Made by a program: the position numbers and the translations under genes. Positions 1 through 64,000 of a stretch of 64,000 bases of DNA are shown in pieces. The notes under the pieces are model-generated. The model was not told where the DNA came from and did no database searches. It saw only the letters and a list, made by a program, of their open reading frames with translations. The first letter of the stretch is position 1; the number at the start of each line of letters is the position of its first letter. This stretch comes from Dehalococcoidia bacterium (GTDB taxonomy: Bacteria; Chloroflexota; Dehalococcoidia; Lucifugimonadales; UBA1123): positions 1-64,000 of the forward strand of contig VXRN01000017.1 of assembly GCA_009838465.1 (NCBI GenBank). Direction: 5' to 3'.

Positions 1-105
1 ACCCTCACCCTAGCCCTCTCCCTGAGGGAGAGGGGATCTGTTGATCGGATTTCGTAGATACATGGATGTTTACCTACTCTTGTGAGCCCTGAGGGAGAGG
101 GGGTT
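1..105. repeat. Long intergenic repeat B, copy 1
   Basis: This stretch begins with a palindrome built on CCCTCTCCCTGAGGGAGAGGG, shortened here as CCCTCTCC/GGAGAGGG. A spacer and a second GGGAGAGGGG block follow. The whole unit recurs at 13603-13705 with few changes, including the spacer, so it is a dispersed element and not a simple hairpin. Shorter relatives lie at 12570-12604, 4586-4665, 15470-15548 and, inverted, at 38680-38716. All are intergenic. Its function is unknown; REP-type folding in mRNA 3' ends is one possibility. Confidence 0.7.
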
Positions 106-164
106 TGTTGATTGGGCTATCGTGGCAGGCTTCAGGTTGCCCTCATCCTTTTTCAGCTACTCTA

Positions 165-923
165 TCAGTCGGCGGCGACCTCTGAAGCCCTGGCCACTAT
201 GGCGACGAATGATTCGGCGTCGAGGCTGGCGCCTCCGACGAGGGCGCCGTCAATGTCGGGCTGGCGGAGGAAGGACTGGACATTGTCGGCGTTGACGCTG
301 CCGCCGTAGAGACATGGGACGGCATGGGCCGCGTCTCCGAACCCGGACCGAAGGGCCGACCTGATAGAACTCATCATGTCCTGGGATATCTGCGGCGTGG
401 CGGCCTCGCCTGTTCCAATTGCCCAGACAGGTTCATAGGCCACCAGTAACGAGGACACGTCCGTTACGTTGGCAAGGCAGGCGAGGAGTTGGGAACTCAC
501 GACGCTTTCCGCCCTACCCGCCCGCCGGTCTTCGAGCGATTCACCGACGCAGAGGATCGGTTTAAGCCCGGCTTCGATGGAGGCGGTGACCTTTCCTGCG
601 ATGAACTCATCGGACTCGGCGAACAGAGTACGGCGTTCAGAGTGACCGACGATGACGAATTCGACCAGTTCGGCGAGCATGGGGGCTGAAACCTCCCCGG
701 TGAACGCGCCCGATGGCTCAGGGTGAACATCCTGAGCCCCGACACGAATGCTCGAACCGGCGACAGCCTGCGCTACGCGGTCGAGGGATATATGCGGCGG
801 GCATATCACTATATTGCCCATACCTCCATCCGATAATATTTTCGATATATTATATCCCAATATGTGCGCAGACTCAGGCGTTGTGTTCATCTTCCAGTTG
901 CCTATAATCGTCAATCTGTTCAT
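165..923 (-). CDS. tpiA: Triosephosphate isomerase
   Basis: Interconverts dihydroxyacetone phosphate and glyceraldehyde 3-phosphate in glycolysis and gluconeogenesis; cytosolic. The 252-aa length is normal for the family. The substrate-binding motif GNWKMN is at residues 8-13 with catalytic Lys11, GHSERR carries the electrophile His94, and AYEPVWAIGTG carries catalytic Glu164. Phosphate-binding GGSV and GALVGGASL follow near the C-terminus. It lies downstream of apgM and pgk on the same strand but is separated from apgM by about 180 bases that include a long repeat, so co-transcription is likely but not certain. The ATG at 923 gives the standard N-terminus. Confidence 0.97.
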   Translation of the reverse strand: MNRLTIIGNWKMNTTPESAHILGYNISKILSDGGMGNIVICPPHISLDRVAQAVAGSSIRVGAQDVHPEPSGAFTGEVSAPMLAELVEFVIVGHSERRTLFAESDEFIAGKVTASIEAGLKPILCVGESLEDRRAGRAESVVSSQLLACLANVTDVSSLLVAYEPVWAIGTGEAATPQISQDMMSSIRSALRSGFGDAAHAVPCLYGGSVNADNVQSFLRQPDIDGALVGGASLDAESFVAIVARASEVAAD

Positions 924-985
924 GTGGACATATCCTTATATTGCCTTGCTTGAAATGACACAGTTTCCTAATTCCCCCTATCCCC

Positions 986-1078
986 CTAGTACCACTTCAA
1001 TGTGTTTCTGATGTATAGCAACCGGCCCGGCCCCTCACCCCTGGGTTCCCGCCTTCGCGGGAACGACGAGTAGGTGTG
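986..1078. repeat. 93-bp dispersed repeat A, copy 1
   Basis: A 93-base sequence in the apgM-tpiA gap that recurs almost unchanged at 23170-23262. Its core is the palindrome TTCCCGCCTTCGCGGGAA followed by CGACGAGTAGGTGTG. Core-only relatives are at 5511-5548, 9641-9670 and 10250-10281. The long flank shared by the two full copies suggests dispersal as a unit of a MITE- or REP-like family. Confidence 0.75.
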
Positions 1079-1100
1079 AGGGTATGACGAATTGTGTGGG

Positions 1101-2309
1101 TCAAGCGCCAAACTTGTCGAGCTTTCCGGAGTGCGCCATGAGAAGCAGTGGGAGCGCGGTCGCGGGGAGGCTGCCCAGGTATCCTGAGCGACAATGCCGC
1201 TCGTTGAATCCAGGAGAACCCAAGCCTTCATTGGTGGACTGCGAGTTTATCATCAGAGGGACAGGATGCCAGCTATGGGCCGCCAGTGTCGAAGGGGTGG
1301 AGTGGTCTCCGGCTACCGCGACGACGTCGGCTCCCAGATCCAACAAGCGCGGGATGCGCCTATCCAACTCTTCAAGAGTCCCGACCTTGGCGTCGAAGTC
1401 ACCGTCCTCCCCTGCCGCGTCGGCGGGCTTGTAGTGGAGGAAGAAGAAATCGTGATCATCCCAATGGTCTGAGAGCGTATCGAGTTCGGCGTCGAAATCG
1501 CGACCTGTGGGAATCACGTTCATGCCGAGCAGACTGGCTATGCCCCTGTACATTGGGTAGGCGGCGACCGCGCCCGGATTGAGACTGTACGCATCTCCGA
1601 ACGCAGGCCAGTCGGGACGCCTGGAGAAACCACGCATCAATATCATGTTGGCGATGTCTCGGCTTCCCAGGATATCACGGGCGGACTCGATGAAGCGGGC
1701 GGCCTTGTGCGCGGTACGCTGGGCGGCGTCCGACCTGCCGGCTGGATCGAGCGGCGCGAATCCGGTTCGCTGGGGGTCGGTGTCTGTAACGTCTCCTCCC
1801 AGTCCGTCTCCCCTAATGACGACGACGAAACGGTAGTCTTGAACGGGTTGGACCATGATTTCGACGCCTGGGACGGTGATATTGGATAGCTGTTCGACCA
1901 GGGGCGCGGACTCGGAGGTGGGTATCCGCCCTGCCCTACGGTCTGTCAGAACGCCGTCAGAATCCAGGGTGCAGAAGTTGCAGCGGATGGCGATGTCGTC
2001 CGGGCCGAGATCCATTCCGATGCCGACAGCCTCCAGGACGCCGCGTCCTATGACGTATTTGAGCGGGTCGTACCCAAAGAGGGCTAGGTGGCCGGGGCCG
2101 CTGCCGGGGGTTATACCCGTGGCGACAGGGGTAGTCACTCCACATGCACTGCGCGAGGCGAGCGCGTCCAGGTTCGGGATGTTAGCGGTCTCAAGCTCGC
2201 TCCTGCCCGTTTGGGGATGAGGAAGTCCACCAAGACCGTCAACGACGAGCAGGACTATCCGGGAGTCAGTCTTACGGCAGATTTCGTTCAGGTATGGGAA
2301 ATCAATCAT
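1101..2309 (-). CDS. apgM: 2,3-bisphosphoglycerate-independent phosphoglycerate mutase, archaeal (ApgM) type
   Basis: Converts 3-phosphoglycerate to 2-phosphoglycerate with two metal ions and a phosphoserine intermediate. The 402 aa match the archaeal-type branch of the alkaline phosphatase superfamily and not the ~510-aa bacterial GpmI. Visible marks are the metal-binding VVDGLGG near residues 22-28, the nucleophile region TPGSGPGHLALFGYDP near residues 67-82, and the late metal site AVAGDHSTPSTLAAHS near residue 345. The gene begins 9 bases after the pgk stop, so the two are surely co-transcribed. Together with pgk and tpiA it forms a lower-glycolysis run. Confidence 0.93.
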   Translation of the reverse strand: MIDFPYLNEICRKTDSRIVLLVVDGLGGLPHPQTGRSELETANIPNLDALASRSACGVTTPVATGITPGSGPGHLALFGYDPLKYVIGRGVLEAVGIGMDLGPDDIAIRCNFCTLDSDGVLTDRRAGRIPTSESAPLVEQLSNITVPGVEIMVQPVQDYRFVVVIRGDGLGGDVTDTDPQRTGFAPLDPAGRSDAAQRTAHKAARFIESARDILGSRDIANMILMRGFSRRPDWPAFGDAYSLNPGAVAAYPMYRGIASLLGMNVIPTGRDFDAELDTLSDHWDDHDFFFLHYKPADAAGEDGDFDAKVGTLEELDRRIPRLLDLGADVVAVAGDHSTPSTLAAHSWHPVPLMINSQSTNEGLGSPGFNERHCRSGYLGSLPATALPLLLMAHSGKLDKFGA

Positions 2310-2318
2310 GGTTAGTTC

Positions 2319-3521
2319 TCAGTTTCTGTTGTCGTCAAGGGCGGCTATGCCGGGGAGGTCCCTTCCTTCGAGGTATTCCAGGGTCGCGCCGCCGCCGGTG
2401 GAGACGTGGGAGAATCCGTCCTCGAGGCCGAGCGACCGGACCACATCGGCAGTCGAGCCTCCGCCGGTGACCGTGTAGGCGTCCTTGAGGTCGGCTATGG
2501 CGTGGGCGAGCGCGCGGGTCCCGTGGGAGAACCGGGGCCACTCGAACACACCCATCGGGCCGTTCCAGACGACGGTTCGGGCGATCTGGAGCCACTGGGC
2601 ATAAGCGCGAACCGTTTCCGGGCCTATGTCCATAACGATATGACCGCCGGGTATGGAGTCCACGCCAGCGGTGACCGGGTCTGCGGACTCGTCAAAGACC
2701 TCGGCCACAACGACGTCCCTCGGAAGAACGAGCTCAACGTCGTTGACGTGGGCGCGGTCCAGAACACGGAGAGCCAGTTCGACGTCGTCCATATCAACGC
2801 CGGACTCGTAATCCAGCTTGCCCTGGGCGCAGAGGAAAGAGGCGGCCATTCCACCGCCTACCAGGAATACATCGGCAACGTCGGCGAGGCGATCAATGAC
2901 CGGCACCTTGTCGGAGACCTTAGCGCCGCCCATCACGATGACATAGGGATGTTCGGGGGTGTGGATGACACTGTCCAGCGCGTTCACCTCGGATTCAATG
3001 AGGAATCCGGCGACCGAGGGCAGAAATTCAGTCACACCGGCAGTCGAGGCGTGCCTCCTGTGAGCTACGCCGAAGCCGTCGTTGACGTAGAAGTCGGCAA
3101 GATTCGCCAGGCATCGAGCGAAACGCCCGTCGTTGCTCTCCTCTCCGATGTGAAAGCGGAGGTTTTCCAACATCAGTATGTGGCCCGGGCTCATATCGGC
3201 TATGGCGGCCTCCACCTCGCTTCCGATGCAATCAGGGGCGAGCGCGATGGGACGCTGCATGATTTCAGAGAGGCGGAGCGCGACAGGAGTCAGGCTGTAC
3301 CGGGTGTCCCTGCGTCCATGGGGCCTTCCTATATGAGAGCAGAGAATGACGCGGCACTGGCGTTCGAGCAAGTATTCTATGGTGGGGAGCGACTCGACTA
3401 TCCTCGAGTCGTCGGAAATCTGGCCGGTGTCTCCTACGAACGTGACGTTGTAGTCCACCCTCACAAGCGCCCTGTCTCCGGGCGCTACACAGAGGTCACG
3501 GACGCTTTTCTTGCGATACAC
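2319..3521 (-). CDS. pgk: Phosphoglycerate kinase
   Basis: Transfers phosphate between 1,3-bisphosphoglycerate and ADP. The 400-aa length is typical. The N-terminal substrate-binding VRVDYNV lies near residues 21-27, SHIGRP near residues 62-67, and HRRHAST near residues 156-162 binds the sugar phosphate. The nucleotide-binding C-terminal lobe shows VMGGAKVSDK, WNGPMGVFE and TGGGSTADVV. The start codon overlaps the stop of the upstream polyprenyl synthetase gene at base 3521, and apgM follows after 9 bases, which indicates one transcript. A 419-aa open frame on the opposite strand is a shadow. Confidence 0.97.
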   Translation of the reverse strand: MYRKKSVRDLCVAPGDRALVRVDYNVTFVGDTGQISDDSRIVESLPTIEYLLERQCRVILCSHIGRPHGRRDTRYSLTPVALRLSEIMQRPIALAPDCIGSEVEAAIADMSPGHILMLENLRFHIGEESNDGRFARCLANLADFYVNDGFGVAHRRHASTAGVTEFLPSVAGFLIESEVNALDSVIHTPEHPYVIVMGGAKVSDKVPVIDRLADVADVFLVGGGMAASFLCAQGKLDYESGVDMDDVELALRVLDRAHVNDVELVLPRDVVVAEVFDESADPVTAGVDSIPGGHIVMDIGPETVRAYAQWLQIARTVVWNGPMGVFEWPRFSHGTRALAHAIADLKDAYTVTGGGSTADVVRSLGLEDGFSHVSTGGGATLEYLEGRDLPGIAALDDNRN

Positions 3522-4555
3522 TATGTCGCTCCCGGCAGGCTGCGCAGGAGTTCGCGCAGGTCGTCGGAAGCGCGGCCCGGCGGAAGGGCTTCCCTGACAG
3601 CTTCGACCGCCCCAGCGACACGCGCGTCAATCTCGCGCTCGGCATCTTCGGAGACGCCAAGCTGAGAGATGATCGCGGACAGGCTCCTGACGTCGGAAGG
3701 CTCAAGGACGCGCTTGAAGTAGTAGTCGCCCAGCCTTCTTCTCCCTGAAGGGGAGGCAATCTCAAAGGCCCTGACGACGGGATAGAGCTTCTTCTTGTTC
3801 ATGAAATCCTCGGAAGGAGAGCTATTCTCGTCGAGCGCGGAAGCGAGCTGCCTCATGTCGTCGGCGATTTGGACGGCGATACCGAGCTCTCGGCCCGCGT
3901 GGGCGAAGGACTTGCGCGTTGCTTCACTGCCGTCGGCGGCCAGCGCTCCGAACTCCATGGCGCAGGCATGGAGCGAGCCCGCCTTTGCCTCGGCCATTTT
4001 GATGTACGAGCCGGAGGACATATCCAGTCGTTCCTGCGCCTCAAGGTCCATGAAGCGGCCTTCGCAGGCGGCGAGACTGGCCCTGTCGAGGATCTTTACC
4101 GCCTCGAAAACGCGATCCGGTCCGATGCCGCGCTGTCCGAACCCGAGCAAGGCGAGGCGCGCGAGGGCGTGCATTCCGTCGCCCGCGTTGATAGCCTGGG
4201 CGGGGCCCCACTTCCACCAGACAGTATCGCGCCCATCACGGGAGATTCTGCCCGCCTGAATATCGTCGTGAATCTCGCAGAAATTGTGAACAAGCTCGGC
4301 TGCGGCGGCCGTAGGGAGAGCGGATTCGAGGTTCCCGCTAAGAGATTCGCAAGAGGCGAGGCATAGAGCTCCGAGCGGACGGGGCAAGGGAGCGTCTGAG
4401 GAATCCATATCCGAGAGCCAGCCGAGGTGATGCTCCATCATCGAATAGAGAGGCAACCCTCTATCGGAGACGATGCTCCTCAGTTCGCCTTCTACCATGG
4501 AACTGTATCTGCCGATTCGATCCAATCCGCGACTCCTTCCTGAACATGGAATCAC
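3521..4555 (-). CDS. Polyprenyl synthetase-family protein with altered Asp-rich motifs
   Basis: A member of the trans-isoprenyl diphosphate synthase family, which condenses isopentenyl diphosphate with allylic diphosphates. The 344-aa protein keeps the fold signatures HDDIQ, DTVWWKWGPAQAINAGD and KKKLYPVV. Both Asp-rich metal motifs are changed at the last aspartate: the first reads DDIQA where DDxxD is expected, and the second reads DDMRQ. Catalysis may be altered, or it may be a non-catalytic partner subunit. It overlaps pgk by one base and heads the glycolytic run, an odd place for an isoprenoid gene. Met20 at 4498 is an alternative start that removes a poorly conserved leader. Confidence 0.85.
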   Translation of the reverse strand: MIPCSGRSRGLDRIGRYSSMVEGELRSIVSDRGLPLYSMMEHHLGWLSDMDSSDAPLPRPLGALCLASCESLSGNLESALPTAAAAELVHNFCEIHDDIQAGRISRDGRDTVWWKWGPAQAINAGDGMHALARLALLGFGQRGIGPDRVFEAVKILDRASLAACEGRFMDLEAQERLDMSSGSYIKMAEAKAGSLHACAMEFGALAADGSEATRKSFAHAGRELGIAVQIADDMRQLASALDENSSPSEDFMNKKKLYPVVRAFEIASPSGRRRLGDYYFKRVLEPSDVRSLSAIISQLGVSEDAEREIDARVAGAVEAVREALPPGRASDDLRELLRSLPGAT

Positions 4556-4585
4556 CCTCTCCCATCAGGGGCTGAGAGAGGTAGG

Positions 4586-4665
4586 CATCTGCCCTAACCC
4601 TAACCCTCTCCCAGAGGGAAAGGGGACTTCTACCTGCCCCTCTGAGCCCATCAAGGGAGAGAAGA
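4586..4665. repeat. Repeat B variant
   Basis: A degenerate copy of the CCCTCTCC/GGAGAGGG palindromic family between the polyprenyl synthetase and Sua5-type genes. It contains CCCTAACCCTAACCCTCTCC and a second AAGGGAGAG block about 50 bases on, the same two-block layout as copies 1-105 and 13603-13705. Confidence 0.5.
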
Positions 4666-4695
4666 CTTTCCTTGGTAGAAGGTTCAGATTGGATT

Positions 4696-5316
4696 TTACA
4701 CTTCCAGGTCTATGCCTGCCAATTTCTGAATGTCGGATGCGGACAGCGCGCCTTGTCTCAGGATCCTGGGCGGGTCGGCGGTCACGTCTATCACCGTGGA
4801 GGGTGCGGAGGGAGCCAGATTGCCGCCATCGAGGACGAGGTCGAGCCGACTTCCGAGTTCGGCGACAACATCCTCGGCCGCGGTGAGGGCGGGCTTTCCG
4901 CTGACGTTCGCGCTGGTAGCGGTGATGGGCGCGCCGAGTTGGGCGACTATCCCCCTGGGAGCGGGATGGTCCGGGATACGGAGGCCGACGGTGTCGATCC
5001 CTCCGGAGACCACATCGGGAACCAGATCGGATTTGCCGACCACTATGGTCAGCTTGCCGGGCCAGAAGATTTCGGCGAGGCGGACGGCGGTGTCGGGGAT
5101 GTCTCTGCCGTACTTGTAGAGGTCGCCCGTATCGGAGACGAAGATAGGCAGCGGGCTGCGTTCCCCGCGGTCCTTGACGCTGAACACCTTGGCGGCGGCT
5201 TCAGGGTCGAGGGCGTTGGCGGAGATGCCGTAAAGCGTGTCGGTGGGGAGGGCGATTACTCCGCCGTCTCTGAGGATTTGGACGGATCGGGAGATGGAGG
5301 TGGAGAGGTTTGACAT
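4696..5316 (-). CDS. L-threonylcarbamoyladenylate synthase (Sua5/YrdC/TsaC family)
   Basis: Makes threonylcarbamoyl-AMP from threonine, bicarbonate and ATP, the first step of the t6A37 modification of ANN-decoding tRNAs. The 206-aa single-domain protein has ALPTDTLYGISANA near residues 21-34, the KDR-containing segment near residues 48-50, ITATSANVSGKPA near residues 131-143, and the terminal STVID motif. There is no Sua5-specific C-terminal domain, so it is closer to the TsaC/YwlC short form. mtaB, which acts on t6A, is elsewhere in the window (27801-29183). It appears to be a single-gene unit. Confidence 0.92.
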   Translation of the reverse strand: MSNLSTSISRSVQILRDGGVIALPTDTLYGISANALDPEAAAKVFSVKDRGERSPLPIFVSDTGDLYKYGRDIPDTAVRLAEIFWPGKLTIVVGKSDLVPDVVSGGIDTVGLRIPDHPAPRGIVAQLGAPITATSANVSGKPALTAAEDVVAELGSRLDLVLDGGNLAPSAPSTVIDVTADPPRILRQGALSASDIQKLAGIDLEV

Positions 5317-5510
5317 GGGGTTTTAGTCTTAATCAGGAATTACCGGAAATGGAATGAATAGGATGATTGTGTGCAATTAGAACTTTCATGCGTATATTGT
5401 AGCAGAAGGCGAGGTGTAAGAGAAGGTTGACGTCGGAACAAGGGATCAGGGGCATCTTCTCTTTAGCCAGGGCCTTTGCAAAGTCCAGTCTATCCAGGAT
5501 TCGGCCACGC

Positions 5511-5548
5511 CCCTCCCCTGGATTCCCGCCTTCGCGGGAATGACGAAT
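5511..5548. repeat. Repeat A core
   Basis: The palindrome ATTCCCGCCTTCGCGGGAAT sits in the 320-base gap before the Uma2 gene. It is the core of the 93-bp element at 986-1078, without its long left flank. Confidence 0.7.
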
Positions 5549-5682
5549 GCAAAATTCTTAGCCATGAACGGCAACTTTGAAAAGGCCCTGCTCTTTAGCT
5601 GAGCTATCTTGACCGGAGAGACGAACGGCGCATAGACTTGAATGGCCCTGATACCGAGTTAGATAGCCCCGAGAGGTCTGTG

Positions 5683-6459
5683 ATGGTCGGCAAGACGACA
5701 ACTCCCACCAGAACACACACCGAACTCGAACGCTTCCCCGAGTTTCCTCCGCGCGACGACATGAATAATCCCATCTATCTCTACCGCCCCTCCTACATCT
5801 ACGCGCTGGAACTGCACATGGGCAACCCGGAGACCACGATAGTCCTGGGCGAGGTTCCGGTGGGCTGGACTCCCAGGCAGAGCGCGGGCGTTCGCGTGCC
5901 CGACCTTCTGATAGCCGACAACGTCAACCGCGCGGTCATCATTGAACAGTGGGGTTATGCGATAGAACAGCAGGGAAAGCCCCCCGACTTCGTGATGGAG
6001 GTGGCGTCCGCGACGACCGGAGGGACCGATTACACCGCCAAACGCCGCGACTATGAAGCCTACGGGATACCAGAATACTGGCGCTTCGACCCGTCAGGTG
6101 GGGAGTATCACGACGCGGCCCTTGCCGGCGACCGTCTGGTGGACGGTGCGTACCAGTCCATCGAGATAGAGTGGCTGGATGAGAATCGCTGTCGCGGTTA
6201 CAGCGAGTTTCTGGGTCTGTACGTGTGCTGGGAGTATGGCGAACTGCGCTGGTACGACCCCAGGACTCAGAGTTATCTCCGCACCCACGCCGACGATGTG
6301 GAACGCGCCGAACGCGCCGAAATGGAACGGGATCGCGAGGCAGCGGCGCGGGAACAAGAGGCAGCGGCACGGGAACAAGAGGCAGCGGCGCGTAGAGAGG
6401 CTGAGGCGGAAGTGGAAAGGCTTCGCAGACAGCTGGAAGACATAGGCGATCCAGAGTAG
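5683..6459 (+). CDS. Uma2 (DUF820) family endonuclease-like protein with a C-terminal coiled coil
   Basis: Uma2 proteins have a PD-(D/E)xK nuclease fold and are abundant in cyanobacteria and Chloroflexota; their biological role is unsettled. Family marks are VRVPDLLIAD, DFVMEVASATTGG, a lysine in YTAKRRDYEAYG, and PEYWRFDPSGG. After the domain comes a charged region rich in EREAAAREQE that should form a coiled coil, encoded by in-frame 21-base tandem repeats at about 6339-6395. An upstream TTG at 5638 is open, but ATG 5683 has GAGAGG six bases ahead and fits the family N-terminus, so I chose it. Confidence 0.82.
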   Translation: MVGKTTTPTRTHTELERFPEFPPRDDMNNPIYLYRPSYIYALELHMGNPETTIVLGEVPVGWTPRQSAGVRVPDLLIADNVNRAVIIEQWGYAIEQQGKPPDFVMEVASATTGGTDYTAKRRDYEAYGIPEYWRFDPSGGEYHDAALAGDRLVDGAYQSIEIEWLDENRCRGYSEFLGLYVCWEYGELRWYDPRTQSYLRTHADDVERAERAEMERDREAAAREQEAAAREQEAAARREAEAEVERLRRQLEDIGDPE

Positions 6460-6586
6460 GCGACACGTACTCAGAGGTATCTGCAAACATCCGTAAGACT
6501 GTCTGGCGACTGAATGGCTTCGAACGGCTCCGTATTTTTCTTGACCCAAATGCGGCGCATCGGTTAGCCTGATTCCAGACGCAGCT

Positions 6587-8251
6587 ATGTCTTCAACTCG
6601 CTTCCAAGAGTCTAAAAAGTCCTCTGCCGCCGGTCGAGAGCCGGTCGGATTGGCATACTCAGAAAGCGGGCCGTCGGCCACCTCTTCAGCTCCCACACCG
6701 CCCGATTCAGGCCACCAGGAGACGATTGTCGTCATTGATTTTGGTTCGCAATACTCGAGGCTGATAGCCAGGCGCATCAGGGAGTCCAAAGTCTATTGCG
6801 AGCTGATCCCCCATACGGCTCCCTGGGAGACCGTGGCGCATCTCAATCCGAAGGGCATCGTGCTGTCGGGCGGGCCGGCGAGTGTGTATGAAAAAGACGC
6901 TCCGCTACCGCCGGACTGGGTTTACGAGTCGCGTCTGCCTGTGCTGGGAATATGCTACGGGATGCAGGCGATGGTCCACCAGCTTGGCGGGAAGGTAGCG
7001 CCCGCGTCGAGGCGTGAATACGGGTATGCCGAGCTAATCCAGGACACGCCTTCTGATCCGATATTCCACGAAACGCCGGAGTCCATGCAGGTATGGATGA
7101 GTCACGGCGACCATATCTCCGAGCTTCCGCCCGGGTTCAGCGTGCTGGCGCACACCGACAACTCCCCTATCGCGGCGCTGGGAGACCGGAACGGAAGGAT
7201 CGGAATCCAGTTCCACCCTGAAGTGGTACATACGCCGAAGGGCAAGCAGTTAATAGAAAATTTTCTTTACAAGATCTGCGGCTGCTCTGGGTCGTGGACT
7301 CCGGGCAACTTCGTTTCCGAGACAGTGGCAGCGATAAGGGATCAGGTCGGCGGCGGCAAGGTTATATGCGCGCTGTCGGGCGGCGTGGACTCGGCGGTGG
7401 CGGCGACACTGGTTCACCGAGCTATCGGCGACCGGCTGACGTGCATCTTCGTGAATAACGGGTTGATGCGACACCGGGAACCGGAGCGAGTGCGTGAGAC
7501 GTTCAAGAAGTACATGGAGATGAACCTGAGCTACGTGAACGCCACGGAACATTTCCTGGGTGCGCTGAGGTCGGTGACAGACCCGGAGACCAAGCGAAAA
7601 GTAATCGGAGAAGAGTTCATCAACGTGTTCGAGGATGAGGCGTCGAGGCTGGGCCAGGTGGACTTTTTGGCGCAGGGAACGCTGTACCCGGACGTGATAG
7701 AGAGCCAGGTGCCAGGGGACGACGTTTCGGCGAAGATCAAGACACACCACAACGTTGGCGGGCTGCCGGAGCACATGCGAATGGAGTTGGTGGAGCCGCT
7801 GCGATACCTGTTCAAGGATGAGGTGAGGGAGGTCGGACTAGAGCTGGGACTGCCCCGGGAGATGGTGTTCAGACAACCCTTCCCGGGGCCGGGCCTGGCA
7901 ATCAGGATCATCGGCGAGGTTACGAACGACAGCCTGGATACGCTGCGCGAGGCGGACCGTATCCTGATGGAGGAGATCGAGGACGCGGGGCTATATGAAG
8001 ATTTGTGGCAGAGTTTCGCGGTGCTGACGGATTCGCGGTCGGTGGGGGTGACGGGGGATTTCAGGACATACGGTAACGTAATCGCGATAAGGGCCGTAAC
8101 GAGCGACGACGCGATGACTGCGGACTGGGCGCGGATTCCATACGAGGTCCTGGGGCGTGTGTCGAACCGTATATGCAATGAGGCACCGGGGGTGAACCGG
8201 GTAGTCTATGACATCACAAGCAAGCCGCCCGGGACGATAGAGTGGGAGTAG
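6587..8251 (+). CDS. guaA: GMP synthase (glutamine-hydrolysing)
   Basis: Converts XMP to GMP with ATP and glutamine. The class I glutamine amidotransferase domain comes first, with nucleophile GICYGMQA and GIQFHPEV. The ATP-pyrophosphatase domain follows with the P-loop [10 protein letters not shown], and the dimerisation domain ends KPPGTIEWE. At 554 aa it carries about 45 extra residues of low complexity before [13 protein letters not shown], where most family members begin, so the true start may lie further in. It overlaps or abuts purD and leads a run of purine genes on the same strand. Confidence 0.96.
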
Positions 8252-8253
8252 GC

Positions 8254-9543
8254 ATGGGTTCGGACATGAATATTCTCATCGTCGGCGAAGGCTCGCGCGA
8301 ACACGCAATTGCCTGGAAGATTGCATCCAGTCCACATGCGCCGCGCATCCTCATCGCGCCCGGCAACGCAGGAACCGCGCAGTTGGGCGACAACTTCGAC
8401 GTGTCTGCCGGGGACATAGAAGGGCTGATCGAACTGGCGAAGGAAGAGTCCGCGGATCTAACGTTCATTGGCCCGGAGATCCCTCTCGCAGCCGGCATAG
8501 TGGACAGATTCCGCGAAGAAGGGTTACGAGTGTTCGGGCCCACGAAGGCCGCAGCGCGAATCGAAGCCAGCAAGTCATTCGCCAAGGATGTAATGACTGC
8601 GGCAAACGTGCCTACAGCAGCGGCGGAGGTGTTTCACAGCGCCGGCGCCGCTATCGGATACGTAGAGTCAGCGACGCCACCATTTGTCGTGAAGGCGGAT
8701 GGCCTGGCGGCCGGCAAGGGCGTGATAATGTCGGAAACGCCAGAGGAAGCGGTCGTCGCGATCAATTCTATGTTTGTCAGCAGAGATTTCGGCAACGCAG
8801 GAGACACGGTACTGATAGAGCAATGGCTGCGGGGTCAAGAAGTCAGCATCTTCGCCTTCGTGGACGGACCTTATGTGTCCGAGATGACCGCCGCCTGCGA
8901 CTACAAGCGCGCAAAGGACGGCGATCTTGGCCTGAACACCGGAGGCATGGGCAGTTACAGTCCCCCTCCCTTCTGGGATGACGAACTAGAGAGAAAAGTT
9001 CGCGCAGAGATAATGGAGCCGGTGGCAGCGCGGATGGCGGAGATCGGGTGTCCGTTCCAGGGATTTCTGTACGCGGGGCTGATGATTACCAAGGAAGGGC
9101 CGAAGGTTATCGAGTTCAACTGCCGCATGGGAGACCCGGAGGCGCAGGTTGTCATACCACGACTGAAGTCAGACTTGTTGGAATTGGCGCTGTGCACCGC
9201 GGAAGGCACTCTCTCCGAGCAGAAGGTGGAGTGGTCGGACGATTCGTGGGTCGGCGTAGTGCTGGCATCGGACGGGTATCCGGGCGGATATGAGACGGGT
9301 TTCGAGATCAGCGGGCTTCCTGAAGATTCTGAAGAGTGTGTTGTTTTCCATGCCGGAACAAAGTTAGACGAAATTTTAGAAACAGACCAAAACGCTAAAA
9401 TTGTGACTTCCGGCGGGAGGGTTATGACAGCCGCGAGCCGTGGGAAGACAATTTCTGACGCAAGATCGTCCGCATACGAAATTGCGGGAAGTATCGAGTT
9501 CGGCAATGTGTATTACAGAGGGGATATTGCGGCGGATGTATGA
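8254..9543 (+). CDS. purD: Phosphoribosylamine-glycine ligase
   Basis: Joins phosphoribosylamine and glycine with ATP in the second step of purine synthesis. ATP-grasp architecture is clear: MNILIVGEGSREHAIAWK at the N-terminus, IGPEIPLAAGIVD, PFVVKADGLAAGKGVI in the ATP-binding lobe, NTGGMGSYSP, and EFNCRMGDPEAQ in the catalytic core. Start candidates are GTG 8242 (inside guaA), ATG 8254 and ATG 8266. ATG 8254 is best placed behind GGGAG and starts 2 bases after the guaA stop. Length is close to the usual ~425 aa. Translational coupling with guaA is likely. Confidence 0.95.
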   Translation: MGSDMNILIVGEGSREHAIAWKIASSPHAPRILIAPGNAGTAQLGDNFDVSAGDIEGLIELAKEESADLTFIGPEIPLAAGIVDRFREEGLRVFGPTKAAARIEASKSFAKDVMTAANVPTAAAEVFHSAGAAIGYVESATPPFVVKADGLAAGKGVIMSETPEEAVVAINSMFVSRDFGNAGDTVLIEQWLRGQEVSIFAFVDGPYVSEMTAACDYKRAKDGDLGLNTGGMGSYSPPPFWDDELERKVRAEIMEPVAARMAEIGCPFQGFLYAGLMITKEGPKVIEFNCRMGDPEAQVVIPRLKSDLLELALCTAEGTLSEQKVEWSDDSWVGVVLASDGYPGGYETGFEISGLPEDSEECVVFHAGTKLDEILETDQNAKIVTSGGRVMTAASRGKTISDARSSAYEIAGSIEFGNVYYRGDIAADV

Positions 9544-9640
9544 AGGGGTTCACGTTTTCGGAGACTTTTGTTTACCCCCATTTGGTGGTAACGTGGCGGT
9601 TGAGTGTCGGCTACCCCTGGCTTACTATGCCCCACCTCCA

Positions 9641-9706
9641 CCCCTGGGTTCCCGCCTTCGCGGGAACGACGGTGGTTATGCAAGGGTGTCCTTTCGTGGG
9701 AATGAC
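9641..9706. repeat. Repeat A core with a partial second copy
   Basis: In the purD-purE gap, CCCCTGGGTTCCCGCCTTCG continues into GCGGGAACGACGG. Twenty bases later a partial copy, CTTTCGTGGGAATGAC, follows. The arrangement resembles tandem, decaying REP units. Confidence 0.65.
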
Positions 9707-9746
9707 TACAATAAATCAAGATTACAGAAGATAACGAGGTAAAGAG

Positions 9747-10205
9747 ATGCCGCTAGTAGGTGTATTGATGGGCAGCAGTTCGGACCGTGGGGCGATGGAG
9801 CCTACGTCGGAAGTGCTGGAACAACTGGGAATCAGCCACGAAGTCGAGGTCATGTCGGCACACCGGACGCCGGACAAGGTGCGTGAATACGGTATGTCGG
9901 CGAGGGATCGCGGCGTCGAGGTGATAATCGCGGGCGCGGGCGGCTCGGCCGGACTGCCGGGCGTACTGGCGTCCTGGACTACACTGCCGATAATCGGCGT
10001 GCCTATCCCGTCCAGCGACCTGGAAGGAATAGACGCGCTGTACGCAATCGCGCAGATGCCACCCGGAATTCCAGTGGCGTGTGTCGCGGTGGGCGAGTGG
10101 GGAGCGCGGAACGCGGCCTTCCTGGCGGCTGAGATACTGGGAGGAAAGCACGAAGGCATACGGAAGGCTTACGACGACTATCGGGAGGGGCTGAGGAATC
10201 GGTAG
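9747..10205 (+). CDS. purE: N5-carboxyaminoimidazole ribonucleotide mutase
   Basis: Rearranges N5-CAIR to CAIR in purine synthesis. The 152-aa class I PurE shows the signature VLMGSSSDRGAMEP at the N-terminus, the conserved VMSAHRTPDKV near residue 40, IAGAGGSAGLPGVLAS near residues 62-77, and IPVACVAVGEWGARNAA. purK was not found nearby. It lies between purD and purB in the same direction but with repeat-containing gaps of about 200 and 140 bases on either side. Confidence 0.96.
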   Translation: MPLVGVLMGSSSDRGAMEPTSEVLEQLGISHEVEVMSAHRTPDKVREYGMSARDRGVEVIIAGAGGSAGLPGVLASWTTLPIIGVPIPSSDLEGIDALYAIAQMPPGIPVACVAVGEWGARNAAFLAAEILGGKHEGIRKAYDDYREGLRNR

Positions 10206-10249
10206 TCTGAATGGATGAGAGGGTCTCCAATCCGAAGTTGACCCTACCC

Positions 10250-10281
10250 CACTCCTAGATCCCCGCTTTCACGGGAATGAC
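10250..10281. repeat. Repeat A core, decayed
   Basis: ATCCCCGCTTTCACGGGAAT in the purE-purB gap is a mutated form of the TTCCCGCCTTCGCGGGAA palindrome. Confidence 0.5.
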
Positions 10282-10345
10282 GGTGGTATCTTCTCATGGG
10301 ATGACAGCAGAGTAAGCGGATACGCTACGTACGGAGTATGAGCAG

Positions 10346-11638
10346 ATGATAGAGCGATATGCCCGGCCTCGTATGAAGCAGGTCTGGTCGGACGAAAATA
10401 AGTATGACAAGTGGCTGCTGATAGAGCTTGCGGTGTGCGAGGCTTGGACCGAGGCGGGAGTCATTCCCGAAGAGGACATGGAGAAGTTGCGCGTCGCCAC
10501 ATACGACATCGAGAGGCTGAACGAGATTCTGAGCGTCACGAAGCATGACATGACGGCGTTCCTGGGGTCTATGACGGAGCAGCTTGGCCCTGAGGGCAGA
10601 TGGCTGCACCTGGGTCTCACTACAAGCGATGTGTGGGATACGGCCACAAGCCTCCAGATGGTTGACGCGGCGGACGCTCTCGGCGACGAGATAGATAGCT
10701 GCATCGAGGTACTCGCCACTCGCGCCCGGGAACACAAAGACACGCTGATGATGGGACGCACGCACGGCGTTCACGCCGAGCCGATCACGCTGGGGCTGAA
10801 ACTCGCGCTGTGGTGGGACGAGATGCGGCGGAACAAGGCGCGGCTGACCCACGCCAGAGAAGACATAGCAGTCGGCAAGATCTCGGGGCCAGTTGGCACT
10901 CATGCCACAGTTTCGCCGGAGATCGAACAGATCGTTTGCGGCAGGCTTGGCCTTGCGGTGGCGCCGGTATCCAACCAGGTGATACAGCGCGACCGGCACG
11001 CCAATTTCGTAACGACGCTGGCGGTTATAGCAGCCTCCCTGGAGAAATTCTCCACCGAGATACGGGGACTCCAGAGGACGGAGATACGAGAGCTGGAAGA
11101 GCCGTTCTCAGAAGGGCAGACGGGTTCGTCATCCATGCCTCACAAGCGCAACCCGGAGCTTACAGAGCGGGTTTGCGGGTTGGCGCGGCTGATCCGGGGA
11201 CACTCGGTCACCTCGCTGGAGAACGTGGCCCTGTGGGGTGAGCGGGACATTAGTCATTCGTCGGCGGAGCGGCTGATACTGCCCGACTCCTGCATGGCGC
11301 TCGACTACATCCTGAACCTGTTCACCGGCGTGGTCGCCGGTATGAGAGTCTATCCGAAGCGGATGGAAGAGAACATGGAACTCACGCGCGGGCTACTGTT
11401 CTCCCAGAGGCTGATGCTTACGCTAATCGAAAGGGGCATGAGCCGGGAGGACGCATACAAGACGATGCAGAAGAACGCTGCGCTCACCTGGGATGCGGAC
11501 GACGACTTCCGAGAATTGGTTCGCAATGACTCGATTGTGCGGGAGCGGCTGGATTTGGAAGAATTGGACAAGATATTCGACTACGGATACTACGTCAGGT
11601 TCGTTGACGACGTATTCGAGCGCGTGGGACTCAACTGA
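10346..11638 (+). CDS. purB: Adenylosuccinate lyase
   Basis: Cleaves SAICAR to AICAR plus fumarate, and adenylosuccinate to AMP plus fumarate. The 430-aa protein belongs to the fumarase/aspartase superfamily. The signature loop SSMPHKRNPELTE is near residues 262-274, the general-acid region GRTHGVHAEPITLG is near residue 138, and TTSDVWDTA is near residue 91. The N-terminus MIERYARPRMKQVWSDE is typical. It is followed 27 bases later by purC, so the two are probably co-transcribed. Confidence 0.97.
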   Translation: MIERYARPRMKQVWSDENKYDKWLLIELAVCEAWTEAGVIPEEDMEKLRVATYDIERLNEILSVTKHDMTAFLGSMTEQLGPEGRWLHLGLTTSDVWDTATSLQMVDAADALGDEIDSCIEVLATRAREHKDTLMMGRTHGVHAEPITLGLKLALWWDEMRRNKARLTHAREDIAVGKISGPVGTHATVSPEIEQIVCGRLGLAVAPVSNQVIQRDRHANFVTTLAVIAASLEKFSTEIRGLQRTEIRELEEPFSEGQTGSSSMPHKRNPELTERVCGLARLIRGHSVTSLENVALWGERDISHSSAERLILPDSCMALDYILNLFTGVVAGMRVYPKRMEENMELTRGLLFSQRLMLTLIERGMSREDAYKTMQKNAALTWDADDDFRELVRNDSIVRERLDLEELDKIFDYGYYVRFVDDVFERVGLN

Positions 11639-11665
11639 CAGAATCTTCAACACAGGGAGAGGCCA

Positions 11666-12547
11666 ATGACACTTACGACCATTCACGAAACAAACCTGCC
11701 CAATCTAATGTACCGAGGCAAAGTCCGGGATACCTACCCTATTGACGACGAGACACTGCTGATGGTGGCGACGGACCGCATTTCGGCATTCGACGTGGTT
11801 CTGCCGACTGGGATACCGGACAAGGGCGCGGTTCTGAACGGCATATCCGCGTTCTGGTTCGAGAAGACCTCGCACCTGGTACCGAATCACCTGACAGAGA
11901 TGGCCGTTGATCGTCCAGACCTGGATATACCGGACGAGATTGCCAGGCGGGCGATGCTTGTGAAGAAAGCCGACCGCATTGACGTGGAGTGCGTGGTGCG
12001 CGGCTTCATCACAGGATCGGCGTGGTCTGAGTACCGGAAGTCGGGCACGGTTCAGGGCAAGCCCATGCCCACGGGCCTGAGAGACGGCGACCCGTTCCCG
12101 GAGGTGCTGTTCACTCCGACTACGAAGGCTGAGGTCGGCCACGACGAAAACATGAGCTTCGAGGAAGTGGCTGACATGGTGGGCCAGGAAATGGCGGAGC
12201 GTCTGCGGGACACGACGATAGAGGTATATGAGTACGCGAGGGACTACGCGCAGGAACGGGGCATCATCATAGCGGACACCAAGCTGGAGTTCGGGACGAT
12301 TGACGGCGAACTCATCCTGATTGATGAGTTGCTGACGCCGGATTCGAGCCGTTTCTGGGACGCTGAGGGGTACGAGCCGGGCAAGTCGCAGCCGAGCTAC
12401 GACAAGCAGTTCGTGCGGGACTGGCTGGACGACGCCGGTTGGGACCATGAGCCGCCCGCGCCCGAATTGCCGGATGATGTGGTTTCCAGGACAACCGAAC
12501 TCTACGCCGAGGCGTATGTGAAATTGACCGGGATGGAGCTGAAATAG
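11666..12547 (+). CDS. purC: SAICAR synthetase (phosphoribosylaminoimidazole-succinocarboxamide synthase)
   Basis: Condenses CAIR with aspartate using ATP. The 293-aa length is that of the longer, yeast-like form and not the ~240-aa E. coli form. Landmarks are YRGKVRDTYPI near residues 17-27, ATDRISAFDVVLP near residues 36-48, ECVVRGFITGSAW, and IADTKLEFG followed by LIDELLTPDSSRFW. A GGAGAGG ribosome site precedes ATG 11666. It follows purB directly, and a repeat B unit lies just beyond its stop. Confidence 0.97.
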   Translation: MTLTTIHETNLPNLMYRGKVRDTYPIDDETLLMVATDRISAFDVVLPTGIPDKGAVLNGISAFWFEKTSHLVPNHLTEMAVDRPDLDIPDEIARRAMLVKKADRIDVECVVRGFITGSAWSEYRKSGTVQGKPMPTGLRDGDPFPEVLFTPTTKAEVGHDENMSFEEVADMVGQEMAERLRDTTIEVYEYARDYAQERGIIIADTKLEFGTIDGELILIDELLTPDSSRFWDAEGYEPGKSQPSYDKQFVRDWLDDAGWDHEPPAPELPDDVVSRTTELYAEAYVKLTGMELK

Positions 12548-12569
12548 CATAATTGATTCTCAGAGGGAC

Positions 12570-12604
12570 ACCCTCACCCTAGCCCTCTCCCTGAGGGAGA
12601 GGGG
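12570..12604. repeat. Repeat B core
   Basis: The palindrome CCCTCTCCCTGAGGGAGAGG with the leading CCCTCACCCTAG occurs just after the purC stop. It is the same core as at position 1 but lacks the spacer and second block. Confidence 0.7.
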
Positions 12605-12647
12605 ATTTTCGATCATTTGACGGTGAGATCTTCGGTCAAAGGTGGAT

Positions 12648-13292
12648 ATGTCAACAGCATCCAATCGTTCAAGCAGAAGAATGACGCCGACACAGGCGCG
12701 GGCCGCCCGCAGGCAGCGACGACAGCGGCGCAGGCGTGTACTGAGGTATGCGGGTGGAGTCGCGGTGACTCTTGTAGCCGGTGCTCTGATACTCTCGCTG
12801 TTCCTGCCGGGACTGCCGCTGGATACACTCTTCCGGAGCGGGACGCCGGACGGCCCCGGGGTCCGCATGGAGGACCAGGGACGCGAACACGTCGCTCCAA
12901 CCGAGGAACACCCCGCCTATAATTCTTATCCGCCGACTTCGGGATGGCACTACAACGTGCCTCTCGCGCCCGCGAGGTGGGGGTTCCACGACGAAGTGCT
13001 GGAAGACGAGATACTTCTGCACAACCTGGAACACGGGTATGTGAACGTGCACTATGACTGCCCGGACGGCTGCGACCAGCTTGTGGCGCAGTTGGGCGAG
13101 CTAGTACAGGAAGGGGTTGACAGGGGCGGAAAGCTGCTGATGAGTCCGTATCCGGGCATGGACAGTCGAATCGCTCTGACAGCGTGGAACTTCATTGACC
13201 AGTTCGATGAGTTCGACGAGGACAGGATCAGGGCATTCGTGAATGCGCATGAGAGTTCGCCGAACGCGCCCGAATGGAACGTCCAAAGGTAA
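12648..13292 (+). CDS. DUF3105-family membrane-anchored protein
   Basis: A basic N-terminal stretch rich in RRQRR is followed by a single membrane segment, VLRYAGGVAVTLVAGALIL, near residues 31-49. The extracytoplasmic part shows DUF3105 marks: HPAYNSYPPTSGWHYN, the LLHNLEHGYVNVHYDC segment with conserved His and Cys, and a closing helical region. The family's function is unknown; conserved His/Cys residues hint at metal or redox chemistry. GTG 12642 is an alternative start. purS begins 3 bases after its stop, so this protein is embedded in the purine run without an obvious metabolic link. Confidence 0.83.
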   Translation: MSTASNRSSRRMTPTQARAARRQRRQRRRRVLRYAGGVAVTLVAGALILSLFLPGLPLDTLFRSGTPDGPGVRMEDQGREHVAPTEEHPAYNSYPPTSGWHYNVPLAPARWGFHDEVLEDEILLHNLEHGYVNVHYDCPDGCDQLVAQLGELVQEGVDRGGKLLMSPYPGMDSRIALTAWNFIDQFDEFDEDRIRAFVNAHESSPNAPEWNVQR

Positions 13293-13295
13293 CCG

Positions 13296-13544
13296 ATGTT
13301 TCTAGCGAAGGTCTATATAAGCCTGAAGCCGAGCGTCAACGACCCGCAGGGGTTGACGATACGGAGCGGGCTTCACCAGCTAGGGTTCGACTCGGCGCTG
13401 GACGTAAGAGCCGGGAAGTACATCGAGATACGGGTTGATGAGGACGAGGAGTCTGTAGCGCGAGAACGGGTATCGGAGATGTGTCGCCAGCTACTAGCGA
13501 ATCCAATCATCGAGGATTTCAGGTTCGACCTGGATGCGGTCTAG
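13296..13544 (+). CDS. purS: FGAM synthase subunit PurS
   Basis: PurS is the small subunit of the three-part formylglycinamidine synthase (PurS-PurQ-PurL) and channels ammonia between subunits. The 82-aa protein has FLAKVYISLKPSVNDPQG at the N-terminus, LGFDSALDVRAGKYIEI in the middle, and LLANPIIEDF near the end, as in the family. It starts 3 bases after the DUF3105 gene. purQ and purL, usually directly downstream, are not in this window; a repeat B copy and the convergent histidine operon follow instead. Confidence 0.93.
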   Translation: MFLAKVYISLKPSVNDPQGLTIRSGLHQLGFDSALDVRAGKYIEIRVDEDEESVARERVSEMCRQLLANPIIEDFRFDLDAV

Positions 13545-13602
13545 GCGCAGAATCTCGCGCCACACTTTCTTCTGGAATCCTGTTTAGAGGAGAAAGTAGT
13601 TC

Positions 13603-13705
13603 ACCCTCACCCTAGCCCTCTCCCTAAGGGAGAGGGGATCCGTTGATCGGATTTCGTAGATGACTGGATGTCTGCCTACCCTTGCGAGCCCTCAAAGGAG
13701 AGGGG
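13603..13705. repeat. Long intergenic repeat B, copy 2
   Basis: Aligns from end to end with bases 1-105, including the non-palindromic spacer with TTGATCGGATTTCGTAGAT. It lies between the convergent purS and hisB genes. Confidence 0.75.
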
Positions 13706-13745
13706 ACTCTTGCAGCACGTGACCAGCGGCAAATATCAACACGGA

Positions 13746-14351
13746 CTATTCGGTGATGGTGCCTTTTGTGCTGGGAACCTGCCCTACCCTTCGCGGGTCG
13801 TATTCCAAGGCTGTACTGAGCGACCTCGCCAAGCTCTTGAAGATGGCCTCTGCCATGTGGTGATTGTTGACGCCGGACAGAAGCCGAACGTTCAAGTTGA
13901 ATCTTCCTTCACGGGCGAATGATTCCAGGAAGTGTCCGACCAAATCGCCGGGCAGACCTCCCATGTCGCTGTCGCCTATCTCGGCATCTATGACAGCGTA
14001 GCCCCGACCGCTGAAGTCCACAACCGTGAGGGCGAGGGTCTCGTCCAGGGGTATGTATGTATGTGAGGCCCGGCGAATTCCAGCGCCGTCGCCCACCGCT
14101 TCAGCCAATGCTCTTCCGAGTACGATGCCGAGATCTTCGACCAGGTGGTGAAATCCAACCTCAGTGTCGCCACTCGCGACTATGTGGAGGTCAATGAGGC
14201 CGTGCCTGGACAGTTGGGCGAGAAGGTGAGCAAGCATCGCGTTGACCACATCCAGCTCGTACTCGCCCGTCCCATCTATGTTCAACCGGACGGAGATCTG
14301 GGTCTCGGCGGTGTTTCGCTCGAGCTTGGCTATCCTGGGAGCGGCAGTCAT
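13746..14351 (-). CDS. hisB: Imidazoleglycerol-phosphate dehydratase
   Basis: Dehydrates imidazole glycerol phosphate to imidazole acetol phosphate in histidine synthesis. The 201-aa single-domain enzyme has RNTAETQISVRLN at the N-terminus, the metal-binding GFHHLVEDLGIVLG near residues 68-81, SHTYIPLDE near residues 97-105, and a second metal site, GVNNHHMAEAIFKS, near the C-terminus. Its start overlaps the hisC stop by 4 bases. It is the last gene of the hisZ-hisG-hisD-hisC-hisB run. No phosphatase domain is fused. Confidence 0.96.
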   Translation of the reverse strand: MTAAPRIAKLERNTAETQISVRLNIDGTGEYELDVVNAMLAHLLAQLSRHGLIDLHIVASGDTEVGFHHLVEDLGIVLGRALAEAVGDGAGIRRASHTYIPLDETLALTVVDFSGRGYAVIDAEIGDSDMGGLPGDLVGHFLESFAREGRFNLNVRLLSGVNNHHMAEAIFKSLARSLSTALEYDPRRVGQVPSTKGTITE

Positions 14352-15442
14352 TGGGCAATCTCCGTGACGGCGTTCAGGAAGGCCGCGTTTTCGTCGGGCG
14401 TCCCTATGGCGACGCGGAAGCAGTCTCGCAGCCTGTCGGAGCCGAATTTTCTGACGAATACGCCGCGCGAGGCAAGCCCGTCAACCATGGACTGCGCGTC
14501 TTCCGTGCGGTCCATCTGGCAGAGGATATAGTTGCCCTGGGAAGGCCAGGGCTTGATGCCGTCAATTCCGGCGAGGTTCTGGAAGAGGGATTCGCGATCA
14601 TCCACGATCTTCTGGACGTTGCCGAGAAGGTACTCGCTGTCCTCCAGGGAGGCGATTGCGGCGGCTTCGGCAGCGGCGTTGACGTTGTAGGGCTGCTTGA
14701 TGTCGATTATGTGGTTTATGAGGCCGCTGCCCATTATTCCGTATCCGATGCGGAGTCCGGCAAGTCCGGCCCACTTGCTCATGGTACGCAAGACTACGAG
14801 GTTGTCGTACTCGCCAATCAAGTTGCCGACGGTCTCCTTGCTGAATTCGTAGTAGGCCTCGTCAATTACAACGATGAGGCCGGTATCGAGGAGGGCGCGA
14901 ACCTGATCTTCAGAGGCCATGTTGCCTGTGGGATTATTGGGAGAGCTTACGAAGATAATCTTGGTCTTGTCGTCAATAGCCTCACGGACGGCCTGTACAT
15001 CTATTTGAAACAGTTCGTCGCGCTGTATCAGCCGGAGTTCGCCGCCGGCTATTCGGGCGCAGAAGGCGTACATGGCGAACGTGGGCTCGCAGTCGAGGAT
15101 GGCGTCGCCCGGCTCGATGAACAGCCTGAAAAGCAGGTCTATGAGCTCGTCGCTGCCCGCGCCGGCGATTATGTTCTCGGTTGGAAAGCCGGTGTACTCG
15201 GACAGCGAGGCGCGCAGTTTGCGCTGGAAGGGATCGGGGTAAATGTGCATCGGAGTCCGCGACAGGGCCTCTGCCGCTTTTGGCGAAGGGCCATAGGGAT
15301 TTTCATTGCCGTTGAGTTTGACGACCGATTCAGCGGATATTCCGGCCTGCTCTGCGAGGACTTCGGGTGGGTCAACAGGTTGGTATGTCTGAATAGAGGC
15401 CAGATGGGGCCTGATTAACTTTTCTACTCGGTCTTCAGGCAT
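14348..15442 (-). CDS. hisC: Histidinol-phosphate aminotransferase
   Basis: PLP enzyme that makes histidinol phosphate from imidazole acetol phosphate and glutamate. The 364-aa class I/II aminotransferase shows KLNGNENPYGPSP near residues 38-50, GAGSDELIDLLFR, VSSPNNPTGN, VIDEAYYEFS, and the PLP lysine in RTMSKWAGLAGLRIGYG near residue 219. Its stop overlaps the hisB start by 4 bases. A 175-base gap with a repeat B relative separates it from hisD upstream, so an extra promoter or a processing site there is possible. Confidence 0.95.
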   Translation of the reverse strand: MPEDRVEKLIRPHLASIQTYQPVDPPEVLAEQAGISAESVVKLNGNENPYGPSPKAAEALSRTPMHIYPDPFQRKLRASLSEYTGFPTENIIAGAGSDELIDLLFRLFIEPGDAILDCEPTFAMYAFCARIAGGELRLIQRDELFQIDVQAVREAIDDKTKIIFVSSPNNPTGNMASEDQVRALLDTGLIVVIDEAYYEFSKETVGNLIGEYDNLVVLRTMSKWAGLAGLRIGYGIMGSGLINHIIDIKQPYNVNAAAEAAAIASLEDSEYLLGNVQKIVDDRESLFQNLAGIDGIKPWPSQGNYILCQMDRTEDAQSMVDGLASRGVFVRKFGSDRLRDCFRVAIGTPDENAAFLNAVTEIAQ

Positions 15443-15469
15443 GTCGGTCTCCTGAGTTGTAGCGACTTC

Positions 15470-15548
15470 ACCCCCATCCTAACCTTCCCCCATCAAGGGG
15501 GAAGGGATTTTGTCCACCCTATGGGACCTCAAGGGAGAGGGGACTCTT
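15470..15548. repeat. Repeat B relative in the hisC-hisD gap
   Basis: Contains CCTTCCCCCATCAAGGGGGAAGG as a palindrome, abbreviated here as CCTTCCCCC/GGGGGAAGG. A downstream CTCAAGGGAGAGGGGACTCT block matches the second block of repeat B copy 2. The variant palindrome also occurs at 41744-41828 and 42921-42978. Confidence 0.6.
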
Positions 15549-15617
15549 CCGAATCAGTGAGCGTAATGTTAGTTCGGGGATATTTTCAGATAGACAGGAT
15601 ACTAAACGAATTAGACA

Positions 15618-16940
15618 TCAGGCGAGTTCCTGGCGTATTTCGGCGGCCTCGGCGTGGGCGGTCAGGCCCTCGGCGCGGGCTATGACAGCGGCGGTCTGTG
15701 AGAGATCCATGGACTCGGCATCATCGAGAGCAATTACCGGAATCGTCTTCAGGAATTTGTGTACGCCAACACCTGAGTTGAACCTGGCAGTGCCGGAGGT
15801 CGGCATAACGTGGCTGGGTCCGGCAACGTAGTCTCCCAGGACTTCGTGGGAGAACTCTCCCAAGAACACGGCGCCGGCATTCTTGATCTTCCCTACCCAG
15901 GACCAGGGGTCGCGGACGGCGAGACACATATGCTCAGGCGCGAATAAGTTGGCGAGATGGATGGCCTGCTCAGTGGTCTCGACCAGTGCGATAGTGCCCT
16001 GCCCTTCGACGGAGGCCCTGGCGACGGACTCTCTACTGAGCCTTCTGAGCCTCGTTTCCACTTCACGCGCTACCTGTTCGCCGAGCGGCTCGGACGTGCA
16101 TACGAGCACGGGTCGCGCCAAGGCGTCGTGCTCGGCCTGGGCCAGCAAATCCGCGGCACAGAGTGTCGGGTTCGCGGAGGAGTCGGCAATAATCAGTGTT
16201 TCCGTCGGCCCGTACAGGCCATCTATACCGACGTCGCCGTAAACGAGCTTCTTGGCGAGGGTTACGAACAGGTTTCCCGGACCGCAGACCATGTCCACCG
16301 CCGGAACGGATTCGGTGCCGTAAGCCATGGCCGCTATGGCCTGCGCTCCGCCTATGGCAAATACCCTGTCAACCCCGGCTATGCGAGCGGCGGCAAGTAC
16401 AACCGGGTCAGGCAGCCCGTCAGACTTGGCAGGAGAGCAGAGAATGATCTCCTCCACTCCCGCAACGCGGGCGGGTATAGCGGTCATAATGGCCGTAGAG
16501 GGGAGCGGCGCGCTGCCACCCGGAATGTACACCCCTACCCGTTCACATGGACGCACCAAGGCCCCATATCCTGCCGCGAAGTCCATCCAGTCGTTCGTCA
16601 TCGAGGATTGATGGTAGTCGCGGACACGCTCCGCGGAGGTGGCCAACGCATCCAGAACGCGCTCATCCACCGAATCGGCTGCGGCCGCGACGATGTCAGG
16701 GTCAACTTCGATCAGATCATGTTCGGAGCCCTCAATGAGCAGTGAGAGGCGTCTTATCGCTTCGTCACCATTCTCTCTAACGTCCTCGACTATGCGGGAG
16801 ACGACTTCCAAGGGAGTGAGTCGCTCACCGAACATCCTCTCCGAACTATCCAGAACGGCTTCGGGAACGCTGGACAGATCGAGCCGTCTGCTTTCGGACA
16901 GAACGACGCGACTTTTCTCATAACCTTTAACGAATCTCAT
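15618..16940 (-). CDS. hisD: Histidinol dehydrogenase
   Basis: Zinc- and NAD-dependent enzyme that oxidises histidinol to histidine in two steps. The 440 aa fit the family. Motifs include YIPGGSAPLPSTAIM, CGPGNLFVTLAKKLVYG, TETLIIADSSANP, LLAQAEHDALA (zinc ligand region), NLFAPEHMCLAV with catalytic Glu/His, and AGPSHVMPTSGTARF. Its ATG overlaps the stop of the phospholipase C-like gene by 4 bases, so it is translationally coupled to a gene with no histidine role. Confidence 0.96.
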   Translation of the reverse strand: MRFVKGYEKSRVVLSESRRLDLSSVPEAVLDSSERMFGERLTPLEVVSRIVEDVRENGDEAIRRLSLLIEGSEHDLIEVDPDIVAAAADSVDERVLDALATSAERVRDYHQSSMTNDWMDFAAGYGALVRPCERVGVYIPGGSAPLPSTAIMTAIPARVAGVEEIILCSPAKSDGLPDPVVLAAARIAGVDRVFAIGGAQAIAAMAYGTESVPAVDMVCGPGNLFVTLAKKLVYGDVGIDGLYGPTETLIIADSSANPTLCAADLLAQAEHDALARPVLVCTSEPLGEQVAREVETRLRRLSRESVARASVEGQGTIALVETTEQAIHLANLFAPEHMCLAVRDPWSWVGKIKNAGAVFLGEFSHEVLGDYVAGPSHVMPTSGTARFNSGVGVHKFLKTIPVIALDDAESMDLSQTAAVIARAEGLTAHAEAAEIRQELA

Positions 16941-17698
16941 GACAAATAATCCCTGAGGGAAGCGACAATGGTCTCGACCGCCTCATCACGAAACTGTGTA
17001 ACGTGAGAGCGCGGTACATGGTCGTAAAGCGCATCCAATGATTCATCAACTGACTGAACGAAATGCTCGGCATAGGTATAAGCAGGGTGACTCTCGTCGC
17101 CCGCGGATATTCTTCTCGCCATGAATCTGAGTCGCTCCCAGGAAAAGCCGCCTGACATCACGCGCGCGACCCATTCCTTCCATTCTTCAAGGTCTTCCTG
17201 CGGCAGGAATTCTATGTGGACATTGGCGGGATCGGCATCCATGCCTTCCACAGAATCCTTGACTTCATCCCATGCCGTCCTGTCGAAGTCCAATTGAAGG
17301 GCCCGATCCCATATCTTGGCCATGGCATCGGTCTCGAAGGAGCCCGGCTTGCCAAAAAAGGGCCTGAACATCTTCACGATGTACGACTCGTCAGCGATGA
17401 GATGGGTAATGTACCCGGCTATGAAGGCCCTCATGGGACCGTCGTGCTCCGCCGCGTCCATCAACTCAGGGTGAGCGATGAACATGGCTTCGACGCCAGT
17501 GCCAATCGTCTCAAAATCAAGTTCTACGAAGTGGTACTCGGAACGAGCGCGCTTCGTCAGCGCGCGAATATCGGGAGAGGTCGAGCCGAGGTAGAAGTAA
17601 CCGAGATTTGAGTCCAAGTCAGTATGGCGCATTTGGTCGGCGGCTGAAATCGCAAGCTGTATGTGGGTGGGTAGATTGGGCATGAAGTGACTTGTCAA
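16937..17698 (-). CDS. Zinc-dependent phospholipase C-like family protein in the his operon
   Basis: The 253-aa protein resembles the zinc-dependent phospholipase C/S1-P1-like helical family (PF00882-type). It has PNLPTHIQLA near residues 7-16, YLGSTSPDIRAL near residues 32-43, EYHFVELDFE, and FIAGYITHLIADESY near residues 90-104, with His and Asp at the usual metal positions. No signal peptide is evident, so it is probably cytosolic. It lies 3 bases after hisG and overlaps hisD by 4 bases, tightly inside the histidine operon. Its substrate is unknown; operon placement may reflect convenience of expression and not function. Met6 is an alternative start. Confidence 0.72.
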   Translation of the reverse strand: MTSHFMPNLPTHIQLAISAADQMRHTDLDSNLGYFYLGSTSPDIRALTKRARSEYHFVELDFETIGTGVEAMFIAHPELMDAAEHDGPMRAFIAGYITHLIADESYIVKMFRPFFGKPGSFETDAMAKIWDRALQLDFDRTAWDEVKDSVEGMDADPANVHIEFLPQEDLEEWKEWVARVMSGGFSWERLRFMARRISAGDESHPAYTYAEHFVQSVDESLDALYDHVPRSHVTQFRDEAVETIVASLRDYLS

Positions 17699-17701
17699 CC
17701 C

Positions 17702-18694
17702 TTACATGAGACGGGCGTAGGACTTGCATTCGGACTGGAACAGGTAGTGTGGTTTGGATACTCGAACGCTGCTGCCGCCTATCTCCCTGAGCCTGGCGAC
17801 AGCGGGGAGCAGTCGCTTCTCCTCAACCATGACCGTCACAGCGAACCATCTCTCTCCTTCGGGATTGAATACAGTCGAGATAGTCGGTCCTCTCAGGCCC
17901 GATGTGTCGGAGCGCTTCATGACATATTCAGCGACCTCGGCGTCGGTCTCGCCCTTCATGTTGGCGGTCACCTCGAAATAGCCACCGGCGTGAAGGTGGG
18001 CTTCCATCATTTCGAGAAGCAGACGAGCCGTCTGGAGGATTCCACCATCTTCACTTTCACTCAGTTTGCGCGATACGACACAGGCTTCGGAGCGCATGAC
18101 CGTTCCGCTCTCTATCTCCTTCAGCCTGTTTTCTCTGATTGTAGTCCCACTCTCAGTTATGTCTCCAATTATGTCGGCGAACCCCATGGCCGGGGCAACT
18201 TCGAGGGTACCGTCGGAGGGTATCACGCTGAAATAGTTTACGCCATTTGCGAGAAGGTGGCGTCCGATCAGACGGGGGTACTTGGTGGCGACCCTCAGAT
18301 CCTGGCCCCTGCTTCTGAATTCCACGGAAATGTCAGCGAGGTCGGACATAGAGGTGACGTCTATCCAGGAATCGGGCACGGCGACTACCAGTCTGCTTCT
18401 ACCGAACCCCAACTCTTCGAGGACGATCCTGGTATCGCCATCCTCGCGCCTGTTTTCGAGAAACTGGTCTTTTCCAACTATCGCCAAGTCAACGCTATCT
18501 TCATCAACCTTACCCGGAATGTCGGAGCTGCGCTGAAACATCACCGTGGCGTTCGGCAAGGAAGGAATAGCCGCTATGTATCGCCTGTCGTTGGGTCGGG
18601 AGACGGCCAGGCCGCAGGAGCGCATAAACGACATCGTCGGATGCTGGAGCGCCCCACTGCTGGGAAGGGCGAGGCGCAGGGTGGAATTCGTCAT
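17702..18694 (-). CDS. hisG: ATP phosphoribosyltransferase, long form with C-terminal regulatory domain
   Basis: Commits ATP and PRPP to histidine synthesis. The 330-aa protein has the catalytic domain (LRLALPSSGAL, VDLAIVGKDQFLE, RVATKYPRLIGRHL, and the PRPP loop ESGTTIRENRL). After about residue 220 comes a region like the ACT-type HisG_C domain, with LRGPTISTVFNPEG and WFAVTVMVEEKRLLPAVARL. That domain normally gives histidine feedback control to long HisG, which usually works without HisZ, yet hisZ overlaps this gene by 4 bases upstream. Confidence 0.93.
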   Translation of the reverse strand: MTNSTLRLALPSSGALQHPTMSFMRSCGLAVSRPNDRRYIAAIPSLPNATVMFQRSSDIPGKVDEDSVDLAIVGKDQFLENRREDGDTRIVLEELGFGRSRLVVAVPDSWIDVTSMSDLADISVEFRSRGQDLRVATKYPRLIGRHLLANGVNYFSVIPSDGTLEVAPAMGFADIIGDITESGTTIRENRLKEIESGTVMRSEACVVSRKLSESEDGGILQTARLLLEMMEAHLHAGGYFEVTANMKGETDAEVAEYVMKRSDTSGLRGPTISTVFNPEGERWFAVTVMVEEKRLLPAVARLREIGGSSVRVSKPHYLFQSECKSYARLM

Positions 18695-19890
18695 GAGGTT
18701 TTCCCGCTCTCCCGGTTGATGTTCCTTACGACCTCTTCTACGTAGAGGGCGAAACCGCAGGCAGGCACGTTACCGCCGCCGAAGGCCCTGACAAGCTCAT
18801 CATATCTGCCGCCGCCCCCAATCGGATAGTCGTCCGGCCCCTGCCCTGCCAGGAATTCGAATACTATCCCGGTGTAATAGGTCATCCCCCGAACAAACGA
18901 AAGATCAAGGTGGATGGTCGAGTCGCTTACTCCTTCGGAGCGTAGCTTGATTAGCGTTGCGCCCAGTCCCCGGACACTGGCGAGAGAAGCGCGGTTGGAC
19001 TTCAGAATAGCTTCCGCGTCTTCGAGCACATCCCAGGCATTTCCATCGAGGGATACCAGCTGCGCGACGTTCTCCACGGCGGCCTCGAATTCGTCCATCG
19101 AACAGGCGCGTTTCATGCGGCTCGACAGGCGAGCGAGAATCTGACCCGCGCTGCGGCGTCCGGTGGGCGCCGAGATAGAACGACGTATCACATCCAGTTC
19201 AGGCATCGCTTTATCCAAGCCCTCAGTAACCGGGGTGGACTTATGCTCCGACATTACCAGGTCGGCGGCGATGGCGCTTTCCAGTAATCGCTGCTTTCGG
19301 TCCGAATCACATCCAATCTTTTCCAGATTAGAGACGATGAACATTTCCACCTGCTCGGAGAGGCCCTGGGACTGAACGAGGTCGTGAATCATGCCGATGT
19401 TCCCAAGCCTCAGAGTGAACTCCGAAATGCCGGCGGCGCGCAGACACCTCATGGCCGCCGTTAGTATCTCGATGTCACCGCTGCTGTCCGGGACGCCGAT
19501 GAGTTCCGCTCCAACTTGCTGAAACTGCCTGAACCTTCCCCTCCGAGTGCCAGCGTATCTGAATACCGGACCCGAATATTGGAATCGTTCAGAGTCGGCT
19601 GCGCGAGCGGCGTTCTCTATGTACCACCTGATGATCGAGGGCGTAAACTCCGGCCTGAGACTGACACTCATGCCGCCCGGGTCCTGAAAAGAGTAGAGAC
19701 TGCTGGAAACCTCACCTCCCGACTTCCTAACAAAGAGGTCAGTGGGCTCGATAACGGGGGTATCCAGTCGCTGAAAGCCGCTGCGGGTGAGGACTTCCGT
19801 CATACGGCGGGAGGCGTTGAAGTTCGCTTCGGCCTCAGACGGACCAAGGTCGCGCATGTGATTCAGTCGAGATATAAGATCTGTCCGCAA
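18691..19890 (-). CDS. hisZ: ATP phosphoribosyltransferase regulatory subunit HisZ (HisRS paralogue)
   Basis: HisZ is a histidyl-tRNA synthetase core without the anticodon-binding domain; it activates short-form HisG. The 399-aa protein carries class II synthetase motifs: VSLRPEFTPSIIR (motif 1/2 area), PVFRYAGTRRGRFRQFQQVG (motif 2), FVRGMTYYTGIVFEF and GGGGRYDELVRAFGG (motif 3 area). It ends shortly after GFALYVEEVV with no anticodon-binding domain. Being first gene of the his operon and overlapping hisG by 4 bases favours HisZ over HisS. It retains more HisRS-like residues than many HisZ, so a residual histidine-binding role is plausible. Confidence 0.87.
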   Translation of the reverse strand: MRTDLISRLNHMRDLGPSEAEANFNASRRMTEVLTRSGFQRLDTPVIEPTDLFVRKSGGEVSSSLYSFQDPGGMSVSLRPEFTPSIIRWYIENAARAADSERFQYSGPVFRYAGTRRGRFRQFQQVGAELIGVPDSSGDIEILTAAMRCLRAAGISEFTLRLGNIGMIHDLVQSQGLSEQVEMFIVSNLEKIGCDSDRKQRLLESAIAADLVMSEHKSTPVTEGLDKAMPELDVIRRSISAPTGRRSAGQILARLSSRMKRACSMDEFEAAVENVAQLVSLDGNAWDVLEDAEAILKSNRASLASVRGLGATLIKLRSEGVSDSTIHLDLSFVRGMTYYTGIVFEFLAGQGPDDYPIGGGGRYDELVRAFGGGNVPACGFALYVEEVVRNINRESGKTS

Positions 19891-20087
19891 GTTCGGTCGC
19901 CTCTCATTTTCTAAATTCTACATTACACTCTCGATGGCGTTCAATCGGGAAGGACGAGTATCGCTGTCAACAGACCGGAACCAAAGACCCGTTTCGTGTA
20001 TTGACGGTATGCAGAGGCTGTAACATAATTCTGGATACTTGGTCCAAGTAAATTGCCTGCTAAACTGAACCGAGGGGAATCTCTGTC

Positions 20088-20963
20088 TTGACCTCCAGCG
20101 ACGGGACGCCGCGGGTTGCCGTAGTAGTAGATAGCGCGGCATCGGTTCCTGACGAATTCAGGGCCAGCCCACTGACCCACATCGCTCCAATGCGACTGCA
20201 CGTTGGCGACGCGACCTACAGGGACGGTGTGGACATCTCACCTGCCGACTTCTATCAGCGGCAGAGGGGGAACGCGCACCAGATCAGCACGTCGGCGCCA
20301 ACGCCGGCAGACTTTCTGGACGCTTATGCAGCCGCTTCGGAAGTGTGCGAATCCGCGCTGACTATCCTGGTGTCCGGGGCGTTCAGCGCGGCGGGCAGGT
20401 CCGCGGAACTGGCGCGTCAGGAGTTCAGCGAAACGCATCCGGGATTCCAGATTCGCACGCTCGACTCTCAGAGCGCGGCAGGCGGGCAAGGATTGGTGGC
20501 ATGGGAGGCATTGAAGGCATCCCTGGCAGGCTGTGGACTGGAGCAGACCGAGGCGCGCGCGCTTGCAATTCGCAGCCGAGTTCGACTGATTGCCTATGTA
20601 GATACACTCTACTACCTGTGGAAGAGTGGACGAGTGGCGGGCATCGCTCATTTGGGAACTTCTCTGCTGAAGCTCAAGCCGATATTCGAGCTCAGTCAAT
20701 CGCAGGTCTTAACCCTCGCCAAGCCCAGAACAGCTTCTCGCGCAGGGGAAAAGATGATGGAACTGATGGCGGAGCGAGTCGGCAACTCGACGGTTCATGC
20801 GATTATCATGCACGTGTCGGCCAAGGAACAAGCTCTGCTTCTGCGCGACGCGGTGGAAGAAAGATTCGACTGCGCAGAGACTTTCGTGACAGAGTTTACG
20901 CCGGTGATGGGGGCTCACATAGGCCCGGGGATGGTCGGAGTGGCCTTCTGTCCTGTGAAATAG
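20088..20963 (+). CDS. DegV-family fatty-acid-binding protein
   Basis: DegV/FakB-type proteins bind a single fatty acid and, in Firmicutes, present it to a fatty acid kinase. The 291-aa protein has VAVVVDSAASVPDE at the N-terminus, the TSAPTPADFLDAY motif near residues 69-81, LVSGAFSAAGRSAELA near residues 94-109, DSQSAAGGQGLVAWEA, and HIGPGMVGVAF near the end. The start is TTG, 9 bases behind GAGGGGA. No fakA kinase is in the window. It is divergent from hisZ and convergent with tRNA-Arg. Confidence 0.9.
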   Translation: MTSSDGTPRVAVVVDSAASVPDEFRASPLTHIAPMRLHVGDATYRDGVDISPADFYQRQRGNAHQISTSAPTPADFLDAYAAASEVCESALTILVSGAFSAAGRSAELARQEFSETHPGFQIRTLDSQSAAGGQGLVAWEALKASLAGCGLEQTEARALAIRSRVRLIAYVDTLYYLWKSGRVAGIAHLGTSLLKLKPIFELSQSQVLTLAKPRTASRAGEKMMELMAERVGNSTVHAIIMHVSAKEQALLLRDAVEERFDCAETFVTEFTPVMGAHIGPGMVGVAFCPVK

Positions 20964-20992
20964 GTCAAGCTGTCCAGAAATGAGAGAGGAAG

Positions 20993-21069
20993 TGGCGCGC
21001 CCGGCAGGATTCGAACCCGCGACACCTGGTTCCGAAGACCAGTGCTCTGTCCCACTGAGCTACGGGCGC
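20993..21069 (-). tRNA. tRNA-Arg (anticodon UCG)
   Basis: The minus strand folds into a full cloverleaf. The acceptor arm is GCGCCCG paired with CGGGCGC, the D arm GCTC/GAGC, the anticodon arm CTGGT/ACCAG with loop CTTCGGA, and the T arm carries TTCGAAT. The anticodon is UCG, reading CGA. The CCA end is encoded in the DNA at 20993-20995. Confidence 0.95.
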
Positions 21070-21106
21070 TGGATTGTTAAAGCTCTGGAAGAAGCCATTG
21101 CTCCTT

Positions 21107-22240
21107 CTAGTTTACCAGCCCGTCGCAGAATTGGCGAAACTCCATCGAGCCGGTGTGGCGTATCATCGAATCGTCAGTGAATTCCACGTCTCCCAGGTCT
21201 TCGAGGAGTTCAACGTGGGCAACGATCTCGGACAGGGCCATGAACAGGTTGCCGCCAATCAGTTTACGACGTTCGAAAATGCCCCTAGTCATATCCTCCA
21301 GGCCGGTAGGACGGTCGTCTATGCGCTGTATGATCTGGGCAAGACGCCGGTCGTGGTGATCTATCACCTCGGCGGCTCGACGTACCGAAACGAAGTTGAA
21401 CCTTCCGCGGTTAAAGAGTCTATGCGCTGGAAGGACAGCGTAGCTTTCGCCAAGATCCAAGACCGTTTTGAGCGAGGTCATGTATCGCTTGAGGCCATAG
21501 GACTTTGACGGGTCGCTGAATTTAGCCGGTATTTCCCGGGCAACGTGGTCCGAATAGCCCGCCCTGGTCGTGGGGTGGGGTGTGATTTCGGGCAGAACGT
21601 GATCGCCGGTGAATACGACGTTTCCCAAGGTAAGGCAGATTTCGTCAGGTGAGTGCCCAGGGGCGTATATGAATTCCACATCGCCCACCTTGTCTCCGTG
21701 ATCCACCTCATGATCAACGGTCAAGCCCTTTCTCGAATCCACATACCTCCGGTTACGAGCGGCGTAAGAGGAACTTCTTCCATCCATGTTACCGGAAACA
21801 ACGCGATTCATCGCTGCGTGAATTGGCGAGGCGCCTCGGTCCTGCACTTCCCATGGGTTGTAATTTATCAGGGCGGCGTACATCTGATGTGCCCAGAGCG
21901 CCGAGTCCGATGTTTCCATGAGTTGTGCGATGGAGCCGTCGTGGTCGGAATGTCCATGGGTGACCACCACCCTGTCTATGTCTCTAACTGAATAGCCCAC
22001 AAAGTTGAGGCAGTCTTCAAGTTCTGAGAAAGAGCCGTGGGCGCCCGGATCTATCAGGGTGATCGCCTCGTTTTCGAAGACGTAGCACCAGGTTGGACCC
22101 GTGCGGGACGGCCAATCCTGCGGTATTCCGAGGGCATGGATCTGCTGGCCGGCGCTGGATTTCAGGCGAAGCGCCATCCGATTGCCTTGAGGGTCGCCCT
22201 CGCGCAGGACGTCCACTGAGGTAAATCCAGTTGGCATCAA
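21107..22240 (-). CDS. MBL-fold metallo-hydrolase
   Basis: A metallo-beta-lactamase-fold hydrolase of 377 aa. It keeps the metal-binding motif THGHSDHDGS near residues 95-104, followed by later ligands in YAPGHSPDEICL and VFTGDHVLPEITPH. The C-terminal part (after ~residue 260) resembles the helical domain seen in hydroxyacylglutathione hydrolase-like or lactamase-B2-like proteins. The substrate cannot be inferred. It lies between two tRNA genes on the same strand. The N-terminus has two adjacent Met codons, so the start is uncertain by one residue. Confidence 0.88.
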   Translation of the reverse strand: MMPTGFTSVDVLREGDPQGNRMALRLKSSAGQQIHALGIPQDWPSRTGPTWCYVFENEAITLIDPGAHGSFSELEDCLNFVGYSVRDIDRVVVTHGHSDHDGSIAQLMETSDSALWAHQMYAALINYNPWEVQDRGASPIHAAMNRVVSGNMDGRSSSYAARNRRYVDSRKGLTVDHEVDHGDKVGDVEFIYAPGHSPDEICLTLGNVVFTGDHVLPEITPHPTTRAGYSDHVAREIPAKFSDPSKSYGLKRYMTSLKTVLDLGESYAVLPAHRLFNRGRFNFVSVRRAAEVIDHHDRRLAQIIQRIDDRPTGLEDMTRGIFERRKLIGGNLFMALSEIVAHVELLEDLGDVEFTDDSMIRHTGSMEFRQFCDGLVN

Positions 22241-22298
22241 GAGGCACTCCTCGGAAGCGAAAAAGCAGGGTCCTTGAAAGATGACGCGGGGCGAAGTG

Positions 22299-22374
22299 TG
22301 GGGTGAGCGAGGGGATTCGAACCCCCGATCTCCAGGGCCACAACCTGGCGCCTTACCGCTTGGCCACGCTCACC
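22299..22374 (-). tRNA. tRNA-His (anticodon GUG)
   Basis: The minus strand gives acceptor GTGAGCG paired with CGCTCAC, anticodon stem CCAGG/CCTGG with loop TTGTGGC (anticodon GUG), and T loop TTCGAAT. The extra 5' G (base 22374) opposite the C discriminator is the identity element of tRNA-His. CCA is encoded at 22299-22301. Confidence 0.95.
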
Positions 22375-22444
22375 ATAACTACAAGAAAATTTTATCATCC
22401 AGTGTCGAAACGGGTCAACGCGGAAGAAAGCTGGGGCAATAGCT

Positions 22445-22795
22445 TCACACGGCGACGGCTTCTGGCTCGACATCCGCCGGCGTCTCATGGGATTCCATGA
22501 TCCCCTGGAAGTTCCGGCTCGTCAGAGCTTCGAGCAGTTCCGAGACAATGACGTCTTTCTTCGTATGGTGGCGGAGAGGCAGAGTAGGATCCACGTTGTA
22601 AACATTCCGTCTTCCAGACTTCTGTCTCGTAATATACCCTGCCCGTTCCAGGTCCGAGATAATTTTATGCACTGTTCTCTCGGTTACCTTGATCTGGTCG
22701 GCTATCTCACGAGCAGTGCTGGTGGGATAGTGGTATATGTAGCTGAGCACGAGACCGTGGTTAGTGATGAAAGTCCACCGCGATGAAATGTTCAA
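22445..22795 (-). CDS. Winged-helix transcriptional regulator
   Basis: A 116-aa DNA-binding protein. The helix-turn-helix is at about residues 27-55 (STAREIADQIKVTERTVHKI), followed by a wing with AGYITRQKSGRRNVYNVD. The layout is that of MarR/ArsR-like or archaeal-type single-wing regulators. The C-terminal 40 residues have no recognised ligand domain. It has no obvious operon partner: tRNA-His lies downstream and a long gap upstream. Its targets are unknown; autoregulation of the upstream gap is possible. Confidence 0.82.
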   Translation of the reverse strand: MNISSRWTFITNHGLVLSYIYHYPTSTAREIADQIKVTERTVHKIISDLERAGYITRQKSGRRNVYNVDPTLPLRHHTKKDVIVSELLEALTSRNFQGIMESHETPADVEPEAVAV

Positions 22796-22954
22796 GTCAC
22801 TGCACCTCTGCTAACTATGTGAATGGGTACTTGTGAAAATAGTAGCATATGGCAGAAATGAATTTCCAATTTCAGTTGTCGGTAGTCAGTAATCAGTCTT
22901 TAGTTTTCAGTGTGAAACACTGCACCCAGCCCACACAATGCGGTATCTGACGAA

Positions 22955-22989
22955 ATCGGGGGCTGACAGACGCGCTGTCAGCCCCCGAT
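22955..22989 (-). terminator. Strong hairpin downstream of pepA
   Basis: ATCGGGGGCTGACAG pairs perfectly with CTGTCAGCCCCCGAT across a 5-base loop. On the minus strand it is followed by TTTCG, so it could end pepA transcripts, although it is about 340 bases past the stop. Confidence 0.55.
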
Positions 22990-23169
22990 GAGCGTAGCGA
23001 GTTAGTGTATTCACCGAATCGAGACTGAGTCTTAGTATTCCAACATAATTGAAAAGACGGCTTATCTACCCTGACCCCCGTGTCGCTGTACGGGGGAGGC
23101 TCCAGCCCTCTCCCTATGGGAGGGTATGACTCGGAATTGAATATCCATCACGAATAGGTTATCGCGTAA

Positions 23170-23262
23170 CTAGTACCACTTCAATGTGTTTCTGATGTAT
23201 AGCAACCGGCCCGGCCCCTCACCCCTGGGTTCCCGCCTTCGCGGGAACGACGAGTAGGTGTG
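23170..23262. repeat. 93-bp dispersed repeat A, copy 2
   Basis: Matches 986-1078 across its whole length in the same orientation, from CTAGTACCACTTCAATG to GTAGGTGTG. Both copies lie just past the stop of a minus-strand gene (apgM and pepA are upstream in transcription order in the two cases). Confidence 0.75.
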
Positions 23263-23326
23263 CGGGAATGACGAGTGGTAATCGGAGTATGTCATATTCA
23301 CATGGTTTTGGCACTAGATTCAGGGC

Positions 23327-24829
23327 CTACTCGGAGGCCAGCGACGTCGCCAGCTCGACCAGCGTGCGGACAGGGACTCCGGTCGAGCCTTTCGGGTTGA
23401 TTCCTTTGTCAGATGTCGTCCTGGTCGTGGCCGCAATGTCCAGGTGGGCCCACTGAGAGTCGCCCGCGAACTCACCGATGATGAGCGCGCCCGTTATCGC
23501 GCCGGCGCCTCGTCCGCCCGTGTTCCTTATATCGGCGATGTCGCTGCTGTATTCGGACTTGTATGAAGCGTATGTCGGGAGCTGCCACATGCGCTCTCCA
23601 ACCTTGTTCCCCGCCTCCACTACTTCGTTTACCCAGTCCTGGTCGTTGCCGAACACGCCGGTCGCGCCATCTCCAAGCGCGACGCCAATGGCGCCCGTAA
23701 GGGTAGCCACGTCCACGATCCGCGTAACGCCCTTCTCGACGGCATAGCAGAGCGCATCCGCGAGAACAAGTCGTCCTTCCGCGTCGGTATTGCCTATCTC
23801 GATGGTCTTGCCATTCATCGCCGTTACCACGTCACCGGGGCGCTGCGCCCGACGACCTGGCATATTCTCGGTGGCCGGCACGATGGCCAAGACGTTTATC
23901 TTCGGATTGAATGCTGCAATGGCCTTCATAGTGCCAATGACGCAGGCACCGCCGGACATATCGCTCTTCATCGTAAGCATCCCGGCGGCGGACTTGATGT
24001 CGAGGCCACCGCTGTCGAAAGTTATCCCCTTCCCCAGCAGGCCTAGGTTGTTGCCGGGGTTGTCGGGGTCGCCCTCGTGCTTTATGACAATAAACTTGGG
24101 CGGCTCCTCGGTGCCTTGAGCGACTCCCGCGAAGGAACCCATGCCCATTTCTTCTATCTCCGAGCGGTCCAGGACCGTCAGCTCCATAGATGTGCCTCGA
24201 GTGACGTCGAGCGCGATCTCGGCCATTCTCGTTGGCGTCATGATGTTGGCGGGCTCGTTTCCCATATCGCGCGCGAGGTTGACCGCTTCCCCAATGTCCT
24301 TTCCGCGCTTGACGCCGTTCCGAATAGCCTCGATTTTCTCGGCGTCGAACTCCACGATGTTGACTGACTCGATGGACTTGGAGCCGGAGTCGGCCTTGTA
24401 CTTGTCAAAGGAGTAGAGTCCCATGACCAGTCCTTCGGCGGCGGCCTGCGCAGCCGCACTAGGATCCAATCCTCCGATTCCTGCACCATGCAGTACGGTA
24501 GCATAGCTATTCACGCCTACGGATCGAATGAACCGGGCGACACCGGCATTGACCTCCCTGGCCGCGTTCAGGTCGAATTCGTCGCTCTTGCCGAGTCCGG
24601 CTACTATGATGCGTGTCGAGTTCAGCTTGCCCAGGGAGTAGATTAGTACGTTGTTTCCCTTCTTCCCGGTAATGTCGCCCTGTTCGATGAGGTCGCTTAT
24701 CGCGCCATCCAATGCGCCGTCCACGGCTCCGGTCGCGCCGCCGGGTCGGGTCACGCCTTCGAACAGGTTCACAACGATAGCCGAGTCGTCGCGTTCCGCT
24801 ATGTTTCCTTCAACAGTGTTGATTTGCAT
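23327..24829 (-). CDS. pepA: Leucyl aminopeptidase (M17 family)
   Basis: Cytosolic two-metal aminopeptidase that removes N-terminal residues from peptides. The M17 signature NTDAEGRL occurs near residue 335, with GITFDSGGLDIK (active Lys and metal Asp) near residue 258 and MSGGACVIG nearby. The N-terminal macro-like domain precedes it. A Met codon at 24859 is open, but ATG 24829 has AAGGAGG 6 bases upstream on the coding strand and gives the usual MQINTVEGN start, so it is preferred. It is divergent from the class III aminotransferase. Confidence 0.95.
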   Translation of the reverse strand: MQINTVEGNIAERDDSAIVVNLFEGVTRPGGATGAVDGALDGAISDLIEQGDITGKKGNNVLIYSLGKLNSTRIIVAGLGKSDEFDLNAAREVNAGVARFIRSVGVNSYATVLHGAGIGGLDPSAAAQAAAEGLVMGLYSFDKYKADSGSKSIESVNIVEFDAEKIEAIRNGVKRGKDIGEAVNLARDMGNEPANIMTPTRMAEIALDVTRGTSMELTVLDRSEIEEMGMGSFAGVAQGTEEPPKFIVIKHEGDPDNPGNNLGLLGKGITFDSGGLDIKSAAGMLTMKSDMSGGACVIGTMKAIAAFNPKINVLAIVPATENMPGRRAQRPGDVVTAMNGKTIEIGNTDAEGRLVLADALCYAVEKGVTRIVDVATLTGAIGVALGDGATGVFGNDQDWVNEVVEAGNKVGERMWQLPTYASYKSEYSSDIADIRNTGGRGAGAITGALIIGEFAGDSQWAHLDIAATTRTTSDKGINPKGSTGVPVRTLVELATSLASE

Positions 24830-24857
24830 ATCTGCCTCCTTATTCAGAACAGTCAAC

Positions 24858-24880
24858 ATTATAGCCGAGTCTGATATAAT
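24858..24880. promoter_or_regulatory. Divergent -10 elements for pepA and the aminotransferase gene
   Basis: On the plus strand TGATATAAT (24872-24880) is an extended -10 for the gene at 24953. On the minus strand TATAAT (24858-24863) sits about 30 bases ahead of pepA. Neither has a good -35 box. The two elements are 8 bases apart, so RNA polymerase binding at the two should be mutually exclusive. Confidence 0.5.
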
Positions 24881-24952
24881 CCACGCGGATTAATCATCGG
24901 CAATGCCGGTACAACGAGTACGAATTCACGCAGCAAGAACAGGAGAAAGAGC

Positions 24953-26233
24953 ATGACTCGCTCGCAGTCGGATAGAGAACGCCAACTCGTGGAACGCGCC
25001 CACGCGGTTCTGCCCGGCGGCAACCTCGGCAACGTCGCCAAGGACATCGTAATCGAAAGAGGGCAAGGCAGTCACATCTGGGACGCGAGTGGCAACGAGT
25101 ATATTGACTACCTGCTGGGCTCCGGCCCAATGCTCATAGGACACAGCCACCCCGAGGTGCTGGAAGTGGTCCGGGAGCAACTCGCGAATGGAACGACATT
25201 CTTCGCGAACAACGAATTCGCCATCGAACTGGCGGAAGAGATCGTGAGTGCGGTGCCCTGCGCCGACAAAGTGAGATTCAGCTCCACCGGGTCCGAGGCG
25301 ACTCTATACGCGATGCGGGCAGCGAGGGCTTACAGGCGCAAGGACAAGATACTGAAGTTCGAGGGCGGATTCCACGGGATGAATGACTACTCGCTCATGA
25401 GCATCTGGCCTTCCGAGTTGGAGGAATTTCCAAGATCCGTCCCGGGTTCGGCCGGTATCCCGCAGTCCGTCCAGAACGAGATGCTCATCGCGCCATTCAA
25501 CGATCTTGATACGACACGCGGGATAGTCGAGCGTCATCACGACGAAATAGCGGGCATTATCGTCGAGCCGTTCCAGCGGCTGATTCCTCCCAAGCCGGGG
25601 TTTTTGCAGGGTTTGAGGGGGCTGGCGGACGAGTTCGGCATACCGCTGATATTCGATGAGGTTGTCACCGGATTCAGATTCGCCTACGGCGGGGCCCAGG
25701 AGTTCTACGGCGTAACGCCCGACATCTGCACGCTCGGCAAGGCCGTCGCGGGCGGATTCCCACTGACGGCTATCGCCGGCAGCGAGGAAATCATGGCGCA
25801 CATGGATGGAGGCGAGATGCCCTCCGAGGACTTTATGCCGCAGATCGGCACGCTTAGCGGCAATCCGGTTGCGGCGGTCGCCGGGCTGAAGACACTTGAG
25901 ATTCTCAGAAGGCCGGGGACCTATGAGTCAATGCGCGCGGCCGGCGCCACTCTGAGGGAAGGCCTGCAGCGAATGCTTGATGAAGCCGAGATTCCGGCGC
26001 GCGTGACCGGAGAAGACGTGCTCTTCGATGTGTATTTCACTAATAACGAGATTACGGACTACCGCTCCACGCTATCCGCTAACTCGGCGACCATGGGAAG
26101 ATTCAACTCTGGTGTGTTGGAGAGGGGGATATTCAAGGGCGACTCTAAGTTCTACATCTCGGCAGCCCACGGTGAGAACGACGTGGTGCAGACGCTCGAA
26201 GCATTTAAGGACGTTATAGAGGAGATCCGTTAG
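24953..26233 (+). CDS. Class III PLP aminotransferase, glutamate-1-semialdehyde aminomutase-like
   Basis: A fold-type I, class III aminotransferase of 426 aa. PLP-binding features are STGSEATLYAMRAARAY near residues 107-123, the IFDEVVTGFR segment near residue 230, and the Schiff-base lysine in TLGKAVAGGFPL near residue 263. Overall order matches HemL (glutamate-1-semialdehyde 2,1-aminomutase). No other haem genes are nearby, and related family members act on other amino acids, so the substrate stays open. A strong terminator follows the stop. Confidence 0.85.
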   Translation: MTRSQSDRERQLVERAHAVLPGGNLGNVAKDIVIERGQGSHIWDASGNEYIDYLLGSGPMLIGHSHPEVLEVVREQLANGTTFFANNEFAIELAEEIVSAVPCADKVRFSSTGSEATLYAMRAARAYRRKDKILKFEGGFHGMNDYSLMSIWPSELEEFPRSVPGSAGIPQSVQNEMLIAPFNDLDTTRGIVERHHDEIAGIIVEPFQRLIPPKPGFLQGLRGLADEFGIPLIFDEVVTGFRFAYGGAQEFYGVTPDICTLGKAVAGGFPLTAIAGSEEIMAHMDGGEMPSEDFMPQIGTLSGNPVAAVAGLKTLEILRRPGTYESMRAAGATLREGLQRMLDEAEIPARVTGEDVLFDVYFTNNEITDYRSTLSANSATMGRFNSGVLERGIFKGDSKFYISAAHGENDVVQTLEAFKDVIEEIR

Positions 26234-26274
26234 ACCCGAGATCGGATAGAAGTTAAGACACGGAGACAAGCAAT

Positions 26275-26300
26275 AGAGGTGTCGGAAAACCGACACCTCT
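26275..26300 (+). terminator. Rho-independent terminator
   Basis: A perfect 11-bp stem, AGAGGTGTCGG with CCGACACCTCT, closes an AAAA loop 41 bases after the aminotransferase stop. TATATTAG follows, with only a weak T tract. Confidence 0.8.
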
Positions 26301-26827
26301 TATATTAGACAGGTTAAGGATTTGCTCGTATATCAGATTAAGTGAGGTTACGAAATTCGTAGTGATAAACTTGATATATGGATGTTATTAGCGAATAACC
26401 GATGATATAAATTATTTTCCAACAAAATTGAGAAAAATATAAACTGCTCCACGCTTGACTCTCTTTCCGTCCGATCGTACCCTTTAGGTGGTGGTTGTGG
26501 GAGAAGCAGCGCGGCAGAAGTGCCCCATAAAATAGGGTTATGTTCAATCGGGGCCCTGAATTCACAGCCGAATCAGGGCGACCGCTACGCTGATAATCAA
26601 GACCTCGTTCAATGAGAGCCATTGAACAGCCGTATGTCACCCATCATGACCCGAAAGCTGTCCAGGCAGCGGTCAGCAGACGGGTCTGAAAAATGCAATC
26701 TTCATCTGTCCTAGGATGACGTGCGTCACCCGACAGGCCGAGAAATCGGTCCAGCCGGCAGAAATGGTCTTGCGCTCCCCTACCTCCGCATATGACATGA
26801 GCCGTATTATGCAAGGGGGTTTAGTGA
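26301..26827. other. 527-base intergenic region without a recognised gene
   Basis: The first 160 bases are AT-rich compared with the neighbours, and the rest is of normal composition. Short open frames on the minus strand (for example 26338-26640) have unremarkable sequence and no ribosome site, so I do not call them. No tRNA, tmRNA, SRP or RNase P signature was recognised on either strand. Confidence 0.5.
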
Positions 26828-27664
26828 TTGAGAATAGGGAATACGAGCATTGAATTATTGAAGGACGGTACATTCAGGGTGGACGGAGGCACTCTCTTCG
26901 GCCAGGTGGCTAAGAGTGAGTGGGAGCGCTACATCAAGCCCGACCGCAGAAATCGAGTAACCCTAGGGTTGAACGCCGTTCTGATTAACACACCCGAACT
27001 GAAGATACTCATAGACACCGGCGCGGGCAATAAGCGAATCGCCGAGATGCGAGACGATTTTAATCTGAATGGCAACAAACTCATAAAAGGGCTGAAGGAG
27101 CGCGGTCTGAGCGCTCGCGACATAGACATTGTTGTTCTCAGCAATCTACATTTCGACCACAGCGGTGGATGCACGAAGCTGGACCGTACCGGAACAGCCA
27201 TACCAATGTTCCCAAATGCGGTTTACATGATGCAGAGAAGTTCCTGGGATGCGGCGCAAGATCCCAACGAAAGATACCTCGACACGTTCTACGAAGAGGA
27301 CTACGAGCCACTGGCAGAACGCGACATGGTCAGGTTTCTGGACGACGGCGACGAGATCATTCCCGGCGTAACCGTCAAGCTCGCGCCCGGACCCTCTCAA
27401 GGGAATCAGATCGTTTTCATAGAGTACGGCAGCGAGAGGATAGTGTACGCGGGCGACTTGATTCCAACACCGTTCCACATGCCACTACACCACATTCCCG
27501 CGACGGCAGAGTTTCCGAATGACACTCTTGTACAGAAGCGCGAGCTCCTGGAGACTGCGATAGAAGGCGGCTGGCTCATAGTCTTCGGGCACGGCAACGA
27601 ATACAACTCCGCCTATGTCCGCGACCGTGGCGGAGTGTCACAACTGGTTCCCGTGGAGATATAG
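26828..27664 (+). CDS. MBL-fold protein with a degenerate metal site
   Basis: A 278-aa protein with the fold and length of AHL-lactonase-like MBL hydrolases. The core HxHxDH motif reads NLHFDHSGG, so the first His is Asn. The usual PGHTPGH region reads PGPSQGN, losing two more histidines. The acidic ligand in YAGDLIPT and a late FGHGN remain. Metal content or activity is therefore doubtful, or the site is rebuilt. The start is TTG, 8 bases after a GGGGG run. A terminator follows at 27692-27727. It seems to be a single-gene unit. Confidence 0.83.
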   Translation: MRIGNTSIELLKDGTFRVDGGTLFGQVAKSEWERYIKPDRRNRVTLGLNAVLINTPELKILIDTGAGNKRIAEMRDDFNLNGNKLIKGLKERGLSARDIDIVVLSNLHFDHSGGCTKLDRTGTAIPMFPNAVYMMQRSSWDAAQDPNERYLDTFYEEDYEPLAERDMVRFLDDGDEIIPGVTVKLAPGPSQGNQIVFIEYGSERIVYAGDLIPTPFHMPLHHIPATAEFPNDTLVQKRELLETAIEGGWLIVFGHGNEYNSAYVRDRGGVSQLVPVEI

Positions 27665-27691
27665 ACGTCGGTCCACTTCATGCAGCGATGC

Positions 27692-27727
27692 AAAGAGCCC
27701 CGCCGAGATTGTCAGGGGGGGCTCTTT
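27692..27727. terminator. Bidirectional terminator between convergent genes
   Basis: AAAGAGCCCC pairs with GGGGCTCTTT in the gap between the MBL gene and the convergent mtaB. The A-rich left side and T-rich right side allow action on both strands. Confidence 0.75.
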
Positions 27728-27800
27728 AATAGACGACTGTCTGCGGGCCTTCAATGCCGCGGGGTCAGGAAGTAACCGCACTCCCACCCCACGCGAGAGT

Positions 27801-29183
27801 TTACTCTCCCGGGATACGCGCGTTCATTACATCCCCATCGAAACTCTCCAATGCGGCGAGCGTTATGCGGTTGGCGAGGTCGGACTCTGACTGCGCGCGC
27901 GTTCTGAGATAATTATCCGTTAATCCCTGCCACACCATCCCCTTGTCAGATGATGTCGCCCTCTCCCAGAGGACCGGTCTCGTTTGCCCCACCGACGCCT
28001 CTCTGAAACGACGCGCAAGATCATCTACAACCGCGGTGAGTTCCTTGACTCTACCCGACTTGACTGTGGGATCTACCTGGTCATCGAAGTAAGCGGCGCT
28101 GGTGCCGGGCCTGATGGAATATGGGAAGACATGCACGGACGCAAGGCCGGCCTCGACGCAGGCGCTAACCGTCTCCTGGAAGTCGCTCTCCGTCTCGCCG
28201 GGGAATCCAACGATGGCGTCTGCGGTGACCGCAACACCAGGGACAGCCTCCTTCACTTGGCGAATCGAGCGCTGAAACTCGGCGGAAGTATAGCGGCGGC
28301 GCATTGTCTTTAGAACCGAGTCGCTGCCACTCTGGAGGGGAACGTGGAAATGCGGGCAGAGCCTTGGATCGTTCCAGAGCGCGAGCAGGTCGTCCGATAT
28401 GTCCTGTGGCTGGAGAGAGGAAATCCGAATCCTCGGCACCTCGGTCCGTTCCAGCAGGTTCCTGACCAAATCAGCGATGTCGGTATTCTCCAGGTCGAAT
28501 CCATATGAACCGAGTTGAGTCCCGGTCAGAACGACCTCCTGGCAGCCCATATCGGCGTATGACTTGGCCGTTGCTACGATGTCATCCACTGGGATGCTGC
28601 GTTCCCTGCCTCTCACCGTGGGCACTATGCAGTAGGCGCAGACCTGATCGCAGCCTTCCTGAATCTTCACCATCGCCCTGGAACGTATCCTCAGGACTTG
28701 GGCGAGGGCCTCGTCGCTGCCCACCGCACACGCAGAATCCGGGTCGGAAGCCAGATTGCCGATCATTCCTGCCAGCGACGGCTTGGAAACGTTGCCGGCG
28801 ACGAGGTCTATTTCCGGCATCGAGGACAGGTCATCGGGGGAGCGCTGAGCGTAGCAGCCCGTTACAACGACGATACTGTTCGGATTCCGCCTCTTGGCCG
28901 CTCTCACCGCCTGGCGCGCTTTGCGGTCGGCAACGTGAGTCACGGTACAGGTATTCAGGACATAAACATCTGCCTCTTCGATATTCTGAGCTACAGTGTA
29001 CCCTGCTATTCCGAGCTCTCGTGAAAGGAGTTGCGTATCGGCCTGATTGAGCTTGCAGCCGTGCGTCTCCATCATTACGGAAAGACCGTCAGCCGCTATC
29101 ACTTTCTCCTTCGAATCTGTCGGTGATTTCATCATTCCCTCGCGGCCACACACTTCCGTAAACGACTGGCGGCTGTAAGTCAT
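27801..29183 (-). CDS. mtaB: tRNA t6A37 methylthiotransferase (MtaB-like radical SAM)
   Basis: Radical SAM enzyme that adds a methylthio group to t6A37 in ANN-decoding tRNAs. The N-terminal UPF0004 domain has METHGCKLNQAD, VLNTCTVTHVADRK and VVTGCYAQRSP, with three cluster cysteines. The radical SAM motif is CDQVCAYCIVPTVRG, and a short TRAM-like tail ends the protein. The exact start is unclear: Met1 (29183) has TATAAT only 7 bases upstream, implying a leaderless mRNA, while Met17/18 and Met37 are internal options. It acts downstream of the t6A pathway started by the Sua5-type gene at 4696. Confidence 0.9.
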   Translation of the reverse strand: MTYSRQSFTEVCGREGMMKSPTDSKEKVIAADGLSVMMETHGCKLNQADTQLLSRELGIAGYTVAQNIEEADVYVLNTCTVTHVADRKARQAVRAAKRRNPNSIVVVTGCYAQRSPDDLSSMPEIDLVAGNVSKPSLAGMIGNLASDPDSACAVGSDEALAQVLRIRSRAMVKIQEGCDQVCAYCIVPTVRGRERSIPVDDIVATAKSYADMGCQEVVLTGTQLGSYGFDLENTDIADLVRNLLERTEVPRIRISSLQPQDISDDLLALWNDPRLCPHFHVPLQSGSDSVLKTMRRRYTSAEFQRSIRQVKEAVPGVAVTADAIVGFPGETESDFQETVSACVEAGLASVHVFPYSIRPGTSAAYFDDQVDPTVKSGRVKELTAVVDDLARRFREASVGQTRPVLWERATSSDKGMVWQGLTDNYLRTRAQSESDLANRITLAALESFDGDVMNARIPGE

Positions 29184-29215
29184 CTACTGAATTATATATA
29201 GTCGTTCCCTGCCTG

Positions 29216-29224
29216 TGCTACAAT
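29216..29224 (+). promoter_or_regulatory. Extended -10 promoter element
   Basis: TGCTACAAT inside CTGTGCTACAATTCG lies about 60 bases before the gene at 29283. The same TGCTAnAAT pattern precedes several other plus-strand genes here (31075, 35229, 50145, 60695). Confidence 0.5.
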
Positions 29225-29282
29225 TCGTTCTGCTTTCCATGTCCCCTCCTAGAGTGAATCGCTACACCTGTCCTGACTCAAT

Positions 29283-29783
29283 ATGACAATCGCGCAAGAC
29301 CAAGACGCACTTGAAATGTGGGTCAGTCGCACCCGCAGGATGGTTGGCTACCTGGATGAGGCGCTGGCCTTCCTGGGACGGGCGGGCGGCCAGTTCCCTG
29401 TACTGGAGTCGGACATCGGCCTTGTCTGCCGCTTGTGGGCAGTCGCGGATGAACATGACGAGATAATGTGCCGCGCCTTAACGAGTTTCGACTCGGATCT
29501 GTTCGAAACCCCAGGTGAGTTGGACATAACGCGAGGAGTGGAAACCCGTCCCACGGCTGAGCAAGAATCCGGCATCATATTTCTCTGCACGTGGTCCATG
29601 GTGCGCCCGGAACAAGATAGGGTGAGCTGCGTTCTGTACGCCGAGCAACTTACGGGCTCCGTTGGCCTGGAAGTGCGCGACAGTGGAGGTTCCAGCCATC
29701 CCCTGCCCTTCCCGATTACCGATTCGTCGGACGTGTACAAGACCCTCAGCGACAGTTTCTTCAGACTTGTCGCAAGACTGTAA
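29283..29783 (+). CDS. Hypothetical protein
   Basis: A 166-aa protein I do not recognise. It is acidic, with a predicted helical N-terminal part (residues 1-70) and a probable beta-rich second half ending in LSDSFFRLVARL. There is no signal peptide or membrane segment. ATG 29283 sits just after a plausible promoter. It lies 58 bases upstream of the glutaredoxin-thioredoxin reductase fusion on the same strand and may be co-transcribed with it. Confidence 0.65.
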   Translation: MTIAQDQDALEMWVSRTRRMVGYLDEALAFLGRAGGQFPVLESDIGLVCRLWAVADEHDEIMCRALTSFDSDLFETPGELDITRGVETRPTAEQESGIIFLCTWSMVRPEQDRVSCVLYAEQLTGSVGLEVRDSGGSSHPLPFPITDSSDVYKTLSDSFFRLVARL

Positions 29784-29841
29784 CTCACCTCACTGGGGAT
29801 AAGAGGACATCGGATTGAGTGTTCACACGGAGGGACTTTAG

Positions 29842-31062
29842 ATGACAGATACAGGCGAAACCAGGATAGCGGTGTTCGGCGCTCCCTGGTGTCCCGACTG
29901 CAAGCAGGCCAAACAGTTTCTCGGCGAACAGAGAATATCCTACGACTGGATTGACATAGACCTGGACGAGAGTGGTCGTGACTACGTCAGGCAGGTAAAT
30001 GACGGCAAGCAGATCATTCCGACAATTGTATTCGAAGACGGCTCCATTCTCGTCGAGCCTACCAACGCGGAACTCGCGCTCAAGCTGGGCCTGAATCTGA
30101 CCGCGTCCCGCACATTCTATGACCTTATCGTGGTAGGAGGCGGACCTGCCGGCCTGACCGCCGCGCTGTACGCGGCGCGCGAGGGTATAGAGACGCTGGT
30201 AATCGAACAGAGTGCTATCGGCGGCCAGGCCGGGGTGACGGAGCGGATCGAGAATTACCCTGGATTCCCCCAAGGGGTGAATGGCGCATACTTAGCGGAA
30301 CAGATGCGACTTCAGGCCGAGAAATTCGGTGTCGAGATACTCCAGGCGCAGTCAGTCACCGACTTGCGTTCGGAAGGGAATTTCAAGATAGTCTCCACAG
30401 ATGCGGGGGACGAGTATTCGTCAGGCGCGGTCGTTGTCGCCACTGGTAGCAGATACAGAAGACTCGACGTGCCGGGTGAGGAAGATCTGATAGGCGTGGG
30501 CATACACTTCTGCGCGACATGCGACGGCCCTTTCTATAAGAATCGAGAACTGCTTGTAATTGGCGGCGGCAACAGCGCGGTGGAAGAGGGGATCTTCCTG
30601 ACCAGATTCGCCTCCAAAGTGATGATCCTGGCAAGGGGCGACCAGCTCCGGGCAAGTCAGATACTCAGAGAAAGAGCTGAGAACGAACCGAAGTTGGAAG
30701 TCCGCACTCATACATCGGTGCAGGAATTCAGAGGAAATTCCAGTATAGAATCTGTTCTGGTAACCGATTCTCGAAGTGGTGAAAGCGAGGAGCTTCACCC
30801 GGCAGGAGTTTTCGTGTTCATAGGGCTGGATCCAAACACCGGGTTCGTGCGTGGCACGCTGGATACTGATAGATGGGGTTTCATAAAGACCGATATGACA
30901 TTCCAATCAACAATGTCCGGGGTCTATGCGGCTGGAGACGTTCGAGCCGGCAGCACCAAGCAGTTGGCGGCGGCTGTGGGCGAGGGTACGACGGCGGCCA
31001 TGATGGTCAGGGGCTACCTAGAACGGCTCCAGGGGAACCGTGGTTACGCCGGAGACGAGTAA
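29842..31062 (+). CDS. Glutaredoxin-thioredoxin reductase fusion
   Basis: A 406-aa flavoprotein disulfide reductase. Residues 1-80 form a glutaredoxin-like domain with the dithiol motif APWCPDCKQAKQF and the cis-proline region QIIPTIVFEDG. From about residue 92 it is a thioredoxin reductase: FAD site VGGGPAGLTAALYAAREG, redox-active CATCDGPF, NADPH site VIGGGNSAVEEG, and YAAGDVRAGSTKQLA near the end. The fusion suggests electron flow from NADPH through FAD and CATC straight to the tethered glutaredoxin. A GGAGGGAC ribosome site precedes the ATG. Confidence 0.93.
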   Translation: MTDTGETRIAVFGAPWCPDCKQAKQFLGEQRISYDWIDIDLDESGRDYVRQVNDGKQIIPTIVFEDGSILVEPTNAELALKLGLNLTASRTFYDLIVVGGGPAGLTAALYAAREGIETLVIEQSAIGGQAGVTERIENYPGFPQGVNGAYLAEQMRLQAEKFGVEILQAQSVTDLRSEGNFKIVSTDAGDEYSSGAVVVATGSRYRRLDVPGEEDLIGVGIHFCATCDGPFYKNRELLVIGGGNSAVEEGIFLTRFASKVMILARGDQLRASQILRERAENEPKLEVRTHTSVQEFRGNSSIESVLVTDSRSGESEELHPAGVFVFIGLDPNTGFVRGTLDTDRWGFIKTDMTFQSTMSGVYAAGDVRAGSTKQLAAAVGEGTTAAMMVRGYLERLQGNRGYAGDE

Positions 31063-31074
31063 TATCCTCGTCTG

Positions 31075-31083
31075 TGCTATAAT
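31075..31083 (+). promoter_or_regulatory. Extended -10 promoter for fabF
   Basis: TGCTATAAT within CTGTGCTATAATCCC lies about 70 bases before fabF. No convincing -35 box is visible, as expected for extended -10 promoters. Confidence 0.6.
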
Positions 31084-31151
31084 CCCTATCGAAGTTTGGG
31101 CTTCGAAAGACGCCAATTGAGCGGACGCCCTTCCCTTGGGAGTTTCTCCGA

Positions 31152-32396
31152 ATGATCCCTAATCGAGTTGTGGTAACTGGCGTGGGCATCGTTAGCCCCC
31201 TGGGACTGGACACCGAGTCAACGTGGAAGAGTTTACTTTCCGGTCAATCCGGTGTCGGACCGATAACGGCATTCGACACCGAGGGCTACGGCACGACCAT
31301 CGCCGCCGAAGTAAAGGACTTCGAGCCTGAAGGTCTGCTTGGACGCAAGGAAGCAAGGCGGATGGACAGGTTCGTCCAACTCGCCGCTGTCGCCGCGTTG
31401 GAGTCGGCGGGTGCGTCGGGCATAGAGATAACGCCCGAAAACAGCGCGCGGATGTCCGTTATGATCGCGAGTGGCATCGGTGGCATAATCACGCTGTCGG
31501 ACCAGGTGGGCGTGCTGGAAAATCGCGGGCCGAAGCGGATATCGCCGTTTCTCGTCCCGATGATGCTCCCCGACATGGCCTCTGGGCAGGTCTCGATGAT
31601 GATGGGGGCGAAAGGGCCAAACTACAGTACCGTTTCGGCCTGTTCCAGCGCCGCGGACACAATCGGGCAGGCATTCGAAGCAATCCGCCGGGGTGACGTG
31701 GACGCGGCATTCGCAGGTGGATCGGAGGCGGCGATATGTCCGATAGGCGTGGCCGGATTCAATGCTTGCCACGCGCTCTCCAAGCGAAACGACGAGCCTG
31801 AAAAGGCGTCCAGGCCGTTCGATGCCGACCGCGACGGGTTCGTTCTCGGTGAGGGAGGCGCTGTGCTGGTACTCGAAAGTCTCGAGCACGCGATTGCCAG
31901 GGGGGCGACGCCCATAGTTGAAATGACCGGCTACGGCTCCAGCGCCGACGCGCATCACATCACCCAGCCAGCGCCCGAAGGTGAGGGCGCCGCCAGGGCT
32001 ATGAGCATGGCCCTCAACCAGGCACAGACACAACCCGAGGAAATCGGCTACGTGAACGCGCACGGCACATCAACCCCACTGAACGACAAGTACGAGACCA
32101 TGGCGCTGAAATCCGTCTTCGGTGAAGAAGCCTATAAAGTACCAATAAGCTCGACCAAGTCCATGACGGGCCACCTGCTGGGAGCAAGCGGCGCCCTGGA
32201 GGCTGCGGTCACGGTGCTTGCTCTGTCGAGATGGGCGATACCCCCTACTATCAATCTCGAAACACCCGACCCTGAATGTGACCTTGACTACACCCCGCAT
32301 ATGCTCAGGAGAGGGCGCATACGCTCCGCTATGAGCAATTCGTTCGGATTCGGCGGACACAACGCTTCGCTGGTGTTCCAGGAATTCGAGGAATGA
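31152..32396 (+). CDS. fabF: Beta-ketoacyl-ACP synthase II
   Basis: Condenses malonyl-ACP with acyl-ACP in fatty acid elongation. The 414-aa KAS II has the active-site Cys in STVSACSSAADTIGQA near residue 164, and the two catalytic His in NAHGTSTPLND and KSMTGHLLGASG. The N-terminus RVVVTGVGIVSPLG and the C-terminus SNSFGFGGHNASL are typical. acpP and fabD/G are not adjacent, so this gene is apart from a fab cluster. Confidence 0.96.
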   Translation: MIPNRVVVTGVGIVSPLGLDTESTWKSLLSGQSGVGPITAFDTEGYGTTIAAEVKDFEPEGLLGRKEARRMDRFVQLAAVAALESAGASGIEITPENSARMSVMIASGIGGIITLSDQVGVLENRGPKRISPFLVPMMLPDMASGQVSMMMGAKGPNYSTVSACSSAADTIGQAFEAIRRGDVDAAFAGGSEAAICPIGVAGFNACHALSKRNDEPEKASRPFDADRDGFVLGEGGAVLVLESLEHAIARGATPIVEMTGYGSSADAHHITQPAPEGEGAARAMSMALNQAQTQPEEIGYVNAHGTSTPLNDKYETMALKSVFGEEAYKVPISSTKSMTGHLLGASGALEAAVTVLALSRWAIPPTINLETPDPECDLDYTPHMLRRGRIRSAMSNSFGFGGHNASLVFQEFEE

Positions 32397-32502
32397 CAGA
32401 CGAGCGCGCGTCCTGCCAACTCCATTCCCTTCGGTGATTTCCCGTAAAATCGTTACCGAATGACGCTTTAAGTTATCGCCATTAGGGTGAAAGCTTAAAG
32501 GC

Positions 32503-34251
32503 ATGGAGACGATTGCGCTCCCACTTTCACCAGGACGGATTTTATTGAGACCTAACTGGAACCTGATGCCGCCCGTGCCCGATGACGTTGTAGGCGCGCT
32601 CGGATTTCCGCGTAACCAGGCCCAGCTTCTATTCAACAGGGGATTGAGTTCGCGACGGGAGGCTCAGTCATTCCTGACGACGGATGAGTCGCAGATACAC
32701 GACCCCTTCCTCCTGACAGACATGGACAGTGCGGTGCCCAGGATAGGGCGCGCGATTGCAGATGGCGAGCGTATAGGTGTCTTCGGGGACTTCGACATTG
32801 ACGGGATCAGCGGCACGGCGGTCATAGTCACCGGGCTGCGAAACCTGAACGCCAACGTCACGCCTTACATACCCAACAGAAACCGCGTTGAAGAGGGGCA
32901 TGGCCTGAACCAGTCCGCCATACGCTTCCTGGCTAGCAGCGGCGTCACCCTTCTGATTACGGTGGACTGCGGAAGTTCCGACTCCGACGAAGTGAAGCTG
33001 GCATCGTCCCTGGGGATAGACACCATCATCACCGACCACCATACAGTACTCGATTTCCCCCCTGCCCTGGCCTTCATCAGCGCGAACAGACCTGACTCTG
33101 AGTATCCTTTTCGATCCCTGGCGGGCGTCGGAATGGCATACAAGCTGATTCAGGCAGTCTATCAGGACGCCGGATTGGAGGAGCCGAGCGAACTGCTGGA
33201 GTTCGTCGCGCTTGGCACCGTCAGCGACGTCGTTCCCCTACAAGGTGAGAATCGCTACTTCGTCAAAGAAGGTCTGTGCCGACTGAACAGAACCAGTGTC
33301 CCGGGACTCAGCGCGCTGATCGAGGCTTCCGGCTATCGCGGCAAAGAACTCGACACCACTGCGCTCTCGTTCGGCCTCATCCCGCGCCTGAACGCTCCCG
33401 GAAGGCTGTACGACGCTGAAGATGCTAGATACATGGCCCTGAACCTCATGACCACCTCCGATGCTGACAGCGCGCGCTACATGGCCGCCGACATGGAGGT
33501 CTCAAACAGACGACGACAGGCGCTGACTGAAGAGGGTGTATCACAGGCCAGGGCACAGGTAGCCAAGCGGTGGGGCCGCTCCTCCCTCCCCGGCATAATC
33601 ATGGTTGGGCACAGTGACTGGAAGCCGGGCATAGTCGGCCTAATCGCATCGAAACTGGTGGATATGTACAACCGGCCCGCGATTGCCGTCTCAGTAGGCG
33701 AAAGCGAGAGCAGAGCGAGCGCGAGAACCGTTCCCGGCTTCAGCATATTCGAGCCAATCGAGATGAAGAGCGAGCTGTTCGTTAAGTTCGGAGGACACCA
33801 ACAGGCCGCCGGTTTCACGACTTCCAACGCACACTTGAGAACACTTGCAGACCACTTCGAAGCTGTCTCTGAAGGACTGTTCGACAGCAGCGCGGGAGAT
33901 GTCCCACTCGACATCGAAATGAAGGCCGGTCCATCGCCGGTGGCCAAGGACCTCTTCGATTTTACGCTCGAACTGGCGCCTTTCGGACAGTCCAATCCCC
34001 AGCCGCTTTTCGCATCCGAACCTCTCTATGTAGTCAACTCCTTCGGCGTCGGCTCAGGCAAGCACCTCAAGTTCACCCTGCAAGACCAAGGCGGTTCAAC
34101 GTGGGACGCTATTGCATTCAGGCAAGGCAGACGTATCAGAGAGGCTGCGCCGGGCAACTATCTCAACGTCGCTTACAGAATGGAACTCAACACCTGGCGC
34201 GGCTCCACCAACCTTCAACTTGTGGTTGAAGATTTCGCACCGTCCGCATAG
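32503..34251 (+). CDS. recJ: Single-stranded-DNA-specific exonuclease RecJ
   Basis: 5'-3' single-strand exonuclease in recombination and mismatch repair. The 582-aa protein has the DHH phosphoesterase motifs: GVFGDFDIDGISGTA near residue 91, LLITVDCGSSD, and TDHHTVLDFPPAL near residue 178. The DHHA1 domain appears as KFGGHQQAAGFT near residue 430, and an OB-like domain closes the protein. Length is typical for RecJ. It is convergent with lgt, with stops 11 bases apart. Confidence 0.93.
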   Translation: METIALPLSPGRILLRPNWNLMPPVPDDVVGALGFPRNQAQLLFNRGLSSRREAQSFLTTDESQIHDPFLLTDMDSAVPRIGRAIADGERIGVFGDFDIDGISGTAVIVTGLRNLNANVTPYIPNRNRVEEGHGLNQSAIRFLASSGVTLLITVDCGSSDSDEVKLASSLGIDTIITDHHTVLDFPPALAFISANRPDSEYPFRSLAGVGMAYKLIQAVYQDAGLEEPSELLEFVALGTVSDVVPLQGENRYFVKEGLCRLNRTSVPGLSALIEASGYRGKELDTTALSFGLIPRLNAPGRLYDAEDARYMALNLMTTSDADSARYMAADMEVSNRRRQALTEEGVSQARAQVAKRWGRSSLPGIIMVGHSDWKPGIVGLIASKLVDMYNRPAIAVSVGESESRASARTVPGFSIFEPIEMKSELFVKFGGHQQAAGFTTSNAHLRTLADHFEAVSEGLFDSSAGDVPLDIEMKAGPSPVAKDLFDFTLELAPFGQSNPQPLFASEPLYVVNSFGVGSGKHLKFTLQDQGGSTWDAIAFRQGRRIREAAPGNYLNVAYRMELNTWRGSTNLQLVVEDFAPSA

Positions 34252-34262
34252 ATTACCGAGTC

Positions 34263-35123
34263 CTATCCGCGCTGTCGCCTCCGGCGCTCGGCTCTCGAAC
34301 CTTGCTTCTCTGGCGGGATTGGCATATCCGGGACTTCACCCGCCGGTATAGGGCGAGCCTTTATCAGCAGGAGCGGCACCGTAATCACCAGTACCAGCAG
34401 GGCTATAAAGTGGGCTTCCTGCATCCCGAACGCCCATATCCTGTCCTCTCGCAGGAAAGTTACTCCGAATCTTCCCAGCGAGTAGAGGGCCAGATAGAGC
34501 GCGAAGAGCATACCGTCCGGACGCAGCCGATTTCGCAGTTTCCATATCACGAAGAGCGAGAGCATATTCCAGATCATCTCATATGCGATCACGGGCTGTA
34601 CCGACACACCAAGTCCGTTTACACAACGTCCGGCGTCGGAAGCAGGATTAGTCCAAATAAACCCAAACGCAAAATCCCACGCTTTCGCACAATGTTCCCC
34701 GTTCACGATATCGCCCAGGCGACCGATGGTCTGCACGAACAGCATGGCAGGAGCGGTCAAATCGGCGATGACACCGACCGGGTGTTTCCGCCAGAGCGCA
34801 TACGCGGCTCCGCCCAGGAATCCACCGAGTATGCCGCCCCAGAGTCCGATGCCGCCGTTCCAGACAGCTATCACCTGGCCCGGATTATTTTGGTAGAAAC
34901 TCCAGTGGTCTATCACGTGAACCACACGCGCGCCGACTATGCCACATATAATCGCCCATGTCGCAATCGAGTACACGTCGTCGGGATGGATACCACGCAT
35001 AGGGGCCCATCGTCCAACCAGAAACACAGCCGTTGCGACCGCGATGAAGCTGAAGAAGCCGTGCCAACTGAGAACGAACGTGCCGAAGGCGACGAGATTC
35101 GGGCCTATGTCAATTTCAATCAT
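34263..35123 (-). CDS. lgt: Prolipoprotein diacylglyceryl transferase
   Basis: Membrane enzyme that attaches diacylglycerol to the lipobox Cys of prolipoproteins. The 286-aa protein has about seven membrane segments. Signature regions are GIGLWGGILGGFLGG near residue 90 and the Lgt motif QTIGRLGDIVNGEHCAKAW near residue 130, with SLGRFGVTFLREDR near residue 222. A basic tail, ERRRRQRG, ends the protein. Its presence shows a lipoprotein export pathway. Confidence 0.94.
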   Translation of the reverse strand: MIEIDIGPNLVAFGTFVLSWHGFFSFIAVATAVFLVGRWAPMRGIHPDDVYSIATWAIICGIVGARVVHVIDHWSFYQNNPGQVIAVWNGGIGLWGGILGGFLGGAAYALWRKHPVGVIADLTAPAMLFVQTIGRLGDIVNGEHCAKAWDFAFGFIWTNPASDAGRCVNGLGVSVQPVIAYEMIWNMLSLFVIWKLRNRLRPDGMLFALYLALYSLGRFGVTFLREDRIWAFGMQEAHFIALLVLVITVPLLLIKARPIPAGEVPDMPIPPEKQGSRAERRRRQRG

Positions 35124-35228
35124 CTGCTAATGTCCTGAATCACGTATTTATTGAGAAGAAGCGCAATGCGATCTGTGGATGCTTCAACTAGAAAGGTCGT
35201 GGAACTGCGTCACCTGCCAGGCGCCGTC

Positions 35229-35237
35229 TGCTAGAAT
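35229..35237 (+). promoter_or_regulatory. Extended -10 element before the Xer gene
   Basis: TGCTAGAAT within CGTCTGCTAGAATC lies 36 bases before ATG 35273. It matches the element ahead of fabF at seven of the nine positions or better. Confidence 0.5.
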
Positions 35238-35272
35238 CAAAGACTACCCTAATGATACAAGGCCGTGCATTT

Positions 35273-36178
35273 ATGAACGAACTCGTGGAAAACTTCCTCC
35301 ACTACATGACCGTAGAACGCGGCGCTTCGCCGAACACTCTTGCGGCCTATCGGAATGATCTTACGCAGCTTACCGAATTTCTCATGTCGGCCAACGGTCT
35401 CTCAAACGAGCATATCGCCTGGGAGGAAGTCACCGAGCAGGTAATCTCAGATTATGTCCTGTATCTGCATGGATTAGGATATTCGGAAACGACCAGGGCG
35501 CGCAAGATTGCCTCTACGAAGTCGCTGTTCGGGTTTCTCGTAATCGAGGGCGCTTTGGAGGCCAATCCCACGGCGAATGTGAGCGCGCCAAGAGTCGGTC
35601 GCTCCCTTCCGGAAGCGCTGACTATCGAGGAAGTTGACAGGCTCCTCGCCGCCCCGGGCGAAGTTCACACACCGGAGGCAGTACGCGACCAGGCTATGCT
35701 GGAACTTCTCTACGCAAGCGGGATGCGAGTGAGCGAACTGCTCTCGCTCGATATCGAGGACGTGTCAATCGAGTCGGGAGCGGTAAGGTGTTTCGGCAAG
35801 GGGGGCAAGGAGAGAATCGTACCGATTCACGGCCAGGCGACCGAGGCAGTGAAATACTACATCGAGGAAGTCCGCCCCGGCCTGCTGCGCTCAAAGCCCA
35901 CTACCGCCTTGTTCCTGAACCGTAGGGGAAACAGGCTGACACGGCAGGGTTTCTGGCTGATCCTGAAGGGTCATTGCCAAAGGGCAGGTCTCCATGGCAA
36001 GATCACTCCCCATACGCTGAGGCACAGTTTCGCGACACACTTGCTTCACGGCGGCGCTCCCCTGAGACACGTCCAGGAACTACTCGGCCATGCCAGTATC
36101 AGCACGACCCAGGTTTACACACACCTGACAAGCGAGCACGTTCGCTCCGAGTACGACCACTCGCATCCCAGGGCCTGA
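35273..36178 (+). CDS. Tyrosine recombinase XerC/XerD
   Basis: Site-specific recombinase that resolves chromosome dimers. The N-terminal SAM-like DNA-binding domain (NELVENFLHYMTVERG onward) is followed by the catalytic domain with Arg in YASGMRVSELLSLD, Lys in FGKGGKERIVPIH, His/Arg in HTLRHSFATHLLH, His in LLGHASISTTQ, and Tyr in VYTHL. At about 300 aa it fits XerC or XerD; I cannot tell which. An upstream start at 35252 is open, but ATG 35273 gives the usual N-terminus. It is not near the mobile element and is probably the housekeeping enzyme. Confidence 0.92.
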   Translation: MNELVENFLHYMTVERGASPNTLAAYRNDLTQLTEFLMSANGLSNEHIAWEEVTEQVISDYVLYLHGLGYSETTRARKIASTKSLFGFLVIEGALEANPTANVSAPRVGRSLPEALTIEEVDRLLAAPGEVHTPEAVRDQAMLELLYASGMRVSELLSLDIEDVSIESGAVRCFGKGGKERIVPIHGQATEAVKYYIEEVRPGLLRSKPTTALFLNRRGNRLTRQGFWLILKGHCQRAGLHGKITPHTLRHSFATHLLHGGAPLRHVQELLGHASISTTQVYTHLTSEHVRSEYDHSHPRA

Positions 36179-36247
36179 TTTGAAACATTTCCCCGACAGG
36201 TTTATCCTTATCTTGCCTTATATCTCCTACACAGGAGGAAGAATGAA

Positions 36248-36646
36248 ATGCCAAGCAAGAAAAAACGAGCCGCATCTCGCCAAGCAAAGCTGAGCGGGCG
36301 CAGAAAGCGCAGAGGCGGCGCCGGACGAAGACAAAGGCAGGAAGGGAGCGGCACATTAGTCGCATCCTCAACGGCCAGACAGCGGAGCGCTGCCTCCGCT
36401 ACCGAAACAGTGGCTACACAGACCCAGCGTCCGGCAGTCGCAGTACAGCCGACGCAGACGCAGCAGAGACGCGCCCGTAACGTGGCGACTGCTCCGATGG
36501 CGCGGACCAGGGCCTCTCAGAGTCGCGCGGCGATTTACGAACCACTTCCGATGTACGCATACCTGGGCTCCGAGATAAAGAGAATCGGTGCAATAACAGC
36601 GATCATGGCCATCGCTCTGGCCGCTCTGACGGTGGTACTGGGGTAG
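36248..36646 (+). CDS. Small basic protein with a C-terminal membrane anchor
   Basis: A 132-aa protein I do not recognise. The N-terminal 35 residues are very Lys/Arg-rich (KKKRAASRQAK onward), the middle is Ala/Thr/Gln-rich and likely disordered, and one membrane segment near residues 111-130 (GAITAIMAIALAALTVVLG) ends the chain. It looks like a tail-anchored protein with a cytosolic, possibly nucleic-acid-binding tail. AGGAGG stands 8 bases before ATG 36248. It lies between the Xer gene and uvrC on the same strand. Confidence 0.72.
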   Translation: MPSKKKRAASRQAKLSGRRKRRGGAGRRQRQEGSGTLVASSTARQRSAASATETVATQTQRPAVAVQPTQTQQRRARNVATAPMARTRASQSRAAIYEPLPMYAYLGSEIKRIGAITAIMAIALAALTVVLG

Positions 36647-36715
36647 GCATATAGATCAAATCACAGTCAACTGAGACATCGGCGGCGTCTTATCCTGCTT
36701 TGGAGGGAATGCCGT

Positions 36716-38623
36716 ATGAACGAGGTCCATGTGACCGCGAGGGGCAGCGTGGTCGTAGCGGAGACTCCAACTTTCATAGAGCGTTTGCGCGCCCTGCCGG
36801 CGAGGCCAGGGGTTTATTTGATGCGCGACGGTTCCGGCGTCATTCTCTACGTGGGGAAGGCGTCGAGACTCCGCTCGCGCGTCTCGACCTACTTCGGCTC
36901 CCCCTACGACCTGCCACCAAAGATCAGGCAGATGGTGCGCAGAGTCGCCGATTTCGAGTTCATCGTCACCGAGTCAGAGCAGGAAGCGCTGATACTCGAA
37001 AGCAATCTCATCAAAGAACACCAGCCCCAGTACAACGCCCGTCTCAAAGACGATAAGTCCTACCCTTTCATCAAGATAGACACGACTGAAGACTTCCCCC
37101 TGGTCTATATAACCCGCAGGGTCAGGGAAGACGGCGCGCGATACTTCGGCCCGTTCGCCAGCGCGTCCAGCGTACGCAAGACGCTCGCGCTGCTCAAGAA
37201 ACTGTTCCCCTACCGTTCATGCACCAAGACTATCACCGGGAATGATGACAGGGCCTGCCTGGACTACTACATCCACAGGTGCGCCGGGCCGTGCATAGGC
37301 GAGGTAGATAAGGGCCAGTACCACGAGATCATTAATCAGGTGGCGCTGTTCCTGGAAGGCCGCACCGATCAGGTAGTCAGGGGAATTCAAACCAGAATGG
37401 AGGATGCTTCCGAGAACCTGGAGTTCGAGCGCGCCGCCCTGCTCAGGGACCAGATAACTGCCATAGAGAAGGTGCATGAAGGCCAGAAGGTACTCCACCT
37501 GACTAACGAGAACGTGGATGTCATCGCCCTGGCTCAACAGAACCGCGACGCCTGGGTGGAGGTATTCTTCATCAGGCAGGGCAAGCTGATAGGGCGCGAG
37601 AATTTCCTGATGCACCGTGCCGACGGCGATGAGCCTGCCGAGGTGCTGGCCGCCTTCGTCAAGCAATTCTACTCGGCGAATCCGTATGTCCCGCGCCGCG
37701 TACTGCTCCAGTACCTGCCGGACGACCTGAAGGCAATAGAGGGCTGGCTGAGAACCAAGAGACAGGGAGCGGTCTATCTTCACGTTCCGCAGCGCGGTGA
37801 GAAGAAGAAGCTGGTGGACATGGTGGCGCAGAACGCCGCCCAGGGACTGGAACAGCTAACCATAAAAAGGATCCACGAGTCCACAAACAACGCCAGGGCG
37901 ACGGAGGAACTCCAGGAAGCGCTCAGCCTGCCCAGGCCTCCGACCCGTATAGAGTGCTACGACATCTCTAACACACAGGGTACGAACGCCGTAGGGAGTA
38001 TGGTGGTGTTCGAGGACGGCAGGCCCAAGAGTTCGGACTACCGCCGCTTCCAGATAAAGAGAGTCGCCGGGATTGACGACTATTCGATGATGCGTGAGGT
38101 TCTTACCAGGCGGTTCAAGAGGCTGTCGGATGCGCGCAAGAAGGGGCGCGAGAACGGCGATAACTTCCCAAACGGCAAGAGCGACAATGCGTGGGGCATC
38201 ATCCCCGACCTGGTCATAATAGACGGGGGCAAGGGGCACCTGGGCGCCGCTCTGCAAATCTTCCTGGAACTGGGCATTGACGACATTCCGCTGTGCAGCC
38301 TGGCCAAGGAGAACGAGGAACTCTTCGTCCCCTACGAAAAAGACCCCATCGTCCTGCCAAGAAGCTCGAAGGGTCTCTTCCTCGTGCAGCGCGCGCGCGA
38401 CGAGGCGCACAGGTTCGCCATCACCTTCCACCGGCAGCGTCGCTCCAAGACCAGCGTGAAGTCATCGCTCGACCTGGTGCCGGGAGTCGGACCAAAGCGC
38501 AAGAAAATGCTCATCCGCAGGTTCGGCTCGGTGAAGAACATCCGGGAGGCGTCGCTCGAAGACGTCGCTTCCGTGCCTGGCATGACACTGACCGTGGCGC
38601 GCGCCATCAAGGACCACATCTGA
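36716..38623 (+). CDS. uvrC: Excinuclease ABC subunit C
   Basis: Makes both incisions in nucleotide excision repair with UvrAB. The 635-aa protein begins with a GIY-YIG nuclease domain (PGVYLMRDGSGVILYVGKA near residues 29-47). A Cys-containing linker and a UVR helical domain follow near residues 205-240. The RNase H-like C-terminal nuclease is marked by ECYDISNTQGTNAVGSMV and IIDGGKGHLGAA, and a helix-hairpin-helix pair (LVPGVGPKRKKMLIRRFG) ends it. All expected domains are present. Confidence 0.96.
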   Translation: MNEVHVTARGSVVVAETPTFIERLRALPARPGVYLMRDGSGVILYVGKASRLRSRVSTYFGSPYDLPPKIRQMVRRVADFEFIVTESEQEALILESNLIKEHQPQYNARLKDDKSYPFIKIDTTEDFPLVYITRRVREDGARYFGPFASASSVRKTLALLKKLFPYRSCTKTITGNDDRACLDYYIHRCAGPCIGEVDKGQYHEIINQVALFLEGRTDQVVRGIQTRMEDASENLEFERAALLRDQITAIEKVHEGQKVLHLTNENVDVIALAQQNRDAWVEVFFIRQGKLIGRENFLMHRADGDEPAEVLAAFVKQFYSANPYVPRRVLLQYLPDDLKAIEGWLRTKRQGAVYLHVPQRGEKKKLVDMVAQNAAQGLEQLTIKRIHESTNNARATEELQEALSLPRPPTRIECYDISNTQGTNAVGSMVVFEDGRPKSSDYRRFQIKRVAGIDDYSMMREVLTRRFKRLSDARKKGRENGDNFPNGKSDNAWGIIPDLVIIDGGKGHLGAALQIFLELGIDDIPLCSLAKENEELFVPYEKDPIVLPRSSKGLFLVQRARDEAHRFAITFHRQRRSKTSVKSSLDLVPGVGPKRKKMLIRRFGSVKNIREASLEDVASVPGMTLTVARAIKDHI

Positions 38624-38679
38624 CCGCAGCCTAGTAGTCCGACTACTCAGTTATGAGGGGTACCCAGACTCCCCATCAT

Positions 38680-38716
38680 CCCCTCTCCCTCTGGGAGAGG
38701 GTTAGGGTGAGGGTAG
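38680..38716. repeat. Repeat B core, inverted orientation
   Basis: CCCTCTCCCTCTGGGAGAGGG, abbreviated as CCCTCTCC/GGGAGAGGG, with trailing TTAGGGTGAGGGT. This is the repeat B core read in the opposite direction, between convergent uvrC and the slipin gene. Confidence 0.65.
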
Positions 38717-38746
38717 ATAAACCTTCATTACAAATATGTTGAACCT

Positions 38747-39631
38747 CTAATCGTCCCCTGCCCCATTTCCTCGACTGCCAGAAGAAGCGCCGCCGCTCGC
38801 AGCGGCATTCAGGAACGGGTTGAGCAACTGCGTGAACTCCATCGGGAAGATGAACTTGGAGCTGGGGCTGTCACCGAGTGACTTCAGAGTGTCGAAGTAT
38901 TGGAGGCTGAGGGTGTTGGCGTCTATCCCGTTTGCCACCTGGTGTATCTTGTCCAGCGCTGTGCTGAAGCCCTCCGCTCTTAGAACGGCGGCCTGCTGGT
39001 CGCCCTCGGCGGTAAGTATTTCGGACTGGCGATGTCCCTCCGCCCTCAGGATGGCCGCGGACTTTTCGCCCTCGGCAACGGTGACGGCGGCCTGCCGCGT
39101 TCCCTCGGCCTCGGTAACGACAGCGCGGCGAATCCTCTCGGCGGACATCTGGCGGTTCATAGCTTCCTGGATGTCGCGCGCCGGCTCTATTTCGCGGATT
39201 TCGACCTGTGTGACTTTGATTCCCCAGCGCTCCGTAATCTCGTCGAGCTTGATTCGCAGTTCCTCGTTGATGCGCTCGCGCTGGGACAGCACGTCGTCAA
39301 CGCTCATCTCACCGATCACGGCGCGCAGTGTCGTGGTGGCTATACCGACGACCGCGCTGTAGTAGTCCACTACCTCGAGTACAGCCTTCTCAGCCTGGTT
39401 TTCCATGATTCGCATATAGACCAGGAAGTCAATCTCGATGGGCGCGTTGTCTTTGGTTATGTTGGTCTGCCTGGGTATGTCCAGCACCTCTTCCCTCAGG
39501 TCCACCCTCTGGGTGGAGTGGAACGGCCAGAACAGGACTCGCAAGCCGGGCTGCATAAGCCCCGAGTACTTGCCCAGCGTGAATAGCGCGAGACGTTCAT
39601 ATTGCTTGATGACCTTTATGTTCGGAATCAT
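38747..39631 (-). CDS. SPFH/stomatin-like slipin
   Basis: Stomatin-family scaffold protein of 294 aa. It contains the SPFH domain (residues ~5-160, with REEVLDIPRQTNITKDNAPI and SVDDVLSQRERIN) and a long helical tail rich in AEGERQAA-type repeats that should form coiled-coil oligomers. The usual N-terminal hydrophobic insertion is missing, so membrane attachment would depend on other segments or on its partner. The NfeD-like gene starts 1 base upstream; slipin-NfeD pairs are widespread and are linked to membrane protein quality control. Confidence 0.9.
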   Translation of the reverse strand: MIPNIKVIKQYERLALFTLGKYSGLMQPGLRVLFWPFHSTQRVDLREEVLDIPRQTNITKDNAPIEIDFLVYMRIMENQAEKAVLEVVDYYSAVVGIATTTLRAVIGEMSVDDVLSQRERINEELRIKLDEITERWGIKVTQVEIREIEPARDIQEAMNRQMSAERIRRAVVTEAEGTRQAAVTVAEGEKSAAILRAEGHRQSEILTAEGDQQAAVLRAEGFSTALDKIHQVANGIDANTLSLQYFDTLKSLGDSPSSKFIFPMEFTQLLNPFLNAAASGGASSGSRGNGAGDD

Positions 39632-39632
39632 G

Positions 39633-40271
39633 TTAGCTCCTCTTTGTTGGGTTGGATGACAGCGGATCTCTGAATACTTTCAACGTGAGGCCATCCACTT
39701 CGGTGACCATTACCCTTTCGCCGGACTCGATGGATTCGCCGGAGTCGGATTCGGCTGTCCAGAGTTCATTGGCGACCTGGACGGTTCCCGTAGGATCGAG
39801 GTCGGCTCGCACGGTGCCTACTTGCCCCACCATCTGTGAATCCCTCGACGGGCTGTGTATGTTTCGGGCCTTCCTGGCGAAGTACCAGAGACCGGCGAGA
39901 CTCGCGCACATGAACGCTACAGTGCCGCCGAAGGCCCCGAATCCCAGGACGGTTCTGTTGTCGAACAGAAACAACCCCCCAATGGCGAAACTGATTACCC
40001 CGGCGGCTCCAAATGCGCCGTAGTCGGACCCTCCGGTAAACTCGAACAGAAACAGCGCCAATCCGATGGCGATGAGCGCCAGTCCTATCCAGCTAAACGG
40101 CAGGCTGAGCAGCGCCAGCCCCGCGATGGCAAGAAGCGCCACACCCGCGATACCGGCAATCCACCCTCCCGGACTTGCGATTTCAACCAGGAGCAGAACC
40201 GTTCCGACGGCAATCAGCGCGAATACTACCTCGGCGCTTGACAGCCAGCTAAGAGATTCCAGTTCAGGCAT
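39633..40271 (-). CDS. NfeD-like short protein (membrane segments plus OB domain)
   Basis: A 212-aa protein with four membrane segments between residues ~10 and 130 (for example GIAGVALLAIAGLALLSL). A C-terminal OB-fold NfeD domain follows, with MVGQVGTVRADLDPTGTVQV and ERVMVTEVDGLTLKV. It lacks a protease domain and is a paralogue of the C-terminal half of the next gene upstream. It is followed after 1 base by the slipin gene, which supports a shared complex at the membrane. Confidence 0.88.
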   Translation of the reverse strand: MPELESLSWLSSAEVVFALIAVGTVLLLVEIASPGGWIAGIAGVALLAIAGLALLSLPFSWIGLALIAIGLALFLFEFTGGSDYGAFGAAGVISFAIGGLFLFDNRTVLGFGAFGGTVAFMCASLAGLWYFARKARNIHSPSRDSQMVGQVGTVRADLDPTGTVQVANELWTAESDSGESIESGERVMVTEVDGLTLKVFRDPLSSNPTKRS

Positions 40272-40319
40272 AACACTCTCCCCTGGCAGGAACCCGAAAT
40301 CACAAAGAGACCGACGACA

Positions 40320-41666
40320 TCACTCCTCTTTCCTTACCGTCAGTATAACACCGTCCATGTCCGTTACGACGACGCTCTCTCCGACTTCGATGCTCTCGCC
40401 AGAAAGGGACTCCGCCGTCCAGAGTTCCCCTGCGGCATACACCGTGCCTCTGGGTTCCAGGGTTCTCCGCACAGTACCCACCTGCCCGACGATCTGCGAT
40501 TCTCTGGACACGACGGTTATACCTCTGGCCTTGCGCGAGAAGTACCACAACCCGGCCAGGCTGAGGGCCATAAACGCCGCCGTCACTCCCAAAACTCCAT
40601 AACCTACCCTCACGTCGGGCGCGGGCAGTCCGGGCACGCTGGTGTCTCCGAAGAGGAAGAAGCCGCCCAGTATGAAGCTGATTCCCCCAGCGAGTCCGAA
40701 GCCTCCCCAGCCCGGCGCTTGCAGTTCGACGAAGAAGAGAACGAGTCCGGCGCCGATGAGAACGAGTCCAATCCAGTTCACAGGCAGGCTGCCAAGTCCC
40801 AGGAAGGCAAGAATGAGCAACCCGGCGCCCAGGATTCCCGCGACCCAGCCTCCCGGTATGAAAATCTCCAACAGTATCAGAATAGCGCCCAAGGCTATCA
40901 GTATGAACACCAGCGTCGGGTTGGCCAGGAATTGGAGGACCCTCTGAACGGGGGAGACCTCGGCGCGTTGGACGGCCAGCCCTCCTGTTTCGAGTGTGAC
41001 GACGCTCCCCTGCACCGACACTTCCATTCCGTCCATTTGGTCGAGGAGGTCGGAGACGTTGATGGCGAGCAGGTCAAGTATGTCGAGCTCCAAAGCCTCC
41101 ACCTCGGAGTAAGACGAGGCCTCCGTAATAGTTTTCACCAGCGCCTCCGAATTCCTGTCGCGCTGGTTGGCAATGCTACGGAGGAGGGCCGCGACGTCCT
41201 GGGTCGTCTTCGCCTTTATGGTTTCGGGAAGCTCTTCCCCACCCGCTCCGACGGGCGAGGCTGCCCCGATGGTCGTGCCCGGAGACATGGCCGCCACGTG
41301 CGCCGACGCTACAAGGAATGTCCCTGCCGACGCCGCTCTCGACCCGGAGGGCGTTACCAGCACGGCGATGGGGACCGGAGAGTCGAGAATGTCCCCGACC
41401 ATCTCGCGCATTGATTCGAGGTCTCCGCCGGGCGTGTCGAGTTCGAGCACGAAGAGTTGAGTGCCCGCCTCATGGGCGTCGCTGAGCCACCCGCGCAGAA
41501 TACGCGCGGAGACTGGATCAACCGCACCGTCGAGACGGCCGACCATCACACCGCCGGTGTCGGGTTGGGACTGGGCGCTTATGACAGCTGACGCAATGGG
41601 GAACAGGCTGAAAAGCACTCCCAGCGCGAGCAGCGCGCGCCTCAATATCTTTAGCCGTTCTAACAT
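40320..41666 (-). CDS. NfeD-family membrane serine protease, long form
   Basis: A 448-aa membrane protein. After a signal-like segment (ALLALGVLFSLFPIASAVI) comes a ClpP-like protease domain. Its catalytic Ser is in SGSRAASAGTFLVA near residue 114 and its probable Lys in ETIKAKTTQDV near residue 155. Four membrane segments follow, then an OB-fold NfeD domain (IVGQVGTVRRTLEPRG). Archaeal and bacterial relatives cleave stomatin. It is the first gene of a three-gene run (long NfeD, short NfeD, slipin) spaced 48 and 1 bases apart. Confidence 0.92.
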   Translation of the reverse strand: MLERLKILRRALLALGVLFSLFPIASAVISAQSQPDTGGVMVGRLDGAVDPVSARILRGWLSDAHEAGTQLFVLELDTPGGDLESMREMVGDILDSPVPIAVLVTPSGSRAASAGTFLVASAHVAAMSPGTTIGAASPVGAGGEELPETIKAKTTQDVAALLRSIANQRDRNSEALVKTITEASSYSEVEALELDILDLLAINVSDLLDQMDGMEVSVQGSVVTLETGGLAVQRAEVSPVQRVLQFLANPTLVFILIALGAILILLEIFIPGGWVAGILGAGLLILAFLGLGSLPVNWIGLVLIGAGLVLFFVELQAPGWGGFGLAGGISFILGGFFLFGDTSVPGLPAPDVRVGYGVLGVTAAFMALSLAGLWYFSRKARGITVVSRESQIVGQVGTVRRTLEPRGTVYAAGELWTAESLSGESIEVGESVVVTDMDGVILTVRKEE

Positions 41667-41743
41667 AGTTCGCGCCTGTGAGTTTGTAATGGATGTGCGG
41701 TGACGCTGTATCAGATTCGTCGGCGCTGCCTATGGCGAGAAAA

Positions 41744-41828
41744 TTCCCTTCCCCCTTGATGGGGGAAGGTTAGAGCCTGCCCCGTACTTGATACGGGGAT
41801 GGGGGTGACTCCCCTGCCTACCAAACTG
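41744..41828. repeat. Repeat B relative with CCTTCCCCC/GGGGGAAGG palindrome
   Basis: Contains CTTCCCCCTTGATGGGGGAAG and, further on, GGGGGTGACTCCCCTGCCTA plus CCAAACTG. A shorter version at 42921-42978 shares the palindrome, GGGGGTGAC and CCGCCTACCAAACTG, so the two bracket the toxin-antitoxin pair between them. Confidence 0.6.
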
Positions 41829-41895
41829 ATACAAGTTCTGTGCGGTCGTGCGGTTGTAAAGGGGCTCTTCGTGCGAAACCATAGATTTGATCGCG

Positions 41896-42291
41896 TTATA
41901 ATCCGGGCGATGCTATCCTGCAGCCCATCGCCTCGAAGAAATCCTCGTCAACGCAGGCTACGGGCAGGTCCATATGGAGCGCGGTGGCGGCGACGACGGC
42001 GTTGGGCATCAGGGAGGCGTCGTCGGACTCCAGTCCGCGCGCCATGCCCCCCGCTCGCCTGGCGATCTCGTCGTTCAGCTCTACCACTTCCACCATCGAG
42101 AGCAGGGCCATCAGTTGGATCTCGGCGCGCCTGTCGGGAATCCTGCGGACGGCTTCGGCTATGGACAGCGAGGATACGGAGGCCCGAATGTCCTGGCTGA
42201 CTATCAGCGAAACCCACTCGGATTCGGGACCACCGTGCCAGACACTCTCGATTATCCTCGTGTCCAGTAAGACATGGGCGTCCATCGCCAA
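41896..42291 (-). CDS. PIN-domain protein, probable VapC-type toxin
   Basis: PIN-domain ribonuclease toxins cut tRNA or rRNA with an acidic metal site. The 131-aa protein has the N-terminal Asp in HVLLDTRIIES, the Glu in SLSIAEAVRR, and a late Asp in ACVDEDFFEAMG. The position before the conserved helix, normally Asp (DAxIAATA), is Asn here (MPNAVVAATALH), so activity may be weakened. Its likely antitoxin is the RHH gene at 42494-42799 upstream on the same strand, with a repeat-filled gap of about 200 bases between them, unusually wide for such a pair. Confidence 0.78.
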   Translation of the reverse strand: MAMDAHVLLDTRIIESVWHGGPESEWVSLIVSQDIRASVSSLSIAEAVRRIPDRRAEIQLMALLSMVEVVELNDEIARRAGGMARGLESDDASLMPNAVVAATALHMDLPVACVDEDFFEAMGCRIASPGL

Positions 42292-42349
42292 TCGCTCCTC
42301 GGTATGGTGAACAGGATCCTTCAGTTACTTCCCGATACCACTTCCGTCG

Positions 42350-42423
42350 TTCGTCCTGAGCTTGTCGAAGGGAGCCCGTCGAAGGGCCGCCCGTTCATAG
42401 TTCGTCCTGAGCCTGTCGAAGGG
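42350..42423. repeat. Two copies of a TTCGTCCTGAG...GTCGAAGGG repeat
   Basis: A 23-base unit starting TTCGTCCTGAGCTTGTCG and ending AAGGG occurs at 42350-42372 and again at 42401-42423 with one change. A partial CCCGTCGAAGGG lies between them. Repeats of this type are widespread between genes in Chloroflexota and other bacteria. Here they separate the PIN gene from its presumed antitoxin. Confidence 0.7.
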
Positions 42424-42493
42424 TCACCACGGACGTACTTGGTTTAACTGGTTGATACTCGGACGACCCTGGGTGGATAGTGGGAATGCACTA

Positions 42494-42799
42494 CTATCGA
42501 GCCTCCGACCCTACCGCCTCTCTGAGAATGGCCGAAGCCTCGTCCGTCGAAAGTTGGACGGGCGAGCCGACCGGCTGGCGTCCCTGCATTGAGAGATACT
42601 CGTCATTCCAGATAGACTCCCGCTTGGGCGCGGAAGGGTGGTCCTGTTCTCCGTTCAGCGCCATCTCAAGCGCGTTCTCCAGAAAGGTCCTGAGCGGAAC
42701 ACGCATCTCAGCGGCCCTCGCCTTCGCGCTCAGATACAGGTCCTCTCTGATCTGCGCGTAGAGTTGTCTTGTGGGGACAGAGCTTTTCTGCCTGGGCAT
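42494..42799 (-). CDS. Ribbon-helix-helix-like protein, probable antitoxin
   Basis: A 101-aa protein whose first half resembles VapB-type ribbon-helix-helix antitoxins. A short beta segment (TRQLYAQIREDLYL) is followed by two helices (SAKARAAEMRVPLRTFLENALEMAL). The C-terminal half, acidic and probably disordered, would wrap the toxin. It lies upstream of the PIN gene on the same strand, in the usual antitoxin-first order. No overlap exists because repeats intervene. Its domain order is like the second antitoxin at 46179-46430. Confidence 0.68.
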   Translation of the reverse strand: MPRQKSSVPTRQLYAQIREDLYLSAKARAAEMRVPLRTFLENALEMALNGEQDHPSAPKRESIWNDEYLSMQGRQPVGSPVQLSTDEASAILREAVGSEAR

Positions 42800-42920
42800 A
42801 GAAACATCCTCTGTTCAGACTGTATTCCTATACTATCACATCGGATTTCTAAGAAAAGTAATGAGCGAGGATATGAGCCTATCCCGTCTTAGTTGGTACT
42901 GAGCGTGGGCGCCAAAGTCC

Positions 42921-42978
42921 ATTCCCCCTTTGATGGGGGAAGGCTAGGATGGGGGTGACGACCCCGCCTACCAAACTG
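42921..42978. repeat. Repeat B relative, second flank of the TA pair
   Basis: TTCCCCCTTTGATGGGGGAA followed by GGATGGGGGTGACGACCCCG and CCTACCAAACTG. It is the same family as 41744-41828. Confidence 0.6.
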
Positions 42979-43033
42979 GGAGAGCATCCGTGGATACATC
43001 GTTCGCGCCTTAAAACAACCGGTCTCATCTCAA

Positions 43034-43121
43034 CCTTACAATCGGACGCATATAAACCTGACAATCAGACGCACCCTAAACTTACAATTGGACGATACCT
43101 AACCTGACAATTATCCGATAC
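43034..43121. repeat. Four degenerate 22-24 base tandem repeats
   Basis: Units begin at about 43034, 43057, 43081 and 43103, with the pattern CYTKACAATYGGACG followed by TAAA- or TAAC-type ends. The period matches about two helical turns. They lie in the gap upstream of the gene at 43234, so they could be operator sites or iteron-like. They are too short and too diverged for a CRISPR array. Confidence 0.55.
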
Positions 43122-43233
43122 CCCGGACCGTAATCTACGCCTTGACTGAGCACTGACAGTCTTGTACAACCAGCAAGGGGGAGCAACATGCTCCCCTATC
43201 CCTCCGAAGTACCCAGACAGAAAGGCATTGCGT

Positions 43234-44130
43234 ATGAAGTCATTCGAAGACTCCCAGATATTCACGAACGAGGATACATCCAAGCCTGAGAATAGGGTTA
43301 ACTTAGCCCTATTCAGCCTGATGCCGCAGGATTGGCTCCGCGAGTGGTTCTTGGAAAAGCTAAACCTGCCGCCGGATTCCATACTGTATCCTCCAACGAA
43401 TGAGCAAGGAGCGCGTCCGGATCTGAAGGTTGAGACGCCGGACGGTTCCACAACGGCTTGGATAGAAGTAGAACTCGGGACCAACGTGGAACAGATTGAG
43501 GACTACCGCAGTCGGTACCGTGAACCTATCAAATCGGTATGGGGCAGGCGTGACCATGGCGGCGATCTGAGCCTTGAGGAGATTCGCGATTTCCTGAGTA
43601 GGCGTGTCGGTTCCCTTCCACGGCAGACTGAAGTGAATGTCAGACATCTGAGGAAGCTCATCAAAGATGGATTGGATGGACATTCAGTATCTCAGGAACG
43701 AACTGAAGTATCTGAGAAAGTGCGCTGTCATCCATTCGTGGTCGGGTTGGAGGAACGACTAGGAGACAAGCTCAAATTTACTAGGGGAAGAATCAATCCT
43801 GGAGAACTCAAGGCGGACGCCATTATGGAAGATGGATTTTCATTACGGGCTTTCAGTCCTGTGTCGACGACAGGATCAGTTTTCCTACTGAACATACGGG
43901 GAGGAAGTCAACAAGCTAAGTTTCCAAATAAATTATGGCTTGAAAAATACCTCCCAGACGATAGATCTTCCGCCATCGAAGAATACGTGGCACTGCTGAA
44001 CGAAATAGGATTGAACATAGACACAGGGAAAACTAATGTGTATGCCCGCGGTTCTCTGTGCGTTGATGACGTTCTTCCATACTTGGACGACCTTGCCAAG
44101 TGCGTCCTCACGCTCGTTGACTCGGACTGA
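43234..44130 (+). CDS. Hypothetical protein, possible PD-(D/E)xK-like nuclease
   Basis: About 298 aa, not assigned to a family. A segment near residues 58-80 reads ARPDLKVETPDGS then TAWIEVELG, which has the D...ExE spacing of PD-(D/E)xK nucleases; this is weak evidence. The C-terminal half looks mixed alpha/beta. An in-frame TTG at 43162 would add 24 residues, but ATG 43234 has AAAGG 8 bases upstream and I prefer it. The four tandem repeats at 43034-43121 lie in its upstream region. It has no clear operon partner. Confidence 0.6.
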   Translation: MKSFEDSQIFTNEDTSKPENRVNLALFSLMPQDWLREWFLEKLNLPPDSILYPPTNEQGARPDLKVETPDGSTTAWIEVELGTNVEQIEDYRSRYREPIKSVWGRRDHGGDLSLEEIRDFLSRRVGSLPRQTEVNVRHLRKLIKDGLDGHSVSQERTEVSEKVRCHPFVVGLEERLGDKLKFTRGRINPGELKADAIMEDGFSLRAFSPVSTTGSVFLLNIRGGSQQAKFPNKLWLEKYLPDDRSSAIEEYVALLNEIGLNIDTGKTNVYARGSLCVDDVLPYLDDLAKCVLTLVDSD

Positions 44131-44187
44131 CATCAAGATGATATACGATGACCGTCAGGCTATCTCAGCCGCGCTTGGAGATAGAAT

Positions 44188-44664
44188 ATGTACAAAGCCA
44201 TTCTGCTTGATCTGAACTCCACTCTGTCCGAAAACTGGCGCAGTGTCGGCGTCGGCAGACACACCTCCGAGGACAAGATAAGGAACATCGAGCGATATCG
44301 TGCATGGTTGGCCGACTGGCTGCGCGGAGTTGACTGCAAGGTCTATATCTTCACCGTGCGCCCCGTTAGAACTCAGGAAGCGACGCTCGAAACCATCTCA
44401 AAGAGGTTGTCCTGGACGCCGGACGGCGCATACTTCAACGACACCGCCTTCACCGGCAACGACGCCGATAAAGTCAAATCCATACTTCTTGATCGCCTAA
44501 TGGACCAGACCGGCTTGAAGCCCGAAGACCTCTACGCATTCGAGTCCAATTCCCAAACCCGCGCTATGTACAACAGGCGAGGCGTCCAATGCCGCCGGAT
44601 AGGCGAACCTTCCCATTTGCCCCCAGTCGCCTGGTTCAGAAAAGGCGCTATGAAAGCTGACTGA
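44188..44664 (+). CDS. HAD-like phosphatase-fold protein
   Basis: A 158-aa protein with the order of HAD motifs. MYKAILLDLNSTLSEN at the N-terminus corresponds to motif I, but the second acidic residue is Asn (DLN instead of DxD). FTVRPVRTQ stands for motif II, and DADKVKSILLDRL with AFESNSQTR for motifs III/IV. Similar small HAD proteins occur in phages and near polynucleotide kinases. Phosphatase activity is uncertain because of the motif I change. ATG 44188 follows a weak ribosome site. It is probably a single gene. Confidence 0.6.
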   Translation: MYKAILLDLNSTLSENWRSVGVGRHTSEDKIRNIERYRAWLADWLRGVDCKVYIFTVRPVRTQEATLETISKRLSWTPDGAYFNDTAFTGNDADKVKSILLDRLMDQTGLKPEDLYAFESNSQTRAMYNRRGVQCRRIGEPSHLPPVAWFRKGAMKAD

Positions 44665-44787
44665 TGACTGAACTCCAATAGCCGACAGATTCCACGATCC
44701 AATCTTGCAATTGCCCTTTACACAACATATCTGATTCTGTAAACTACCCTAAACGAACATATATTCTCTGGAGCCGAACTCTCACAC

Positions 44788-45693
44788 ATGACAACCGCCG
44801 TCCTACAAGAAATAACTCCGCAGGAGCAACTCGCCAGAATCGTCCGCGAAGAAACCGATGGCGGACGAAGCATCGTCAGGTTCTTCAGGCAGGTCGTCGA
44901 AGGCGAACGCGACTCCGAAGGCTTCCAGCCCAACCACAAGATGGACTCGGCCAAAGAGCTCGTTAAGATCGGTCTATCGGAGTTTCAGGACTACATAGAC
45001 GCCAACGCCGCGCCTACAAAGCGACGCAAGTCCAGTAAGCCATCCCCGGACATCAACGAAATCTCTCGCGAAATACTGAAGGCGCGAGAAGAACTTGCAC
45101 AGTACGCAAGAGAACTCACCCAGGATGGCAGGACCGTCATCGAGATGTACTCAGAAGTGATGGACGGTCTGAGAAACGACGACGGCTTCAAGCCCCATCA
45201 CCGCATAGCCGCAGGCAAGGAACTCCTTCTGCGTGGCTTCGGACCCATATCAGCCTGGCCCGAACCCGTCTCGACAGACTGCAAGATCACAGACCATCAT
45301 CAAAATCAGACAAATCACGGTTCAGCCCACGCCTCCGAACCTCAGACCGAGACACATCCCACCCTGTCTCTCACCCCCACTGTCTCAGAGAATCTCTCGG
45401 ACGCGGTGGAAGCCTACGAAGAACAGGGTACGCTCAGGCAACTGTTGCCTCAGGAAATCCTGGACGTAGTGGACAGCGAAGACCCACTGGACGACTGCCC
45501 ATGCGCCATAGCCGAGTACGAAGGTAGGGACATCCCCTGCCCCGAAGACGAGGAATGTCCCTACTACGGCCTCGAATTCCCCAAGTTCACCGAAGAACAG
45601 AGGGCGAGAATCAAGGAAGAAGCCCTTCGCGGCCTCCAAATGCGTGCCGAAATGCTCTGGGGGATACCGAACCCGCCCGAAGACGACCCCTGA
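44788..45693 (+). CDS. Hypothetical protein with a duplicated ~50-residue domain
   Basis: A 301-aa protein I do not recognise. Two related segments, near residues 16-68 and 108-160, share the pattern DGR(S/T)(I/V)...(F/Y)...V..G.R...GF.P.H...AGKEL, for example EGFQPNHKMDSAKELVKIG and DGFKPHHRIAAGKELLLRG. Such segments recall small-terminase-like or DUF-type helical domains, but I cannot name one. The C-terminus is acidic with a Cys cluster (CPCAIAEYEGRDIPCPEDEEC) that could bind zinc. It stands alone before the convergent VapC-type gene. Confidence 0.65.
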   Translation: MTTAVLQEITPQEQLARIVREETDGGRSIVRFFRQVVEGERDSEGFQPNHKMDSAKELVKIGLSEFQDYIDANAAPTKRRKSSKPSPDINEISREILKAREELAQYARELTQDGRTVIEMYSEVMDGLRNDDGFKPHHRIAAGKELLLRGFGPISAWPEPVSTDCKITDHHQNQTNHGSAHASEPQTETHPTLSLTPTVSENLSDAVEAYEEQGTLRQLLPQEILDVVDSEDPLDDCPCAIAEYEGRDIPCPEDEECPYYGLEFPKFTEEQRARIKEEALRGLQMRAEMLWGIPNPPEDDP

Positions 45694-45741
45694 TCGCCGG
45701 CACCCAAAAACCAAAGACCCCGCATTAGAGGCCAGCTCAGG

Positions 45742-46182
45742 CTATACCATGCGTAGCGGGTCGCGTACAGGTAGCTCGGGAAACAGCGAAAAGTCTCTGT
45801 CCCTGGTTAGTAGCGCTTCTACCCCATGAGCCACGCAGATTGCCGCTATACGCACATCGTGGATAACGCCACCTGATACATGCGGCCTGTCTATGAATCT
45901 ATGCAGGATGTCGAGGAAATCGCCAGTCTCCCCAATAAGCCGGTTGGACGGTGAGTCAGCCCAAGCCGTCACCTGTTGCCAGGCTCGGTGGACCGGAGTA
46001 ATCCCGTCACCCCAGATACGCCTGTTGGTAACCACGCTTAGGAATTCATAGCAGCAGGGCCATGGTATAGCCCATGGAATATCATTCTCTGCCAGAGACG
46101 CAATTAGAGGCGCTGCCCGAGAATGGTACGGCGAATCCGCTCGATGAGCATACACCAGTATGTTGGTATCAACCGCAATCAC
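45742..46182 (-). CDS. PIN-domain toxin (VapC-type)
   Basis: A 146-aa PIN-domain ribonuclease. The metal-binding acids are all present: Asp in MIAVDTNILVYAH, Glu in CCYEFLSVV, Asp in VIHDVRIAAICVAHG, and Asp in LLTRDRDFSLF. The start is GTG and overlaps the antitoxin stop by 4 bases (GTGA), the standard tight coupling of vapBC pairs. Unlike the PIN protein at 41896, its active site looks intact. The pair lies immediately outside the left end of the 16-kb mobile element. Confidence 0.9.
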   Translation of the reverse strand: MIAVDTNILVYAHRADSPYHSRAAPLIASLAENDIPWAIPWPCCYEFLSVVTNRRIWGDGITPVHRAWQQVTAWADSPSNRLIGETGDFLDILHRFIDRPHVSGGVIHDVRIAAICVAHGVEALLTRDRDFSLFPELPVRDPLRMV

Positions 46183-46430
46183 GGTCGAGAACCATCGACG
46201 TAGATGATGTCGCGTAGCTCAGGCCAGGTGTAAGAAGCCAAGGGATCATGAATATCGGGGCCGCCGTAGCTGCGATCCGGAAGGACGTAACGCTCGGAGC
46301 GCGTCTCCTTCGACAGGACCAATCTGAGTCCTTCCTCGACCACCGCCCGGAGTGGGCGACGTGTTTCCTGCGCATGTCGCTTTGCTCTAGTCAACAGATC
46401 GTCATGGATGTCAAGCGTAGTTTTCATCAT
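46179..46430 (-). CDS. Antitoxin (VapB-type, ribbon-helix-helix)
   Basis: About 83 aa. The N-terminal MKTTLDIHDDLLTRAKRHA and RRPLRAVVEEGLRLVL form a ribbon-helix-helix DNA-binding unit. The rest, ending YTWPELRDIIYVDGSRP, should block the toxin. An open frame upstream to 46490 would run into the terminal repeat of the mobile element, so the start is at 46430 or 46427 (two adjacent Met codons). The element's insertion point is only about 45 bases upstream, so it probably altered this operon's promoter region. Confidence 0.86.
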   Translation of the reverse strand: MMKTTLDIHDDLLTRAKRHAQETRRPLRAVVEEGLRLVLSKETRSERYVLPDRSYGGPDIHDPLASYTWPELRDIIYVDGSRP

Positions 46431-46477
46431 ACCCATATTACCCATAAGATATAGTATGGTCAATACATATACATGAT

Positions 46478-46502
46478 TAGCGTGTTGCAAAACCCGGTCT
46501 GA
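46478..46502 (+). repeat. Left terminal inverted repeat of the element
   Basis: TAGCGTGTTGCAAAACCC followed by GGTCTGA. The inverted partner at 62603-62627 differs only at position 19 (G here, C there). The next bases, GTCTCAATAAG, match the sub-terminal part of the right end after an 11-base gap. The flanking ATGAT is at 46473-46477. Confidence 0.88.
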
Positions 46503-46827
46503 GTCTCAATAAGAAAATCAGGACAAGATTGGGAAGAATGAAACACCCCGCCTATTGGCGGGGTGTTCTCCCTACCTTGCCCTACCTAACCAGACCAGAA
46601 CCTACCAAAACCCCACCATGCGTCACCATGCCATGTTCAAGTCTCTCAATCCTGTCGGTGTTGTGCGTAAGTTGTCTTGCCGCAATCATTTTTTGTGAGT
46701 CGTCTAGGCGATGGCGGCGGGGATATGGGCGTAGTGGGATTGATATACCAAAGTACGCACATTCTACCATAAATCCCCATGTCCACATCGCTTTCAAGGC
46801 TAAATCAAGTCCTGTGTACCAAACGGA
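46503..46827. other. 325-base non-coding left margin of the element
   Basis: Apart from the sub-terminal TCTCAATAAG and the hairpin at 46542-46567, I see nothing in it. Open frames that cross it on either strand lack ribosome sites and recognisable sequence. Confidence 0.5.
46542..46567 (-). terminator. Terminator at the left margin
   Basis: AACACCCCGCC pairs perfectly with GGCGGGGTGTT across a 4-base loop. On the minus strand it is followed by TTTCATTCTT. It would stop leftward transcripts from the element before they reach vapBC. Confidence 0.75.
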
Positions 46828-47190
46828 CTATGACGAAACTAGGCCCTTGATGACCTCTATCCCCACTCCCTTGATAACTTCCAAGGGCACTGTACTAACG
46901 TTGTCCCCTAGTTTCTGTTTGACCTGTTCCCACACTGAGTCGTCACGTATCGCATCTAAGAAGTCGTGCCCTTCCCATGTCAGTCCTTGGATGGAGACCC
47001 AATATGTACCTCCGAGCGACCAATTGCCATTACCGTTAACGTATCTTTTGTTAGCAATCAACATATCAAGATGATAGTCAACTTGCTCCTCGCTAAAGCC
47101 TTCAATGTTTAGGTCGGGGGCTTCTTTAAGTGATTCCGTAGCTTCTATTCTAAGCAGGATACTACGCACTAACGACATGTCTCGCTTCAT
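46828..47190 (-). CDS. DUF2513-family protein
   Basis: A 120-aa protein with the hallmarks of DUF2513: MKRDMSLVRSILLRIE at the start, GFSEEQVDYHLDMLIANKRYV as a winged-helix-like core, and the conserved LTWEGHDFLDAIRDDSVWEQ segment near residues 70-89. DUF2513 proteins are common in prophages and mobile elements, and their function is unknown; a DNA-binding winged helix is plausible. It is the leftmost gene of the element, downstream of the TIR-like module on the same strand. Confidence 0.85.
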   Translation of the reverse strand: MKRDMSLVRSILLRIEATESLKEAPDLNIEGFSEEQVDYHLDMLIANKRYVNGNGNWSLGGTYWVSIQGLTWEGHDFLDAIRDDSVWEQVKQKLGDNVSTVPLEVIKGVGIEVIKGLVSS

Positions 47191-47239
47191 TTTTGTTCAG
47201 CCTTCTCCCTTTTTCCGTCTTGGGCTTCGCACCTAATGT

Positions 47240-47653
47240 TCAGCGTATCCACCACAGAACTAGATACACGACGGCTATCAGAGTGTGAGTGATAAAGACT
47301 GCGCGGGCGGCCACATACTGCATACGGGTCAGTGGCGGGTATATCCTCCGACCGCCTTTATCAATGCCGCTGTCCTCCGCTTCGTCGTTGAATGGCTGAC
47401 TCGGCAAGTCCTTTTCCATCGCCAGAATGATGTCGTACTTGACCTTGTTGATTTTGCTGTGAGCGTCCAGCAGGGCCAACCAGAGATATGAAACACCCAT
47501 GCCCGCCACCCCTACTAGGAAGTGATAGGGTTCTGTGAGCGGCAAGGCCAAGTGTCCCGCCAAGATAGCTAGATGAACCGGCACCATGTACCGATTTATC
47601 GCTTCCCGGCGGATACTGGTGTTCTCTGCCGTCTGGACGTAGGTTTGCCACAT
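47240..47653 (-). CDS. Three-helix membrane protein partner of the TIR-like protein
   Basis: About 137 aa. The N-terminal helix (WQTYVQTAENTSIRREAIN) is followed by two adjacent membrane segments near residues 22-62, a cytosolic loop with MEKDLPSQPF, and a third membrane segment at the end (VFITHTLIAVVYLVLWW). The pattern resembles the small 2TM/RipA-like (8xMP-type) membrane proteins that accompany TIR-like and nucleotide-signalling defence genes. A longer open frame reaches 47830, but ATG 47653 gives the family-like N-terminus and overlaps the end of the TIR-like gene (stop at 47670) by 17 bases or so in frame order, consistent with coupling. Confidence 0.7.
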   Translation of the reverse strand: MWQTYVQTAENTSIRREAINRYMVPVHLAILAGHLALPLTEPYHFLVGVAGMGVSYLWLALLDAHSKINKVKYDIILAMEKDLPSQPFNDEAEDSGIDKGGRRIYPPLTRMQYVAARAVFITHTLIAVVYLVLWWIR

Positions 47654-47669
47654 GGCAACCCGGTCGCTC

Positions 47670-48092
47670 CTATCGGTGTCCGGCAAGAAGCAACTCCAAG
47701 TTATTCCAAGTCCAGTTGTACATCTTGTCTGTGGACTTGGCCGATTTCGGCTTGACGCATTTCCTCTTTCTGTATCCCCGCAGGAGGAAGTAGGGCTTGT
47801 CGAGTTCTCGCGCAATCGTGATCTCTGCACTGACGCCAGATGCTTTGTCGGTGTGTTGTCCGCACATCACGATAACGACGCTGCACCGTTCTATGCGCCC
47901 CCGGGCCTCTTTCCGCCATTTGGATTGTGGCGCGGCCTCTTTCATTGAAAAGTCAGCTACATCGAAAGGTGAATTGTCGTTACGACTCTGTCCAATCAAA
48001 CCCTCTTTGAGTTGCAGGTCGTTGTCATAATCGAAGCTGACGAACACGTTTTGACGGCTATCGCTCACTTTACCTCTCCATCTAGGACTCAA
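47670..48092 (-). CDS. TIR-like (ThsB/DUF1863-like) protein
   Basis: A 140-aa single-domain protein of the TIR-like (MTH538/DUF1863) family. Conserved segments are RQNVFVSFDYDNDLQLKEGL near residues 13-32, VADFSMKEAAPQ near residues 45-56, RIERCSVVIVMCGQHTDKASG near residue 66, the catalytic-Glu-type segment VSAEITIARELDKPYFLLRG near residue 87, and YNWTWNNLELLL at the end. In Thoeris defence, ThsB of this family senses infection and makes a cyclic-ADP-ribose-type signal. No ThsA (SIR2-SLOG) gene is adjacent; the membrane protein downstream takes that position. Confidence 0.82.
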   Translation of the reverse strand: MSPRWRGKVSDSRQNVFVSFDYDNDLQLKEGLIGQSRNDNSPFDVADFSMKEAAPQSKWRKEARGRIERCSVVIVMCGQHTDKASGVSAEITIARELDKPYFLLRGYRKRKCVKPKSAKSTDKMYNWTWNNLELLLAGHR

Positions 48093-48160
48093 TCTCGATG
48101 CTTACTCCCCGCCGTCATATCAGACGACGGGGATACTGATGAATATGGACTACCTAACAA

Positions 48161-48343
48161 TTATTTCCGCGACCGCTCCCATTTCAAAGCAGTCGCACGG
48201 GTTACTCGTGGGCCAACGACTCGCATCCTGCCACGTCTGCCAGCGCGCCTATGCTCGCCAGCCCGACGCTTCGGGTTGTTCGTTATCCCCCGATACCCGT
48301 CCGGGTATGTGTAACGATAGGTGCTTCTTGGCTTTCTAGCCAT
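48161..48343 (-). CDS. Short GIY-YIG-like protein
   Basis: A 60-aa protein with YTYPDGYRGITNNPKRRAGEH, which resembles the YIG-R core of GIY-YIG nucleases (Y..GxTNNPxRRxxEH). It is the same pattern as the 138-aa protein at 61115-61531 (KYIGTTNNPRQRAVEH). It ends before the last helices of that paralogue, so it may be a truncated copy. GAGGGG stands about 7 bases ahead of the ATG. It lies just upstream of the TIR-like gene on the same strand. Catalytic ability is doubtful at this length. Confidence 0.55.
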   Translation of the reverse strand: MARKPRSTYRYTYPDGYRGITNNPKRRAGEHRRAGRRGRMRVVGPRVTRATALKWERSRK

Positions 48344-48366
48344 AGCGACACCCCTCTGCCTAGTCT

Positions 48367-48487
48367 CACCATAGTGGGCGGCTTCGACCTGGGTTCCATG
48401 TCAGAGAACCGAACCTTGCTTGAGACTTCACAGTTAGGCAGGTAGAATACCTGCCGCATTACGCTGTTGAGTCTCCCCACTATGGTG
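48367..48487. other. Paired inverted repeat enclosing a small hairpin
   Basis: CACCATAGTGGG (48367-48378) pairs perfectly with CCCACTATGGTG (48476-48487), about 100 bases apart. Inside lies GCAGGTAGAATACCTGC, a 7-bp hairpin at 48438-48454. The unit could be a structured RNA or leader ahead of the GIY-YIG/TIR genes on the minus strand. Confidence 0.4.
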
Positions 48488-48499
48488 GAGTTCAACCAA

Positions 48500-48533
48500 A
48501 AGGGCCTGCCGGACGGCAATCCAGCAGGCCCTT
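48500..48533. terminator. Rho-independent-type hairpin
   Basis: AAGGGCCTGC pairs with GCAGGCCCTT. On the minus strand TTTTGGTT follows, so it would end transcripts from the gene at 48719-48961 before the GIY-YIG/TIR operon. Confidence 0.65.
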
Positions 48534-48718
48534 CTCTGTTGACAAGATATTTGACTGTGTTAGTATGGTCTTGCATCGTGTTCTTCAAACTCTTTCGATG
48601 CACTTACCCCTTTAGGTTTGCCAGACCTTAAGGGGTCAACAATTTTCCCTCCGTCACAAATTAGCTGAGAAGCACAATTGTGTCAAGTCTCCGCAAACCG
48701 CGTGTTTGAGAATGTCCG

Positions 48719-48961
48719 TTATCGAGACTGCCCTAGATTTTGCCTTTCCTTATATTTGTCAATGGCGTACTCAATGGACGTGACCCACGCCTTCAACTCC
48801 TGACGTTCATCATCAGAGATATGAAAGTCGTCGTATAGCCTTTCAACGTTGTCTGCAAGCATGGCCTTGAAACGCTCGGAATATCTGAGGTCTTGCGAAT
48901 CCAAGTCAAGGGTTGCTACTGCCTTTCCGATGAGTAGAGTCATGTGCGTTTCAATGTCCAT
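48719..48961 (-). CDS. Hypothetical protein
   Basis: An 80-aa, all-helical, acidic protein of unknown role. Its pattern LIGKAVATLDLDSQ...F.AMLADNVERLYDD..ISDDERQELKAWV is loosely similar to the protein at 57192-57452 (AIGRAVLALDES...FVEVLYAEIEQIAQS..LSSSDYAELREL), so the two may be paralogues within the element. An imperfect 12-bp hairpin at 48606-48636 lies beyond its stop. Confidence 0.55.
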   Translation of the reverse strand: MDIETHMTLLIGKAVATLDLDSQDLRYSERFKAMLADNVERLYDDFHISDDERQELKAWVTSIEYAIDKYKERQNLGQSR

Positions 48962-49606
48962 GATGTAACTACTCCCCCCCGATTCTGGATTTGGTAGATT
49001 TTTGAGAAATCAGTCAGATTGTCCCCCATTCGGCCATGCGAGCGGTAGGTCTTTCTCTCGTAATGGTCGAATTCACCCCTGAAAACCCTTCGTGCTGGGA
49101 CGGGTCTCTCTGTGGCTTCTCCGCGCCACTATTACCAGCGTTCCGACGAAAAGCGGTCAGTTTCGGAAAATGCGGAATTTCGGCACAAGCTATTGTTTGA
49201 GACGCTGGAAATCTCTATGGTTAATAGTAGGTGTGTGTCAATCGCGTCCTGCGATGGACAAAGAGCAACGAGAAACCCCGCCCTACGGTCTGCAAACTAG
49301 AAGGCGGGGTTGAAACCAACAAGAAAGGTGAGTGAAGTCCGAAGCCCTTTCGAGAGAGGAACCTACTGGCATTGAGGCCCTTTCGTCGGGTGGCATCCCT
49401 TTAGTAAGGCGAGGCCCCCCTTTCTGTCCACCGCCGTCTCCGGCGGTTCGAGTGGTGCGTACTGACACACACCCCTTTCTGTCGAGAAATACCATACCTA
49501 GGTGGCGAGCGTTCTGTCAACGATTCCGGCGTTATCAAAATCGGGCCGCCCGCCGGAACGCATTTGGAACGCTTAAAACACCAGAGAAGAAAGAGAGGTA
49601 AGACCG
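48962..49606. other. 645-base gap inside the element
   Basis: No convincing gene. AACCCCGCC (49274-49282) pairs with GGCGGGGTT (49303-49311), a GC-rich hairpin like those at 46542 and 61064. An 89-codon frame at 49332-49601 is Pro/Arg-rich with no ribosome site and is not called. Confidence 0.45.
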
Positions 49607-50044
49607 ATGACGACCGCGGGGGATGTAAGGGAATACCTGTTGGGGATAGTTGCCGAAACCGACGCGGAGATTGCGCGTCTGACCGAGACCCGGGACGCCG
49701 CGCTCAGGCTGATACAGGAACTTGACGAAAGGGAGTCGCTTGGGACGGCTGAGGAAGCGCGGAAGGGTCCGGCGGTCAACACAGGTCAGGTTAAGGAACC
49801 CACGTACAAACAGCAGGTCGCACAGGCCATCGTAGAGGTTCTGACTGAGGAACAGCCGTTGCACAGAGAAGTAATACGCGAACGGGTAGAGGCCAAGGGC
49901 ATTCCGCTGACCGCCCGGAAGCCCATCGACACCATTGCCCAACGTCTGACTAGCGATGACCGATTCGTGAACGTAGTGCGGGGCAAGGGGATTTGGGCAT
50001 TGCGCGGATACGAGTCCCAGAACCCTCTACCGGCGGTTGCCTAG
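49607..50044 (+). CDS. Winged-helix (HARE-HTH-like) protein with N-terminal coiled coil
   Basis: A 145-aa protein. Residues 1-50 (VAETDAEIARLTETRDAAL) should form a coiled coil. Residues 63-133 (TYKQQVAQAIVEVLTEEQPL through GKGIWALRGYE) look like a winged helix of the HARE-HTH/RpoE-delta type, in which the ending WALR is characteristic. It is likely a DNA-binding protein and might regulate or assist the transposase, whose gene begins 284 bases downstream on the same strand. GAGAGG precedes the ATG. Confidence 0.68.
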   Translation: MTTAGDVREYLLGIVAETDAEIARLTETRDAALRLIQELDERESLGTAEEARKGPAVNTGQVKEPTYKQQVAQAIVEVLTEEQPLHREVIRERVEAKGIPLTARKPIDTIAQRLTSDDRFVNVVRGKGIWALRGYESQNPLPAVA

Positions 50045-50144
50045 TGCGGAGATAAGTATGCAGTAGAGGAAACAAATCAAGGGAGGAATAATGTCTGCAA
50101 TCGGCGGATTCGTAGCAAAAAGCGTTGCTCGTATATACACATAC

Positions 50145-50153
50145 TGCTATAAT
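50145..50153 (+). promoter_or_regulatory. Extended -10 promoter for the transposase
   Basis: TGCTATAAT within ATACTGCTATAATAG, identical in its nine bases to the fabF element at 31075. It implies a ~170-base untranslated leader with two hairpins ahead of the transposase. Confidence 0.55.
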
Positions 50154-50193
50154 AGAACAGTAGTACCAATACAGGGAATTATCAGGACTTTCA

Positions 50194-50314
50194 GGGTTGC
50201 CCGCGTCTCAATCTTCGACAGCCCCGACAGTCTGATAATCGAGACCCCTGTGAAGCACTGACTACAAAGAATCGGGGTCGCCCGCGTCTTACTTCTGGCG
50301 ACCCCTGTGAAGTA
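50194..50314 (+). promoter_or_regulatory. Tandem hairpin units in the transposase leader
   Basis: Two related units lie in direct order: 50194-50257 (GGGTTGCCCGCGTCTCA to CCCCTGTGAAGCAC) and 50274-50314 (GGGGTCGCCCGCGTCTTA to CCCCTGTGAAGTAC). In the second, GGGGTCGCC pairs perfectly with GGCGACCCC. The ribosome site AGGAGG follows only 11 bases on, so the fold could control transposase translation. Confidence 0.55.
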
Positions 50315-50328
50315 CAGGAGGCCGTTGC

Positions 50329-51747
50329 ATGACCAGTCCCGTAACTCTTTTTCATTGTACGTCGCCTTGTTGTTTGGGGCAAGTGCCGGTCGCCGCGCCG
50401 ACCGTAAGATCCCTGGACCCTGAGCCGATAACGCGATATGACAGCATAGCGATGATATTGGACTCGATTTGTATGTTGCCGTCCGTCAAGGACTTGCTTT
50501 CGGAAATTGAAGCTCCCCGCCGCCGTACAGGTCGCAAGGGCTACTCGCCGGTGTCCATGCTCCGCGCCTTTCTAAGCCGGTTCTTGACTGGAAGCAAGAA
50601 TACTCAGGCGTTCATACGGGAGTTGAAGCGGTCGGAGGGTCTGCGTATCGCGTGTGGGCTGGTGAACGGCGTACCGCATAAGTCCACATTCAGCAGATTC
50701 TTCGCAAAGCTGGCCGAGAATACGGACGCGCTTGAAATCGCTCAGGTCGAATTGGTCAACGCAATGAGGAAGTACCTGCCAGACCTGGGGCTGAACCTTG
50801 CGATAGATGCGACAGATATTCCAGCGTATGCAAACCTGAGAAGACAGAAGGAAAGCATTCCCAGAGAACAGCGTACAGACGTTGATGCCGATTGGGGATA
50901 CCGAACGCCGAAATCGAAGTACGGCGGCGGCACGGGGAAGCGCGGCGGCGGTGCGAAGATGCGCGACAAGAACGGCGACGGCCACTTCGACCTGTTTTGC
51001 GGCTTCAAAGTTCACACGGTATGTGACACCAAGACGGGCCTGCCGCTGGGGTACATCGTTCTCGATGCCCGTCAGAGTGAATCAACCGAACTGCCCAACG
51101 TACTCGACAAGATACTCGGTATGCACTCCGACTGGCTAAAGCCGCACTATCTGATGGGCGACAAAATCTTCGACGGTGAGCCGAGCCACGACGCGGTTAT
51201 GAAGCGCGGGATAGTCCCGATTTTCGACATCAAAAAGCCCGCGTCCAAAGGCCCGACTAAACACCCCAACCGGCACAAGGGCGGGCTGTACGGCCCCGAT
51301 GGTTCTCCCACCTGCCCGGACTCCGAACACACGGTTATGGAGTATATACGAACCGTTCGGGAGTCTGACGGCGCGATTTACCACGAATACCGATGCAACC
51401 CAAATGGCTGTCCCCTGAAAAGCCGGTCGTCGGGCGCGATGTTGTATTGCAACCGCCGCGAGATTCACCGTGAAAAGGTGGAGGAAGGCAACTACTGGAT
51501 GCAGGGTCCGGTGGCGCGGGCGAATCCATTTTGGAAGGAACTGCATGACGAGCGGCCAGAGGTTGAGAGGCTGTTCAGTCGGCTAAAGGATAGTCGCAGT
51601 CTGGAAGCACTGACCTATCGCGGTCTGCCCAAGGTTCGGGTACACGTCGGGCTGTCGGTACTGGGCTATCTCGGTACAGCCCTGGGGCGCGTGAGAGAGG
51701 GCAGGATAGACCTAATCAGGACAATGACGCTGGAAGATGAATTCTAA
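50329..51747 (+). CDS. DDE transposase, IS1182/IS5-like (DUF772 plus DDE domain)
   Basis: A 472-aa transposase. The N-terminal DUF772-type region (GYSPVSMLRAFLSRFLTGSK, RIACGLVNGVPHKSTFSRFF) precedes a DDE RNase H-like domain. Probable acids are Asp in LAIDATDIPAYA, Asp in HYLMGDKIFDGE, and Glu in ERPEVERLFSRLKDSRSLE. A Cys-containing insert (PDSEHTVMEYIR, CNPNGCPLKS) is typical of this group. AGGAGG precedes the ATG. The gene appears intact. No separate insertion-sequence ends were found near it, so the 25-bp element ends are its likely substrate. Confidence 0.9.
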   Translation: MTSPVTLFHCTSPCCLGQVPVAAPTVRSLDPEPITRYDSIAMILDSICMLPSVKDLLSEIEAPRRRTGRKGYSPVSMLRAFLSRFLTGSKNTQAFIRELKRSEGLRIACGLVNGVPHKSTFSRFFAKLAENTDALEIAQVELVNAMRKYLPDLGLNLAIDATDIPAYANLRRQKESIPREQRTDVDADWGYRTPKSKYGGGTGKRGGGAKMRDKNGDGHFDLFCGFKVHTVCDTKTGLPLGYIVLDARQSESTELPNVLDKILGMHSDWLKPHYLMGDKIFDGEPSHDAVMKRGIVPIFDIKKPASKGPTKHPNRHKGGLYGPDGSPTCPDSEHTVMEYIRTVRESDGAIYHEYRCNPNGCPLKSRSSGAMLYCNRREIHREKVEEGNYWMQGPVARANPFWKELHDERPEVERLFSRLKDSRSLEALTYRGLPKVRVHVGLSVLGYLGTALGRVREGRIDLIRTMTLEDEF

Positions 51748-51766
51748 GCGAGAAAGGACGGAGAAC

Positions 51767-52102
51767 GTGAACGATTTCGAGGTACTGAGTCGGCTGGTGG
51801 AAGCGTTCGGAGACCGCTTTCGGACAACACGCCGATACTACCAGTTCCACTTGCGTGTCGGAGGGACTATCTACATCAGACGGCGGTTTCCGGCGGGGTT
51901 CGAGAACCTAGCCCGAATCCGTGATACGGCCATAGAGAACTTCCCGAACAGTCAGGAATTGGGCTGGTATCTGGAGGGAGAGGATGTGCCATGCGAGCCG
52001 AACGGTCGTTGGGATGAGTATATGGTCGGCCCTGAGCATATCGAGGATGTAATCGGCATCATGCTTGCAGGTCTTGACTTGACTCAAGACTGGGCCGCGT
52101 AG
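51767..52102 (+). CDS. Small protein encoded just after the transposase
   Basis: About 111 aa, unknown. The sequence FGDRFRTTRRYYQFHLRVGG followed by IYIRRRFPAGF is basic and probably beta-rich; the second half is acidic. GTG 51767 has AAAGGA 9 bases upstream. An ATG at 51737 inside the transposase is also open and would overlap it by 11 bases. Tight linkage to the transposase suggests a transposition accessory role, but nothing in its sequence proves that. Confidence 0.6.
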   Translation: MNDFEVLSRLVEAFGDRFRTTRRYYQFHLRVGGTIYIRRRFPAGFENLARIRDTAIENFPNSQELGWYLEGEDVPCEPNGRWDEYMVGPEHIEDVIGIMLAGLDLTQDWAA

Positions 52103-52243
52103 CCGCGAGAGTCCTGTCAGAACGGATCCTGGACTCTCCGGCGGCACCACCCTAAAGTGGGTGGAGAAATAAAAGCGACCGCCGGGCGGTCAGACTGCCC
52201 AGCGACCAGTTCTCTTTGATGCTCACATGGAGAATTCCGCGCT

Positions 52244-52597
52244 TCAATCCGTCTCCCTGCCGTCGCCGTCGACGACCTCCCCGATCCAAGGCATGAACAA
52301 CTCCATCGGGTTTATCGTAGGGCTGTCCTGTCCACTCTCTTTCGCTTTACCGTAGCCGCTGAGCATTGTGTCCATAGTATTACAGGACTCACCCATCATA
52401 GCGATGATGAAGTCCAGATCATCAGACTCGAACTTGCCGGTTCTTTCTAGCGACCCACGCACGGCATCTATCGCGCCACCGTCGCTGAAAACGTCCGACT
52501 CAATTAGCCCTTTGTCGTACAGTGCGGCGGCAAGTTTGAAGAGACTTACGTGCATCGCCAATGACGACGCCAGAAAAAGCCGAAATTCATTTCCCAT
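52244..52597 (-). CDS. Hypothetical protein, last gene of the protease operon
   Basis: A 117-aa, mostly helical, acidic protein (LFLASSLAMHVSLFKLAAALY near the start, FIIAMMGESCNTMDTML in the middle). No family is recognised. It starts 10 bases after the 79-aa gene stop and completes a five-gene minus-strand operon around the trypsin-like protease. Confidence 0.6.
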   Translation of the reverse strand: MGNEFRLFLASSLAMHVSLFKLAAALYDKGLIESDVFSDGGAIDAVRGSLERTGKFESDDLDFIIAMMGESCNTMDTMLSGYGKAKESGQDSPTINPMELFMPWIGEVVDGDGRETD

Positions 52598-52607
52598 ATC
52601 GTTCCCC

Positions 52608-52847
52608 CTAGGCGTTCTCTTGCTGGTCTGCCTCTACTACACTAGCGGAAGACACAGCTTGCTCGAATTGCTCTCGAATCTCACTCCAACTACTCCCAAA
52701 TGGCGCGACTTGAACCGACACGTTGGCTGCCACGCCGTCATCGGACGGAATACTCTCAATCACATAGATGAGCAGGTATTCGTTCCCGTCGACACCTGTG
52801 ATTCGCTCTGTTTTCAGTGGTATGGGTGCCATCGCTGGTCTCCTCAT
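52608..52847 (-). CDS. Hypothetical small protein, protease operon
   Basis: A 79-aa protein; LKTERITGVDGNEYLLIYVIES suggests a beta-rich N-terminal half, and the C-terminal half is an acidic helix with EIREQFEQAVSSASVV. Its start overlaps the stop of the preceding gene by 4 bases (ATGA). Met6 is an alternative start. Confidence 0.58.
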   Translation of the reverse strand: MRRPAMAPIPLKTERITGVDGNEYLLIYVIESIPSDDGVAANVSVQVAPFGSSWSEIREQFEQAVSSASVVEADQQENA

Positions 52848-53089
52848 TCGGTTACATCTGGTGGAAAGGCTAGTTGGGCCAGTGATCGGGCAGTTGACGC
52901 GGCAGACGCCAGCCGCGCTATTTCGGCCAACTCTGAACGCGGCAGAGACCCCATTTCTTTGCCTTCATCCTCAGTCTTAACTAGATACGCTCGCAGGGCA
53001 TCCTCCGCCAACATAGCGGCGGTCTCCGCCCGCATTTTGCCATCGTCTGAGAGTAGCCTAAAAACGTAAACGTTGAGTCTGGTGGACAT
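52844..53089 (-). CDS. Hypothetical small helical protein, protease operon
   Basis: An 81-aa protein, mainly helical after a short strand (RLNVYVFRLLSDDG). Alanine-rich helices follow (AEDALRAYLV, ASAASTARSLAQLAF). It overlaps the protease stop by one base (TAATG) and the next gene by 4 bases, so its translation is coupled to both. It could be an inhibitor or partner of the protease; there is no direct evidence. Confidence 0.58.
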   Translation of the reverse strand: MSTRLNVYVFRLLSDDGKMRAETAAMLAEDALRAYLVKTEDEGKEMGSLPRSELAEIARLASAASTARSLAQLAFPPDVTE

Positions 53090-53799
53090 TATCGCGCTCC
53101 TTCGATGATGTCAGTTACGACGCCAATGTCGGCAAACCTTATAAGGCCCGATGGCTCTGAATAAGCAAATTCGCTGTCTTCCTCAAGTTCGCCCGTTGTT
53201 GTGTTCTTTCGCAAGAGGTTCCTTATCACTCCCTCCCGATGTGTGATGATTCCGGCGATTGTCCATCCTGTGGAGGTGGGGAGTAGCATCGCTCCACCAG
53301 AGAATCCGGCGTTCACGTAGCCCCCGGTGTAGTGGATTCTTGCGGCGGCATTGGTCTCAGGCCGGACATATGCGGAAACCAGTGTCGTTAGCGGCACAGG
53401 AAGCCCGTCGATTTCCGCAACGTGTGAAATCTCCCGCAGGTCGGTAATGGCTGGGAACCCCATCGCTCGCCCCACTCCTCCTAAAATGACGTGTCCCAGA
53501 CCATATCGGGGGGTTAGCGGCGATAGATTGGCTGTCGACGTTTTCAGGACGGCGACATCGGCCTCTCTATCTGTACCTACGGTCTCCCATTGGCAGGATG
53601 CCCACTCGCTGTATCGTCTAACCAAGGGCTGAAATCCACACGGCTCCGCTACGTGTAAGGCGGTAGCCAGATACTCTTGGTCTTGGTGGCGAATCGCCAC
53701 TCCACTGCCCACGGGAACGGCGACCCCGGCACTTACGGCGTGTCCCAACCATAGGACTGATAGCAAGAACTCCGAGGTGGGTACAGTGTTTTCTGTCAT
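53089..53799 (-). CDS. Trypsin-like serine protease
   Basis: About 236 aa with a chymotrypsin-fold protease domain. The triad is readable: His in YLATALHVAEP near residue 48, Asp in TDREADVAVLKTS near residue 80, and Ser in VNAGFSGGAMLLP near residue 170, with GSGVAI ahead. No signal peptide is seen, so it is probably cytosolic. ATG 53799 with AGAGGAG just upstream is chosen over an open start at 53874. It follows a small membrane protein gene and precedes three overlapping small genes. Trypsin-like domains occur as effectors in bacterial conflict systems. Confidence 0.83.
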   Translation of the reverse strand: MTENTVPTSEFLLSVLWLGHAVSAGVAVPVGSGVAIRHQDQEYLATALHVAEPCGFQPLVRRYSEWASCQWETVGTDREADVAVLKTSTANLSPLTPRYGLGHVILGGVGRAMGFPAITDLREISHVAEIDGLPVPLTTLVSAYVRPETNAAARIHYTGGYVNAGFSGGAMLLPTSTGWTIAGIITHREGVIRNLLRKNTTTGELEEDSEFAYSEPSGLIRFADIGVVTDIIEGAR

Positions 53800-53822
53800 A
53801 CTCTCCTCTATCCTAATTCCAC

Positions 53823-54017
53823 TTACAGAAATATCGGCGTATGTCTCAGAATCACAATCACACTGACGCCCCATATAGCGTAAACTGCCAAGACACTCGG
53901 AACCGACGGATGGGCGCGTGGACGAAACTCAGAAGCATAGAAGCCGAAAAGTAATGCAAGAAGAATCCCAAGTCCTGCTATAATTATCTCGACTAGTCCG
54001 GAATCAAAGGACATCAT
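53823..54017 (-). CDS. Small two-helix membrane protein, first gene of the protease operon
   Basis: A 64-aa protein with two membrane segments, near residues 9-27 (EIIIAGLGILLALLFGFYA) and 41-60 (VLAVYAIWGVSVIVILRH). GGGAG stands 8 bases before the tandem ATGs. The protease starts 24 bases after its stop. A membrane anchor or pore beside a protease is a layout known in toxin-like systems. Confidence 0.65.
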   Translation of the reverse strand: MMSFDSGLVEIIIAGLGILLALLFGFYASEFRPRAHPSVPSVLAVYAIWGVSVIVILRHTPIFL

Positions 54018-54062
54018 TGTGAACTCCCTTCACGTCCTGAAAGTCTTGTCGGGTTGGTCGCT

Positions 54063-54100
54063 GACCGTTGGATGTTTGCGTCATCCAACGGTCTTTTTAT
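54063..54100 (+). terminator. Perfect terminator without an upstream plus-strand gene
   Basis: GACCGTTGGATG pairs with CATCCAACGGTC (12 bp) and is followed by TTTTTATT on the plus strand. The genes to its left run the other way, so the transcript it ends is unknown: a small RNA from the 54018-54062 region, an antisense RNA to the protease operon, or an attenuator ahead of 54203. Confidence 0.75.
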
Positions 54101-54202
54101 TGTACTGGATTTTCCCGTTTGGCACCAGAAACACGGCCCATAAGACTGTCCGGTTCGTGTATATTCTAGTAGTGAAAACTGGTCAATTCGGAGTCTGACG
54201 CG

Positions 54203-55081
54203 GTGTACCCTGACGATGTGAAAATGCTGAGGTTGGAGCAGTCCGAGTACCTGATTCCCACTGCGGACGCCCCAATCCTTGAAAGCCTTTTGCGTGGACG
54301 CAGACCGCCCGTCGATTACAGCGTCAAGCCGCTCCCGCCACCGCAAGACCCGCTGGCCGCCGAGCGCACGGCTGAGATTGAGGACGCGGTATCTCAGATG
54401 CCCTACGACGACGGCGACACATTGCCGGAAGGCAGTTACGCCTTTGACAAGGGCGCGTTGCGCCGAACCGGACCCGCCCAAGCGAAAATTGTCTGGCACG
54501 GAACAGCCGCCCCGACAGACACAGCCATTGACCTAGAACCACGCGCTCCGATGGTGGACGGTCGGGAGCATCTTCGGGGAGTCGCCGCTATCTACACCAC
54601 CAGCGAACCGCTAATCGCACAGGATGTAGCCTTTGACCGATGGCGCAGGGAGCGCGACCGCGGCAGGGGGAATGAACAAAGTTCCCAACTCTACCAAGCG
54701 GTGGTCACGCCCAGCGAGACGGCTGAGTTGGGCGATTGTACGGACGCCGACGCCGTGGAGACTGCAATCGAGTCGGGGGCGGATACAGTCGAATGTCCGG
54801 ATTGGATAACGCCGGGCGGAAAGGCCGTGCCGGAGACCATCGTGCTGAATGAGGACGCCCTTCATGTCGCCCGCGCCTACCAAATCGACCAGATCCCCGG
54901 TAAGGACGTATCGGAAGCGGTGGAAGAGACGGAACAGGCGTTACGCTCAGACAAGAGGATTGGGCCGTCAGTAAGGCGTCCCAGAGGAATGCCGCGATTC
55001 ACGCGGTTCAAAGACCTGCCAGCGAATCCACGGAAGCGAAAGGGGAACAAGGGGCATCCGTTTCTACGGAATGGAAGATGA
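54203..55081 (+). CDS. Putative ADP-ribosyltransferase-like protein
   Basis: A 292-aa protein with the pattern of the H-Y-E class of ADP-ribosyltransferases: IVWHGTAAPTD near residue 97 (His), GVAAIYTTSEPLIAQDVAF near residue 128 (Tyr and following helix), and KAVPETIVLNEDALHVARAY near residue 212 (Glu). The segment LYQAVVTPSETAELGD between them fits the fold. The basic tail (RKRKGNKGHPF) may bind nucleic acid. Start GTG 54203 is used; ATG 54224 is possible. It could be a toxin or a phage-type modifier. Family assignment is by eye. Confidence 0.55.
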   Translation: MYPDDVKMLRLEQSEYLIPTADAPILESLLRGRRPPVDYSVKPLPPPQDPLAAERTAEIEDAVSQMPYDDGDTLPEGSYAFDKGALRRTGPAQAKIVWHGTAAPTDTAIDLEPRAPMVDGREHLRGVAAIYTTSEPLIAQDVAFDRWRRERDRGRGNEQSSQLYQAVVTPSETAELGDCTDADAVETAIESGADTVECPDWITPGGKAVPETIVLNEDALHVARAYQIDQIPGKDVSEAVEETEQALRSDKRIGPSVRRPRGMPRFTRFKDLPANPRKRKGNKGHPFLRNGR

Positions 55082-55231
55082 TGTGCGCCCCCGTGCTATA
55101 TCCCACACGACTCCCCGTTGACTTATTCCACTCATCCGTCCCGGGAGACGGATTTCAGTCTATCGCTTGGTTGCTGGCCGCGGACTGGATACCGCGGGCG
55201 GCAGGGCACATCTGAATTGTAGCATACCCGC

Positions 55232-55396
55232 TTACTGAGACTGCCCCGATTCGTCATCCTCAGCAGCCCCCCGCCGAAATTGGCGCAAAGTTCTGCCCAG
55301 GGCGTTAGCGATAACCGGCAACTTAGCGAGTCCGAACAGTAACACCAGCACGACCACGATGATGACAAGTTCCACAGGCCCTAATCCAAGAAACAT
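55232..55396 (-). CDS. TatA/E-like Sec-independent translocase subunit
   Basis: A 54-aa protein, MFLGLGPVELVIIVVVLVLL followed by FGLAKLPVIANALGRTLRQF, with the classic TatA layout: N-terminal membrane helix, Phe-Gly hinge, Leu-Pro and an amphipathic helix, then a short acidic tail (AEDDESGQSQ). AGGAG stands 8 bases ahead of the ATG. It is the last gene of a three-gene operon with two other membrane proteins inside the mobile element. No tatC is nearby, so it may use host TatC or act as a pore on its own. Confidence 0.82.
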   Translation of the reverse strand: MFLGLGPVELVIIVVVLVLLFGLAKLPVIANALGRTLRQFRRGAAEDDESGQSQ

Positions 55397-55401
55397 GAAA
55401 C

Positions 55402-56118
55402 CTACTCCTGTCGCTCAAGAACTGACGACGTGTTATAGCGAGCCTCTCGTACCCCCGCGAGTCCGGCGACCAACTGACGATACCCCGATATATCGAACAC
55501 AGCGCGGGCCGGTTCGGAACCTCCGACCCGAATCTCAAGTAGGTCGCTGTCGTTCATACTCTCGGACAATCTAAGGCTTGCCCCGACAGTAGGCGGCGCA
55601 ACCCATGTATCTCCGCTTCCGTGCCACCTGACCGCCATCCATTGCTCCGTCTGTTCGACTGGCATTTGGCCGTCCAGTCCGATGCAAACGGTGACCGTCG
55701 TCTCGCCCGACTCATCATCCACAGGAACGATGCCGGACGCCCAAGTGAACGTACACGACACATAAACGAGATAGTCCACGTCGTCCTCGTACTGTGCGAG
55801 TAACGTGGCCCCCTGCCCCGATGCTACGGTCGGTTCATGCGAATCGAGTCCGAGAACGGGTTTATCTTCAACATAGAATCGGTAATGCCAACCCGGGGGA
55901 ACCGGCATGAACCACGTTGGAATACGTGCGCCCGTGCGTCTGCGGGTCATCGCCACGACCCACAGAATCAGTGTCAGGGAGACCATTCCACACGCCGCCC
56001 ACAACATCCATTCGACGTTACCGACTATCCCGACCAGAACGCAGAACAGTATCAGCACAGACAGCGCGAATTGCAGAGTGCGGTGTATATCCTCTGCGGA
56101 GTCGCTTTCGTCACGCAT
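55402..56118 (-). CDS. Membrane protein with cytosolic C-terminal domain
   Basis: A 238-aa protein with two membrane segments near residues 15-57 (TLQFALSVLILFCVLVGIVG, WMLWAACGMVSLTLILWVV), then about 175 residues that appear beta-rich (PPGWHYRFYVEDKPVLGL, YLVYVSCTFTWASG). No family is recognised. The tatA-like gene starts 5 bases after its stop, and another membrane gene lies 27 bases upstream. Confidence 0.65.
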   Translation of the reverse strand: MRDESDSAEDIHRTLQFALSVLILFCVLVGIVGNVEWMLWAACGMVSLTLILWVVAMTRRRTGARIPTWFMPVPPGWHYRFYVEDKPVLGLDSHEPTVASGQGATLLAQYEDDVDYLVYVSCTFTWASGIVPVDDESGETTVTVCIGLDGQMPVEQTEQWMAVRWHGSGDTWVAPPTVGASLRLSESMNDSDLLEIRVGGSEPARAVFDISGYRQLVAGLAGVREARYNTSSVLERQE

Positions 56119-56145
56119 GGCAAAACCCCCTTGAATACTTTGAAC

Positions 56146-56706
56146 TCACTGACTTACGGGAAACCGCTGTGACCGGACTATCCACGCGGGTTCGTAGTCT
56201 CCGGCCAGCACAGACGAGTAAGAGACAGTCGCGCCCAGCGCGGGGAGGACTTCACTGCTCAATGTCCAAAGTGAAAAGTCGAGAAGATAACATCGCTCGC
56301 TGTACGACTCCCGACAACCGCTTGCCGCATACGCTTCGCGTACAGCCGACGAGTGAATTTCAAGGTCTGTGGGAGCTGGGCCGAGCGACGCCGTTATGCG
56401 GTTCATGGCGGCGTCCGGAGTCTCACCCGTGTTCGGAGTGATGTATCTGGTGACGTAGGCGTTCGTGCGCTCATACAGCACGGCGAGAACGGGGTTGTCG
56501 GGTGTCCGGCTGTCGGTGTCCCATAAGGATGCCAGATACCATGTGAGGTATCGTTCTGAGCGATGCGGCGGTTCGGTCTGGCGGATATTATCGGCTTCGG
56601 CTTTTGGGTGAGTCGCGTCGTGGAGGTATCCGAGGTACAAGATTCCGACGACCAACCCGAACTCTAGGCAGACACATAGCAGCACAAAGGCTAGAAACTT
56701 ACGCAC
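56146..56706 (-). CDS. Single-pass membrane protein
   Basis: About 186 aa. The N-terminal membrane helix (FLAFVLLCVCLEFGLVVGIL) is followed by an extracytoplasmic part with paired cysteines (SGCRESYSERCYLLDF). GTG 56706, 7 bases behind GGGGG, puts the helix at the N-terminus; an open frame extends to 56796. It heads the three-gene membrane operon that ends in the TatA-like gene. Its function is unknown. Confidence 0.6.
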   Translation of the reverse strand: MRKFLAFVLLCVCLEFGLVVGILYLGYLHDATHPKAEADNIRQTEPPHRSERYLTWYLASLWDTDSRTPDNPVLAVLYERTNAYVTRYITPNTGETPDAAMNRITASLGPAPTDLEIHSSAVREAYAASGCRESYSERCYLLDFSLWTLSSEVLPALGATVSYSSVLAGDYEPAWIVRSQRFPVSQ

Positions 56707-57191
56707 GAAAGCGTCCCCCGTATCGGTTCGTGACTCAGACCGCGAGTATTGACTGACTACCGAGAGTCCAGTCCATGCCGAGAACGTCCAAGGCATGACT
56801 CCGCCACTAGGGGCAGGGGATGATGAAATTGTGAACCGAACATTGGTAGCGCAGATAAGCTACCACAGACCTGCACCTGACACAATAATGTTGCCAGTCG
56901 AAATTCGGGAAAGATACGAACGGAATTTAGATTCATCCGTTGTCGAGGAAGGAATTTTGTGCTAGTTTTGTTTCATGCTACCAATGTTCGGTCAAGATTC
57001 GGCTATTTGCACAGAGAGTCAAGGACGCTGGGCGCACTTCGCGCCCCCGCGTGGTCTCTGTGTGAACGAGCGTTGGTAGCACTGCGCCCATGTCCCCTAT
57101 TCCACAAGGGGGCTTTTCGCGCTCGTCGGTACAACCCAATGAGAAATCCTGCCGAGTAGCGGGGTTGTGTTCACAAGTAAAAGAGGTGAAG
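56707..57191. other. Regulatory-looking gap between divergent operons
   Basis: No gene. CCGAACATTGGTAGC (56836-56850) and GCTACCAATGTTCGG (56977-56991) are perfect 15-bp inverted repeats, and a third core, GTTGGTAGC, lies at 57072-57080. Between them is a cruciform-prone block at 57011-57061, in which ACAGAGA pairs with TCTCTGT outside GGGCGC/GCGCCC. The layout suits operator sites controlling both flanking operons. Confidence 0.55.
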
Positions 57192-57452
57192 ATGATGAAT
57201 GATGATTATGTCGCACAGTCTGTTGTAGCACTCCGAGACTTGGCTATTGGCAGAGCAGTTCTAGCCCTAGACGAGTCCCGCGGAGATAGGCTTCCAATCG
57301 GCCCTGACGTTCAGAGCCGTAAGTTCGTTGAAGTCTTGTACGCAGAGATTGAACAAATTGCTCAATCTCGTCGTCTGTCATCTTCCGATTACGCAGAGCT
57401 TCGGGAGTTGACGGATGGACTAGCGAACACTGTTGAGAATCTTCGGATATAG
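57192..57452 (+). CDS. Hypothetical protein
   Basis: An 86-aa helical protein (start ATG 57192 behind AGAGGTG). The segment AIGRAVLALDES is loosely like LIGKAVATLDLD of the gene at 48719-48961, and both continue with an F...L helix and an acidic S-[DS]-[DE] helix; they may be paralogues. Nothing indicates a function. It precedes the tandem Nudix genes on the same strand. Confidence 0.58.
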   Translation: MMNDDYVAQSVVALRDLAIGRAVLALDESRGDRLPIGPDVQSRKFVEVLYAEIEQIAQSRRLSSSDYAELRELTDGLANTVENLRI

Positions 57453-57586
57453 CAACACTCGAAGTTGTCATAGGAAATCCTCCTATCTCGACCTTAGCGG
57501 TTCCCGGCGCGAATTCCAAGGCCCGGTGCGAACGCGAACGGGAATCAACACGCTGAGATTGCATCACAACGCATTGATAGGTACGA

Positions 57587-57970
57587 ATGGCTGGTAAGTC
57601 TAAGCGACCCAGGGCGTCCGCGCTGGTGGTCAGCAGGGGCAAGGTACTGCTCGTTAGGCATCGGCGCGAGAAGAACTTCTCGCTACCCGGCGGCGGCATA
57701 GAACGGGGTGAGACTGCACTAGAGGCCGCAGTCCGCGAAGTCAGGGAAGAAACCCGACTCCGAGCGTACTTCGCCAAGCGTCTGTTCGACTCCGACGTCG
57801 ACGGCCAAATGGCCCGGCATCGGGTCACGTTAATCAAGGCGAACGGCAGAGTACGGTTGCAACACCGGGAAATCGCGGAATATCTGTGGTGGGATGGCCG
57901 GTCGAAGATTCAGGCGAACGGCCATATCCGCAGTATCGTCAAGTCCTCTGGGGTCTTTAAGCATGACTGA
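57587..57970 (+). CDS. Nudix hydrolase
   Basis: A 127-aa protein that hydrolyses a nucleoside diphosphate-linked substrate; which one is unknown. The Nudix box reads GGGIERGETALEAAVREVREETRL, abbreviated as GETALEAAVREVREETRL: the REVREE core is intact, but the closing Gly is Arg. The N-terminus (KRPRASALVVSRGKVLLVRH) is standard. It is followed after 18 bases by a second Nudix gene and is clearly related to it (shared WWDG and NxH segments), indicating a tandem duplication. Confidence 0.88.
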   Translation: MAGKSKRPRASALVVSRGKVLLVRHRREKNFSLPGGGIERGETALEAAVREVREETRLRAYFAKRLFDSDVDGQMARHRVTLIKANGRVRLQHREIAEYLWWDGRSKIQANGHIRSIVKSSGVFKHD

Positions 57971-57988
57971 CGCGGACCCGGGGTCGGA

Positions 57989-58570
57989 ATGGCACGGGCT
58001 ATGACGGATTTCTTGGACGGGCGCGGCATCGCGGTCTGGATTGCCTTACTGGTGGCGGGCGTTGCGCTCCGTCAGGTCGTGTCCACTCTGTTGAAGAAGC
58101 CGATACGAAATGCTTGCCGGTCTCTGCTGAGAAAGATGTCCGGGTTCAAAAGACACCTGAGACGCCGGAAGTTGGAATCTTCTAAGTACGTCCGAGCGAG
58201 CGTGTTGATAGTGCGAGACGGGCGGCTTCTGCTGGTCAGGAACAAGGGCGAACGCCGCTACTCGCTACCGGGCGGGCGCATGAGACCCAAGGAATCCCCC
58301 ACGGACGCCGCTATCCGTCAGGTCGCGTTCAAGACCGGACTCCAACCGTTCAACGTTGAACGCCTAGATGACTGCGATACCGAGACCGCCAACTCACGGC
58401 ATCACGTCGTCAGAATGGAGACAGCGGGGGATGTGGCTTTGAACAAACGGGAAGTCAGCGAATACAAGTGGTGGGACGGGAACGCGGGTATGCGTCTGAA
58501 TGAACACGTTCCCATCGTAGTCGGCAAATCGGACGCAATGCGAGAAATCGGGCCGAACAAGGCCGTCTGA
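57989..58570 (+). CDS. Membrane-anchored Nudix-fold protein with a broken Nudix box
   Basis: A 193-aa protein with an N-terminal membrane helix (GIAVWIALLVAGVALRQVV) and a basic linker, then a Nudix fold (RASVLIVRDGRLLLVRNKG). Its box reads RPKESPTDAAIRQVAFKTGL: the catalytic REUxEE is replaced by RQVAFK, so hydrolysis is unlikely. It may bind a nucleotide at the membrane as a sensor, partnered with the active Nudix just upstream. Its last 23 codons are duplicated at 60172-60243. Met5 is an alternative start. Confidence 0.8.
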   Translation: MARAMTDFLDGRGIAVWIALLVAGVALRQVVSTLLKKPIRNACRSLLRKMSGFKRHLRRRKLESSKYVRASVLIVRDGRLLLVRNKGERRYSLPGGRMRPKESPTDAAIRQVAFKTGLQPFNVERLDDCDTETANSRHHVVRMETAGDVALNKREVSEYKWWDGNAGMRLNEHVPIVVGKSDAMREIGPNKAV

Positions 58571-58624
58571 GTCTTTCGGAGTAGCTAGAGAGAACCATCA
58601 GGAGAGAAATGGGAGAGTGCGGAC

Positions 58625-58891
58625 GTGAGTAAGGAACGCTATTTATTGAATCCTGCTCAACATGAAGTGCATAGACTCGACGGATGTGGACACCAATCCA
58701 CACGCGACAGATGGACTTCCTTGGGCTTCCACGAGACGCTTGCGGATGCCGTCGAACACGCCCAAAAAGAGGAAGGCGACCCCGATGCCAACCAATGCGA
58801 CTGGTGTTCTGGGGGCGAAACGGACGACAGACGAGTTATGACGGAGATTTTCGATAGGATGATGGGGAGAGGACAGGGACAGTCTGAATAA
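58625..58891 (+). CDS. Small Cys/His-containing protein, possible zinc binder
   Basis: An 88-aa protein beginning at GTG 58625. LNPAQHEVHRLDGCGHQSTRD and later NQCDWCSGGE give His/Cys ligands in the H-x-C...CxxC pattern of small zinc-binding domains, between which lies an amphipathic helix (ETLADAVEHAQKEE). The domain also resembles the fold of Ada-like metal sites, but I cannot name a family. It sits between the Nudix pair and an HNH gene on the same strand. Confidence 0.55.
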   Translation: MSKERYLLNPAQHEVHRLDGCGHQSTRDRWTSLGFHETLADAVEHAQKEEGDPDANQCDWCSGGETDDRRVMTEIFDRMMGRGQGQSE

Positions 58892-58930
58892 CGGCAGACC
58901 AATCCGACCAGCATGAAAGGCTGGTGAATT

Positions 58931-59785
58931 ATGTCATGGGGTATCTGTATTTACTGCGGCAAGGGCGGCGTCTCGCTATCGGATGAACACGTAGTTCCCT
59001 ATGCGATTGGTGGCAGAAATTCTCTTGTACTAAAGGATGCTAGTTGCGAGAGTTGCGCCGTCATTACCAGTAAATTTGAGAGAAATGTAATGCGGGGACT
59101 GTGGGGCGATGCAAGAATCGCCTTTGACGCGCCGACACGCCGACCTGCGCGGCGAAAGAAACATTTGCCTATGCCGTCTTGGGGCGGGCGAGATAGCATC
59201 GCCATCCCAGCATCGGAGTACCCTGCTGGTTTCGTGTTCTACATAATGGACGTTGCTGGTATTCTACGGGGATTCTCTGAGGACAAAGACGTATCGGGAG
59301 GTTGGCAAATGGAGGTCATCACCGATGATGAGAGGCAAAAGAGATTTCTAGCTAAACACATAGGGAGGGAATTGGGTCTCAGCTTTCGCCATGTCCCCGA
59401 TGACTTTGCTCGGATGATAGTCAAGATTGGCTACGGGCAAGTGGTGGAACGTCTCACCCCTTGGATTGACTTCCTCCCCTTCTGCACACCTTATATTCTC
59501 GGCAGTAAGACCAATGTTTCGTTCATAGTTGGAACGAATCCTGAGAGGCAGCCGCCAACCCCAAATGAAGGGTACGTGCTGAGGACTGTGGGGGTCGGTT
59601 CTTTTGACAGGTTCACCCTTTTAGCTTCGGTTCGCCTACTCTCCAATGCTCACACGCCCACATATCATGTTGTGGTCGGGGAAGTCGTTGGGGCCGGTCG
59701 TGTTCAAGTAGCACTTCGGAAACTAGGCGACACGGAAGCAATTCCCTTACAGGAGGATGATTCCTTTCCCTCCAACCTGTTCTAG
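58931..59785 (+). CDS. HNH endonuclease-like protein
   Basis: A 284-aa protein with an N-terminal HNH-type zinc domain: CIYCGKGGVSLSDEHVVPYA and later LKDASCESCAVI, with the DEHV catalytic segment and paired CxxC knuckles. The remaining 230 residues show no known domain; a basic patch (TRRPARRKKH) and beta-rich stretches suggest nucleic-acid contact. It is probably a restriction-like or homing-like nuclease. A copy of the element's right end begins 44 bases after its stop. Confidence 0.75.
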   Translation: MSWGICIYCGKGGVSLSDEHVVPYAIGGRNSLVLKDASCESCAVITSKFERNVMRGLWGDARIAFDAPTRRPARRKKHLPMPSWGGRDSIAIPASEYPAGFVFYIMDVAGILRGFSEDKDVSGGWQMEVITDDERQKRFLAKHIGRELGLSFRHVPDDFARMIVKIGYGQVVERLTPWIDFLPFCTPYILGSKTNVSFIVGTNPERQPPTPNEGYVLRTVGVGSFDRFTLLASVRLLSNAHTPTYHVVVGEVVGAGRVQVALRKLGDTEAIPLQEDDSFPSNLF

Positions 59786-59828
59786 CACACATATTGAACC
59801 TTTCCCTCTTACCGAATCTCGGCCAAAT

Positions 59829-59861
59829 CCCTTATTGAGACTCAGACAGGGTTCAGATGAG
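59829..59861 (-). repeat. Internal copy of the element's right sub-terminal repeat
   Basis: CTTATTGAGACTCAGACAGG then GTTCAGATG nearly matches CCTATTGAGACTCAGGCAGG then GTTCAGACG at 62581-62609, in the same orientation; similarity continues leftward through about 10 more bases. The outermost TIR (TTTTGCAACACGCTA) is missing. It looks like a remnant of an earlier right end. Confidence 0.7.
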
Positions 59862-59915
59862 CAATGAAGAACTCGGCCAACTGTTTTCGGATGATTGCGA
59901 ATAGGAGAGCATGGC

Positions 59916-60173
59916 ATGAAGCGTCGAATATATGCTGATTACAAGGGTGAACGGGTATTCGGGGAGATAGACACCGACCGAATACTGGATGAAGCCCGCG
60001 GTTCTGTCGGGTTCGGAGACTGCGTTCGCCTACTTAACCCGGTATCGTCATGGATGACTGCTACCGGGGCCGCTAAAGAAGCCACTGGTAGAAGTGATGA
60101 GGACGGATGGCAATTCTGGCGACTGAGCGATACGGGCGAGAGAATCATCGTGTTGCTACGCCGGACAGCGTAA
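59916..60173 (+). CDS. Hypothetical protein
   Basis: An 85-aa protein of unknown function, starting at ATG 59916 with AGGAG 8 bases upstream. MKRRIYADYKGERVFGEID suggests a beta-rich N-terminus, and EDGWQFWRLSDTGERIIVLL a beta hairpin end. The duplicated Nudix fragment begins at the last two bases of its stop codon, indicating a recombination joint there. Confidence 0.58.
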   Translation: MKRRIYADYKGERVFGEIDTDRILDEARGSVGFGDCVRLLNPVSSWMTATGAAKEATGRSDEDGWQFWRLSDTGERIIVLLRRTA

Positions 60174-60243
60174 TGAACACGTTCCTATCGTAATCGGCAA
60201 ATCGGACGTAATGCGAGAAGTCGGTCTGAATAAGGCCGTCTAG
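60172..60243 (+). pseudogene. Duplicated 3' fragment of the second Nudix gene
   Basis: Bases 60172-60241 match 58499-58568 at 63 of 70 positions, in frame through the stop. The encoded ends read NEHVPIVIGKSDVMREVGLN here and NEHVPIVVGKSDAMREIGPN in the intact gene. No start or Nudix core is present. It is a leftover of duplication or gene exchange. Confidence 0.8.
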
Positions 60244-60256
60244 GAAAGGGATTGGT

Positions 60257-60643
60257 ATGTATCAGCCTAGCCATAGTGACGTCATAGAAGCCCTTCGGCG
60301 TAAATACGCAGGAAGTGGGATGACAACCAAGGCGGAAGTGGAGGTGATAGAGGGGTTCCGCCAAGACGTGGTTGTTTACAAATCTGGAAAAATGATACAC
60401 ATCATTGAAGTTGAGTCGGCGAATACAAACTTATCCGCCGAAGCTAGTAGCCAGTGGGTCAATTACGCTGAGGCTTTCAATAATTGGCATTTGGTAGTGC
60501 TTTATGGCGAGGTAGAGACCGCCAAGAAACTGTTGGAAGACAACGAGATAGAGAACTGTACGGTGTCCTCTTGGTGGCTTCCAAAAGGAAGCCAAAACCT
60601 AAGCTCCATTCAGTTCACAACCGGGCTTCCAGGGCTGTCATAG
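60257..60643 (+). CDS. Putative PD-(D/E)xK-like nuclease fold protein
   Basis: A 128-aa protein. The stretch KAEVEVIEGFRQDVVVYKSG followed by MIHIIEVESANTN has the E...D...ExE order of PD-(D/E)xK folds, with acidic residues at the ends of predicted strands. A helix, AEASSQWVNYAEAF, and LVVLYGEVETAKKLLE follow as in restriction-endonuclease-like domains. The catalytic Lys is replaced by Glu/Ser (EVES), so activity is uncertain. GGAAAGGG precedes the ATG. Confidence 0.6.
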   Translation: MYQPSHSDVIEALRRKYAGSGMTTKAEVEVIEGFRQDVVVYKSGKMIHIIEVESANTNLSAEASSQWVNYAEAFNNWHLVVLYGEVETAKKLLEDNEIENCTVSSWWLPKGSQNLSSIQFTTGLPGLS

Positions 60644-60694
60644 TCATATGCGGGGGATACTTCGGTCTCGATGGCCGGATTTCTAAACGCCCTG

Positions 60695-60703
60695 TGCTAA
60701 AAT
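60695..60703 (+). promoter_or_regulatory. Extended -10 element
   Basis: TGCTAAAAT within CCTGTGCTAAAATC, 27 bases ahead of ATG 60731. It shares CTGTGCTAnAAT with the chromosomal elements at 29216 and 31075. Confidence 0.5.
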
Positions 60704-60730
60704 CAATGAGTAACGGAAAGGCGGACGGCA

Positions 60731-61033
60731 ATGTCGATTGGGATAGACTTGGGACAGGTTCTTACTGTACTGGTCAGTGCGGCATCGGTGGGTGTTGCCC
60801 TGGGCGTCTGGATATGGCGGATGAACCGCCACATGGAACAACGGCTGGAACGCCAAATGGAACGCCAAATGGACGGACTAGAACGCCGCATGAATGAGCG
60901 TGTGGACAGACTAGATACCCGCATGGATGGGTTTGATGACCGTCTGCGCGGAGTCGAGACCGGCCTTTCCGAACTCACGGGATACATAAAAGGGGTGTTG
61001 GGCAATCCCGAACGGGCGTCTCCGACTCAGTAG
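60731..61033 (+). CDS. Membrane-anchored coiled-coil protein
   Basis: A 100-aa protein. One N-terminal membrane helix (GQVLTVLVSAASVGVALGVW) is followed by a long charged helix with heptad spacing (MNRHMEQRLERQMERQMDGL onward) that should form a coiled coil. Similar short proteins (DUF-type 'apolipoprotein-like') occur next to mobile genes. The gene is tightly bounded by an extended -10 promoter and a terminator at 61064, so it is a single transcription unit. Confidence 0.7.
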   Translation: MSIGIDLGQVLTVLVSAASVGVALGVWIWRMNRHMEQRLERQMERQMDGLERRMNERVDRLDTRMDGFDDRLRGVETGLSELTGYIKGVLGNPERASPTQ

Positions 61034-61063
61034 GCCCGCGACATAACCGGACCCACAAGAGAA

Positions 61064-61083
61064 AGCCCGCCGTCCGGCGGGCT
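61064..61083. terminator. Bidirectional terminator
   Basis: AGCCCGCC pairs with GGCGGGCT across GTCC, between the convergent genes ending at 61033 and 61115. On the minus strand TTTCTCTTGT follows. Confidence 0.72.
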
Positions 61084-61114
61084 GTACCATTCCCCAGAAC
61101 CTAGGCGGGTTTCG

Positions 61115-61531
61115 TTACCGGGAATGGTATCTCCCATCATTGGTGGTGTTATGTTTCGGGTTGCGTCCGTGCTGTTGACGATGGGAAGCCAGTTTCGCGG
61201 ACTCGACTCTCTCTGCCGACTTCCGGGAAATCGGCTTTGTTTCGACTACCAGCCTATCGCCCTTGCCAAGTTTGCCCTTCTGTCTATGTTCCACCGCTCG
61301 CTGTCTGGGATTGTTGGTAGTGCCGATGTATTTCGTCTCCCCCCTGGACCCCTCGATTGCGTACTGGACTGACTTGCCGCCCTTTATCTGTCCTTTGGAC
61401 GACGACCGACCACTGCGGCCAGAACTTCGACGGCCACCCCCGCTACTACCAATTCCACGACGACCGCCGCCGCTTCTGAAACCGCCGCCCCTAGAACCGC
61501 CCCTGAATCCTCCTCTGAATCCTCTCGCCAT
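61115..61531 (-). CDS. GIY-YIG-like nuclease domain with RGG-rich N-terminus
   Basis: A 138-aa protein. Residues 1-50 are almost wholly Gly, Arg and Ser with RGG-box repeats (RGFRGGFRGGSRGGGFRSGG), a likely disordered RNA- or DNA-binding tail. Residues 55-138 resemble a GIY-YIG nuclease: SVQYAIEGSRGETKYIGTTN with NPRQRAVEHRQKGKLG and a closing helical part (SAERVESAKLASHRQQHG). The first GIY strand is altered (QYA). It shares the core with the 60-aa protein at 48161. Confidence 0.68.
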   Translation of the reverse strand: MARGFRGGFRGGSRGGGFRSGGGRRGIGSSGGGRRSSGRSGRSSSKGQIKGGKSVQYAIEGSRGETKYIGTTNNPRQRAVEHRQKGKLGKGDRLVVETKPISRKSAERVESAKLASHRQQHGRNPKHNTTNDGRYHSR

Positions 61532-61594
61532 TTTCTGCCCCCTCGATTTCTTCCAAATTGTGGAGCGGCGCGAATGCCTTTCCGCTGACCATCA

Positions 61595-62155
61595 ATGACG
61601 ATAGCATACAATATCGAGAGTCGGGGAGTGAGGAATTTGAAGAATCAACACGTCAAAGAGGTCAAGGCAACCGGCCTTAGATTCGGACTCTGGCTATGGG
61701 AGAGAGAACGGAAAGCCGCCGTTGCCCGATGGCGGCAGGGTTGGCGGGAAGGGGTGGAGAGGAACGGGTGTTGGCTCACTACCGTTGCCGTGGTCTTTAA
61801 CGTCTCAGTCCCGTTCATTCTGTTGGGTTGGGCATTCGACCAAGGCATCGCGTTCGGGACGCAGTTTGTCCTTGCAGTCGCGTTCGCCGTCTTACGCGGC
61901 AACATATTCAGACATCCGCTTATGACGACCCTAGTTGGTGTGGGATTGGTGATAGGCGTCTATGTCCTCACTGACTTACGCGATACGATACTGGGGCTGG
62001 TGTGGCAGGGCCAAATTCTGAATGCGGCGATACTCGGCGCGGTCGCGTTCCGGATACGGCAGTTGAAAAGGGAGTTTGATAAGGGACTGCCCCAAGCCGG
62101 AAAGATGGACGACAGCCCGCCTAAGACGGCGGGCTGTCGCTTTCCCGGGATCTAG
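61595..62155 (+). CDS. Multi-pass membrane protein
   Basis: A 186-aa protein with a basic N-terminal 60 residues (LRFGLWLWERERKAAVARWR), about four membrane segments between residues 65 and 150 (for example TVAVVFNVSVPFILLGWAF, MTTLVGVGLVIGVYVL), and a short cytosolic tail. No family is recognised. The last codons contain a perfect terminator hairpin (62111-62138), so transcription probably ends inside its own 3' end. It is the penultimate gene of the element. Confidence 0.65.
   Translation: MTIAYNIESRGVRNLKNQHVKEVKATGLRFGLWLWERERKAAVARWRQGWREGVERNGCWLTTVAVVFNVSVPFILLGWAFDQGIAFGTQFVLAVAFAVLRGNIFRHPLMTTLVGVGLVIGVYVLTDLRDTILGLVWQGQILNAAILGAVAFRIRQLKREFDKGLPQAGKMDDSPPKTAGCRFPGI
62111..62138 (+). 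terminator. Terminator inside the 3' end of the membrane-protein gene
   Basis: GACAGCCCGCC pairs perfectly with GGCGGGCTGTC across TAAGAC, followed by GCTTTCCC. It overlaps the final codons of the gene at 61595-62155. Confidence 0.65.
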
Positions 62156-62183
62156 TCCAGTCATGGGAGTTTGGAGGAAACGA

Positions 62184-62588
62184 ATGCTTACACTTGATGG
62201 CCTTGCGAAATTGTTTGAATGCGAAGTGCTGGCAGGGACACCAGAGGAAAGGATGAAACTGCTGGGGATTATCCTCGATATGCCGACAGTGCATCCGTCC
62301 CCGCGTCAACAACATAGCAGGCTGTTAGTGGATATTGGCCCGTTCTGTCAGGGATGTGGGCGAGATTACGGATTTGATACTCGCGTACTTGAAGTTGACC
62401 ATATCAGGCCAAAGTCAGACGGCGGGACTGATGCCTATGACAACCTCACTTTGCTATGCCCACCATGCAATCGTACCAAGCAGAACAGAATGACACTGAC
62501 CAGATTACGGGAATATAACCGAACAAATGGATACCTATTGAAAGGGAACGAACGGAACCTACGAAATCTAGCCAGAATCCCCTATTGA
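62184..62588 (+). CDS. HNH endonuclease
   Basis: About 134 aa. The C-terminal HNH domain is clear: CQGCGRDYGFDTRVLEVDHI with RPKSDGGTDAYDNLTLLCPP and CNRTKQNR, giving two CxxC knuckles, the catalytic DH and the Asn. An N-terminal helix unit with MLTLDGLAKLFECEVLAG precedes it. An upstream open frame extends to 62076, but ATG 62184 has GGAGG 6 bases upstream. It is the last gene before the right terminal repeat, 15 bases away. It may have a role in mobility or be cargo. Confidence 0.87.
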   Translation: MLTLDGLAKLFECEVLAGTPEERMKLLGIILDMPTVHPSPRQQHSRLLVDIGPFCQGCGRDYGFDTRVLEVDHIRPKSDGGTDAYDNLTLLCPPCNRTKQNRMTLTRLREYNRTNGYLLKGNERNLRNLARIPY

Positions 62589-62602
62589 GACTCAGGCAGG
62601 GT

Positions 62603-62627
62603 TCAGACGGGGTTTTGCAACACGCTA
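62603..62627 (-). repeat. Right terminal inverted repeat of the element
   Basis: Read on the minus strand it is TAGCGTGTTGCAAAACCC followed by CGTCTGA, 24 of 25 identical to the left end. ATGAT follows at 62628-62632. Confidence 0.88.
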
Positions 62628-62700
62628 ATGATATGGAATGACATGCAAAGGTTCTGGGCCAGTGTATTGCGTGTAGGCTTGGGTGTATAATCCGTCCACT

Positions 62701-63852
62701 ATGAAAATTGTGATTGCGCCCCAGGCGTTCAAAGGAAGCATATCGGCGCTCGACGCGGCGGAAGCGATGCGCAAGGGCATCGTGGCGGTATTCCCCGACG
62801 CCGACGCGGTATTGGTTCCGGTCGCGGACGGCGGCGACGGCACACTCGAAACGCTGGTAGAAGGCTCTGGCGGCGAGATACGCGAGGCAACTGTCACCGG
62901 CCCCCTCGGAGAACGCAGAGCCGCCCAGTGGGGCGCGATGGGCGACGGCGTCACCGCCGTCATTGAGATGGCCCGGACCTCCGGTCTCGCGCTTGTTCCG
63001 CTCGACCGTAGGGATCCGCTCAACGCCACAACCTACGGCCTCGGCGAGATCGTACAATACGCGCTCGACGACGGATTCCGGCGGTTCATCATGGGAATAG
63101 GCGGGAGCGCGACGAACGACGCGGGTGCAGGCATGGCACAAGCGCTCGGCGTCCGGCTTCTGGATGCCGCCGGTGACGAACTGCCACACGGCGGCGCGGC
63201 GCTGACGAACCTCAGCCGAATTGACATGGCCGGGATTGACCCTCGCGTCACAGAATCATCCTTCCTGGTGGCCTGCGACGTGAGCAACCCTCTCACCGGT
63301 CCGGAGGGAGCGTCCGCCATCTACGGCCCACAAAAGGGAGCTACGCCGGAGATGGTTCAGACCCTTGACTCTGCCCTGCTCCACTTCTCAGAGATCGTGC
63401 AACACGACATCGGGGCCGACGTCAATGACCTTCAGGGCGCAGGTGCCGCGGGAGGGCTTGGGGGCGGCATGGTCGCCTTCCTCGACGCCGAACTCCGCGC
63501 CGGCGTGGACATCGTTCTGGACACCGTCGCCCTCGACACCGCGCTTGAAGGCGCCGACCTCGTTCTCACAGGTGAAGGCGCGCTCGACTACCAGACGGTT
63601 TACAGCAAGGCCCCCATAGGCGTGGCGGAACGCGCCAAGCGATTCGGAATCCCGGTCATAGCCATAGCCGGGACCCTCGGCGACCGCTACCGGCTGGTAC
63701 ACGAACACGGGATAGACGCGGCAGTGGCGATCACCAACGCCCCTATGAACCTGGAAGAGGCATCATCAAGGGCCGCAGAGCTGATAGCGGACGCCGCTGA
63801 GCAGGCGGCGCGAATGATGAAGGTCGGCGGGAGGTTTCTCGGCGGAAGCTGA
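62701..63852 (+). CDS. Glycerate 2-kinase (GarK/GlxK family)
   Basis: Phosphorylates glycerate to 2-phosphoglycerate, feeding lower glycolysis. About 383 aa. MKIVIAPQAFKGSISALDAA at the N-terminus, PVADGGDGTLETL near residues 40-52, MGIGGSATNDAGAGMAQALG near residue 122, and LTGEGALDYQTVYSKAPIGVA near residue 293 are all family signatures. The ATG at 62701 lies only 10 bases after TATAAT, so the mRNA may be leaderless. It lies just outside the element's right end and would have bordered the vapBC operon before insertion. Confidence 0.93.
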   Translation: MKIVIAPQAFKGSISALDAAEAMRKGIVAVFPDADAVLVPVADGGDGTLETLVEGSGGEIREATVTGPLGERRAAQWGAMGDGVTAVIEMARTSGLALVPLDRRDPLNATTYGLGEIVQYALDDGFRRFIMGIGGSATNDAGAGMAQALGVRLLDAAGDELPHGGAALTNLSRIDMAGIDPRVTESSFLVACDVSNPLTGPEGASAIYGPQKGATPEMVQTLDSALLHFSEIVQHDIGADVNDLQGAGAAGGLGGGMVAFLDAELRAGVDIVLDTVALDTALEGADLVLTGEGALDYQTVYSKAPIGVAERAKRFGIPVIAIAGTLGDRYRLVHEHGIDAAVAITNAPMNLEEASSRAAELIADAAEQAARMMKVGGRFLGGS

Positions 63853-63860
63853 GTTCTTCC

Positions 63861-64000
63861 CTACCCGATAAGCACCATGTGGACTTCGCCCGGGCCATGC
63901 ACACCAGTGATCAGCTTGTACTCGATGTCCGCCGAGCGGCTGGGGCCGGTTATAAGGTTCATGTAGCTACCCAGGTTCCCATTGACGAAGTCGTCGCGGC
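63861..64000 (-). CDS. LUD-domain (LutC-like) protein, 3' end only
   Basis: The last 46 codons of a minus-strand gene that continues past the window edge. The sequence NLITGPSRSADIEYKLITGV followed by HGPGEVHMVLIG matches the C-terminal signature (GPSRTADIE...GVHGP) of LUD-domain proteins such as LutC, which take part in lactate oxidation with LutA and LutB. Stop TAG is at 63861-63863. Convergent with the glycerate kinase gene; both point to three-carbon acid metabolism. Confidence 0.82.
   Translation of the reverse strand, partial: RDDFVNGNLGSYMNLITGPSRSADIEYKLITGVHGPGEVHMVLIG

Follow-up and report, generated by a model that had tools for sequence, protein, structure and literature searches.

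The window (64,000 nucleotides; positions 1-64,000 of contig VXRN01000017.1 from assembly GCA_009838465.1, a Dehalococcoidia bacterium in the Chloroflexota) contains adjacent genes for a small TIR protein and, directly downstream on the same strand, a small membrane protein (Table 1). For the TIR gene, the listed open reading frame (47670-48092) opens at TTG 48092, which is a mechanical extension. We place the start at GTG 48068 instead, because GGAGAGG, which resembles a ribosome-binding site, lies just before it. (In a relative with an 86%-identical TIR, the start is likewise just before SRQNVF, and is preceded by GGAGGG.) The membrane gene can also be extended, up to 47830, which would give a 196-amino-acid reading frame; we rejected this start as another mechanical extension, as homology opens at about ATG 47653. 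This ATG is 16 nucleotides past the TIR stop codon. The two genes had been described in the initial annotation as coupled. Their translation probably is, because the AGGAG of the membrane gene overlaps the stop codon of the TIR gene.

Table 1. Features in and around the TIR-8xMP pair.
Feature	Position	Strand	Remarks
~20 kb genomic island carrying the pair	42859..62661	.	three congeners lack it at the corresponding chromosomal position
DUF2513 gene	46828..47190	minus	Pfam E 1e-25; downstream, outside the conserved pair
8xMP membrane protein gene	47240..47653	minus	PF24838; 137 aa; three predicted membrane helices; proposed effector
Codons of invariant Arg-Arg (R15-R16)	47606..47611	minus	near the start of 8xMP helix 1
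AGGAG, ribosome-binding-like site of the 8xMP gene	47667..47671	minus	overlaps TIR stop TAG 47670-47672
TIR gene	47670..48068	minus	ThsB_TIR, PF08937; 132 aa from GTG 48068
Codon of invariant Glu (E82)	47823..47825	minus	predicted catalytic residue in the pocket of the TIR
GGAGAGG, ribosome-binding-like	48073..48079	minus	before TIR GTG 48068; same arrangement in relative L034
DDE transposase	50329-51744		inside the island

The first gene had been called a ThsB-type TIR from its conserved segments, and profile searches agree. The protein matches Pfam's ThsB_TIR (PF08937) with E = 2e-7 and 31.8 bits (the cut-off is 21.2), and it matches PADLOC's models for ThsB (E = 6e-6). The AlphaFold2 model (pLDDT 92.8) is similar to PDB:8fz9 (Z = 16.8, rmsd 2.2 over 125 residues) and to ThsB itself (PDB:6lhy; Z = 14.8, rmsd 1.9 over 115 residues). 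A profile built from an alignment of 37 TIR sequences retrieves ThsB1, EcThsB, and the B. cereus TIR 8fz9 from PDB. The invariant residues in that alignment are S11 and E82, and E82 aligns with the glutamate of ThsB's WVRYE motif and also with 8fz9. The initial annotation had made its reading depend on a catalytic glutamate, and the position is kept in all 37 TIRs. The modelled structure thus has a TIR fold with the pocket glutamate, and we predict that the protein cleaves or cyclizes NAD+.

The second protein belongs to Pfam's 8xMP family (PF24838; E = 3e-15, 56.6 bits against a cut-off of 30, residues 2-131), so both proteins of the pair score above the cut-offs of their families. It had been described as a three-helix membrane protein, and this description holds: in the AlphaFold2 model (pLDDT 89.6), helices span residues 2-36, 43-80, and 108-136, and the hydropathy peaks (22-40, 44-62, and 118-136) give three membrane stretches. 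From the predicted topology, the charged stretch of about 50 residues between the last two membrane segments is probably cytosolic. We modelled the protein as a monomer, and an octameric assembly comes from the Pfam name alone. Across 29 8xMP proteins, including the one in the window, R15, R16, W58, and E80 are invariant. The window protein is short (137 amino acids, compared to about 170) and has just 25% or so identity to most of the others; together with the form from a congener, it makes up a long branch in the comparison. Being short and divergent, it could be altered.

Little else resembles this protein. Sequence and fold searches of PDB gave generic helical bundles and no solved relative, and searches of viral proteins gave nothing beyond such bundles. 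We found no recognizable ligand-binding domain in it, there were no matches to 8xMP among the INPHARED phages, and no model in PADLOC 2023 matched the membrane protein. In a profile comparison, the ABC transporter YheH did match (E = 4e-4), but over one helical stretch only, which we attribute to similarity between helices.

We also considered what adjoins the pair. The absence of ThsA, which the initial annotation had remarked on, was borne out: no gene with SIR2/SLOG or macro domains is present among the adjacent genes that we scanned. A search of the genome for STALD gave no matches, but the control genomes gave none either. Caspase-like genes (PF00656) are absent both from beside the window's TIR and from the draft genome, in a search that did detect its positive control. 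We rejected the DUF2513 gene and the VapBC-like genes as components of the system, as only the TIR and 8xMP genes make up the block that is conserved with a congener.

The pair lies on a genomic island of about 20 kb, because the genes that flank 42.86-62.66 kb nearly adjoin each other in three congeners (they are 0.9-1.5 kb apart in G001, G002, and G003). The island also carries VapBC-like, HNH_5, and NUDIX genes, many unannotated genes, and a weak match to LmuA at 53092-53874 (PADLOC, E = 1e-4). (Outside of the island, at 38631-38749, 41740-41838, and 42312-42471, the window has short stretches that recur dozens of times in this genome and its congeners, with about 67-100% identity; by their sequences these are dispersed repeat families.) The distribution of the pair within the genus is patchy, with 2 of 4 genomes having it. 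It recurs in one of the three congeners, at a different chromosomal place, and the DNA similarity between the window and that congener (L034) extends over the pair and no further. Between these two genomes, the TIR gene has pS = 0.55 and pN = 0.057, and the 8xMP gene has pS = 0.88 and pN = 0.18. Because pN is far below pS for both genes, both are kept by purifying selection.

The initial annotation had staked its reading on whether the two genes occur together elsewhere, and they do so in many unrelated genomes. Among 301 Chloroflexota genomes, 5 of the 27 8xMP genes that score above the cut-off have a TIR (PF08937) immediately upstream in the same orientation, and the domain matches are 132-248 nucleotides apart. 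If TIRs were placed uniformly, we would expect about 0.002 such cases (taking about 155 places for TIRs and assuming that the genomes average 3 Mb). When we searched with 8xMP alone, 7 of the 9 viral contigs had an upstream TIR, as did 10 of the 17 distinct loci on plasmids (a number that includes a TIR-NB-ARC-WD40 protein from Rhizobium), and four viral contigs were recovered independently by the TIR query and by the 8xMP query. Pairs are found in Chloroflexota, Pseudomonadota, Bdellovibrionota, Planctomycetota, Cyanobacteriota, Actinomycetota, haloarchaea, and viral contigs such as L118, and the gene order and strand are constant across phyla. Distances among the TIRs are correlated with distances among their 8xMP partners (Mantel r = 0.48, p = 0.0005). 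At three loci (L008, L009, and L041), at least two TIRs surround a single 8xMP gene, which is reminiscent of Thoeris, where one thsA has a cluster of several thsB genes around it (PMC7272460).

Could the two genes be neighbors by chance, with no joint function? Genes for defense and mobility tend to cluster, so adjacency by itself is cheap. But the enrichment survives even if 100-fold clustering is allowed for (P = 5e-6), the order and strand are the same across phyla, and the DNA that is shared with the congener, in another chromosomal place, is exactly the pair. We consider chance to be extremely improbable.

A related concern is that the pair might be a stress or housekeeping regulator instead of a defense system. 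A role in phage defense is, after all, what we infer, and 8xMP occurs without TIRs as well: with 5 of 27 Chloroflexota genes paired and a separate clade without TIR neighbors, 8xMP is not exclusively a partner of TIRs. Nevertheless, the TIR is of the ThsB type, the pair is patchily distributed and sits on a 20 kb island, and its relatives are found on plasmids and on prophage-like contigs. (In the prophage-like contigs, judging the genes by eye, the pair follows lysis-type genes in L118 and precedes terminase-type genes in L107.) A regulator outside of defense therefore seems very unlikely to us.

Several other loci came to light during these searches. A second clade of 8xMP, with the motif DRRQT, occurs in other Chloroflexota with no TIR adjacent (L050, at 1426-1953 and 2002-2514; L053; L057; and L059). 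At some of these loci, the 8xMP gene comes after small-protein genes, and the product of one of these is weakly SLOG-like; this is perhaps a parallel nucleotide-linked pairing. On plasmid pRL22b6 of Rhizobium leguminosarum (L032), a gene for a TIR-NB-ARC-WD40 protein (310-3957) is followed directly by an 8xMP gene (3959-4417), which is a candidate membrane effector for a bacterial TIR-NLR-like protein. Just downstream of the pairs in two viral contigs are genes that look TIR-like or DUF4062-like by eye (5006-5509 in L102 and 4871-5731 in L108); the one in L102 had no matches in Pfam. Finally, elsewhere in the same genome as the window (L137; G000:C51:6500-18500), a PF08937 TIR follows a different membrane protein of 146 amino acids (5465-5905 and 6207-6596, both on the plus strand). 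This membrane protein has no Pfam match. At nine or more further loci in Chloroflexota, its homologs lie beside TIRs, and several of these loci are arranged as TIR-membrane-TIR. The idea that this Dehalococcoidia family is a distant form of 8xMP was not supported (hhalign probability of 0.2%).

The strongest clue to the role of 8xMP comes from a switch of partners among the TIRs. In a clade of 32 TIRs, the partner is 8xMP in 19 cases and a PF00656 caspase-like gene in 12, and the remaining TIR has a caspase nearby. The tree requires five changes of partner, and at least two of these are forced by well-supported branches, so there were at least two switches and probably five. Trees in which all of the caspase-linked TIRs group together are rejected (p = 0.024), as are trees that group all of the 8xMP-linked TIRs (p = 0.037). 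A caveat is that we ran these tests after seeing the labels and that the alignment has 117 columns, so we view them as moderate evidence. The exchange of 8xMP and caspase within one TIR clade is new here. In type IV Thoeris, the TIR makes N7-cADPR, which activates a caspase (PMC12847820). The caspase-linked TIRs of this clade are arranged as in type IV, so beside the other TIRs, 8xMP most likely takes the effector's seat of a Thoeris-like system. The initial annotation had suggested a membrane effector by analogy, and the alternation of partners within the clade makes the case for an effector stronger than that analogy did.

The order of events could also be reversed, so that 8xMP detects an entering phage or a damaged membrane and turns on the TIR through contact, and the TIR kills the cell by depleting NAD+. 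NADase TIRs that act in this way are known from defense (PMC12847820). Also, 8xMP adjoins different types of TIRs, including TIR-NB-ARC-WD40, and the co-divergence of the TIRs and 8xMP is as compatible with a physical complex as with a signal. Yet a caspase-like protease replaces 8xMP in the same clade of TIRs, and the protease of type IV is an effector that acts downstream of the signal, which makes the reversed order unlikely.

Or 8xMP might be neither effector nor sensor, but a membrane anchor, a regulator, or a self-protection protein for the TIR. It is small and lacks a recognizable ligand-binding domain, and the window's form is short and divergent, which would suit such a role. However, beside close relatives of the TIR, this position is held by an effector protease; and if 8xMP were for self-protection, it would be expected in the caspase operons too, but we found no 8xMP in the operons of caspase-linked TIRs. 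On balance, this is quite unlikely, and less likely than the reversed order.

With 8xMP as the effector, we propose that the pair is a mobile two-gene module for abortive infection that resembles Thoeris. By analogy to Thoeris, the TIR protein would sense a phage cue and would convert NAD+ into an ADP-ribose-type nucleotide signal. The signal (or, less likely, direct contact) would then switch a multimer of 8xMP in the inner membrane, and the switched 8xMP would leak or depolarize the membrane, which would stop the infected cell and abort the infection. The first candidate for the signal is a molecule like N7-cADPR, because the caspases of type IV Thoeris respond to N7-cADPR. We think that this scheme is somewhat more probable than all of the alternatives together; within it, catalysis by the TIR, the identity of the signal, the direction of signaling, and the formation of a pore are the parts that we infer, along with the role in phage defense.

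A broader idea, which is tentative and more doubtful than the module itself, is that all TIRs of the clade might make the same signal (probably N7-cADPR or something close to it), with the protease and 8xMP as interchangeable responders. 8xMP would then be a previously unrecognized nucleotide-gated membrane effector, both for stand-alone TIRs and for a bacterial TIR-NB-ARC-WD40 protein. If the proposed module is right, a family that we know here by its Pfam name only would be an immune membrane effector that ranges from Chloroflexota to haloarchaea, and TIR immune enzymes would be shown to keep the enzyme and exchange the machine that it drives, be it a protease or a membrane protein, and the specificity of TIR signals could be tested directly by exchanging effectors between natural pairs. 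Plant TIR-NLRs act through membrane channels, and TIR-NB-ARC-WD40 with 8xMP would be a parallel to them, offering a small bacterial model of signaling from a TIR-NLR to a membrane channel.

How does the pair compare to known systems? Because each of the defining effectors was sought beside the TIR and was absent, it is not Thoeris of type I, II, or IV. It is similar to type I (a ThsB TIR with a SIR2-SLOG ThsA) in its PF08937 TIR and the fold match to 6lhy, and some relatives of the pair have several TIRs around one partner, as in type I; but it lacks the SIR2-SLOG gene, and the partner is a three-helix membrane protein. Type II (a TIR with a TM-macro ThsA and His-ADPR as the signal) joins a TIR to a membrane effector, and the pair joins one to a candidate membrane effector, but the window's membrane protein is a PF24838 member that lacks a macro domain. 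(Within PF24838, it is a member by its score, yet it is short and divergent.) As to type IV, the same clade of TIRs (about 43-56% identical to the window's TIR) lies beside PF00656 caspase-like genes, whereas in the window the effector's seat holds 8xMP and not a protease. This likeness is one of gene layout and not a direct comparison to the published TIR from type IV.

CBASS and Pycsar use small nucleotide-gated membrane proteins to end infections, an idea that the proposed scheme shares. Unlike those systems, the pair has no cyclase or CD-NTase, and the presumed maker of the signal is the TIR.

Our literature search, whose scope did not extend to the original reports of Thoeris types II and IV, found no paper that joins 8xMP or PF24838 to a TIR, and PF24838 was not named there by its Pfam name or its accession. 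The numbering of the types implies a type III, and a description of its effector was absent from the literature that we found, so the TIR-8xMP pair may already have a name. In the broad sense of Thoeris, a TIR has a co-encoded partner, and across phyla we found 8xMP or a caspase directly beside the TIR. On present evidence, the pair appears to work like Thoeris.
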